64,000 nt of DNA from Loripinus fragilis (taxonomy: Eukaryota; Mollusca; Bivalvia; Lucinida; Lucinidae): the NCBI GenBank assembly GCA_964019695.1, contig OZ026522.1, forward strand, positions 77,159,601 to 77,223,600, read 5' to 3'. Position numbers and translations under genes: made by a program. How positions within the stretch are numbered: the first letter of the stretch is position 1; each line of letters opens with the position of its first letter. This document shows, piece after piece, positions 1-64,000 of the stretch. Below the pieces are notes generated by a model, which did not search any database, had not been told where the DNA came from, and was given only the letters and a program-made list of their open reading frames with translations.

Positions 1-351
1 GTACGCATGCGCAGAAGGAATACTGCAAAGTTTTGGAAAGGAGAGGCATTTATATCCTCAATAATTTAGTACTTTACCTTTTTGAAAACCTATAATGGAT
101 TTACTAAAATTCTGGTCTAAACGACACCCAGTATGAAGACGTAAAATGAGGGGTGGGAGTAGAAAGCGCAAGTTTTCAAGGCTTTGTAAATGATGAATCG
201 CTTTGAAAGGTATTTTGATGCTAACTATACATATTATACTACCCAAACAGACAAATTTTAAAATCATTAGGGCTATTTGAAAATTTAGCTTTTGTAATCA
301 TGTCAACTAGGGAAAATATACGCCTCATCGCTAGAGCTACTTACTTTTAAA
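1..351. other. ATR intron, no recognisable content
   Basis: AT-rich intron downstream of exon N. I searched the minus strand for the next ATR exon (leading to the kinase domain) and saw none, so it lies beyond the left edge. Confidence 0.5.
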
Positions 352-593
352 GACCCTTTGTATTCGGCAAAACCCCTAAAGGAGTACTTTTACAAACAGT
401 GAAGACTCAGATGAAATGACACAAAATGCGGCATTTCATCAGGGTCTACACTGTTTGTTAAGGTAAAAAAGATCTTCACACAATACAATATATTTTTGAT
501 AATTATAACTGGACACCCCTAGATATGTACAAGGGATTATCCAAAGTTTATTGTATCAAACCAGAAGGAAGAATCCATTAGTATACAAAGGGT
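352..593. mobile_element. MITE-A copy next to the array
   Basis: Ends CCTTTGTATTCGGC and ATTAGTATACAAAGGG are inverted; the inside has a GAAATGnnnCATTTC-type palindrome (about 405-445). The right end overlaps the first 150-bp unit and is the source of the non-exon part of every unit. Confidence 0.75.
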
Positions 594-3270
594 AAACTGC
601 AACCTTCTACAGGTCATACCTACCTATCTTCCAATAACCTCTTGAGCGCTCTAAAGTCTTTAGTAACACTAAGTGTAGTAGCTGTAGGGATATCTTTCTC
701 ACATAATTCTAGCAATCTCTCTGTCCATTAGTATACAGAGGGCTAACTGCAACCTTCTACAGCCCGTACCTACCTATCTTCCAATAACCTCTTGAGTGCT
801 CTAAAGTCTTTAGTAACACTCAGTGTAGTAGCTGTAGGGAAATCTTTCTCACATAATTCTAGCAATCTCTCTGTCCATTAGTATACAGAGGGCTAACTGA
901 GACCTTCTACAGCCCGTACCTACCTATCTTCCAATAACCTCTTGAGTGCTCTAAAGTCTTTAGTAACACTCAGTGTAGTAGCTATAGGGAAATCTTTCTC
1001 ACATAATTCTAGCAATCTCTCTGTCCATTAGTATACAGAGGGTTAACTGCAACCTTCTACAGTCCATACCTACCTATCTTCCAATAACCTCTTGAGTGCT
1101 CTAAAGTCTTTAGTAACACTCAGTGTAGTAGCTGAAGGAAAATCTTTCTCACATAATTCTAGCAATCTCTCTGTCCATTAGTATACAGAGGGCTAACTGA
1201 GACCTTCTACAGCCCGTACCTACCTATCTTCCAATAACCTCTTGAGTGCTCTAAAGTCTTTAGTAACACTCAGTGTAGTAGCTGAAGGAAAATCTTTCTC
1301 ACATAATTCTAGCAATCTCTCTGTCCATTAGTATACAGAGGGCTAACTGAGACCTTCTACAGTCCATACCTACCTATCTTCCAATAACCTCTTGAGCGCT
1401 CTAATGTCTTTAGTAACACTCAGTGTAGTAGCTGAAGGGAAATCTTTCTCACATAATTCTAGCAATCTCTCTGTCCATTAGTATACAGAGGGTTAACTGC
1501 AACCTTCTACAGCCCGTACCTACCTATCTTCCAATAACCTCTTGAGTGCTCTAAAGTCTTTAGTAACACTCAGTGTAGTAGCTGTAGGGAAATCTTTCTC
1601 ACATAATTCTAGCAATCTCTCTGTCCATTAGTATACAGAGGGCTAACTGAGACCTTCTACAGCCCGTACCTACCTATCTTCCAATAACCTCTTGAGTGCT
1701 CTAAAGTCTTTAGTAACACTCAGTGTAGTAGCTGAAGGGAAATCTTTCTCACATAATTCTAGCAATCTCTCTGTCCATTAGTATACAGAGGGTTAACTGC
1801 AACCTTCTACAGTCCATACCTACCTATCTTCCAATAACCTCTTGAGTGCTCTAAAGTCTTTAGTAACACTCAGTGTAGTAGCTGAAGGAAAATCTTTCTC
1901 ACATAATTCTAGCAATCTCTCTGTCCATTAGTATACAGAGGGCTAACTGAGACCTTCTACAGTCCATACCTACCTATCTTCCAATAACCTCTTGAGCGCT
2001 CTAATGTCTTTAGTAACACTCAGTGTAGTAGCTGAAGGGAAATCTTTCTCACATAATTCTAGCAATCTCTCTGTCCATTAGTATACAGAGGGTTAACTGC
2101 AACCTTCTACAGCCCATACCTACCTATCTTCCAATAACCTCTTGAGTTCTCTAAAGTCTTTAGTAACACTCAGTGTAGTAGCTGAAGGGAAATCTTTCTC
2201 ACATAATTCTAGCAATCTCTCTGTCCATTAGTATACAGATGGTTAACTGCAACCTTCTACAGCCCGTACCTACCTATCTTCCAATAACCTCTTGAGTGCT
2301 CTAAAGTCTTTAGTAACACTCAGTGTAGTAGCTGAAGGGAAATCTTTCTCACATAATTCTAGCAATCTCTCTGTCCATTAGTATACAGATGGTTAACTGC
2401 AACCTTCTACAGCCCATACCTACCTATCTTCCAATAACCTCTTGAGCGCTCTAATGTCTTTAGTAACACTCAGTGTAGTAGCTGAAGGGAAATCTTTCTC
2501 ACATAATTCTAGCAATCTCTCTGTCCATTAGTATACAGAGGGTTAACTGCAACCTTCTACAGCCCATACCTACCTATCTTCCAATAACCTCTTGAGTTCT
2601 CTAAAGTCTTTAGTAACACTCAGTGTAGTAGCTGAAGGGAAATCTTTCTCACATAATTCTAGCAATCTCTCTGTCCATTAGTATACAGATGGTTAACTGC
2701 AACCTTCTACAGCCTGTACCTACCTATCTTCCAATAACCTCTTGAGTGCTCTAAAGTCTTTAGTAACACTCAGTGTAGTAGCTGAAGGGAAATCTTTCTC
2801 ACATAATTCTAGCAATCTCTCTGTCCATTAGTATACAGAGGGTTAACTGCAACCTTCTACAGCCCGTACCTACCTATCTTCCAATAACCTCTTGAGTGCT
2901 CTAAAGTCTTTAGTAACACTCAGTGTAGTAGCTGAAGGGAAATCTTTCTCACATAATTCTAGCAATCTCTCTGTCCATTAGTATACAGAGGGCTAACTGC
3001 AACCTTCTACAGCCCGTACCTACCTATCTTCCAATAACCTCTTGAGCGCTCTAAAGTCTTTAGTAACACTCAGTGTAGTAGCTGAAGGGAAATCTTTCTC
3101 ACATAATTCTAGCAATCTCTCTGTCCATTAGTATACAGAGGGTTAACTGCAACCTTCTACAGCCCGTACCTACCTATCTTCCAATAACCTCTTGAGCGCT
3201 CTAAAGTCTTTAGTAACACTCAGTGTAGTAGCTGTAGGGAAATCTTTCTCACATAATTCTAGCAATCTCT
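571..3270 (-). repeat. 150-bp tandem array, 18 units, derived from ATR exon N plus its donor
   Basis: Eighteen units begin at 571, 721, 871 and every 150 bp to 3121 with no insertion or deletion. On the minus strand each unit holds 97 nt of exon N (31 open codons beginning RLLELCEK plus two bases), the donor GTAGGT, about 34 nt of intron and about 19 nt matching the end of the MITE at 352-593. The exon part varies at few sites: a Thr/Ser/Ile codon, a Phe/Ile codon and an Ala/Glu codon; none introduces a stop. The leftmost unit (571-720) is the most diverged. Units 2-18 in transcript order lack the true acceptor, so they should be intronic. Confidence 0.95.
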
Positions 3271-3289
3271 CTGTCAGCTTTGTGTAGTC
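3174..3289 (-). CDS. ATR: ATR exon N (parent of the 150-bp tandem array)
   Basis: 116 nt after acceptor ATTATTATAG: DYTKLTERLLELCEKDFPTA then TTLSVTKDFRALKRLLED and two bases of Arg at donor GTAGGT. It aligns with human TRLTDKLLELCNK and HFKMLKKLVEE. The first 15 or so bases are unique; everything from the Thr-Glu codons to the donor is repeated 17 more times to the left in exact 150-bp steps. Reading through the donor meets an in-frame TAG at once, so only correct splicing is productive. Confidence 0.93.
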
Positions 3290-6200
3290 CTATAATAATG
3301 AAAATAATTTACAACCTTGAAAGTAGACAACTAACTGGTAATCTTAAACTTTTCTTGACCAATGAAATCTTCTATTAACCCTTTGTATACTGGAAACCCC
3401 TAAACTGGTACTTCCCTAAATGGGTACTTTGACAAACAGTGAAGACCCAGATGAAATGCAGCATTATGCTGCATTTCATCAGACATCAAAATTTAGAAAA
3501 TTCTACCTTTGACCCCTCAAAGTACACAATGGGCAGTCCCATACTTGTTATATCAATATGTTTGGGAAATTCCATCAGAATACAAAGGGTTTAGTAGGAT
3601 ACTATAAAGTTGGAATGTCCAATCAAATATTATGTTAAAGTTTATAATTTTCTTATCACATTATACAGTATTTACCCATAATGCTTGAAAAGATAGTCTT
3701 CAGAAACAGTGTAAAACCAGATCAGATTGTTCATGAAGGAGCTGTTTGATCAGGGTTTACACTATTTTCCAATTCCCTCACGATGCAAAATGATTCTCAC
3801 AGTTTTTTCATCAATAATCTGATCTGGATCTACACCGTTTACAATAGAGTTAATATCTGGTATCATACTGTTTTTGAAGTTTATATATTGTTTCAGCACA
3901 GTAATGTAAAAGCTAAACTGTTCTTTCGGACAAGAAAATTTTTCTTTGGACAAGTACATTATGATCATTTACTTGTCCTGGGCACGCACAAAATTTTACT
4001 ATTTCCGCACCCCTGAATGATAATAATTGTAATCCTGCAAGTTTATTGGATTAAAATCAGGAAGGAATGTAGTACATTAAAGTATCCAGCATGGTCAGGG
4101 TTAAAGAAGTGACATAAATGTGAAAATGTTGTTGCTTCATATAAGGTTACACGTAAGGGGATCAGGTCACATTAACTAAATGGATATTATGCAATTATTG
4201 ACTTATGTGGAGGTGGACATGGAGTGTTATTGAACTGAATGTCATATTGACCGACGCGGAGGGGAGGTCAATATGATTAAGTTAACTGCTCAATAACACT
4301 CCATGTCTACCGAAACATAAGTCAACAATTGTTTTATTATATAAAAAATGTATATTAAGCATTTCCTGCCATTTTGGACCATTAAAACCATTGACGTTAT
4401 GGATGGATCATGCAAAACTTCTTGACATTCTGATGTCACTTCCTGTAAGCCATGCAATATTACCGCTTGTTGTGTGCTTTGCAACGTCACGTCCGGCAAA
4501 CCATGTGACATGTAGTTATATCAGCGGCGGTGGATAGGCATTTTAGCCAATCAGAAGATGTTTATCTATAAATTATTTTATAATTTGTTTTCAATAACTG
4601 TTCCTAGATTTTAGATATTCTGCAGGCCTCCAGATAAGAGAGCTTATCAGAAAACCATTTTCTTTATTTCTCATCCAAAACATATGTTGTGGGTACTCAA
4701 AAGAACTGTCTCAATGAGACGGTTCTTTTGAGCACCCAAAACACATGTTTAAATTGCTGGGTAAGAAAATATTTACAATTTTACACTACTAAAATTTCCT
4801 TATCTGGATCTATATTCTGGCATACCTGAATAACCTTCTGTAGACTTGGATTCATTTCCCTGGAAAAGAAAAAATATGAGAAATGTCATCAGTAAATATT
4901 AGTATGTTCAAGCAGTTAACAACAAATAAATAGAGGATATTTACTTTTTTGAGGTGAATACCAAATATATTTCATCGAGTGTGTTGAAAACATTAGAATT
5001 TTCATGAGTGCGCAGCACAAATGAAAATTTCGATGTTTTCAACTCACAAGTTGAAATATATTGGGTATTCACCTAAAAAAAAGTAAATTTTCTTTTTATT
5101 TTATACTTTTTAGAAGATTTACAGTTAATCAATTTGTTAACCATGCTTCAAGCCGAATCACAATAATGTAAAAGAAGACAAAGGAGTATTTGTGACAGAA
5201 TATCTGGATCAATCTACATGATCTATAGTCATCAGGACTTACAGATAAAAAGAAATTTATTCAGCGTCAAAGTGAGACACAAATGACGTCATAAGCCACG
5301 TCATAACTTGTTGATGACGTTGCGTAGCGTAGGTTACATGCATTGCCTCACTCACTGAAGCAGGAGGTGTTAAAAATTCAAAATAGAAAAATTTCACCAA
5401 ATCTGAATTATTTTGGTACCAAAATGTTCCTCGTGTTCTAACTAAGAAAATGACTACCCACACTTGATGTTTTTGTTCACAAATAAGAAAGTTATACTCA
5501 CTTTGCTGTGGAAAAAATATCTTGACAACGCTTCACTCTCATTTGGTAGGAAGACTGCAAATCAGAAATAACTAAATTTTAAAACCAGTTCATTATGAAA
5601 GTGCTACTTATCAAATATTATATTCAGTAAGCTATTCTTTAGAAAGTTTTTACCATATGATGTTGTGGGAGTAATATAATACCATACATTGTATTTAGTA
5701 ACATTATGGAATGACGTCTATTACAATGTTTCGTACATAATTGCAAAACCATGATGTTTTAGCACCCAAAATGTGATTCTAGAGTATTTTTTTATTGTCA
5801 AACAATAAACAGAATCTTGTAATATTGAATGTACTAAACTTGTTTTGAAAAAACGATAAAATGCTTTACAAGCCTTGCATTTGACCTCTTTTCCCTAACT
5901 TGTTAAATAAATTCAATAATACAGGAGCACTCATGTTAGATCCTCTACTTCTTCAGTAGAGTATGTGCAGCTATCTGGTGGAGCTAGTCATCTAGGACTC
6001 TTTTTAAAAAACATCAAGATATAGCCATTATAATTATATCTATGCCAAACATTTACAATGTAGGCCCAGATAAAATTCTCCTAACGAGCAGTTTGATTGC
6101 CACCTATATAGACAAAGATAAACCAACATCTTTAGGCTTTTCTTATCCATCAGTTAAACCTAATAGGTTTTGAGTGCTCAAAAGAACTGCCTCATTGAGT

Positions 6201-9200
6201 TTTTGAGGGCTATGGTGTATGTTATAGGGCTATGGTACACATAATAGGGTTATGGTGTATGTTATAGAGCTTTGTTACACGTTATAGAGGTATGGTAAAT
6301 ATTATAGGGCAATGGCAAATGATATGGGGCTATAGCCTTCAACATGGACAGTAGCCCTATAACGCGTACTACAGCTCTACAACATGTAGTTAAGCCCTAA
6401 TCATGCAACATACATGTAGCCCTATGACATGTACCACATCCCTATAAAATGTACCATAGCTCTGTAACATAGCCCTATACCATGTACTATAATATAGCCC
6501 TAAAACATGTAACCTAGCCTTATAACATGTAACATAGCCCTATAACATGTACCTTAGTCCTAAAACATTTATCATAGGACATAACTGTTATTCAGTGGAT
6601 AACGTCATGTCATAAATAATGTTATAGCCACACGTTAAATAACATTTTCGGCTGGAACAAGTAACGCAACAACAATGCAAATAATGGTGTATGTTTTAGG
6701 CCGATGTTACATTTTATAGAGCTATGTTGTTTGATATGGGGCTATAGCATTCAACATGGACAGTAGCCCTATAACACATACTACAGCTCTACAACATGTA
6801 GTAAAGCCCTAATCATGCAACATACATGTAGCCCTATGACATAATGTACCACATGATGACCGACCATGGTCATGTGGCATATCAAATTGATGGGGGTGAT
6901 GAGAGATGAGAGGAACAGAATACAAGTAAAAACCATAGGGTAAAACTGGCGACCTTGGGGTGGTCAAAAGGTCAAATATCCTTAAATTTCAAAGTCAATT
7001 TTAAAGATTTGTTTACCAAACTTTGTGTGTGTTCTCACAAATAAAAGATATAAAACATATCAAACCAAATTTTCATTCTGTCGCCTGGGTCATGCCCCAG
7101 GGGTGGGAGATGTGGCTGTTGGGGGTCAAAAAATTGAATGTGGGGATTTACGATGCCGACCCATCGACTGCGCATTCTAGTTTGAATTAGTTTTGGGTGC
7201 TCAAAAGAACCATCTCATTGAGACGGTTCTTTTGAGTACCCACAACATACGTTTCGGCTGAGAAACAAGAAAAAATAAATTTGATAATTTCTGTTATGCA
7301 CTCTTAACTAAAGCCCCGAGGGCAATATTACATGTTTGAGGCTAAGGTACATGTTGATGGCAACAAACAGGTTTGGGTCTATAGTATACTTCTACCATGA
7401 CCTCTGAGCAATGACCATTGATTCATTCAATTCATTTACCGTTACAGTAACCCCTCAAAGCATTTTGTGGAAGAATAGCATGTTTTACCTTTGAAACTGC
7501 CATTAGAAGCCAAAGAGCTTGCTGTGGGTAGCTGACTACAAGTCTTGCTATAATTGCCTAAAAAAGAACAATATTTTATTATCTACTATGTAATGAAATA
7601 CAGGAAAATATTGATTAAAAATAATGCGTATATTTCACAGCCGTGAAAATATTGATATTTTCACGGGAGAGAAACCGTAAGATTGGAACTACTTTTTTCT
7701 ATTTTCTCAATATGGTCGAAGGGAAGCAATACTTTATGGCATATCTGCTTCTTTTCTAAGGGAAACAACTATTAAAAAGTCAGAGTTGCTTAGAAGCTTA
7801 ATAAAAGAAAGAGCTTTTATAAATCCGTCTGCTACAACTAGAAAATCAAAACAAATGCTAATGTAAAGTAAGATTCGCTTCTCTTTACCTTAAAAGATTA
7901 TGGGAAATTTGTAGATAATAAAAGGAAAATTCAATTGATTTTTGTTAAATATGTCTTTTATTTCACTCGTGAAGTGGATAATAATTATATTTCACTTGTG
8001 GCGAATCGCCACTCATGAAATATAAATATTGTCCACTTCACTCGTGAAATAAAAGACATATTTAACAAAAACATTTGAATATCCTCTATATATTAATTTT
8101 TCACCTGGATTAACAACTTGGCATGTTAGCAACTGAATTTTCACTTATTCTAACGCATTGTTGGATGTGATTTGATGCTCTTACTACTAATTTTAACCTT
8201 AAAGCCCCACCTATAATTTGCAGCAGAAGACAATTTCAAGTTTTACCGCCTTTTTGAAAATAACAAATAAGGCATGATATTTCATGATAATTGTCTGCTG
8301 GCAGACGAGTCTCATGAAATATCATACCTTATTTTTCTCTAAAATTAAGAAAGATGTCTCAAAATTTGTCATCTGCTGCAGTCGTGATTGACGCTTTAAG
8401 GGTTAACCCTTCATTTAACTCTCAAGTACCATTCACTTTCAGGGTTCATACAGGCAAGTTTGTGTAAAATTCAATAACTTTTCAAGTACTTCTAAATGAC
8501 TCCCTGGATTTTCAAGGACTACAAAATTATGGAAAAAAACTGATTTGCATGTTAAAATTCGACTTTGAAAATGCTACACTAAGATAATGAAGAAGTAGGT
8601 ATTAGAAATAAGTATAAAATTGTTGTGCTTTTACTCTATTAATTTGATTTACTCCATTAACAGTGTACACAGAAAAAAAGTTATACAAAAAATAGTTAAA
8701 TTCAAGGACTTTTCAGGGCCTTAGAGTAATTTTCAAGGCAGATTCAATTTCTTAATGTAGGTACAGTACAGCTCCGGTGGTTTATCACAGACCCACCGAA
8801 GCCGGTGGGTAAGTTTTTTTTGCCCACCGCAACCCCACCCGATGTTCCGCGAAAGTCGCCGCGGCGGGAAGGATTTTCCCCACTGCAAACCCACCGTAAC
8901 CCCACCGCGGGCAATCGATTTTACCTGTATGACCGCGGTGGGGCGAATGGTCGTATAAATGCTTGGCGTGTGACGTCAGAATGATTGACAGCTGTTAATT
9001 TAGACGCTGTTCGTGTAAAAGTAAATACATTAAATTTCCTTTAATTTCTTTTCCTTTTTCGCTTTGGTTTGTGTTTGTGGTGATAAATAAATATATTTTC
9101 ATACCCAACTGGAGTTTTGCTTATTTCACAGAATCTGACACGTGAGTGACGAACCTTATGTGTCAATTTGTGTGTATTTCACACAATCCCTGACGTTGAC

Positions 9201-12200
9201 AGCTAATTACAAGATTTAATCTATTCGAATTTAATCAACAGTTAAACACATACGCAGACCCCCACCCCCTGAAAAAAATACAAAGTTTCTTAGTAATGTT
9301 GGTCTGGATCCCTGGAAAATCACAAATCAAGCTGCCAGAATTTATGTTGGGGCATCATGGGCCCGCCAGCGAAACCAACGAAACGCGTCTCGCAGGCGGA
9401 CCGATGATGGCCCACTTTTAATGGTAATTAGGATCCTCTCTTCTCTCATGAAAAAAAACCCACCTCTGGTTAAGTTTTCTGCATCTGCGCATTTTTAGGT
9501 TATGGTGGCTTTCAGATTTAAATCAGAAGTAACTAAGGCCGCACCAAATAACTTTTAGATTACCATCCCAACCCACCCTTTTGAACAACCGTCCACCCCA
9601 TTTTTTATTTCCTTATAAAAGATTAAATTTCAAGGTAGTAAATGTTTCTTCGAGCACTGTTTTGTACTTTTAAGCAATCGGAAAAATAAATAAAAATAAA
9701 TTAAAAAAAGAAGCTCCAGCCCACCCTATTTTTTCAAAAATTTTATTTGGTGTAGCTTAAGTGAAAACAAAAAAAAACATTTGGTGTGTCAAACAGTGTG
9801 AATCTTGATCAGGGCTAAACTTCTGTCGGACCTGATCTAGACCAAAGCTTTCAAAATTGGGCCATCATCGGCACCATCTAATTGACGTTTCGATGGCGAG
9901 CTGTACCCCCTCTGACAAAACTTTCTTGATCCGCGCTTGTCTCTTGTTCTCACATTCACATGGACTGGATCAGGGAATAAGTGCAAATTTCCTACCATAA
10001 AATGATTGGTTAAGATATTCAGAAATCCAAAATTTCGAGCGAAAACTCGTCACTAAATCTAATCCGTAAATGTGAATGGAATCTCATCACCCTTGTAGAC
10101 TGAACCCGTAAACGTGTACTTTTACGGACAATGATGGCCCAGATTAAATTAAATAGCCCCCACAAGGGTCTGCACTGTTCGCAAAGTTAAAGAAGGAAAT
10201 TGTTTTGGACCTTCTCAAAATTGGTCTGCGGGGTTTCCTTAATGGTTATGTCAAAATCAGCCTACAATTACGCTTCTATTCCAATCAGCGAATAACAAAG
10301 GCGCTGATCAGACTGCACGAATGCGCATAGTGATCTGCATGGATTTGCGCCTGTGTTGTTCGCAATTCCAATAAGAAAGGCCCCGAGGTTATACAACTTT
10401 TTTCATGCTCAACTCTACTATGCAGGAAATTTCATATGCTCATGAAAACTAAAAAATGAAGATTTATATTTCTTTCAAACTCTCAGATGATGTGTTTATC
10501 ATGCTAATAATTGTCAAAATGCCAGCAGTTGGCATTTTAACATTTATGAGCACGATACATTTCGTGCTCAGCTGAGTTGAGCATGGCAAAAGTTTTATAA
10601 ATTGGGACCAGGTTTCTCGCGTCGAGGTTCAGTCACAATATTAACACAGAAAAATCCATTGATCTACAAAGGGTGATGTACGTAGTCTTTAAGCTGGAAC
10701 ACCACCGGCTTTTGAAAAATCGTTTAAACATGTACATGTGTATAAAAGTGAAAGTGTACGTGACTAACTGCACTTAACATCTAAAGGAGCCCATTTTTGG
10801 CAAAACATTTAATTCTTTCGACGAAAGTTGATTCCAAAAGTTAGAAAAAAAGTTTTCGATTGCCATTTGTTGCCCGACTGACAATAAATGAGCTGTGACC
10901 TGTGATTTCCAACAATGTGGCATTTTCACAAGTGTAGACTCAGATCAGCCTGTGCTGCCCCGTTTAAAGCTTAGAAATTCCATATAATGTTCAGTCAGTA
11001 GCTTAACACATACCACATTGTTGGAAATCTCATGTCACTCGGAAACATTGTTTCTAGCTATTTTTATCCACGTTCGTCGATTGTTAAAAGCGTTTTCGAT
11101 TGTCGCTAATCTAGTGTACATTTTTATGTGAAATTACAGCACTTGCGAGCATGAAGGGTTACAGAGGAGCCAGTTCAATGGATCAGTCTGTAGACAAGGG
11201 CTCAGGCTAGATTTAATAACAAGAGTCCCCCATCATATGCTATTAACTGGCCAAAATATGTCCCGGGTTTAATGATTTTCCCGGACAAATGAAACAGCAC
11301 ATGGGATAGCTTTTTTTTTTGCTCCGTGAGCTGGTGCACCGGGAAATGTGTGTGCACGTGTTTTTTGTTTGTTTTATTGATTCTTTACATCCCATCAACA
11401 ATCTTTCAGTTATAAAGGGACCGGTCTTCCTGGGTTGAACCAGTTCTATAAGCTACGATTAATGTTCTTGTTCAAGGACACAACACAGCACTTGACGCCG
11501 GTGAGGCTCGAACCCGCGGCACCTCGATCTCGAGTCAATCACTCTACCACTGAGCCACTGCGCTCCCTGTATGCATGTGTGTGAGTAAGTCGGGTAGGGA
11601 TAGGGGAATCTTTCATTGGACATAGAGAGGACGGCATTGATTAGCTTTGGTACTGGTTCAACCTTGGACATTAAATGATTTGACTGAAATTGTTTGGATT
11701 TGGACGTCACAACGCAGGCCCACTAAGACTAGATATTGCAGCTGCTTATCGAAGGAGTATAGGTTCAGATAAGGACAGGCAAAACATAATTGCCATGTCT
11801 ACATTGTAAATTGAATCTAAATTGTTTCAAACTGTATGATTAAAAGAAATTTGCAGAATGTACTGAGAACTTCAACATGCCAGTGTAATAGAATTTTTTG
11901 TTTGATGTGGTTCATTACGTTCCAATCAACAAAATATCTGTTATATCGGGACGGGTCTTCCTTGGTTGAACCAGTAATAAGCCAGGATTAATGTGCCTTG
12001 CTCAAGGACACAACGCATTGATGCCGGTGAAGCTCGAACCCGTGGCCCTGCGGTATCGAGTCAAGCACTCTACCACTGCATGCTTTATAAAAAAAGAAGA
12101 TTTTTATACAGTATATACATGTAGTTTATTCAACACTATTTCAATAGCGTCTGTGTAATTTTCATGCTTGCTTGTCGCTGATTTTTTTTTCTTCAAATCA

Positions 12201-15200
12201 ACTTTATCAGAACAAATTTTTTCAAGCATACAGGTACCATCAGCTATCAAAACAGTTTGGATCCTGATCAGGCCCGACGTTTTGTCGGGCCCGATCAAAA
12301 CGTCGGGCCCGATCAGGGTTCAAACTATTTGCAAAATGTGCAATTTGAACATGTCAATTTTATAGCAAAACAATATTGGAAACAAAAACAAATAATTATC
12401 ATGAGATTTCCAACAATGTGGTACGTGTGGCCAGCAAAGCCTCAGATCAGCCTGCGCATATGCGCAGACTGATCAGAGCCTTTGCTAGCCGCTGGAATGT
12501 TTTATGAGTGTTAAGCTACTGGCTGAACATCATTTGGAGTTTCTAGGCTTAAAAGGAGACTGCACAGGCTTGTCTGAGTCTACACTTGTCAAAATGCTAC
12601 ATTGTTAGAAATCACATGTCATGGCTCGTATATACATGTCAACTGGGTATTTTTAATGCTCTTTCATTGTCTGCTCTATATTTCATTTTTTTTTTCAAAA
12701 TCAACTTTTCCGAAAAATTGTTGAAGAATTTGATTAGTGTTCAAACAATTTATAGATCCTGATCAGACGAACGGTTTTGGCGGGCCTGATCTGGGCCAAA
12801 GTTGTTTGTAAAACGTTGAATTTCATCATGTCAATTAATTAGCATAACAATGGTAGAAACAAAAGCAAATATTTACAATTTATATACATGTCTACTGGGT
12901 AATTGTTCATGCTCTTCATTTTATAATTTGACCCAAACTATAAAAATTTAAATTACTTTAATGATTTTCTTCATATGTAAATGGCTTTAAAACCCAGGCT
13001 CAAAAATTTGAGTTTCAATATTTTTGGGGGTTTTCAGAAAAAAACTTCCAAGTTAGGTAAGGGTATTGCATGGTAGCAACTATACTGAGGGAAAAAAGTT
13101 TAGCAATTATTTATAATGGGGTTTCCCATAGGTGATCTTTGAAGCAATAGATATTTCTAAATGGCAGATTCGCAAACATGTCAATTGTTTGAAAATGACC
13201 TAATGGCTACCCTCAAGTAGTCAAAAGAAACAAAAACCGACTTCATAGTGAGAATTTGATCTGCTGAGCATTTTAATTTCAAGCGTTATTCAATTGAAAG
13301 GGAGGTAATTTGGAAAAATACGATTTTCAACTAAATACTGTACGAAAAGGGTGAACATAACATTCAGTTTTAAACCGTTTTTCACTGTCTTACTTTTGGG
13401 TCTAAACATTGGACAGAAAAATGAAACGTTTAGTCGAAAACTATTCGCACTATTGCCAGATAAGCTGTTTTAGCAAGGGGCATAAAATCAGACTTTACAT
13501 TATGTGAAATGTCAACCTGTTAATGTCATCGTACTCGTGAACGCTTGTCAACATATATTTTTGACACTATGAAATTAAAAGTTCTAATTCTTATAAACTG
13601 TGAATCCTCAAAGTATATTGCTTAACTTTTTTCCCTCAGTATATATATCTAGAGCATTTCTATAGCCACTGAAATTTTGGGCTTACTAGAAGTGCCAAAC
13701 AGATTCTGAAGTCACTCAGAAAAGTTTCTCAACTTCGAGTATAGTGCATTCCCTTTATCACACAGATCTGAATACATGTATAACAAGGTCATGTTGTAGG
13801 TCACAAATTTTTTGAATCTTCAGTCTTAATAGCATGATTGAATAACAACGCACCGACCAGCCTGGGCATTCGCGCATACTGATCGATGTCTTTGTTAATT
13901 TAAATTTCTGAAAAGAGGATAATCACTAACAATGTCACAAGTAGTTTACTACGGAAATGGACAAAAGCCCACTGCTAAATTAGGCAGGATGGACAAAAGC
14001 CCACTTCTTTAAAAAAAATAGGATCAAGCCTGTTATAAAACTGTTAACCCTGATCAGACTGCTCTTCGGGATAAGTCACACATGCAGAGTGTTTTCACTG
14101 ATATTATGATTTCCCGTATGTGTTGTGACGAGCCTACGTATGTATGAAAATATCAGAGTACCCCCCCCCCCCCCCTGGGAGAAAATTGTGGACAGATTCT
14201 AAATGGAATTGAGAAATTTCATAGTTGTTTTTTTTCTGGTAATTGCGTGCAGTGTATGTTAAGGCGAGCCTGCGCAAATTAGTCACGTCGGAGCCATTAC
14301 TGTTCACATTGCTGACACAGAGATGGATAGACTGGGTCTTATTATTTAGTTACTATCTAGGGACAAAACTTAACTTAATAGAAATTTGCTATTATGTTAA
14401 GTCTTGTCACTAGATAGCTTAGTGCTAGAGCGCTTTACTCAAGACCAAAGGGCTGGAGACTTCAGCGAGCCTAACAGGCGTCACTATGTCGTGTCCACGA
14501 GCAAGACATATTAATCCTTGCTTAGTACTGGTTCAACCCAGGAGGGCAAGTCCCCACATAACTGAAAAATTGTTGACTGGGACGTAAAGAATAAAAGAAA
14601 ATGATCTCAGCCACTAGCCATATAAAGGGTTAGATGTTTGGTCCATTGTATATATATTGAGGGGTCACATGTTATAACCTAAAAAAATTAAACTCTTCCT
14701 CTGTTTAGTGTCTGTGTTTACCTCAAAGCCTAATAATCTGAAACAGTCATATCATATGAAATTTCATTAAGAATGTTTGATAAATTGATTTGCTCATGCA
14801 ATGGCTGAAATGGCTGTGGAATGTCTCTAAGGGACGCATTCAACACATTGTCCTGGTCCGTGTAATTAAATGTTGTGATTTGAGTCTGCTGACGTGGCGC
14901 TGAATGTCCGCGGATGCCTTCGATGCTTTCTTTTTTCCTCGAACCCTGTCTGCCTCTTCTCGCCTCCTTAGACCTTCATTTATCTTAGGGATCACCGAAT
15001 CCTTCCAAATACTAGTCTTCTTCGTCGCTGGGTAGAAAGCCTGTACATAACGGACAAGCGCGGCCTTTCTCTCTGGGTCGAGTTCCTGTTTCTCTCGTAC
15101 ACCCCCACCATGATAGCTGTACTTTAATCTCAGCTGACCCGGTCCAAACAGCTCTGGGTACAGCTTTCTTGTTAAGCTGAGGGCAAAATTCCCAGGTCCT

Positions 15201-18200
15201 GTGGCCTCATTTTGCAGCTCTCTCAGTTCGTCCAAAGAAAATCTGTATAATGAGGGTATGTCCCCAAACATATCATCATCAGGAACAGCGTTGTCCTGTG
15301 GGATGGCAGCTGAAACTTCCCTCGTCGCCTTCATCTCATCAAGTCTCTCGATAACTGTGGTCATTGCGTCCTCTAGTGCTGTCAGTCTCTTGTTGGTTGT
15401 GTCCTGCTTGCGGTTCATCGACTGCTGGTAATCCTTTATACAATCGAACATCTTCTCCATAGTCAAATTTACCGTATTCATCAGCGCCATCATCGGGTCT
15501 GACCTAAGGGGGGATTACCCGGCCTCACTTCCTGGTGCTGTCCTGCATAGCGGGCTAACATTTTGAAGTGTCCTCAGAGGCGTACTCTGTAATGGCCTTC
15601 TCATCTGTTCCATTATGCTCTCACGTAGCATCGCGGGCGACATGGGCTGGTGTGCCTCTTCCTCTTGCTCTGCCCTTGGAATGGCGGAGGTGGTGGCTGC
15701 AGGCAAAGGGTCAATGGCGGAGCTGGTGGCTGCAGGCAAAGGGTCAAAGGCGGAGCTGGTGGCTGCAAAGGGTCTTCCTTGCTGTTTGAAGCTGTAGCGA
15801 CTCTGTCAGCCTGTCCCGACGACCGAAAAAGCCTTCTCGCTGCTGGCTTTTCCTGCAATTGAAAATCAAATTTCTAGATATTCGTGACTGATGCCGTCTG
15901 CTGTCACTCTTGCACTATTCTTTTGGTCGCCTATTGCGCAAACAAAAAGAACACAGACCAGACTGCTCTAGTAGGAGCATGTGCGACCAGGGTTCTTAGT
16001 GTTTGCCTCTGTGATAAAAAACAACAAAGAATTGAATGCATTTTAAAAATTGCAGCAGACAGCGATGTGGCAGCTGATTTTACCTCATCAAACCAAATAT
16101 AAATAACCCTTAATGTGCCAATCGCAACAAAGTCTTTTGCTTTTCTCGTCTGCTGAAATGTTTAAGAAGCCTCTGTGTCAAACAGTGTGCACCCAGATCA
16201 GACTGTTCCTGTAGATGCAGTCTGTTCTGAATGTACACTGTTTGCTTATATATTTAATTTGTCAGTAATGTTAGACAATTATTTGCAGCAGACGACTTCA
16301 GCAGACGACATTTTCAGATGCATTTTTTCTTGGCGCTTTAAGGGTTAAGTGTAACTCATTTTTTTTCTTGTTATTAAGGGGCATTTTGCACTCCTGGCCG
16401 GAGACGGGAATTATGAACGCACTGGCTTCGAACTGCAATTTATAGCGTTGTCGAAGTATAACTGAACCGGTTTGTAACAAGTATAATTTGGTAAATTTTT
16501 AACAAAAAGGATGGTTTCTGTTCATCCAGAACTATACTTTCAGCAACTTTAAATTAGACCTATTAATTCACGACAATAACAGGTGGATATGTTGTGACAT
16601 TTCTCGTCAATGATATGCTGACCTAACATTATTTTTTGTCGGAAAGTCAGTGTACAATGAATAGGAGGAAAGCTCAGCAGCCACCTCTTTATAACACGTG
16701 TTGGCAGTACGGAGCTTTTACACGATGGAAAATTGAAATTTTTCATTCATAAATCTTTTGATTAACACACCCATAAAGTTCGTCATTCGGATAATTCGAG
16801 TCAATACTTCTGGTTCAGTTGAACATGCGTATACTGGGCACTGGTGTATTGGTGTCCCTGCCATATACGGACGGGCAAAACAAACGCTACATGCAAAATT
16901 TCAAATAAATTGCCCAGAAAGAAAATACATGTAAAATTAGTGACAGCAGTTAGAATATTCATTTCTATTAGCCTAACATTCATGATTGGCAACAAACTAT
17001 AATTTCAAATTACTCAAATGCAGCTCGTGTCTGGAACCACATGTCTAACCTGACAAAACTCTTATGTAGCGTTTCTTTTGCCCGTCAGTATTTAGTCAGT
17101 GATGTACATTTTATGTGGGGGTTTTGGGGGATGGTGTACTGTATATTGTCAGCTGTGTGACATGTGTGAAATTGCCCAGCCAGTGACACTAGGGTTATTG
17201 GAATATGACATACCTGATGCAACGTGTCAAAATCTTGAAAGTATATATAACTCTCGGTTCTAAAACCTCCATACACAAGGTTTGTTGAGATACAAGCGTA
17301 AAAATGCCTAAGCTTAAGATTAATGAAAAAACAAAATTGGAAATAGTGTCTTTTGTACAAAATGGACTAACCGTGAAACAAATACATAGGAAACTTGTTG
17401 ATCGCGCGATACATGTATCATAAAATGCGGTGAAATATCATGTTAATCAGTATTTAGTTGGAAATTTTGACATAGGTTTGCCTCCATTGAAAAAAACTAG
17501 GAAAGACAACAAAATTTCAGAACACAGTCTTGAAGTGATCAGGGAGGTGTTTCGAAATGACCCTTATGCGACAAGCACGGATGTGAGAAAACAACTTGCG
17601 ATCCATGGCACGGAAGTGAGTGCCGCTACCGTAAAGAAAGCTATTAAGACAGCCGGGTATGTGAACTCGGAGCCAAGATACTGTCAGTTAATTAGAAACG
17701 CCAATCAAGAGAAACGGGTGGATTTTTGTAATTCTCTTATTGAGGTGAATGATGCGCTTGACAATATAATATTTACGGACGAGTGTAGTGTTCAGCTGCA
17801 TAATAACAAAACGACATCATACAGACGGAAGGGAATGCTAACACCATATATGGGTAAACCAAAACACCCGCTCAAGGTCCATGTGTGGGGTGGGATTAGC
17901 CGAAAAGGTCGGACTGAAATAATCATATTTGATGGGATAATGAAATCTGATTTTTTTGTGGAAGAAATTCTTAAGAACACTCTCCTTCCCTTTGTGAGAG
18001 AAACTTTCGGAGTGAACCACCGGTTTCAACAAGACAACGATCCAAAGCATCGCTCAAAATTATCACAGAAGTTTATGGAGGACAATTCTATCAACTGGTG
18101 GAAAGACTGGCCTTCAGGTATATCTAGAGCAAAACGCCCACTAGGTCCCTGTTTTGGTCAAAAACACATTTCCACAAAAAATGCAGCACAGCAGTAACAC

Positions 18201-21200
18201 ATCAATATTAAATGTTGCCACAACACTTGTGCTAATCAGGCTGTGCTGATGCGCAGACTGAGCAGCGCCGATATTGTGGACAGTTGCAATTATTTAAGAC
18301 AAGTCCCCATCCCCTACAAGTACCAACCCAGTAAATAGCTGTGTATACAAGGGACGTTTTTTATGTTCGTAGAGAGGTAGATTTAATGAAAACGGCGAAA
18401 GTAAATGCATACATCATGCATATATTTGGAAAGATTGAGCTTTTATCTTTACATGCAACCTTAAATTATTTCAAAATACATTACTTTAATGCCTTCTAAG
18501 AGGCAAAGACATACCTATATATGGCACACTGGAAATATGGTAGAAATGTGACATTTAATGGACTTAGTCTCTGACAGAACGTTAGAAACAATTGCATGAA
18601 AATGGGTCCATAGCCATGCACAGCTTCTGAATCTTTGGCTGCAGATCGAGGACACCACGTGCTACATTATCATATAAGCATTTTAGCAAATGCATAGCAA
18701 TTATTGCATATGGAAGATTTGTTTGGAACCTAAGCAAATTGAACAGTAGGCATATAAACTTTTATTGTAAAAAGTTGACACAAGTAGAAGTTGGACACCG
18801 GCTTTTGAATGTGACTTAATATGTTAGCTGTAAAGTAGTATTATATTGTTTCGTGCTTATATGGTAGATGAGAGTGTTATGGTAACTTTCATCCAAAAAA
18901 AAAGTTTATACTTTTGTTTTAGTAGAAATGAACTGCAAAATAAATAGCCTAGGGGGTGCTAAAATCCCTTATTTTGTACATAAATGACGTCATGGAGCGT
19001 TACTGTATTTAGAAAATACATTAAAACTGTTTGTGTGCTTCTAAACAGGTGTTGAAATCACTGCAATAAGAAAATTATGCAGATCCGATTGTTATTGTGT
19101 TTTCTACCCAGGGTTGATTTACCCCACCCACTTTTTATAACATGGGGGTATGCCAGTTCCGGAAGTTGCCAGTTACACGCTTTAATCGATACATCAATAT
19201 AACTGCTGACGAATGATTGAGTATACCATGTGCTATGAAAAACCAGAAGAAATTTTAAAATTTGTTAATAATCGTAATTTTAACAGATATAATAACTAGC
19301 ACTTGACTGTGATTATTTTGGTATATTGATGGGTGTTTTAAAATTGTTATAGAAGAGCAAACAACAAACTTATAGTTTTGCTGCACTTGTCGACGATTAG
19401 CGTTTGAATAATTAATTTTGGTGGTGCAAAAGAAAAATCGGCTTGAAAAATGCTTATATCACCATAGCGAATGGAACTTAACAACGTCTTATTTCCTGCT
19501 TGCTGCGTGGTTAAAATGGCATGGATTTCGACCAGTGTCCTTTATTAGCCCTATTCAAAGCTATATATCTTGACCGAACTAAGCGCTAATGATGTAAAAT
19601 TTATATCAGTTGATAGACAAAAGCCAGACCTTTCAAAATATATATACTTAAGGCACCGTAAGTTCTATATTTGTAGAGATACAGCCCGATTCTACGAACA
19701 TAAAAAATGACCCTCGTAGGTGGCATGCGACGCATTGTTTTGAAAACAAGGAAATGTAGAGCATGAAATTAAATTTGAATTTATAAATGTATATGTATTT
19801 TTTTTTCAAAAAGCATCTCAACAACGTACATGTATCGGTGGAGATACGGCTACAGAGACGAGCCAAAAATCGAAATTTCGCCTGTTGCAACTTTGTACAA
19901 ATGCATGTACTTTCCAGTAAGCGTACACCAAAGGCGCTGATCAGACTTTGCGAATGCGCAAGCTGGTCTGCTCCTTTGTTATCGCGATTTCTCGGCGCAA
20001 GAAAACCTGTCTTAGGTACGTAGTTTGCACATCTATGCAGTCCGATCAGCGGCAAATTGTTATTCACTTATTGGAGATAATCATAACTTATCTTTATACA
20101 AACGAAGTTTGAGCATTTTGGTAGTCTCTGTAATTGAGTACGTTGGATCGAGTATGACCCTGATTAAATGGCGCCTTCCTGGAGCATAAGATATTTCAAT
20201 TAGCGCGTATCTCTGACCGCCTCACTTTATTCTTTATATATAAGTGATCACCAAATGCGTAAGGGTGTGCAGGGGAGGAGCCTAGGTTTTCCGGTAAGGG
20301 GGTTCATATGTTTAGAGGGTTGGGGGTTCGTTTGGCTGATTTTATATCATTTTCCTTAAATATCCACGGAAAAGAAATAATTTGGTCTCATTGAGGCCAA
20401 ATTATTCCCTTTTCGTTGGATATTTAAAAAGGGGGGGGGGCAGGGATGGGGTCCGAGCGAACCCCCTGAACTCCCTCTGGATCCGCCGCCACTGATGTGG
20501 TCGATTCTTATGTATTTATGACGACCACTGCATGGCCGTAATGAACCCGAAAAGTCTATACTTTGGCAAATGGTGGAAATCCAGATGAAATGCTGCATAA
20601 TATTGTATTTCATCTGGGTCTTCACTATCTGCTAAGTCATAAATGAACTAAAGTATTTCAGGAATTGTTTGGCTGAAATGGTTTTGTGTCCCTTGAGCAT
20701 TGAGCGTTACCCCCTTCCATCCGCACCTACGTAAGTCTGAACATCACACACAATAACGTCCGCTCTCAAAGTTGTTTGGCTGAAATGGTTTTGTGTCCCT
20801 TGAGCATTGAGCGTTACCCCCTTCCATCCGCACCTACGTAAGTCTGAACATCACACACAATAACGTCCGCTCTCAAAGTTGTATAGTTTTGATCAGAATT
20901 TTATGAAACTTTGTTACATTGAAATTTGTTTAGTACTTTTCTTCAAGTTCGATGAATGTCCATATCGCACCATGCATTCAGTCCGCTTTCTAAGATGGAT
21001 AGTTATGATCAGAATTGTTTGAAACTTGGTCACATGGTTTAGTGTCATTATGTCTCTCATGAATGGTCCATGTTGCATCATGCCCTCAGCATTCAAGAAA
21101 AAAACTATGAGAATTTTTGCAAAAGCGGGGGCAACTGTGTCCAATGGACACATTTCTAGTTAATTGGTTTATTGCCGAATCGACCCGGATTCTATTTTTA

Positions 21201-24200
21201 TACATGATTTATGTCTCTTTTTCAGAATTTATTTTCTATTTTTTTTTTTTCTATAGAAAGTTGTGATTTGAATCCAATAGAGATGGTGTGGAATCAGCTT
21301 AAACGACATGTAGCAAAAGTGCAGCCTCACAACAAAGATGAACTAATTCAAAGTATTCATGAATTCTGGAACACAGTCCTGACGCCGGAATTATGTAGTA
21401 GATATATTGACCACATATTTAAGGTTGTTCCACTGGTTGTTAAAATGAAAGGGAAAGCCACGGGAGATATACCCAAGCGACTTTTTCGTATGTGTTCAGA
21501 GGGTAAAGACCTACGTTATTTTGTAAATCTTCTTGAAACAGATGACATTGAGAGGAAATTCAAAGCACTGACAGAAGGGGACAACGGTGAACCTGTGACC
21601 ATCGCCGAATAAATACGGAATGCAATGCCTGAAGTTATAAAACTTTTTCATGCTCACGTCATTGCTATCTTATCATGCTCATATGTGACAAAATGCCAGC
21701 AATCCTTGGCATTTTAACAGTAGCAAACAAAGCTGTAATTTTCATATTAGTGAAATAGTGCATTTGAAATTTCATGCTCATGCCACGAGGTCATAAAATT
21801 TTTTCCATGCTCAACTCAGCTGAGCACGAAATTTATCCTGCTCATAAATGTTTAATGCCAACATTTGTTGGCATTTTAACATTTATTAGCATGATAAATA
21901 CTGCATCTGAGAGACTTTAACTTAGAATTTCTTTATTTGTCGGTGTTTTAGATTTTATGAGCAGTTGAGTATGAAAAAGTTTTATACATGTAGGGTTTTC
22001 CATATACGATCTTTAAGCATAAGATTTTTTTTTATCAGCAGATGGGCAAACACTTCCCTTGCTTGGATGTCTATAGAGTTAGTCACATGGGTAAAAGTTT
22101 TCAGGATTTATCCTGAATTCAGGATTTTGAGGCTGACTTTCCATAGAAAGTCAGCCTCAAAATGCTGAATTAGGAGATAATAATGGCTTCCCTGATTATT
22201 TTCAGATTATCTTAACACAATTAATCATTTTAACTTTAAATTATCCATTTTTGTAGCCAACCTGCAAGTTTTAAAAATTAAATTTCAAAAGTTCAGGATT
22301 TTGGAAGTTTGGAACTTTCACCCATGTAGTCACGATTGGAGTTTTTTTTTTAAATAAAGAATAATTTGTATTTTTTTTATTTAACAGTGAATTCATTGCG
22401 TATCAACATTTGCGGATCTTGAGGGGAGGGGCAGAGGGTCCGGACCCCCCCCCCTCAAAAATCACAAAAATATAGGGTTTCTTAGCAATATTGGTCCGGA
22501 TCTCGGTAAAACCACAAATGGAACGAGAAACGACCGGGGGTGTTAGGTTGTGCTTTCTGTATATTCCGTTGAGTACAAGATTTTGATTCTAATGGCACAT
22601 GCCACGAGATTATGAAATTATTTTCGGGACCAGGCTGTTTTATTTTTAATGAGGCTTCGTCTGCTAACATATTTTCTGAATACGAGCAGCTATTGCTCTG
22701 GCGGGTCAGCACATTTGTGACCGCTCACCGGAACCTTAGATGCTCGAGAGTATGAGAAGTACCAAAATCGGATGTACTGACAAACAGGAGGGCCTGTAAT
22801 TTGGTATAACCCATATAAGCCCACTGTTTGCTTACAAACTTTTCTTTTAAAATTTATGATTTAAAATCATAATTCCTCCCAACAGCCCTAAAATTGGAAA
22901 TGGACTCGTCAAATTTAATATACCGGCATAAATATACCATTTTTTTGATAATTAAATAATAAGATAAATGACGACCTTCAATTACATTAACAATAGCCAC
23001 CAAGTTATACCTTTTTCTGTTGCTGCTTCTTGGTCTTTTGGGCAGGAACGGTGGGTGTTTTTGGCTTCTGTTGCTTCTTAGTCTTTGGAGCAGAAGGCTG
23101 TTGACGCTCCAACATCAAGGTCTTCATCTCTTCCTCTGCTCTAGAAGAAATTATGTCGGCTGATGCCACCTGTTTGGCCCTTCCCCATTGAACGTCATAG
23201 GACCGTCCTACAATCAACTGAAAATAAGATGGGGAAGTCCAGTATGCTTGCATTCGATTTTATCACATAAACTCCCCACCCGCCTACACCCGAAACGCAG
23301 TCAAAATACCTTGAATTGTGACCTTGAACCTGGGCCTCCCTGCAACGGACAGTGGTTCTTGTTATATAAGGCAGTAGGCGTAGAAATATCATCTAGGTTT
23401 TCTGTTTAAGTGATTCTTGTATATCTGAATGTTTGTTCAATTTTGGGGTTCCTCCTAATGATAAATATCTAACTATAAGTTTATAAAGGAGATACATGCC
23501 GAAGAGGTGGGTGGCAGCTCAGCTGCTACTTCTTTAGCAGTGCTAACATTTACAATGCTGCTGATCTGATCTATCCCGGTAATATCAACCATTTGCTGAA
23601 GAATTCAAAGTATTTCTTGATCGGGCAACAGATTGAATGGAAAGGATGTTTAACTTATATTTTTTTAGTACGAAAATAAATGTAAGTTAAGTTTATACCA
23701 AAATGGGTGGCAGTTCTGCTGCCCCCTATTTCGGTTTAGTTAACCTATTTTTAGAGGATGGAGAGGAGTTTTATTTTCTAAGTAGGTTTCATAAAACATT
23801 TTACACCTGTTTTCATTTAGACAGCCAATTTGCTTGAAATAGCAGGACACACTTATCGGTATTTATTCTTATCATCTGATTTTATGGGAACCGCCTACTT
23901 TACAAACAAAGACATTGAAAGAAGCTTTTTTCAAAAAAGTCTCTCCTTTAGGATGTTGGGCGATTTCCATTGTCTGCGCAAGCGCGATAAATAGTCATGC
24001 CACCTATTGTAAGATATTAGAAGTGGTGTATGGGTGCGCGCGTGTGCCCATCAAAAATCTTCTTGTTCTCTAATTGAAGGCGCTTCGCTGGCTGTCCGAA
24101 GGTGGCCTGACACTTCATATGCTGACTTCATTTGTGATATTTACCACCACTTTTTTTAGCATAAGTGACGCCTATCATGCCTGTTTCCTAACTGACCTTA

Positions 24201-27200
24201 ACATTGTTTTTAAAAGTGCTAGCCACGTTTTTCTTTAATTACCAAGCAAACTATCTCTAATTTTATACTCGGTGACATTTTTGTCAAATATTATTGCAAA
24301 GAAAGCATGTACTTTTGTGTCGCTATTTCGAGAAATGGGCTCTCTATTTGGAATAAGGTGTATCGAGGGAAAAGTTATATCATAGCATGTAATTTTTCTA
24401 TTTTTTTTTCTAATCCATTCTCAAAATTTTGTTTCAACTCGTTTTGGGGCTGAATCCGTCCGTTTTATGTGGAGGCTACATCTATCAGCTTCCAAACCGC
24501 GCTGGACCTGATCAGACCGACCTAGCCCCGAGGCTGTAAATCTTTTTTCATGCTTAACTCAACTACGAAATTTCAACTGCTCATAAAAACTAAAACACAG
24601 CCAAATAAAGAAGTTTCTTGCTTTAAGTCTCTCAGATTTTTTTTATTTATCAAGCTAATAAATGTTAAATGCCAGCAACAGCTGTTTACGTTTTAACATT
24701 TAAGCGTAGGATAAATTTTGCGTTCAGTTGAATTGAGCATGAAAAAAGTTTTATGACCTTAGAGTCTCCTGGCTACGCAGCCACAGTTATAAAAATGCAT
24801 GTAAGTGTCTAATAATTTTTGGAAAAAGGCCCTGTTCTGCATAGTAAGGTACGCATTCCCTCGAGAGAAATTATTTGTTTTTGAAAAAAAAAAAATGGAA
24901 AATTATGTTATTTGAGCACAAATTTTATAATGATGTTTTTTGCTAAAATCTCGAACAAGTATCCAATTGAAAAATGGTTTCGCAAGTGGGAATACAACAT
25001 TTCACCTCAAGTGACCAGGCTGTGGCAACTTATATCCCGCCTTTTTGGCCTATTGTCTTTGAGTTGATATTTTACGAGGAGTGGTTAGGGATTGTCGATG
25101 GGTAAATTTTGTCAAATTAGCACAGAGTTATTGCCTTTGATTTATGTAAAAATTGTTTCAGTGCTCTATCTTGGGCACTTCTGGTCTTTAACTTTGTATA
25201 CGAGTTGATATTTGGGAGGAGTGGTTTAGGATTGTAGGTGGGTAAATTTCGTCAATGCCCTTGATTAATGGTGAAAATTGGTTTTGAGCTTGATCTTGGG
25301 CATTACTGGGAGCGCAGTGGCCCAGTGGTAGAGTGCTTGACTCGAGACCGAGAGGCTGTGGTTTCTTGGCGTGGTATGATGCATGCCTGCAGAGCTTTAT
25401 ACATATTTGAGCCAGTGCATGAGATTTCCAACAATGTGGTATGTGCGACCAGCAAAGGCTCAGACCAGCCTGCGCATACGCGCAGTCTGATCAGAGCCTT
25501 TGCAAGTGGCTTGAGTATTCTATGAGTGTTAAGCTACTGACTAAACCTCATTTTGAGGTTCTAAGCTAAACAGGAGGCTGCAGAGGCTCGTCCGAATCTA
25601 CACTTGTCAAAATGTCAAATTGTTGGAATCTCATGCCGCGGCCCAAATTTTGTTTTACAATTCGGGCTTCGGCCTTTGTTATTAGTTTATATGAAACTCC
25701 AAGACAGGTTTTCTCACATCATGACCAAAGAAAATTCGTGGTTTTCAACCAGGTCATGCTCATACAAGCAGATTCGGCTACAGAGACAAGCTAGAAAATT
25801 GAATTTAGCTTGAAGAAAGTTTGATAATGATACTTTTCAGAAAGCAAATAACAAAAGCTCTGATCAGTCTGCACGTTAGACACACTGGACTGCGCCTTTG
25901 CTGTCCGCACACGCCGTAAACAGGTTTCCGCACGACATGGCCATAAATTATATTGTTCGATGCCACCTCAAGTGAGCCATCTATGGCTTCTATCACCGAA
26001 ATATGTACACTTGACACTAAAACAGTATTTATCTATAGTTAGTAGGATATTATGCTTTGTGAAGGAAACGTGATTGTTTTAATATGAGGGTCTGGATGGG
26101 GTACAATTAAGAAATGAATTCAATTTTTGGAATGTTCATGGAATCATGAATACCTTGGGTCTCTTGCAAAATAAGTGAAGGCTTCGTGAACTTTGCAAGA
26201 GACCCGAGGTATTCATGATTCCATGAACATTCCAAAAATTGAATTTATTACTTATATTTACATTTTATATTATCAGTCAAGTATCAATTTTCAATTTTCA
26301 CCTAACCTGATTGGTTTTCCAGATATTTTGAATTAAATCAGACATAACGTAGGGTTTGGAATAGCCAAAACGCCAAATTTCCGCGCTTAGCACATTTAGC
26401 GTTTTGGCTATTCCAAACCCTACGTTATGTCTGATTTAATTCAAAATATCTGGAAAACCAGCCAAGTTAGGTGAAAATTGAAAATTGATACTTGACTGAT
26501 AATATAAAATGTAAATATAAGTAATAAATTCAATTTTAGGAATGTTCATGGAATCATGAATACTTTGGGTCTCTTGCAAAGTTTACGTGAAGCCCTTTGG
26601 GCTTCACTTATTTTGCAAGAGTCCCGAAGTATTCATGATTCCATGAACATTCCAAAAATTGAATTCATTTCTTAAATGAATAACCCAAAAATTTTAATGA
26701 GATGAATAATGGGCTAATTTTTTGATGAATAGTGAACACCTGACACCCCCCCCCCCCCCCCCCCCCACCATCCAGACCCTCTAATATGTATACATGGGTG
26801 TAAATTGGTGACAGTTTTCAGGATTTTTCTTGAAATCAGGGTTTTCAGGCTGACCTTCCATAGAAAGTCAGCCTCAAAGTACTGAATTAGGTAGATTATA
26901 ACAATTTCTCTGTTTAATTTTCAGATTACCCAGAGACAATTTATACATATAAAACTGAAAGTACAGTAAAACCTGTCTTAAACAGCCACTCAAAAAATAC
27001 AAAAAATTGGTTTTCAAGACCGATTATCGCTTAATGCCGGTCAATAGTCTTGCAGAATGATCCAAGAGAGAGCATTCTGTAATATTTTCGATCTGCATTA
27101 AGCTGCCATCTGTCTTTAAACCTTTATGCTGTCTATTTTCGAGTGACCGCTCAAGACAGGGTTTACTGCAATTAGTTACTGTAATTAGTTTTGTAGGCAT

Positions 27201-30200
27201 GCTGCAAGGTTAAGGGGATATATCTTTCAAAAGCTCTTGCTGCCGATTGCGTAAAGTGATCTATGTGAGATGTATAAATTGTTCATACAACAATATGGCC
27301 GAAGGTAGCCGTCTCCTTTATAAAAAGCATTTTTTGTTTATTCAGGAAAAAAATCATGCAAGTAAGAGCTTTTGAAAGATATATCTCCTTAATGTTTTAT
27401 TTCTAAAGTTCAGGATTATTGAAATTTACAACATTCACGGGGCCGAAATCGTTGGGGCCGAGTTTGTCATTGGCCGAGATTTCCCGGAATCCCTTAAAGT
27501 AATACGTTTTGTAGGCATACTGCAAGTTTACTATTTGAATTTCTAAAGTTCAGGATTATGGAAATTTACAACTATCACCCATGTACATATAAACAAAACC
27601 AAAGAAAAAGGAAAAAACGGGTTTTGCTCATACCTGTACGCCATCTACGTGTTCGCACAACGTATGAATGCTGCCAATGTATATACATTGTATATATATG
27701 AATAAAAAAAAAATAAAAAAAACAACAACAAAAAAAACAGGGTTTGATTATACATGTACGCCATGTACGTGTATGAACAACCCCTGAATGTAACAAGACC
27801 AAACTCTGCTCTGGACCTGCGTCGCGGGAGCAAATCGTCAAGGTGTAAACAGTCGATATGCAAAGTTCAAATAAACAGGAATGAAATCAGATTTCACCCA
27901 AATTTCGCAATGTAATCTACAGTAAGCATTTCAGATGGAAAAAAGTCTATCAAAAATGAGATAAAATTTATGAAACGTGCACAATATAGGAGGTGCACAT
28001 CTTCAATATGTGAACAATAATAAGGCAACTTTTGAATTAAAAGGAATGAAAATGGAGTTACAGATTATCCAAACTTGTCACCCCTAAAATGTTGCGGATG
28101 GATGGACAGATGGGAAAATATCTAGGTTCAACACCCATCAAAAATGAGAAAAAACAATGAAACAATCTCACAATATAGGAGGTGCACATTTTCAATGTGT
28201 GAACAATCGTTATGCAAAGTTTGAATATAAAGGAATGAATACTGTTGAAGTTACAGATTACACAAACTGGGCACCTCCTAAGCATTTCAGATGGAGAAAA
28301 ATGTCTATGTTCAACACCCGTCAAAAATGAGAAAAAAATTATGAAATGTGCACAATATAGGAGGTGCACATCTTCAATGAGTGAACAATCATTGTGTGAA
28401 GTTTGAATACAAAGGAATGAATACTGTTGAAGTTACAGTTTACACAAGCTAGGCACCCCCTAAGCATTGTGGATGGAAAAAATGTCTAAGTTCAACACCC
28501 CTCAAAAATGAGAAAAAAATTATGAAACATGCACAAAATAGAAGGTGCACATCTTCAATATGTGAACAATCATTTGGCAAAGTTTAAATAAAAATGAATA
28601 AAAACTTTTGGAGTTACAAATTACACAAACTAGGCACCCCCTAAGCATTGCTGAAGGAAAAAATGTCTAAGTTCAACACCCCTCAAAAATGAGAAAAAAA
28701 TTATGAAACATGCACAAAATAGGAGGTGCACATCTTCAATATGTGTACAATCATTAGGCAAAGTTTGAATAAAAAAGAATGAAAAGTTTTGGAGTTACAG
28801 ATTACACAAACTTGGCACCCTAAAGTGTTTCGGACGGACGGACAGACGGACGGACACACGGATGGACGGACGGACAGACGGACGGACGGACGGACGGACG
28901 ACCGGACGGACGGAGTGGACCCACTACTAGACCTGCTTTCGCTAAAGCGACACAGGTAAAAATAGGCTGGCCAACGAAAGTACAATATGATCTGTGGGCT
29001 AACATGAAAGGCCGAATCAATTGGACTCGTATAATAAACAATGCAGGGCCAGTTTAGACGTCACAGAATGCTGCGTTGTGCACTTTGCTTTCTCGATGTA
29101 ATTTCAAAACTTTCCTGAATAAAAGCTATATGCAAGTACGACAGATGAAATTATTTGAAATATAAAGCTACTATTTTTGGTGAGAGGTAACTATTGCAAA
29201 CAGTGCATACCCAGTCAAAATGCTGCACAACAGCATTTTTCAGGGTCTACACTATATGCATAGATCAGAAATTTTATCATTTTAGAAAATTTTGCACGGT
29301 AGCGGACAATTCCATACACCTACATGAAGTATTAGCTTACATATACACGTATTTAACCTAAAAAAATACACAACTACAACACAAAAGAAATTACATCCTG
29401 AGAATGCTGTCCACGCAAAATATTAAAAACCTACTTTACCTCATCTTGGGTTTGAATCAGGCCACGTCTCCTAACTTGGTACTTGTTATCTTCATGGTAC
29501 TGGACCAAAAAATACGCATCAACCTTAGTAAGTTGCCTAAGAGACATTGTGATACACAACAAAATGTTTCTATTTAGTTCACAAAAAAATGTTTTAAGAC
29601 ACGAAAATGAGAACAGAAGAAAATCCAGCGATAGCACAATAAATCCGAAGAGAACAATATCGACACAAGCACTAGTACAAAAATATCACTTTGATAAACA
29701 GTGTCTGCATGGTAGTCTTTAAATACTCATGTACCATCATGTTTTTCTCATAGACTTCGAGCTAAAAAAGGTCCTGCTCCCCCCCCCTAGGGAATTTTGC
29801 AGACATATCCTATCTTGAAGAAAATTTCAAGCCGCATCTTTTAAGAGATGTTTGCACTCTGTGCTCCGGGGCGTTAGTCTCTGACAGCCTGTTACATATG
29901 TTACTGTAACAAACTAAGGAAAAAATCAAAATGAAAGTTTGAGCTACAGAAAGAAGACATTAAACCATCTAATTATTCAAATTTCTTATGTAGTTTGCAA
30001 GCTGGATCCCTAAGCTACATAAAAGCAGCATTTTAAACAAAATTACAGCCTTCAGTGCTGTTATATGCGTTACATAGATTAAATTTCCCTTTTGAAAGTT
30101 GAAATCGTGACTAACATCATTCATTTTACAGACAATTTGTGCATTTTTACAAGTGTTTTTAATCTTAGTTTACTAAAATACTCATTTGACTAATAGAAAA

Positions 30201-33200
30201 AACAAAGTTTGCTTTTCTATCTCAAATACATTGTTTTATATGAGCTATTAAACAACCCTACCCCAAATTTTAAGTATCCAATTTTGGTATCTATTATTGA
30301 AGAAAAATATATGAAAATATTTGACGCTCGTGGATATCTTACATTTTTGGCACTGTCTTGCTAATGCAATAAAGAATCATACATTTGCAAGTTTGACATC
30401 AGGATCAGAGCACTTATTAAAGAATGTAACGTATGTTACATGGCATAATGAATGAGCTATGAAATTTTTTTGGAAGTAAGAGATGATATTTCAGAAAAAT
30501 ACTGTTTTTCACATGTTTTCCTATTAATCTCTAGCCTATGGTGCCTTAGTCTTAGTAATTACAGTCATTGCTGATAACAAGCCCATGGAATTGTGTTACC
30601 TATGTTATTTAATAACCTTTTTAATCACATATTTCATAATGCCTATAATATTAAAATATATAGACATATAGTTAGAAAATAATAGTTCTCATTTAAATGA
30701 CACAATTTAATAAATATTCCTATTAAATAAAATTATTCAAAAACAATCTTTATTCAAGTCACCCTCACAATGTCTATCATTGTGTCTGCTTCTATTGCAA
30801 AATAATCACCCATTTCATCACAACCAGTAGAATCATGGCATTGTATTAGGACTGCAAACTGAGTACAATCCTGTTCCTCTCCACCCCTTTGGGAATTGTG
30901 CAGACATATCCTACCTTAAAGAACAATTCAAGCTGCATCAAATAAGAGATGTTTGCACTCTATTAACTAGGGGGTTAGCCTGTGATGGTATGATACGTAT
31001 GTTACCATATCAATTTAAGAATAAATGAATTGAAAGTCTGAGAAACAGAAAGAAGACATAAAACTATCTATTTTTTTTGAATTATTCATGTAGTTTGCAT
31101 GCTGAATACCTTTGATACATAAGAAAAGATTTTTTAACAAATATACAGCTTCCTATGGTGTTATATGTGTTACATCAATTAAGACTACTTTTTAAAATTG
31201 GTAATTGTGACAAACATCACTTATAAGCATTTCTTGTGATCCTCCTCTTTAGCCATTAAAATACTTAATTTTATTTGTATGTGTGGCCAGTGCCAGCGTC
31301 AAACAACTTGACTCAGCCAAACTTGAATCCTTAGCATTCTTCAAAAGCAGAAACAGCATGTCAGTGTCATGGGATCAAACACCTGATTAAATATGGGTTT
31401 AATGCCATTTCACATATATGCATACAATGGAGTATGACTCTGGTATATATCTCTTCCTGTGAAGTGGCAAGAGCAATCTAACTGCAGCTGCCTCTGCATC
31501 TGTGCTAGTCAAATGATAACTTTGCTCTGATTTTGCAAAATCTATGTCTCTACCGTGTATCTCTAAGAGTACTTTAAGGTTTCTGACATTGGTCAAACAG
31601 AAATTTGATAGGCTGCTTTTTTGCATCATTTGCCATGGAACCTATCCAGTCTTTTGGTGCTTAAGTCCTCAGGTCTTAGATCAAAAGTATTTTGCTGCGC
31701 CCGAAGAACTTTATATGTTTTCTTTAGTTACAATGTTGACTCTTGATGGTTTTGGCAGACCGTCTGAAACAATTTCTGTTACACCTTGAAAGTTATCTGG
31801 TATAAGAGAAAGAATATGAAGTTGGACATTGCCATCAATTATGTTTGCAGTTGGTTGTTTTTTTATGTCAGTACATTGAGGCATGTCTTAAAATAATGTA
31901 AAACCTATGATTTCTCAGTTTTTGCAGCCATATCATTAGCTGTTGCATTCAAAAGAAGGAAAGTGGACTATAGGTAGAATGGGATAACCAGTAGTTCTAT
32001 ATTATGCTCTATGGAAGATTTATACAGAGTAAACAAGTTGATAAGGTGCCTTATTTCATGATCCATTGAAAACACTGGAATTGAAAACACTTGCCTCTGA
32101 CTGTGTTATCAAAAAGAATGTCACGACAATGCCCTTGCTCATTTATTATGACGAGTTATATATGTTACATCCTTTAATAAGCGCTCTTATCTTAGAAACT
32201 TAGTGAATCATTGAATTGAAAGGGTCTAATTTGCGCTCTATTCATCCTGCATTTCATTGCTTTACCTGCTGTGATACATCTAGTTCGTTTATCTGAAGGG
32301 AAAGAGTTACCTCGGTTTCAGCACTTCAGAAGTACTAAGACTTCAAATAAGTTTTTGAATGCTTGGGGAAAGATAATAAGTGCAGAGACATTATTAGATG
32401 AAAATATGTGGATTGCATGTATGGAAAGGCTACATTTATAAAAGTTAACCAGCTAAGATAAGATTCTTTATCACAGAAATATCAAGGTACATCATTCCAG
32501 GTACTCATTGCTCTTAATGGCATAGTTTTCCTCCTCGTAAAGCTTTAGTCTTTCTCCTACTTGCAGAGTATCACTTGAAACACATACTCAAAGAACCAAC
32601 TATTAAGAATTCATATAAGTTTCCGAATGTTCCAAGCCATAAATGGCAAAATTGGAAAAGTGATAATGGTTCATCAATTTGAGTGGACTGGTGGTAAAAT
32701 TGAATAACAGTAAATGATTGAAATATTGTGTGATGATTCTACTAGTTGCAAGGAGGCGTGTGACAATAATGATTACCACAGAAGCAGACAACGACAAACG
32801 TTTAACATGAGTGTTAAATCGATGAGAAATAGTTTGGACCATTTCATTTATTGTATTTCTTGTAAAAATGTAAAACCATCTTTTCTATTTGTGGCTCTAT
32901 ATTTAGCATTATATGCACAGTATTAGGAAATGTGTCCAAAAGGTCATTGATAACATCTGTAACACCAGTCCATGGGCTTGATAATCAGAAATGAAAATAA
33001 TTTCTAGTGTTTTGGCACCAAAGACTTATAAGTACACATTAAGTGTCCTGATCTTTAACGTAATGACATCTTGTAGATATATGAGCAAGACAGACTAAGA
33101 AAATGAAAAATATCCACACGCTGTAATCGCTTTCATGTGTTTTACTTAAACGGTAATAACAAAATTCGCTTCTCTGTAAAACTGGGAGTAGGGCTGTGTA

Positions 33201-36200
33201 TTAGCTCCTATAAGACAATATATTTAAGATAGAAAAGCAAACTTGGTTGTTCCTATTCATCAATTGAGTATATGTTTGTAAAATCTAATAAAACAGTTTG
33301 AAACCAAGTCATAGTAGTTGTTTAACTACATGACGATAGCCACAATTATCGCTTTTAAATTATAATTAGGTTCATGTAACGCACATAACACCACAGTTAG
33401 CCGTATAAATGTTAAACAGCTTCCATATGTAGTAAAGACATCCAGTATAAAGACTATAAGAATTTCAATTTATTAGATAATTTCAATGTCTTCTTTTGGT
33501 AGCTCAAACATTCAAATTTCTTCTTCTCAAATTGATATAGTAACATATGTAACAAGCTGTTACAGGCTAACGCCCCGACTTACAGAGTGCAAACATTTCT
33601 TATTAAATGCACCTTGAATGGTTACATAAGATGTTATTTGTCTGCAGAATTCCAAAGGGGATTAGGATGGAGCAGGCCCTTACTCAGCTTGATGTCAAAA
33701 TACTGTTTGATGATTTTACTTATCACGCTAACATATGTAACGCTCTCTGATCTTTAAAACTTGATGACAACTAGCAGATCTATAAGTTTTTATCATAGGA
33801 GCCAGTTTAAAATCCCTAAACAATGTAAGATATCCAACAGCTGCGAGTTTTTTTCACAATTTTAGCTCAAACTTTCAAACTACATTTCCTTTATTTGATA
33901 TTGTAACGCATGTAACACGCTGTTTCAGACTAACGCCCCAACACAGAGAATGCAAACATACCTTATTTGATGCAGCTTGAGTTGTACTATAAGAAGGAAT
34001 ATGTTTGCGAAATTCCCTCGAGGAGATTAAAACATTTTTAGGCATATCTTACGTAAAGACAATGAGCTTGCCCATTAATTACATCAGGTAACATATGTTA
34101 CAGCCTCTGATAATAAAAATTTTGCAACAAACTTGCAGATTTATGAGTCTCTTCATATAAGCAAATATATCCCAAACAATGAAACACATTCATCAACTGC
34201 AAATATTTTTTAAATATTTTTACTTTAGTTTTAATACCAAACATTTCACCCTAAAACTGGGTAGGGGTAGGGTTGTTTAATTGCTTATTTCAGAAAAAAT
34301 ATTTAAGCTAGGGAAACAAACTTTAATTTTTCTGTTAGCCAATTGCATAAGCTAGTCAGATATGGTTAAAAACATTTTGCAAAACACACAGAGAGATTTA
34401 GAATGTAAATGATGTTAGCCACACTTGCAAATTTTAATGGGTTATCTGATTTATGTAATGCATATGACACCTTAGAAAGCTGCAATTTTGTTCAAATGGC
34501 TGTCATACGTAGTTAAGATATCCAGTATGCAGACTATATGAATGATTTTTAAAAATAAATATTTTAATGTCTTAAATTTGTAGCCCTAACTTTCAATTTA
34601 CTTTTTCTTAGTTTGATTAAGTAACGTATGCTACAGGCTCTTACAGACTAACGCCCCGGAGCACAGAGTGCAAACATCTCTTAAAAGACTCGGCTTTCAA
34701 TTCTCTACAAGATAGGATATGTCTGCGAAATTCCCTAGGGGGGGGAGCAAACCCATTCTCAGCCATCCGTCTATCACCTTTCAAGAATAAACATAAATTT
34801 CAATTAGTCGTCGGCAAAATTACACGGAATTACGTCGTAATTAACGTACCACCAAAGACAGGCAATGGCTTCAACTCCCAATTAAAATACCGCATATTAC
34901 GTCTAAATTGCCGCTTTGGTTAATCACCTTTGTACATGGAGAACACCTAAATGAGTACATTGGCAAACATTGACTTGGGAACCATCAAGGTCTGCACTGT
35001 TTGTTAAAATAAATACTTCTGGACTGGGACTGAAGAACAAAATTATTTGAAAATTTCTACCCGTTACCCAACATTAATGATAATTCTATTAGTTGCACAA
35101 TAGTCTCAGGGAAGTTCATAACTTGGTACAGAAAGAAGTAATTACCCCCCCCCCCCCCCCCAACAAAGGGCGTTCCTTTGTGGGGGAGGGGCATTCTTTG
35201 AAGACGACAGAAATGATAGTTCTTTGGGGTTTCTTCAATACAGTTCGGCCCCTGTACTTAACAAATGTTGTTATTGACGCTTCATATGTTTAACACTCTT
35301 CAAAAAAATATCCTATCTCTATCGTTTGTTCACACTGTATGTGTATGTTGTTTAAATTGGCTATAAACATTGCATTGATGTTTAATGCTGAATAAATTAT
35401 TTGTATTTGTATTTTGTTTGTATTTGTATTACAGCCCATTGTATTTTTGAGGTACCCGCAATTTGAGGGAACCATGACATTTGGTCGATAACCAATTTTC
35501 GCAAACGACGTTTGGATGAATGCGAATTTGGTCGATATGATGTTTTGTCAGCTACGACGTTTGAACGCCTATGACAAAACGTCGAATTTTGTTCGAAAAC
35601 ATTCAGACTCAAGGGGATTTGGTGCATGTATGTTATGTTGAGTCCTACGCACAAGAACATCATTTGGGCCTCGCCGCGAGAAAACATGACTTCGGGGGTT
35701 TGCGAACAACAAAGGCGCAGATCTCGACCAGCCTTTGGCATTCGCGTAGTCTGGTCAGCGCCTTTGCTATCATCTTATTGGAAAGTTTCATATCTAGACT
35801 TGCTACTAGCGAAATTTCAATTTTCTAGCTAGTCTCTGTAGCTGAAATCCCAAAGACAGGTTTTCTCGCGTCACTGCTCATTTATTATTGAACAATCCCA
35901 ATAAGTTTTCACACTGGCAATTCTTCTTTGGTACATGTATATTGAAAGCCCTTAAAGGAAATTTTAGGGCCAGCCTATTGCTCGTAAATATGCCGGTAGA
36001 TCCAGTTTGAATAACTAAGCATAATGGGGAACGGTAGCACTGCTTTTTATTATTCATTTCATAGGAACATAAATACGGATGCATCCCCGATAAGACTCTT
36101 GCCCAAGCATACAATCAAAAGATGTCCTTCTAAGGCCTGTCAACGAAGCGCCATTTTAATTACGTTTCGCTTGCGGGCCAACGAAGGCCCACCATAGAAT

Positions 36201-39200
36201 GCTAGCTGAGGCATATGCTTGATAGCTTTCCTTAAACAAATAAGAACTTGGCAATATACCTGTTTTTAGCCCTTTATATTTTGCATACGCGGATCCAGGA
36301 TTTTTCGAAAGGTGTGTGTGGGGCGGGGGGGGGGGGGTCCAGGCTCAACTGACTGAACAAACAACGGGCCCCAAACAACAACTTTATTTTTCTTTATTTA
36401 GTCCTCAACTTATCTTACAGAAGGGGTTCAATGGTTTATTTTAAGTAAAACTACATTTTTTAAGGTTCCAGAGACTGTCCAACATTTTTCAGGGGGGGGG
36501 GGGGGGGTGCACCTTTTCCCATGGAGACTAACTGTTATTTTCTATAGAAACATATAGTTGATGATGGTTTTCCAGTGGGTCGTGACCCCTATACCCCCTC
36601 TGGAGCGGCGCATGATCTGTTCCAACTTACTGTTGGCAAACGACGATTCATAGCCTGTTGGTGTCGTCTGATTCGCATTTTCCCTTTGTTTGACCTGTAG
36701 GAACTTCTAAAGACAAGGTACTGTACCTGACTGTAGCAGCATGCACACGAGGGAGTGGTTAAATATGTTATTTAAGAAATAGATCAGTTCCAGTGCGTGA
36801 ATTGTTGAGTAATAATTCACACACTGGAGCTCAGTTGTAAAGAAGATAAAATCACGAGCGCGTAGCGCGAGTAATTCATCTTCGTACAACTGACCGACAA
36901 ACAGCGAATTATTACTCAACAATTCACGCACTGGAGCTGATCTGTTTCGATTGTAACATGCAATAAATGAGGAAAACACATTTGAAGTATTCAGCTTCTT
37001 CCAACTTTCCGCCATTGCACTGAAAAACTTCCGTCAATACTTAGACTACATTGCATTCGTTTACGTGTATTTGTAAAGTCTTTCAAGTGTTAAAACGACG
37101 TTACACCGTCTAACGCCACGAATGACTTTATTTTCCAGTAACAAATGACGTCAGCTAGCACGCACTTTCCTCGCGCTTTCTAAACGTTGATATATCACAC
37201 TTTTTTATACCCCACCACTTTAAAAAGTGCGGGGTATCCATTCAAAAAATTGTGTTCGAGGATCCATCCGCCTGTCTGTCCGTCTGTCTGTCTGTCCGTC
37301 CGTCCGTCAGCGCATCGTTTTCACTCTCTGCTGGGAGCATTTTTAACCAATTTTCTTCAAACTTGCTATGAGAGTTGATATTGGGAAAGAGTGTCCTGGG
37401 ATTGCAGATGGGTAAATTTTGGCAAATTAGTATAGAGTTACGGCCCTTGAATGACGTTAAAAATGAGTTTTCACTTTCCTTTATTTAGCATTGACTCTAT
37501 AGGCGAGCTGTGTTAGAATTGTACATATGGTTATCTTTTTATTTCGGAATACATGTATCCAAAGACGATAGTGAGCCCCAATGTAAACATGGTTAAAATA
37601 ATTCAATTAGGTGTGTGTGTGTGTGGGTGGGGGGGGGGGGGGGGTGATGGTGGTCTGTTTAGGGATATCTAGTAAAATGTACCCGTTTAAATGTTTACAC
37701 GTTTTTGTCAAGCGATATAAAACGAAGTCTGAGCCTCTGCACTATTTACTTAACTAAAAAACAAATAAGCAAACTTAGTTCGATTAATGAGAGAGAGAGA
37801 GTGAGAGCGAGAGAGAATAAAGTAATTATTTTGGATAATTGGGCGATAATAGTATCGCAACATGTTGTGTGATGTGCCCACTTTGTAGCCGTGAAAAAAT
37901 AATTAGAGGCCACAAAATTACAGTTTAACAATGAAACTATGTGGAAGGACCAGGTGTGTTTATCAGTTGATGGGTCTCAAAAGAATCGCCTCATCGAGTA
38001 CCTACAGCATAATGGGGCCAAGACACGAAAAATCTAATTTAGGAGTATCCGACAGGTCATATTCAGTTAAGCCTGCTACCTAAATATCTGAACATGTTAA
38101 ATACATGGATGATACTCTCCCAAAAGCAAACAACAAAGCCGTTCACCAGACTGTGTCAATGTGCAGGCTGATCTGCACCTTTGAAGACTGGCTTTTCCGA
38201 GCTATGTTCCTAATGATGGGATATTTTTAATGGAGGCCTGTGGTCTTAAGTATGTTTTTGGTATCGAAGCTTCTCCATGCGCGGATCCAGAGGGGTGGGG
38301 GAACATTGGGTCCGGACCCCCTCTGAAATATCACAAAAATAAAGGGGTTCATAGTAATACTGGACCAGATCCCATGAAAAATCACAAAGCTACCAATCCA
38401 AAAGTCAGTGTTGGGCCACCATAAGCATGTGAGCGAAACGCCTTTTCACCGAAGGGCCGATAATAGCTAGGTTATAGTAATATTTAGGTCCTACCAACTA
38501 AAACAAACTGTTAAAAGTGGACCTCCTAAAAAAACTTTCTGGATCCGCGCATGTTCTCTATGAACGTTAGCGTTGGCGTTCGAATGACGCTATTTTGCAT
38601 GTCTAAATTTGCATGACTATCTTATTGGGACATTTTGAACTCGTGTGTTAATTTGAGCCAAAAGTGCTTTGCGATGACATTGGGACACGATGCGGAGGTA
38701 ACTTTGTCCTTCTTTTCTTCGTCACATCTGTGCAAAAGGGGTCTATGGTGGATATATTTTCTCTTAAGAAATACAAGTTTCCTGTTTTTCTTTTTTTTTT
38801 TTACTTCAAATTTCAGTATTCTTGGCGAAGGCACTGGTGAGTGTGCGTGGATACTTGGCTTTCCTGCTCATTAGCGTGACAAAGAAGTCAGCATTGGCTT
38901 AAAAACTGTCTTAAGTGCTTTTTTTTTACAAGTGAGATCTAATCTATCCTACTCAGCTACAGAGACTAGCAAGAAAATTTACATTTTCCGTGGATCAAAT
39001 TAAGCCAATAACAAATCCGTTGATCTGTCGGCGCAGATGCACAGGTTGGTCTGTGCTAAATCCCCCAGGACAGGTGCCTGAATATAAAATATGCATAAAA
39101 TATTTTATATTCGGTAAAGCGTTTTCTCTTACAGCAACCAAAACATTTTTCCGGGACGTTCTTTGCATGACACGCGTTCGGTATACATCATATACGTTTA

Positions 39201-42200
39201 TTAATAGATTCTTATTCATTGAATAAATTACCCATTTTTCTAAACGACATGTGCGCACATGTTGCAATTATATACAGCTTCGAAGTCGGGATATATGAAA
39301 GTATTTGTTATTTGAAGGCTTTATTTAGACATTGCCATCGAGAATGGCTAAACCCATACACACGCTTGCATGCATGGCATAGCCATTTCAATACCAATGG
39401 TTTGACATCATGGTACTTCGTACTGCTTGGTAGAATAAGGTGCGGCAGAGATTTTGCTTAACCTGTGGGACATAATTTGGGCCTGGTATTTGCTCAGGGA
39501 AGAGCACAGCGGTAGAGAAATTTCAAACGTCGCACAGCATACCAGCTTACTAAGTCTACATCAAAGGGGCGCTGCCTCAACTTGGTTTTCACCCGGTCAC
39601 AACATCGCCCCAGCACCAACATTGATGCGATTACAAAAAAGCATTTTTCTGCTAATGCTCTTCCCAGATCATGCTGCTCGATTCCCAAATATTGTATAAT
39701 AACAGCCGTCAGTATTGAAGCACCACGAGAATAGCAGCGACAGCAACAACAACAGAACAAAAACACGATATGATAATAATAATGATAATAATAATAATAC
39801 ATAGGGCCAGTTAAGCAAAATATTTCAGTGTAAAATTGCTATTATTTTCCAATCAATCAGTTTAAACACATGTTTTGGTTGCTCAAAGGAACCGTCTCAA
39901 CGAGACAGTTCTTTTGAGTACCCACAACATATATTTTGGTTGAGAAATAAGAAAAATAGTATTCGGGGGGTACCGTGCTACCGCTGCAGTGCACTAGCAC
40001 TTTAGACTCACTTAACGTGAATTATAAAGAAAAGCACATGCCGCACGTGGAGTGCAAATGCTGTTCATTCATGTGTGTTCAAACAGTTGGAATTTAATTC
40101 AGGACTACAGTAATACTCTGCGATGATTTACAGTTGACGGAATATTGAAACTTTTCAGGATCAGGTTTAGGAATTTTGATGATGGGAGAGAATGTAAACA
40201 CCACAAAAATTGGGTCATGGTCGGCCTGCTAGGGAACCACCGTACATGTATAAATGTAAAAACAAAAATGGCATTTGGTTTACGAATTTTTGCGAGGTAT
40301 GCAGGAAACAAGACTTTTTTTTATCAAGCACTTTATAGCAAAGGTTAAGGATGGAAATTGCGAGAGGTTACATGTGAAAAAGTTAGAACACACAACAACG
40401 AATCTTATAAACTTATTGAGCATGTCATCAACAAAGGAGGTAATAAGACAAAGCACCCAATTAAACATCTCATTTTATTTCACGCTGTCGCCAACGGCGT
40501 GTTCGTAATTAACTAGCTAATTGGACCATGTATCCTATTTTCAATTATGGGTCCATAAGTGGACATAATTATTCTCGCTAATTAACAAAACTAAACGCTT
40601 ATTTAGCAAACTAAACTAATTGGGCAATTACCAAAACTGTTAGAAGTAAACCAATTGGGGTTTTTTGCAATTATATACCTAAATAATGATGTTTTTTTAG
40701 TAATTAACACAATTTTAGAATTATCTTATTTAAGAATGAGATGGTTTAAGTTAGGCTCCCCCCCTTTCTGACACGCCTTCATACCCACCGCGGAACCACC
40801 GCGATTCCACTGCGATAGTATCACTTGACTCGCGATAATTTCACCTGTTCCCCACCGGGACCATAAATATTTTTGATAGCGGGAACGCGGTGGATCCACC
40901 GGAACGGGTGGAAATCAACGGGGGTCATTAAATTTTAATCCTCCCCACTCCACTTCATGCCCCACCAGCTTCGGTGGGTCTGTGAAAAACCACCGGAGCT
41001 GTACTGTAGATCATACCAAAGTCACAAATTTTTATAGCAGTAAATTAGGGGATAATTGTATTCAAAATTTTCATTTGAGGAGGTATATCGTCGGATATAA
41101 GGCTGGAAAGGGGGAGTTCCAAATCTGCCCACGCATGGATTTCAATAATATTTTGTATGTTGAATACCTACGTTATAACAACTACAAAAATGAAATCATT
41201 TCATTCCTCGAAGGCTGTTAGGCCACAGGGGGGCACCTTGATATACACCCTTTTTGTAATAATATATGACCTATTAAATATCAGTCTCAAATCATTAACA
41301 TTATTGACTGGTACATTCTTTGAATGGAATATGAACGAAGACTTCCCAGGGTATACCTTACTACCGTTAATGTATATGAATACATCTAAATATTTTTTTC
41401 TGACCCATCAAAATTTGAAATATCCCCATATTGAACACTAAAGTTAGTGTCTATAGGGGATTCTGTCCTAATTTTTACCATGTTCCAGTTTTTGTCAACC
41501 CATAATATTTTCAGAAAAGAAGGTCAAATACATACTCTTAATGCCTGTAAATTTTCATAAAATTTGGACACCGGTAAAAGTGTTATAATTTGCATGAAAT
41601 GAGTTAAGTCAATTTTGATTCTTAAGTGATTTCAAATAAAATATTCCAGTCAGGTCTTACAAACTGCAGTTTTTCCACCAGTATTATTCTAAAAACGCAT
41701 TGGCTATCACTATTTAGTATCTTCATCCAAGTTAGGTCCAAAATATTTTTGGTGTCAGAAGTTTTAGCTAATTCAATAGCATAAAACTGGCATTTTTGTA
41801 AGCAGCACTTGATAAGTAGCACTTGGCCTAGAACTTAGTTGTACGGGTAGATGTCCAGCAGGTATCATTTGTGAATTGATCTTCCACTGGTTTCCAAATT
41901 ATTTTTGGACTGAAGCCAACAGGTGGTTATGCTCTTAATGTCTTTCAGCCATTGAAAAAAATCAACAGATTAGGATTTATGCTAGGTAATTCGTCGTCTC
42001 CATCTACATTCTATGTTCTAGTTGCACCTAGAATTGCCTCTATCTTATGTCCCTCCGAATCAAATATTGAGGGTAAATTGGTTCAGGGCTATGTACATAC
42101 TTCTCATTAACTCTTATAAACTAAGTGAAACCAGGTCAAGTGTTTAAGAAATTGTGTTTGTTCTCACTATTTTGGTAGCTTCTATTTTCAGAGAACTTGG

Positions 42201-45200
42201 ATTTTACACCAGCTGTCTTTGTATTGGATTAAACTTTCCCCCGTACATTGATAAAGTGTTGTATTTTCATATTCTGTTCCTTCTGGAATATTTAGTTTCA
42301 GCAGAAAGTAGAAGTCAATTTAAGCCAGTGCTAGGAGGCATGAGAGCTGCAGCACTTTCCATATAGTGTCATGCAGAGACTGAGTGAAACTGAGTCTTAA
42401 GTTTGAAAACATTATAGTTTATTTCTACTATGGATTGATCCGTTTTCCCACATTATTTAAATAGTTTTCTTATTTTGCAGTCCCTTAGTCACTCAACGTG
42501 TGCATTTCAATGAATGGTTTACAGAATCTTATTTGGTTTGCATTGTATCTTAATTGGTATTGATTGTGATTATTTCTCCTGCATTAAGCTCTATCTGCCA
42601 GAACATTTCAAAAGCGTATCCAAAAATACTTATCATAAATAGTAAGTATGATCAGGAAATACCACAATCACAAACCGCATTTAAAATCATTAATATTCCA
42701 ACAAAAACTTTAAAAACTGCTCCAATAAATAGAAATGGAATTGATGAAAATAAAAATGATACTTTTTAAGATTATAAATGGATTTTCAAATATCAAGACA
42801 CACTTAGCGCATTTTTGAATGTATACATAGTTAGCATCTGGCAATAGACGAGGTGAAACAGTCTTTGTGCTGTTATTTCCATTGTGGTTATAGAATAATG
42901 AGTTTGATTCTCAAATGACCTCATAATCATAATGCTGACATACTAAACAATTCTGTAAAACTGGGCATAAATATTTATGATGAATTCAATAATATTTATT
43001 CAGTTAACAAAAGCCTGACTCAACATTCAAACAAAATATATTTCTTGGCTTCAAATCTTGTGAATATTATCCTTATACATATAATCAAATTATATATAGA
43101 TGGGAAAGGTTGACAAGAACTGTAACACACCATAATTAAAACCCAAAACATTGTTGATATTTTGCACAGCTGAATGTGAGTAAATATTCTAAAAGAAACA
43201 TTACTTTAAACAATTCATGTGATAGATATGGTAATGTGTGTACCGCACACAAAAGCTAGAACTCACAGATTATTCTAATAATTATCATTTATAGACATTC
43301 TGATTTCGGATAGATGCAAATTGGGCTGATTTGGGGGGTACCCCTATAATCACATACTTCACAATATCAATGTTGTAACCAACCAATGAAAAGCGATTGA
43401 AAACACAATACTTATAAGCCAAACAGTCAATTTGCATAATATCATCAAGATCTATGCCTGTGTAGAACAGAACTACATGTAAACTGAGCATACTGCTGGA
43501 AGTTTACATAAAATCTTGATTTTTACATTCTGCAAAATCTTTACCATTAAGATTGAAATTCAGAAAACTCCATTTTACCGGTTTTATTTTTTCTTGAGAT
43601 TTTATGATTATAACAAACACATGTGTGGACAAATTTGATATAAATTTCATAGGTTGACAAGAACAGCAACTAGACAAAATTGACAATTTAATTTGTTGAA
43701 AATATTTTCAAAATGTTAAATTCAGGGCAACCATCAAACAAAATTTGATGTGGACTTGTTAATTTCATACATTGAAATACATGTATCGTACATACATAAT
43801 AACACATTATTAGGCATCATGTTGAAAACAAATAAGGTTGAGAAATTAAAAAATTGGGTCGCCTAGGGCCACTTTTAATTAAGGTGTCCATTTTTTTAAT
43901 TTTAAAATTTAAAACTATTTAAATTTAACAACTGAAATACATGAATGGGTAAATATCTCAAAAATAGAACACACATGTAATAGACAATCTTTCCACAAAA
44001 TTTTATAAAATTCTGTGCATGGGCAGAACCCTATGTAAATTCCATATAGGGTGGAACTCCCCCTTTAGTTTTACGGCTCCGCTAAACGAGATTTCCGAAC
44101 CTGTATCCGACGATATACCTCCCCAAATGAAAATTTTGAATATTATTATCCCCATTCTAATGCACTTCTGCAGTTTTGTCTGTAATTGGGCATTGCAAGT
44201 CATGTGATGCCAGACGTCATCCAAGCAAATGTGACGTAATTAATGACGTCAAACTGTTTCCTACAGTAAATCATAGGCTATACTGTCACAATTTTTTTAC
44301 GTTATCCAATCATAAGTTGCGTTACAAAAGCAAGTGCATTAGAATATGTCTTTTAACACTTTTCGCAAAAATAAAATTCTCATGAAAGTTTCAGTATTTA
44401 CAGTATGTTGTTCAAGTCACAAACTATAATGTATATTGAGGATCTTACATGAGTGCTCCCCTTGTTGCAGATATAGAGGATCTTACATGAGTGCTCCCCT
44501 TGTTGCAGATATAGAGGATCTTACATGAGTGCTCATGTATTATTGAGGTTATTAAACGAGTTGGGGAAAAGAGATAAAATGCTACAAGTTTAATAAATTC
44601 AATAATACAATAATTGGCATAACAATGGGCGGATTATTAGTTTGCTTTCCTCTCTCTTCCATAACTCGTTTAAAACATGAAATAAATTGAGGATCTTACA
44701 TCAGTGCTCATGTTTTATTGAATTTATTAAACGAGTTGGGGAAAAGAGATAATATGTGAGGCTTGCAACGAGTTAAAAAAATTCAATAATACAAGAGCAC
44801 AAATGTTAGATTCCATTTATCATATGACATTAAGATTACTTTGAAATCTCATTTCTGACGTAAAACGTTATAATTTTGTCATAATGTTCGTAATGTTGTT
44901 ATGGACGTCATAATGTTTCCCGAAAATCTGTAAACCACTAGTGGTTTATTGATTTTATTGAATGCTGTTATTTCACTCCCAGATGCGACGTCATATGATA
45001 AATTGTTGACAGAGATGGATGGATGGAAATTTTAACTCCTATTTTAAACCCTGCTAGTGGTAGGAATGACAAAAACCAATTAAAAGTAAAGAGTATACCT
45101 TGAGTTGTTCGAACACTTCAGGTTGAGCATGACATATTCGTGATATAAGCTGAGGGAAAGCAAAGAACAGCTGATAGGGTGCTAACTTCTTTCCAAAGCC

Positions 45201-48200
45201 ACAGATCATCTGTGAAATAAGCATGTCAACATAAAGAAACATATACTTTCTGGTATAGCCCACAATATGACAATTTTAATAACCAAATATGGCAACATTT
45301 TTCCTTCATCTAACAGGCCTTTAGTGAGCACAGTGGCTCAGTGGTAGAGTGCTTGACTTGAGACCAAGGGGCCACGGGTTCAAGCCTCACTATGTTCTGT
45401 CCTTGAGCAAGACACATTCATCCTTGCTTGGTTCTGGTTCAACCCAGGAAGACCTGTCCCGACATAACTGAAAAATTGTTGACTGGGACGAAAAGAATCA
45501 AATAAAACAAAAATCAAACAGGCCTTTCGTTAAGAGTGCCTACCAATTTTTTCTTAATTCTCAACCAAACATATGTTGTGGATACTCGAAAGAACCGTCT
45601 CAATGAGACGGTTCTTTTGAGCACCCAAAACACATGTTTAAATTGCTGGGTAAGAAAATATTTACAATTTTACGCTCAGAAAGTTTGTTTATCTAAAGCT
45701 GTGCAAAATATAGCAATATTTTCCTTTTACCTTCATGAAAACATGTGTTGTGGTACTCCAAGGAAGCTTCTCATTACAACACATGACCCAGCACACTAGT
45801 GGGGGTGGGGAAATAATAGGGTTGGTCTATTCACCAAAAACACAGATTTTTTGTTGTAACTTGTTTTTATAGCCTAGTCTAGGTTTTGGTAATTCCATGG
45901 TATAAGTTCCCATATAATACTATTAAATATACTGTCCACAAAAAGTAGGGGATATTGGGACATAAAAAAGTCTAAAAATTAAAATCCTTATATGTCGCAT
46001 AAATAATTTTGTATTTTCATAGAGCAATATGTAAGCCAGTTTTCCTGCTTAATTTGAGGGCTGAAAATTGGGTAATGTGACCTTACTGACGTGCCAAAGA
46101 AACTAGGGGTCAAGACCCAAATTTCACAAAAATGTATCAAATTTTTGGGCTTTGGGCATGCTTTCGATAATGCATGCTAAAGATGCATTAAGGATATCTT
46201 TGTTTTTTAAGATTTTTTTCGCGTACCATAATTTTTATTTCTATGAGATAAGGCGGTGACAAAACAGTAAAAAATGACACAATTCACTAAAAATTGACAG
46301 ATTTTAGCCTCACATTCCTGAAATTTAGGCCAAAGAGATCAAAACAATTTCTGAACATAAAGAATATTGAATAACGGATATTTTCTTAAAAAAAGCATAG
46401 CCATTGCATAATCCGTCATCGTGATATTCATGTGTGAAAATTGAAAGGCTACCCCTGGTCTAATTATGGTTGTCTCAGAAACATGTGACCAGATTTATCC
46501 TTGAAAATTTTATTCATACTGACTGTGAAATGACTTTGCTAATTAATACTAGCTATTTCAGGTTTATGACATTCGTTTGATAAATGTTATAATTTTTAAT
46601 ATTCGAATATCCCCTACTTTTTGTGAAAAGTATATATTGTTATTCTGTATTTGATTGGATAGTTCTAACCAATGAAATTTTCTTTCATTTATCAGTTCAG
46701 ATAAGACGATTGGGTACATTTTTTTCATGCTAACTCATTTTAATCCTTAAAGGGTTGATAATACCAAGATACAAGATACAATTTATTTATTAGAAAATCC
46801 ATAAAGGATATCAGAAATACAATAGAGTAAAGACAATGAACAAGAAAGAGAAAAAATACCAGATTTTACTCTATATAAGGCCAAGTGGCCAAAAGAATTT
46901 GAGACAGAATAGATTAAAAAAATTCTTGTTTGAATGAATTCCCTTTGGAATATTTTTTAAAATAAACAGTAAAAACTTTGACTCAACCATTTCTTGACAA
47001 GTTCATGGCTGCAAGCTCAAAATTTCAAAATCCTGAACTTTTGAAATCACAATCTTAAAACTTGCAGCATGACTACAAATTTTAGCATTTTCAATTCTAA
47101 GACTGGCCACTGGTCTTTAGATAAACTGAAATTAAATGTTATAATTTGCCCAAATTTGTATTTTGAGGCTAACTTTTTGAGTTTGATGATAAAATAAAGT
47201 TTTATGGTCTCAAAGCAACCAGCTTTTTATAAAAGATAACAAGATTTTGGGTTTTGTTTGTAGGTTCAAAATTATGTCTCATCCTGTAGGTCTTCAGTTA
47301 TAGCTGTGGGCCCCCCAATCCAGGGAAGTGATGACAACAAAAACTCTTAAAATCATTTTAAAACCCTTTAACTCACAGAGACGCCTTTTAACACTTTTGC
47401 AAACAGAGCAGACCCAGATCAGGCAGCTCTTGTAAGAGCTGCCTGATCAGGGTCTACCATGTTTGCTTAAGGAAATATGATTAGATATGATCGTATGATC
47501 GTACACTAGAGGGCCTGACAAGTAATTTCTTTGCTCTATGTACAAACATGAAAGTTTGTTTATATAATTGTTCATAGTGGGAGGAGCTTAGTATGAATAT
47601 TCATGAAGGAAGGGTTAAACTAATAAAGGAATACCCTGAAATACCTTGTTTAATTTTTGAAGTGTCAGCCTGACTTTCTGAAGGCTCTGTGATGATGACG
47701 GTGTAGACCTTGATCTTTCCTTCTTCTCCTGGTCTACCACTGCTGATCCAAAATCTAACCACAAACTTAACATCCTGGGCATTGACTGGTAGATAAACTG
47801 ATTACCATAGTGTAGGGATTGACCAAAGTTCATCACCACATGAATCACAAACTCACTGAAACAGAAAGGAAATTAACCCTTTTAATACCGGGCCGCGTGG
47901 CACAGTCGGTAACGTGTCTGGCTACAGATGTGTGTCTGACTGCAGATCCAGAGGTCGCGAGTTCGATCCCGGCCCGGTCCCATACTTTCGTGGAGATTGA
48001 TCATGAAATAATTTCTACGGTCATTCTCCTCCCTTCCGCTGATTCATTCAAGAAGGGTTGTTGTCAGTTACAAGCGAAAGTATGTGCACAAATTACTGGT
48101 TAACCGCTTGTTCAAGCCTGCCCAGGAAAAAGTGTGGTTAGGTGAACTGACCGGCCTGCAATGACCATAGCTGTTGACTTGGGACGTAAAGCAACAAAAC

Positions 48201-51200
48201 CAACCAACCAACCAACAACACTTTTTAGACCAATGTTTTTAAATGTATCTGTCGGCTTGGGGTCTGTCGTTATGGCATGTGATCTCTCAAGGTCCACATA
48301 GTAATTCGTACAGTTATGAGACAAAGTATATTGTAATCTAATGGACATCTGGGCGTGCCTTATAAAGGCAGGATCTAAGCAGAAAAGAAGAAGTATCAAT
48401 AGTTAGATACAGAAGTCTGATTGGTCCATTGTAATTATATTGAGGGGTCACAGATAATAATTTTCAAAAAAACATTATTTAATACTTCTTTCTCTGAAGA
48501 TCAATTTTGTCTTAATTAGAAAACAGTGCAGATGAAATTTCATTGCGTCTTCACTGTTTGCAAAAGTACCTGTTTACTGGTGTTTAGTTTGTGGCCTAAA
48601 TAGAGTTATTTTGTTAATATAACTTAGATAAACAAAACTTTGTACGTAAAGTTGTGAATATTTTCTTATGCATCAGTTTTAACATGTTTTGAGTGCTCAA
48701 TAGAACCAACTCATCTCATTGATACAGTTCTTTTGAGTACCCTTTAACATTTTGTTTTGGTTGACAAAATTTATTTTTAATCATACACTCTTATCTATGC
48801 TTCATGTGTGTTTTGCTACATTTGCATATTGAGCCAGTTCATGAAATTTTGGTGCTAATTGCATATACCTAAACCCATTCGTAAAACATGCATATGCAGC
48901 TATCTAGTGCTGCTAGGTCTAAATCTTGGCCCAAGCCTTCATCTACATCCCACTATGTCTGTGTGAGCACCTCAGGCTCTGGCTAAACTGCATGTTTGCA
49001 CAGGCTAATTCTAATAATTCAAACCAAAACATATGTTGTGGGTACTCAAAAGAACTGTCTCAAAATTATGTATTGGGTGCTCAAAAGAACTGTCTCAATG
49101 AGACGGCTCTTTTGAGCACCCAAAACACATGTTTTAACCCATAGGTAAGAAAATAATCAAATTTAATCTGGGACATTGCTGAATACTGAAAAATAATACA
49201 GTGTGCACTTAATATTAGGGTAATTAGTTATTACCTTATTTTATGACAAAATATTTTAATGGCATGTGGGCTAACAAATTCGACAGTTTTGAGAAACAGT
49301 CACTGAAAAAAAGTTCTTACGCTTGTCTAGCTATGTCATCTTTATCTTCAATGAGAGTAGTCATGATTTTATCAAAGTATTTTGCGAGATAGAAATGTCC
49401 GTCTTCCCACTCCGGATTGATCTCAATCACCTCCTTGTACTGTTTCACAATGGCGTTGCTTTCTTTGTTCGAAGTCTCTTCGCTGTACCGACCATAAAGT
49501 AAGAGAGCCTGAAAATACATAACAAAATATAGGTATCACACATGTTTTTTCATGCATTAACATAATTTTTGCAAGGTCCCGAGGAAGGTGTTTGAACACG
49601 AGGCCGATAGGCGGAGTGCTCAAACATCTCCCTAGGGACCCGGCAAGTGTTAATTCAATGAAACAAAAATGTCTGATTGTTATTTTTGCATATTTTACCT
49701 TATTCCAACCAAATTTGCACTGAAAACGCTGTTAAAACATTAAAATATCCATTTTCTTGCACTTAATTTCTCTAAACAAAATGGCCTTGACTGTAAACTT
49801 TCGATCATAACAACGTCATAGCCATATGCAATGTTTTCGTGAACAAAAGCATTGGCAAAATAATCAGTCTGGTGTGCAGAGCATTCTGCATATAACATCA
49901 TGTAAAGAATTCAGGGCTCATTTGAAGTATTTTGAAGTTTAAACCCATGTTCAAACAGCATGTGAATCTCCTGATTTGAACATGGATTTTCGTTAATTTT
50001 ACAATGAGTTAAAACAACTACACCAATAGGTTTCTATGCAAGAATGATACTTATCATATATGAGATGCTTTATGTCCCAGTCAACAATTTTTCAGTCATG
50101 GCAGGACATTTCCTGTTTTCCTGGATTGAACCAGAAAGACACTTGCTCAAGGACAAATGAAAATAGTCAATAAGCAATGCTTATTAGATACCCCCCGTAC
50201 AGTAAGATTCGGTGAAAAACTTGGCAAGTTATAGTTCAAACCAGCAGACCTAAGTTTTGAAAAGAAGATTTCAGTAGAATCTGTGCAAACAAAAATTATA
50301 AACTCCTTCATGCATTTGTTCAATGTGTCTACATTGTATCCACAAAGTATCAAATTGCTCCATCACAGGCTCATCTGAGTCTACACATGTCAAAATACCA
50401 CATTGTTGGAAATCACGTTGCGGCTCAAAATTCTAAAATCCTCAACACAAGAAACTTGATTCTTGAAACTTGCAGTTTGCTGTCTACAAATAATTAACGA
50501 TTTCAAGTTCAAATGGCCAATAGTCTTTTTAATAGATAAAATGAAAATAAATCAGAAAAGTTGATATAATTTGCCTAATTCAGTATTTTGAGATTGAGTT
50601 TCTATGGAAAGTTTGTTTGTTGCATGGCGCCTTCAATCTAGTATGGGAGATAATGAGTATCTGTTCAAATATTAGATTATATACCATATGATCATTTTTG
50701 ACATTCAGGCAAATATTGTCATCATTTGGATGAAAAAAAACTTTCTTACCTAGTGACATGGGGTTCATACAAGCATGGCTATTTTTATGTAAAATTCAAG
50801 GACTTTTCAAAGACTTAGATATGGCTCTCCAACACTTTCCAAGGGCTGCAAGTTTCTTGTTTGTTTGGACTTTTTATGTCCCAGACAACAATTTTTTAGT
50901 CATGTCTGGATGGGGGGTTGAATCAGTACTAAGCAGCAAATACAGTGTCCGCTCATGGACTCTACATGAAAAATTCTGATTTACACTTTATGATTTAACT
51001 TAGCAAATGCTGGACTGAGACACTGGGGAAATTAGCATTAGAAAATTAGCATAAAATTGTTGTGCCTTTATTTGGTTCACCAAATAAAGGCACAACAATT
51101 TGATATTAATTATGGTCTCCATTAACAATGTTTAACCTAAGAGAAAATATAAAATTCAAGTACTTTTCAAGGCTTCAGAGCAATTCTCCAGCACTTTTCA

Positions 51201-54200
51201 AGGCAATGTAAAATTTCAAGGACTTTTCACTGAAGCCCTTCATATTCAAGTACTTTTCAAGCCGGTGAAAATCCTGCTCCTAATTATACAGACAACATAC
51301 CTGTGCATACACCTGCCTTCTTGCTTTCCCCTGTTCACTTGTGTCAGTCTTTAGTTTAGAAGCATCACTGAAGTGGACCTGCATTTCTCTCTCTAGAAGG
51401 AACAACATACCTGTGCATACACCTGTCTTCTTGCCTTCCCCTGTTCACTTGTGTCAGTCTTTAGTTTAGAAGCATCACTGAAGTGAACCTGCATTTCTCT
51501 CTCTAGAAGGGACAACATACCTGTGCATACACCTGTCTTCTTGCCTTCCCTTGTTCACTTGTGTCAGTCTTTAGTTTAGAAGCATCACTGAAGTGGACCT
51601 GCATTTCTCTCTCTAGAAGGGACAGTGCCTGGTCATTGTAATCCTACAACAAGAGAACAATAATGTCCTGAAGTGCTCACCTTATCCCGAGTCAGAAAAT
51701 CTCTAACCCTTTGTATTCTGGATCCCCTAAATGAGTACTATTGCAAAGTGAAACAGTGAAGACCCAGATAAAATGCAGCATAATACAGTTTTTAAAGGTA
51801 AAAAAGATTTAGACAAAAAACTGCAATATTTTTTTTAATTATAACCTGACACCCCTAGGTATATACAATGGAGCATCCCAAGTTTATAGTATCAAACCAG
51901 AAGGAATAATCCATTTGTATACAAAGGATTAATATAAGGTTTAACTAAGTCAAATTCATCCTAGGACCGCCATTTAAACAAACTTTATAAGGCCCACATC
52001 TCCACTGTTAGGTTGTCTCAGCTAATGGTTATCCGAGCCTTCTCTGATGTTTAAGTGGCTTTTCCATATTTTGATATTTGCCACTAACATCGGTAGTGGC
52101 AAATATCAAAATAAAGAAAAGCCACTAAAACGTCAGAGAAAACTTGGAATAAACTAATGGATACACCATACGAAAATTGACTCCAATTTGTTCTATAGTA
52201 TCTGAAAAAATGTTAAACATGTACATGACAATTCAATATGAGCCAACTTGGCTGAATGGTAAAAGGTCAACGTTCACCTTCGGTACTTATATATAGTTGA
52301 TTGTCTCATTAGGTTAAAATGCAAGCCAGTATAATGACATTGGCTTCAATAGTAAGAGAGCAATCATTTCAATGTTTCCCATATCAATGCATTAGAAATC
52401 AAATTTAAAATTGTTGTTCTGTCATAGTCCACCTAGGATAAACATTTGAACAAACTTGGTGGTGCCCACATCACCAATGCTACATATCAAGGAGGGTCAT
52501 CCACCTTTTGGTTCCATAGGGAAGCAGGCCTCCAGATAAATGTGTGTAACTGAAAATTAATATTATCATTTCTCAACCAAAACATTTGTTGTGGGTACTC
52601 AAAAGAACCGTCTCCAATGAGACGGTTCTTTTGATCACCCAAAACATATGTTTAGAATGCTGGGTAAGAAAATAATTACAATTTTACGCTCAAACTTTTT
52701 GCTTAACTTGACCTATGAAGAAGTTTTTGAAAGGTTTTGTCTTGGTCATGAATTTTGAAATTCCAACAGCTGTAGCCATTCTAAAAATTATGACCAGAAA
52801 GATAACATTGTCTGTTCTTCTGAGCAGGAGTATTGCTTGCCATTTCTGCATACTATAAATTCAGAAATGATTGGCGAGGGTTTTATTTTCACAAAACTTC
52901 GCATATACAAAGTTTCGTGAAAACACACTCCTCGCGAAATGGGGAAATCACTCTGTCAATTACTGATATATGCAAATCATGTCCTAGTGGCGAATTTAAA
53001 CTTGGCAAGTATGTCTTTTAACGCTATTCGCGAAAATAAAATTCTCCAGAAAATTTCCAGATTTACAGTAGTTTGATATTTGTGAATATTACTCATTATG
53101 CTCAAGTGACTTTAACATGGCAAATTTTTCGAGACATTTCTTTTAAGTGCCAAAAACTTATGTTTGATAGATCTATAAAAAATTGATAATAATCATTTTT
53201 GGAGGTTTTGTATATTTTAAAGTCTAGGTCCCTATAACTCAAACTACTGATGGTTTGAGAAATAAAACCTAAGGTCCCATGACTTTATGAGATTTGACTA
53301 TATGAGTTTTGGCGAGTTCAATGTACATACCTTTTCCCAAAGCCACTTAGCTTTCTCCAGACAGAACTCTGGCATTTTGTATTCACTGGCCTGTAGCAGA
53401 GAGCTGTAGGCAGTCTGTAGATAGCCTGCCCTGAAGATAATATACACAACATACTGTATGAGGACACAAAACAATAAATATGTGAGCACAGTGAAAACTA
53501 TGATCAGTCTGTGCAACTATACCCAATCTGATCAGAGCTTTTAGGATGCAAGCACAAAAACTATTTCATGCTATCAGCTAAATTCTTATAAGGTTGGTTG
53601 AACAAGGTTCATACAGGCAAGTTTGTATCAAATTCTAGTACTTTTAAAAAGCTCCTATGGTTTACAAGCACAACAATATCACGAAAATACTGATTTACAT
53701 TTTTAAAGTCAACTCAAAAAGAGCAGGATGAGATGATGGAAAAAAGAGTATTAAGTAGCACAAAATTGTTGCACCTTTATTTGGTGCAGAAATAAAAGCA
53801 CAACGATTTTATACTGATTTTGGTCTACATTAACAGGGCGTCTACATTAACAGGGCAATCTTTAAGAAAATAGTAAAATTCAAGTACTTTTCAAGGTCTG
53901 AGAATAACTCTCCAGCACTTTTAAATGCAGATTCAATTTTCAAAAATTTACAAAAAAGTCTTTCATATTTAAGTACTTTTCCAGTCTGTGCAAACCCTGG
54001 GTAATACACAAGCTGGTCTGAGATGTAGTTGGGTCCATTAGTCATTTTATTTTTTGTCATGATGATGCAGGTCAAACTATTCACTTGGTTAAAACATACA
54101 TGCACAATTTAGTCAGATAAGGCCAAATAAAAAAGATAAGTGTGTTTCAGGCAACAAGTCTGAAAATTTTAATTAAGGTAGGCACACATTACTTTTTTTA

Positions 54201-57200
54201 ATTCTTTTTTCCGCGACAGAAATGCCTTTCAAAAAGTATCAAAATATATATTTGCCAGAAAACCTGAAAAAAATCTCAGGTTTCACCAGTAAATTTATGT
54301 AGGGTCCTGTTACCCTAAACACAGGTATTTTTGTATTTGGCCTTATGACTTTACTTATCAAAGTTAATAACTCTGCAATGCTATTCAGCCAGGCAGTGTC
54401 TATTCTAGGCATTCCACCCCAACCCCAACTCCTATTTTAGAAAGTGGGGAATATCATTATATAGACAAATAAGTGAAATATCAAAATTTAAGTCAAATGT
54501 TTACTTTTAACAAATATCCCCCAACAATTTTCAAATTCCATATTTCCTTATAAAGCCTAAAGGCCATATAAACACACTGGTATCTTCGTGAGGTCAATAC
54601 TGAGTGTATTGACCTCACGAAGATCCAGTGTGTTTATATGGCCTAATTATTACTGTCAACACTTGTATTCTCTCGCGGTATCAATATATTGAATATAGGT
54701 AAAATCAGTTATTTGACATATTCTGGTCTGATATCACTAGAAGCTACCAATATTGATACAGTTTTGTGTTCATGGGTGAAAGTTCAAAATTTTCAAAATC
54801 CTGAACTTTTGAAGGTCAAATCTTAAAAACTAGCATTACCCCTATAAAATATAAAAAAATTCAAGTTTAAACTCAATTATTTTAAGATAAATTGAAAATA
54901 AATCAGAAAAGCTATTACTTTTGAAGGTCAAATCTTAAAACTAGCATTACCCCTATAAAATATAAAAAAAATTCAAGTTTAAACTCAATTGTTTTAAGGT
55001 AAATTGAAAATAAATCAGAAAAGCTATTATAATTTTGCTGACTTTCTGGGAAAATCAGCCTCAAATCCTGAATCTAAGAATGATCCTGAAATTTTTCACC
55101 AATGCGTGTTTCACCAACAAAGAAAACCACGCTAGAAAAAGACATCTGTTGTAAAAAAAAAACCTACTTTCTGGCAATTTTTGCACTCCACAGCCAACAT
55201 TGACCAATCTCCCTGTCGAGTTCTGCCATTCCTTCCTGCTGTGCTAGAGTCAGGAGTATCCTACGTAATGTCAACACAGGCTCTTGAATTCTGAAAGATG
55301 ACTAAACACACAATATGACATTAGTATTGCGCTAGAATCACAAATAAACACAGGCTCTAGAATTAGACTAAACACATAACATGACATTAGCATTTTTGGT
55401 TAGGTATTTGATTCACATGGCTATGCAGAAGCATCAGGAAAAGTGTGGAGATAGTCTGCTTTACATCCCAGTCAATAATTTTTCAGTCATGTTGGAGCGT
55501 TCCTGGGTTGAACCAGTACTAAGAAAAGGATAAAGTGTCTTGCTAAAGGACACAGCACAGTGCCTCAGGTGAGGCTCAAACCACCAACCCCCACATTTCA
55601 AGTCGAGCACTCTACCTCTCAATCACTGCGGAACGGTGTGTAAAATATGGTGTTCTGACCTGCATCATGTTGAGCCTAGTCTGCCAGTGTGATAGAAGCT
55701 GTTGTGGTGTAACCCGGCTGCCCTCTCTGCTGTCATCAGAGGTGCTACCATCTCCTGAGAAATGAAGGAACACTCGCATTGTCTCTTCTATCTCATTCAA
55801 CATATGTAGTCTGCCAAAATAAGAGTTTAAATGTGTAAGACTGCAGGAAATTAAAATAATAAGCCAGTGCATGAGATTTCCAACAATGTGGTATGTTCGA
55901 CCAGCAAAGGCTCAGATCAGACTGCACATACGCGCAGTCTGATGAGCCTTTGCTAGTCACTTGAATATTCTATGAGTGTTAAGCTACTGACCGAATATCA
56001 TTTGGAGGTTCTAAGCTTAAAAGGAGGCTGCACAAGCTTGTCTGAGTCTACACTTGTCAAAATGCCACATTGTTGGAAATCATGTCGCGGCTCCGATGAA
56101 ATCTGTGCAATTTTGCACAGGTTTCATATTCTGTATATTTCCTGTGGCTAATTCATGATAACATTATAAGGTAACCTCTTGATTAAGGTTAAGGGTGACA
56201 CCCCAGAGTCTGCACGGTTTGCCAAAAGAATGCATTTAGGAGTCACAAGCATATATAAAGGGTCTATACAGACTGTGTAATTATATGGTTGTATATGATC
56301 AAGCCAACGTACCAAGTTGCATCAGGCTAGCTTGAATAGTTTTTGAGTTATCAATGCAGATTTCAACCGACAGACAAGGCAAACATATAGTACCCTCCGG
56401 TGTGAGCAAGCGAAGAAAAAAATAAAGAAACAGATACAAATTTCTTGCTATTGCAGGAACAAATTCTGACAAATCAAGGGCAATAACTCTGTTACAAACT
56501 AGATCTTGTCAATATGAATGCATATATAAAATTTTGTGAAATTCTGTCAATTTGTTCTCAAGAATTGGGGTGCTGGGGGTCAAAAAATTAATTTTCTAAA
56601 CATGGTCATGTGGCATATCAAATAAAAAGGGGATAATTAAGCGAAACAGGATACAAGTAAAAATTTACCCTAGGGTCAAACTGGTGACCTTGGGTGGGAT
56701 CAAAAGGTGAAATATCATTAGATTTCTTCGAGAGTGTGGGGATTTGCGATGGCGCACCATCTACTATGTTCTAGTTTAGGATTAAAATTCCTAAATTCAG
56801 GAAATAATCCTGAAGACTTTCAACCATGATAAATGCAGTAATTGAGTAGCCTTAATCATGTCGCCTACCTGACTATATGCTCATACCCCCTCTGGTAAGA
56901 GCCTATTTCCATACTGGCAGCTGATAAAGGCCCCATCTGTTCTTTACGTAGCACTTGTAACTGTTCGAAGAAACTTTCCTCTTTCTACAAAACAATACAG
57001 TAAAACCTTGAAACCTCTATCTCTGATATTTCAAGTCAGGGGCAGATCAAGCATTTCTTGCTAGGGGGTTCAAATTTACTTAAAGGGGTTTGATTGAGAT
57101 TACCTGACTATCTATTAACTTTTGCTTATTTTCTGAAAATTCTCCATGTAAATAAAATATTTTTGTCTCAAAGAGGGGTTAGACCCCCGGAGCCCCCTCT

Positions 57201-60200
57201 GGATCCACCACTGGTTCAAGGACCTGCTTTTTTTCCCTAAAATGCCACCCAAAATTTGCAGCAGATAACATTTTCAAATTCTGTTGCCAGTTTTAGCAAC
57301 TTAGCTTTGCAGAAGATTCACATGTAAAATCAAGCTTTAACTTCTCTAAAAATCATTAAAGATTTTGGTAAGTTTCTCTGCAGCAGTCATGGTTCAGGCC
57401 CCCTAGCAGACCCTCATGAAATTAAAGGGTTTTTATAAAGGCTATTTTAAGCAAAATAAAGGTTGTTTCATTGAAATTCTAACAAAAATAAAGAGCAAAT
57501 TAACGTCAAATTTTCTAGTATTTTTATCCATGTTATGATAGATGATGGTATGAAAGTGATGCAGTAAATCTTTAGCCAATAAAATTATAGCCCATTTATC
57601 ACAAATCAAAAGAAAATTACTCTTGTTGTTTACTCCCTAGGTTGAAAACCTCACTTTGAACTAAAGGCTTGTGTTTAGCAGTGTTGGATTGAAAAATAAA
57701 TCATATTTCTAATCTTGAAGAGGGGCTCTCCCCTGAAAAATTTTGAAAACTAATAAAGCAGAAGCCATCTCTGGTCATTTTCTTAGGGCAATTTTACCTT
57801 CAGTAAATGGACAATTTCAGAGGATATTTCTCCCATTTATATTGTATGCCCTATTTAAAAACAAAATTTAGAAAGATGTGCATATGTCTGTATTAGTCTT
57901 GTGTGAAGATAGATATTAATGTTCAGATTTGACAAACTTAGTGACATTAGAAAATCAGCACATTATTCAGAAGTCAATAAACCCAATGATGATATGATAT
58001 CAATTAATATTTGCCATCCCAGTTATTGCAGTTGGAAGCGTGTCCAAGTGTCCAACCTAATGTCGGGAGTTTTGCAGGTTCTATTCCCAGGTTGGGCACA
58101 CTCTTTCACTATAGTTGTCAGCTACAAGTGAAAGAGGAGCACTGAATACATGTACTTGTGAAAGGAATTGGGTTAAGCTTGCCTAGGAAAAGGGTGGTTA
58201 GGATCAACTAGTCATTCCATCATTACCTCAGCTGTGTAAAGCAAGAAATCAACCCAAAAGCATTTCTATTTACCGTACCTCACTATTTGTTACTGCTGCC
58301 TAATCTGAAGCCGCAGAATAATTTACTTTAAGACTACTATAAGAGTCACTCTGGTGCAAGAGGTAGGTTGACACAATGGTCTGACAGGGATTCATTTACA
58401 ATTTTGGGCTTATGGGTCTTGTTGCTCCCTGTTTCCCATATCAATGGGTCCAACGTCAAACTTATGAGCCCAGAACACCATTTTTCATGGCAAGTCTGCA
58501 ATATCATTGCATCTTAGCAGTCGGGAAAATAAAAACTTTGCATCCCAGAGAAAAGATTATGAGTAAAAGATGCAGGATGCGCATGTAAAAAAATCACTGG
58601 TCAGAAGATGAATACAGATTTCTGAAAAGCTCAATATGTCACAGACATTACTTTTTAACATACTTATGGTCTATATCTTCTGATCAAACTGATCTTGCAC
58701 AAAAACAGCCCCTCTAGGTGAAATTAAGTAAAAATCAGACAATAACATAGTCTTGATCACACATGTCATTGATATATAAGAAAAATGTTGATTGAAAAAA
58801 TGCTATTCTTAAAATCAATAGGAAATCTTATGTCAAACCAAGGTAAAGCCAATTGATAAAATGCAGATAATCTGCCAGAAAAACAGAATATAAGATTTGT
58901 CCAGACGATCTCCATTTGGCATCACAAGGCTTACCGAGTGATGACAAACGGTGATCCCGAGGGAGGGATTTTTCTATCCTACCCTCACACCAGTAATGGA
59001 TTCTTTTTCTTGCTTACAACTGTTTTTATTTATTTATTTATTTTGAATAAGCTTCCAGAAGTCTCTAAATACGCTAAAATGCAATTTCATTTGATGACGT
59101 AACTTGACATCCTGGATAAGATAGCATGTAAGTTTGTCACTTTCCCAATGGTATCCTGGGACAGGTATGGTTCTTGATTGTATCGATTCCTGATCTTTGC
59201 AACCTTACTTACTTTCTATCCCAGGGTAAAATCTCAGATATCCTTATCTGGTGTGCAAGAATAAGTAAGAATCATGTCTACAAGCAAACCACATTTCAGT
59301 GGGAGTGAAATAACACCATGCAATAAAATCGATAAACCACTAGTGGTTTACAGATTTTCATGAAAAGTTATGACGTCCATAATAATGTTGCAAACATAAT
59401 GATAAAATCTTATCTTTTTACGCCAGAAATGAGATTTCAAAATAATCTTTATGTCAAATGATAAATAGAATCTAACATTTGTGCTCCTGTATTATTGAAT
59501 TTATAAAAAATGTTGCGAAAAAGAGATAAAATGCTCGGCAAGCCTCCCATTTTATTTCTTTTCCTCAACTCGTTTAATGAATTCAATAAAACATGAGAAC
59601 CCATGTAAGATCCTCCATATATAACCAGAAAAACAGAATAATGTCTACAAGCATCTACCACATTTCAGTATTTGTTTCATGTACATACCTTATCTTTAGC
59701 ACTGAGTAGAATTTTCCCTAGGGCAACTGGCCAGTTACGACTACCCTTGTCCTGAAATGATGATTTTGTGACAGATTATTAAACATGATGTTTTGTTTGT
59801 TTGTTTGATTTGATTCTTTACGTCCCATCAACAATCTTTCATTTAAACACAAACCATTCTTCCTGGGTTGAACCAGTTCTAAGCTAGGATAAATGTGTCT
59901 TGCTCAAGGACCACAAAGCAGTGACGCGGGTGAGGCTCGACGGCCCCTTGGTCTCGAGTCAAGCACTCTACCACTGAGCCACTGCGCTCCCTTAAACATT
60001 ATGTGATACCTAATATCATTATAAATGAAACCATTATATTATTTGCACCAAATTAATAGATAGAATAGTCTAAGAGTTTATTCCACAAAAACTGCATGAA
60101 AATGTAAGGGGTTGGGGTGGGGGATGATAAAGCAATTTTAAGTTAAAACAGTGAAATCAGCAGAAAACTTTCTTAACCCTTTACTCCATACACTATTTTT

Positions 60201-62598: not shown

Positions 62599-62647
62599 CT
62601 GCAAACAATCATATAAATATTTTCTTACCCGTCATTTTTTACATACA

Positions 62648-62775
62648 GAAGATAGTAAAATTCAAGTACTTTTCAAGGCCTTTGAGTGATTTTCCAGTAC
62701 TTTTCAAGGCAGATTTACTTTCCAAGGAAGTCCTCAATATGCAAGTACTTTTGAAGCCTATGCAAGCCTTGTGTA
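62648..62775. mobile_element. MITE-D fragment
   Basis: AAAATTCAAGTACTTTTCAA, GTACTTTTCAAGGCAGATTT and CAAGTACTTTTGAAGCC, 50 bp upstream of exon A. Confidence 0.65.
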
Positions 62776-63280
62776 TATAGTATCTGCAGATAGTATGTTA
62801 AATTTTACTTAATATCAAGAGTGTGTAGTATAGGCCAAGCAAAGCTAATACAAATGAGATGAAAAGTGTGATTACTTTCTTATCCTTCACTCTAAACATG
62901 TTTTGCTTGTGACTCACTTGTGAGTATCCAAAACATATGCTTTGAGAAATAAGAAAAATTATTTTTTAATATGCGCTCTTATCTAGACGCAGACATCTTA
63001 CAATTACTGCATTGGTTATTCAGTTCCTCATTAATTCATGAGATTTCTATACCATACTTCATGTTAAACATCAAACCAAATTCAGCCCTGATATGGGTCA
63101 TGGGGGGGTTTTAAAAATGGCTATAATTTCTTAATGTGAAACTTTAACACAATCATGCTTAGCATCTCCTAAATGGGACTTTAGCAAACAGCTATGACCC
63201 TGATGAGACATTTGGCAATGTGTGGCATCTCATCTTGGTAATAAATATTTGCTAAAGTAGAAGCCAAATTCAGCATCCTA
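62776..63280. other. ATR intron upstream of exon A
   Basis: Contains a decayed PAL arm (CTAAACATGTTTTGCTTGTG, 62892) and a GATCAG-type hairpin relic near 63185-63250. No exon. Confidence 0.45.
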
Positions 63281-63282
63281 AC

Positions 63283-63440
63283 TACCTTAAGCGGCTACTC
63301 AAAAAGAAGACCAAAAATTGTTTTTTCAAGACTGATTATTGCTTAATGCAAGTCAAACGTATTCTGCAATACTTTCAACCTTCATTAAACTGTTTTGTCT
63401 AATTTTGAGTGGCTGTTTAAGACAGGTTTTACTGTAATTA
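63283..63440. mobile_element. MITE with CTTAAGCGGCTACTCAAAAA end
   Basis: Inner boxes AAAAATTG, AAGACTGATTATTGCTTAAT and GGCTGTTTAAGACAGG follow 26963-27178 in order; ends GCGGCTACTC and GAGTGGCTGTTTAAGACAGG pair. Confidence 0.7.
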
Positions 63441-63659
63441 AGAAAGGTCATCCAGCACACCTTATTATGAATAATAGATGTTCTGTGACAATAAAAACTA
63501 CCAGAAAGTACAATTTGTTTCTACTGGCCAAAAGTGTTGACATTGGCATCCTAAAATTATATATTTAAACTCTTATCCTGCCAAAAAAAAATTTGTCCCG
63601 AAAATGTTGTCTGCTTATTAATGGCCATATAAGGGTCAAGGAGATATGACATTTTTACA

Positions 63660-63990
63660 TGTTTTTATCATATGAGGTTACGCCTCGGAGTGAAATAATG
63701 CCATGCATTAAAAACTGATAAAATCGATAAACCACTACTACTAGTGGTTTACAGATTTTTGGGTAACGTTATGACGTCCATAACAATGTTGCGTACATGA
63801 CAATTTTTTTTTTAAAAATTACGCCAGAAATGAGATTTCAAAGTAACCTTAATGTCATATGATAAATAGAATCTAAAATTTGTGCTCTTGTTAAACTTGT
63901 TGCTCATAAGCGATAAAATGATTGAGAAGCCTTGCATTTTATCCCTTTCCCCCAACTTGTTAATAAAATCAATAAAACATGGTCATCTAT
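63660..63990. mobile_element. ACGAGTTGGGGAAAAG family copy
   Basis: AAACCACTACTACTAGTGGT carries a small expansion of the palindrome; then ATGACGTCCATAACAATGTT, CGCCAGAAATGAGATTTC and CATTTTATCCCTTTCCCCCA. Confidence 0.75.
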
Positions 63991-64000
63991 CAAAAAGACA

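Follow-up and report, generated by a model that had tools for sequence, protein, structure and literature searches.

An 18-unit tandem array of part of a coding exon and its donor site in an ATR gene, compared with exon stuttering

Introduction

Exon stuttering, also termed sequence stuttering, was described on the dot chromosomes of the chicken by Hron et al. in February 2026 (PMC12954441). According to that article, over 90% of source sequences come within 1 base of an exon border, 1-44 copies are present, the exons themselves are left intact, and 190 of 5,572 dot-chromosome introns (3.4%) are affected, a pattern that its authors tie to GC-rich dot chromosomes and to G-quadruplex (G4) sequences, though the dot-chromosome location forms no part of their screening criterion (PMC12954441). 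Variation of intron length between individuals belongs to the same description (PMC12954441). The abstract states that stuttering was unreported in any other vertebrate, to which the discussion adds GC-rich genes of the gerbil, with data not shown (PMC12954441). Within the open-access literature searched, this article alone was returned for either term, and no other precedent for exon arrays was found there.

Two further systems are related in part. Tandem duplication has been reported, in a Drosophila study, to give rise to new introns (PMC2891723). Small duplications that involve exons are frequent in flies, section 10 of the same article citing 1901 duplications, 624 of which contain exonic sequence but no whole gene. 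In oysters, satellite-like arrays carried by transposable elements are reported to be dispersed through the genome (PMC7492417, PMC8268682). Here we examine an array of 150-bp units in an ATR gene, together with comparable arrays elsewhere in the same genome, against these systems.

Results

On the minus strand of the window (the whole 64-kb stretch of DNA analysed; GC 36.6%, on a chromosome of 99.5 Mb), predicted exons L (5502-5554, 53 bp), M (4826-4859, 34 bp) and N (3174-3289, 116 bp) join in frame with exons O to S, predicted to the left of the window, with exon O at approximately C11:77149095-77149224, 13.5 kb beyond exon N. The joined L-S peptide of 313 residues aligns end to end with ATR of solved structures (E 3.4e-133), whose chains are presumably human, and a Pfam search of the ATR peptide returned PI3_PI4_kinase (2.1e-39) and FAT (5.9e-24), with HEAT_ATR below the cut-off; the kinase exons follow downstream of the array, in frame. 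A second peptide joined from window exons matches in order over its residues 74-303 to residues 1950-2177 of chain 13de_A (whole-sequence E 3.4e-66), its first two exons matching ATR weakly (7.6 and 6.3 bits). From a comparison in which full-length ATR proteins exceeded the length limits, the protein relatives, given as identity with query cover in brackets, included Mytilus at 77% (74%), Batillaria at 77% (74%), Patella at 81% (57%), Branchiostoma at 71% (57%), chimpanzee at 62% (100%), Pinctada at 60% (73%) and Tegillarca at 50% (100%). The DNA is likely that of a mollusc. No second ATR-level locus was found when all 70 first-look candidates were scored against the 313-residue piece; a pseudogene or second copy of ATR was rejected because the best off-locus match reached only 42% identity and E 3.8e-8. 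Judged from these predicted exons the array-bearing gene is ATR, in agreement with the first-pass annotation of this DNA, even though exon N by itself matches ATR weakly (E 0.003).

TRF reported a period of 150 with 18.0 copies at 574-3275 (96% matches, 0% indels), and a regular 18-copy array with a score of 4991 is far beyond chance. Cut from position 574, the array resolves in the unit table into 18 units of 150 bp each on the minus strand (574-3273), of which 15 are distinct, with 18 variable columns. Read on that strand, each unit comprises the last 100 bp of exon N with its donor, followed by 27 bp of intron, TTAA and 19 bp from the end of a miniature element (MITE), so that the unit, first presented as an ATR exon, is exonic over 100 bp and non-exonic over the other 50. 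Unit 18 (3124-3273) includes the final 100 bp of the genuine exon N and is continuous with the complete exon, whose acceptor (TATAG/GAC at 3289, the slash marking the exon border) accompanies this rightmost unit only, whose donor is GATAG/GTAGGT at 3174, and whose prediction is supported by its in-frame join with M and O and by the ATR alignment. Units 1-17 (574-3123, minus strand) are extra copies that carry the donor and have no authentic acceptor, the units starting after the first 14-16 bp of exon N. The donor TAG/GTAGGT and the peptide TERLLELCEKD-FP-ATTLSVTKD-R-LKRLLED, with a few replacements, are present in 18 of 18 units, and none of the 18 contains a stop in its exon part. These observations bear out the earlier reading of the locus on several points, namely 18 indel-free units of exactly 150 bp, RLLELCEK...LKRLLED on the minus strand of every unit, 17 extra copies of an exon 3' end with its donor, and continuity of the rightmost unit with a complete exon whose acceptor lies at 3289.

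At the left edge of the array unit 1 runs straight on from the MITE and has ACAAAGGG, as do most other copies of that element, while units 2-18 have ACAGAGGG or ACAGATGG. That a single exon N was falsely expanded in this one assembly is very improbable, for a false repeat would not yield 15 distinct units out of 18 and edge units with the expected flank-specific bases, and nine other exons bear similar arrays that differ in length and divergence. The periodic stretch measures 18 x 150 + 2 bp, the 2-bp excess being read as an overlap at the first breakpoints, and the identical unit pairs in the unit table (4/9, 6/10 and 11/14) are what would be expected from unequal exchange.

A genome search with one unit had been proposed in the first-pass annotation, and when unit 2974-3123 was compared with the whole genome (1.987 Gb, 685 contigs) all 18 matches fell inside the array and none elsewhere. 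The array is therefore a single-locus intragenic array and not a satellite family, in which a monomer recurs at many loci or builds large arrays, whereas here there is one array of 2.7 kb. Exon sequence is also repeated within one gene by functional tandem exon duplication, as in mutually exclusive exons. Such duplicates have both an acceptor and a donor, whereas the copies at exon N have no authentic acceptor and are unusable as complete exons.

To the left of the array, at 354-592, lies an element that we take to be a piggyBac-type MITE, delimited by the CCC...GGG ends common to its genome copies, the last 19 bp of which (574-592) are part of unit 1. The family is large: among the best 40 of 4312 first-look candidates, which were those scored, most full matches span query positions 9-252, the two ends of the query, and GGG is followed by TTAA at the right end in 13 of 19 other fetched copies. 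The family thus has the CCC...GGG inverted ends and TTAA target duplication of the piggyBac type. The copy at 354-592 is itself flanked by AAGA and TAAA, and its own target duplication has therefore decayed. A second element with the same ends occupies 3379-3589 in the intron upstream of exon N, with TTAA on its left and TTTA on its right. Eight matches to the family occur in the window (353-600, 3378-3483, 10103-10197, 20558-20649, 29190-29253, 48413-48586, 51706-51932 and 61277-61361), and 11 in 104 kb of joined sequence around it, whereas random stretches totalling 50 kb contain none.

The presence of a MITE end inside the unit could suggest a mobile satellite, that is, a transposon-borne tandem repeat holding an exon fragment by chance, and Helentrons bearing satellite-like arrays are reported from oyster (PMC7492417). 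The exon N array resembles the oyster arrays in being a short tandem array in a probable mollusc with transposable-element sequence near and inside it; however, the oyster arrays are dispersed, and the unit here occupies a single locus and is two-thirds coding exon (PMC7492417, PMC8268682). The array stands at the native exon, its unit is matched nowhere else in the genome, and no TRF array (period at least 20) touches any of the 19 other copies of the MITE within 1.5-kb flanks. Moreover, a copy of the family lies near three of the ten exon arrays described below (those at ATR exons N and K and kinesin a) and is absent from the fetched stretches, some with short flanks, of the other seven. Of the alternatives considered, we regard this one as the least credible.

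The ATR gene contains a second, smaller array, which had been overlooked in the first-pass annotation, as had the MITE end in the unit. TRF applied to 104 kb of the locus identified a 110-bp unit in 3.0 copies at 51291-51624 on the minus strand (51.3-51.6 kb), composed of 104 bp from the 3' part of predicted exon K, the donor CAG/GTATGT and 6 bp of intron, the complete exon K being at 51521-51643 (minus strand, 123 bp, same donor). When exons K-S were blasted against the 104 kb, K returned two extra copies and O one 27-nt match (E 2e-4); exon N aside, the remaining six of the nine exons returned self-matches alone. A 38-bp array of 2.7 copies at 44433 was rejected as a third ATR exon array, since no ATR exon was recognised in it by eye. 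Two other features of the ATR introns were observed: a 107-bp unit present twice at 20665-20882 with 100% identity, a very young tandem duplication, and an open frame of 257 codons on the plus strand (17424-18194) that presumably resembles a Tc1-type transposase.

Evenly spaced matches in mTOR and SMG1 surfaced in the genome search with ATR, and in total ten arrays of at least three copies were identified in nine genes, nine of donor type and one of acceptor type. The mTOR array (positions 1805-7120 of G000:C18:46605601-46615600, stretch L046; gene E 1.1e-16) has the highest copy number among the arrays read, with a 161-bp unit in 33.0 copies over 5.3 kb (98% matches, 0% indels), and SMG1 (gene E 7.5e-22) has a 127-bp unit in 3.9 copies (0% indels). 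A DEAD-box helicase carries a 142-bp unit in 6.9 copies, and kinesins on four chromosomes carry arrays a (145 bp x 7.0), b (141 bp x 13.0), c (107 bp x at least 30.9) and d (123 bp x at least 5.1) in stretches L050, L051, L052 and L053, the last two copy numbers being lower bounds because these arrays reach, or nearly reach, the end of the fetched stretch. All four kinesin arrays are located on the P-loop exon, though other kinesin exons were matched equally strongly. The sole acceptor-type array, in a class II PI3K (357-1756 of G000:C6:91552401-91554600, stretch L048; gene E 2.8e-27), repeats the end of an intron and the 5' part of an exon as a 140-bp unit in 10.0 copies, with the complete exon last.

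The nine donor-type arrays share one layout, in which the complete exon comes first and is followed by copies of its 3' part with the donor and 5-57 bp of intron. The repeat begins 2-55 bp past the acceptor and takes in 74-140 bp of exon, and the source exons of the eight donor-type arrays other than that at exon N have open frames. Indels are at 0% in six of the ten arrays and at 3-7% in the helicase and kinesins b-d. The excess over whole units is 4 bp in the 110-bp array, 3 bp in mTOR and 1 bp in kinesin a, with none in PI3K. Unit GC ranges from 0.36 to 0.45 in the nine donor-type arrays, whose units yielded no G4-like motif, and GC is 37% over 154 kb; GC richness or G4 as a cause was rejected on these unit values. 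In a myosin gene, one decayed partial exon copy with donor was seen about 650 bp downstream of the exon (138-294 and about 829-948 of G000:C19:11382301-11383500, stretch L054), separated from it by what we take to be a tRNA-like short repeat, labelled by eye; this two-copy case was kept out of the array count.

We next considered whether the repeated sequences bear signs of use. Eight changes occur in the exon parts of the array at exon N, of which 5 are replacements (two at F, two at one S codon, and one A>E) and 3 are silent, against an expectation without constraint of 66% replacement, 31% silent and 3% stop (silent share p 0.71). The absence of stops, to which the first-pass annotation had called attention, is true of all 18 units but weighs little, because eight exon changes at about 3% stop each leave a 0.78 chance of none. 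Coding constraint on the extra copies thus shows no clear sign, the changes being close to expectation, and selection for open copies was rejected on the same counts. Exon columns vary less often than non-exon columns (8/100 vs 10/50, p 0.059), and the nine columns around the donor show zero variation; these observations leave weak room for constraint.

Should the first donor be read through, a stop follows one codon past it, and use of a later donor would therefore remove the ATR kinase domain. Where the MITE end meets the exon, an AG arises after TTAACCCTCTGTATACTAATGGAC whose upstream tract has 11 of 18 pyrimidines. Nine of ATR's own acceptors range from 10 to 16 of 18, and use of the copies as pseudo-exons via this AG is therefore possible. 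The repeated donors, together with the junction AGs, might be imagined to modulate ATR splicing or processing of the intron by serving as U1 decoys or poison exons, and such a role would fit the 18 identical donors, the GT kept in 119 of 119 located copies across all nine donor-type arrays, the AG kept in 10 of 10 copies of the acceptor-type array, and the stops that later donors or pseudo-exons would introduce. However, invariance of the donor is largely expected when divergence is this low (multiplying out the column counts gives roughly 0.05, with columns labelled exon that take in some intron because the reference unit was cut near the donor), kinesin array c varies at 5 of 9 donor positions, and silent changes are not in excess. 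We consider a functional array unlikely, if less so than an assembly error.

Four protein families were surveyed, with rows collapsed by hand to loci (PF00063, 74 to 73; PF00454, 73 to 29; PF00271, 116 to 112; PF00225, 125 to 85) and the best candidates scored (65 of 266, 111 of 111, 150 of 211 and 122 of 327, respectively). By hand count 8 of 299 exon loci have arrays, a figure whose denominators are rough because some helicase rows look intronless or transposon-like. PF00454 was not a blind choice, because it was selected after mTOR and SMG1 had appeared in the ATR search; the blind families PF00063, PF00271 and PF00225 gave 5 arrays and one two-copy case in 270 loci. The survey itself is blind to two-copy cases and to arrays with copies under the E cut-off, one suspicious pair having been fetched.

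Tandem repeats as such are common in this genome. One random stretch (L037, G000:C11:16194247-16204246) holds a 57-bp unit in 48.6 copies at 354-3124 and a 41-bp unit in 51.7 copies at 3492-5612. Arrays in the background with periods of 80-200 and 2.8 or more copies numbered 7 in 215.7 kb, with the two ATR exon arrays excluded, 3 of the 7 coming from a single 10-kb stretch. Against this small background basis, 5 donor-only arrays were seen in the blind set where 1.1 were expected (p 0.005, or 0.012 with rate uncertainty; 271 loci used, 270 on recount). The ratio of donor-type to acceptor-type arrays is 9:1 (two-sided p 0.021), 8:1 without the starting array (p 0.039) and 5:0 in the blind families (p 0.063). 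Both the enrichment at exon borders and the donor bias are kept as leads, because the denominators are rough, the samples small and the families not random.

Discussion

The array at exon N agrees with chicken stuttering, as set out in PMC12954441, in that a lateral part of an exon with its splice site is repeated in tandem in the adjacent intron, in that the repeat reaches the exon border and includes the splice site, here as in the other nine arrays, and in that the source exon is intact, open, in frame and aligned to ATR. Copy numbers (1-44 in chicken, about 3 to 33 here) and frequencies (3.4% of dot-chromosome introns in chicken, the hand count of 8/299 exon loci here) may be set side by side (PMC12954441). 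In contrast to the chicken, the sequence here is AT-rich and probably from a mollusc, the chromosome measures 99.5 Mb, nine units have no G4-like motif, 6 of the 10 arrays have 0% indels, the arrays are mostly of donor type, and the association with dot microchromosomes is absent (PMC12954441). The Drosophila case is likewise a small tandem duplication of exonic sequence with a splice site, but there an intron is created at a new position, whereas the copies here are contained in an intron that already existed, with amplification reaching 33-fold (PMC2891723). The array had been proposed as an undescribed satellite type of its own, peculiar to ATR; with its unit at one locus, the same architecture in eight other genes and chicken stuttering published in February 2026 (PMC12954441), this proposal is not retained. 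To our knowledge, the present arrays are the first known case of stuttering in a probable invertebrate and in AT-rich sequence, and with a donor-side bias.

Taken together, we assign a probability of roughly 0.8 to the reading that the array is exon stuttering in ATR, formed by local duplication and expansion, tolerated, and removed with the intron. A MITE would have inserted 27 bp behind the donor of exon N, after which an error of replication or repair, using about 2 bp of homology, would have duplicated the 150-bp stretch from exon to MITE end, and unequal exchange would have expanded and homogenised the duplication to 18 units. The 17 partial exons would then leave with the 13.5-kb intron, the array persisting because the complete exon is transcribed ahead of its copies and would offer its donor first; leakage to a later donor would meet the stop noted above and give ATR mRNA without its kinase domain. 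The same process would have acted on other exons of the genome, mostly at exon 3' ends, and the best supported general mechanism is duplication with 0-4 bp of homology, unequal exchange, and survival where the complete exon is met first.

A donor bias might arise where splicing during transcription settles on the first donor, since an upstream run of acceptors would be used early and harm the mRNA; the amplification might also be tied directly to transcription or the 5' splice site. More tentatively, and with the odds somewhat against it, exon-end stuttering may constitute a genome-wide class here, aimed at or kept at exon 3' ends with their donors and independent of GC and G4, with very many donor arrays in essential genes, and may be a source of intron growth and splice-site decoys, its donor bias having either of the two origins just named.

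As the arrays resemble strings of exons, gene predictors need caution. That stuttering turns up in ATR, mTOR, SMG1, a PI3K, a helicase and kinesins of an AT-rich, mollusc-like genome speaks against any need for GC richness or G-quadruplexes, and it provides a second system for asking how exon ends come to seed repeats. With a single acceptor-type array among the ten known so far, whether splicing order controls which duplications survive becomes a testable question.
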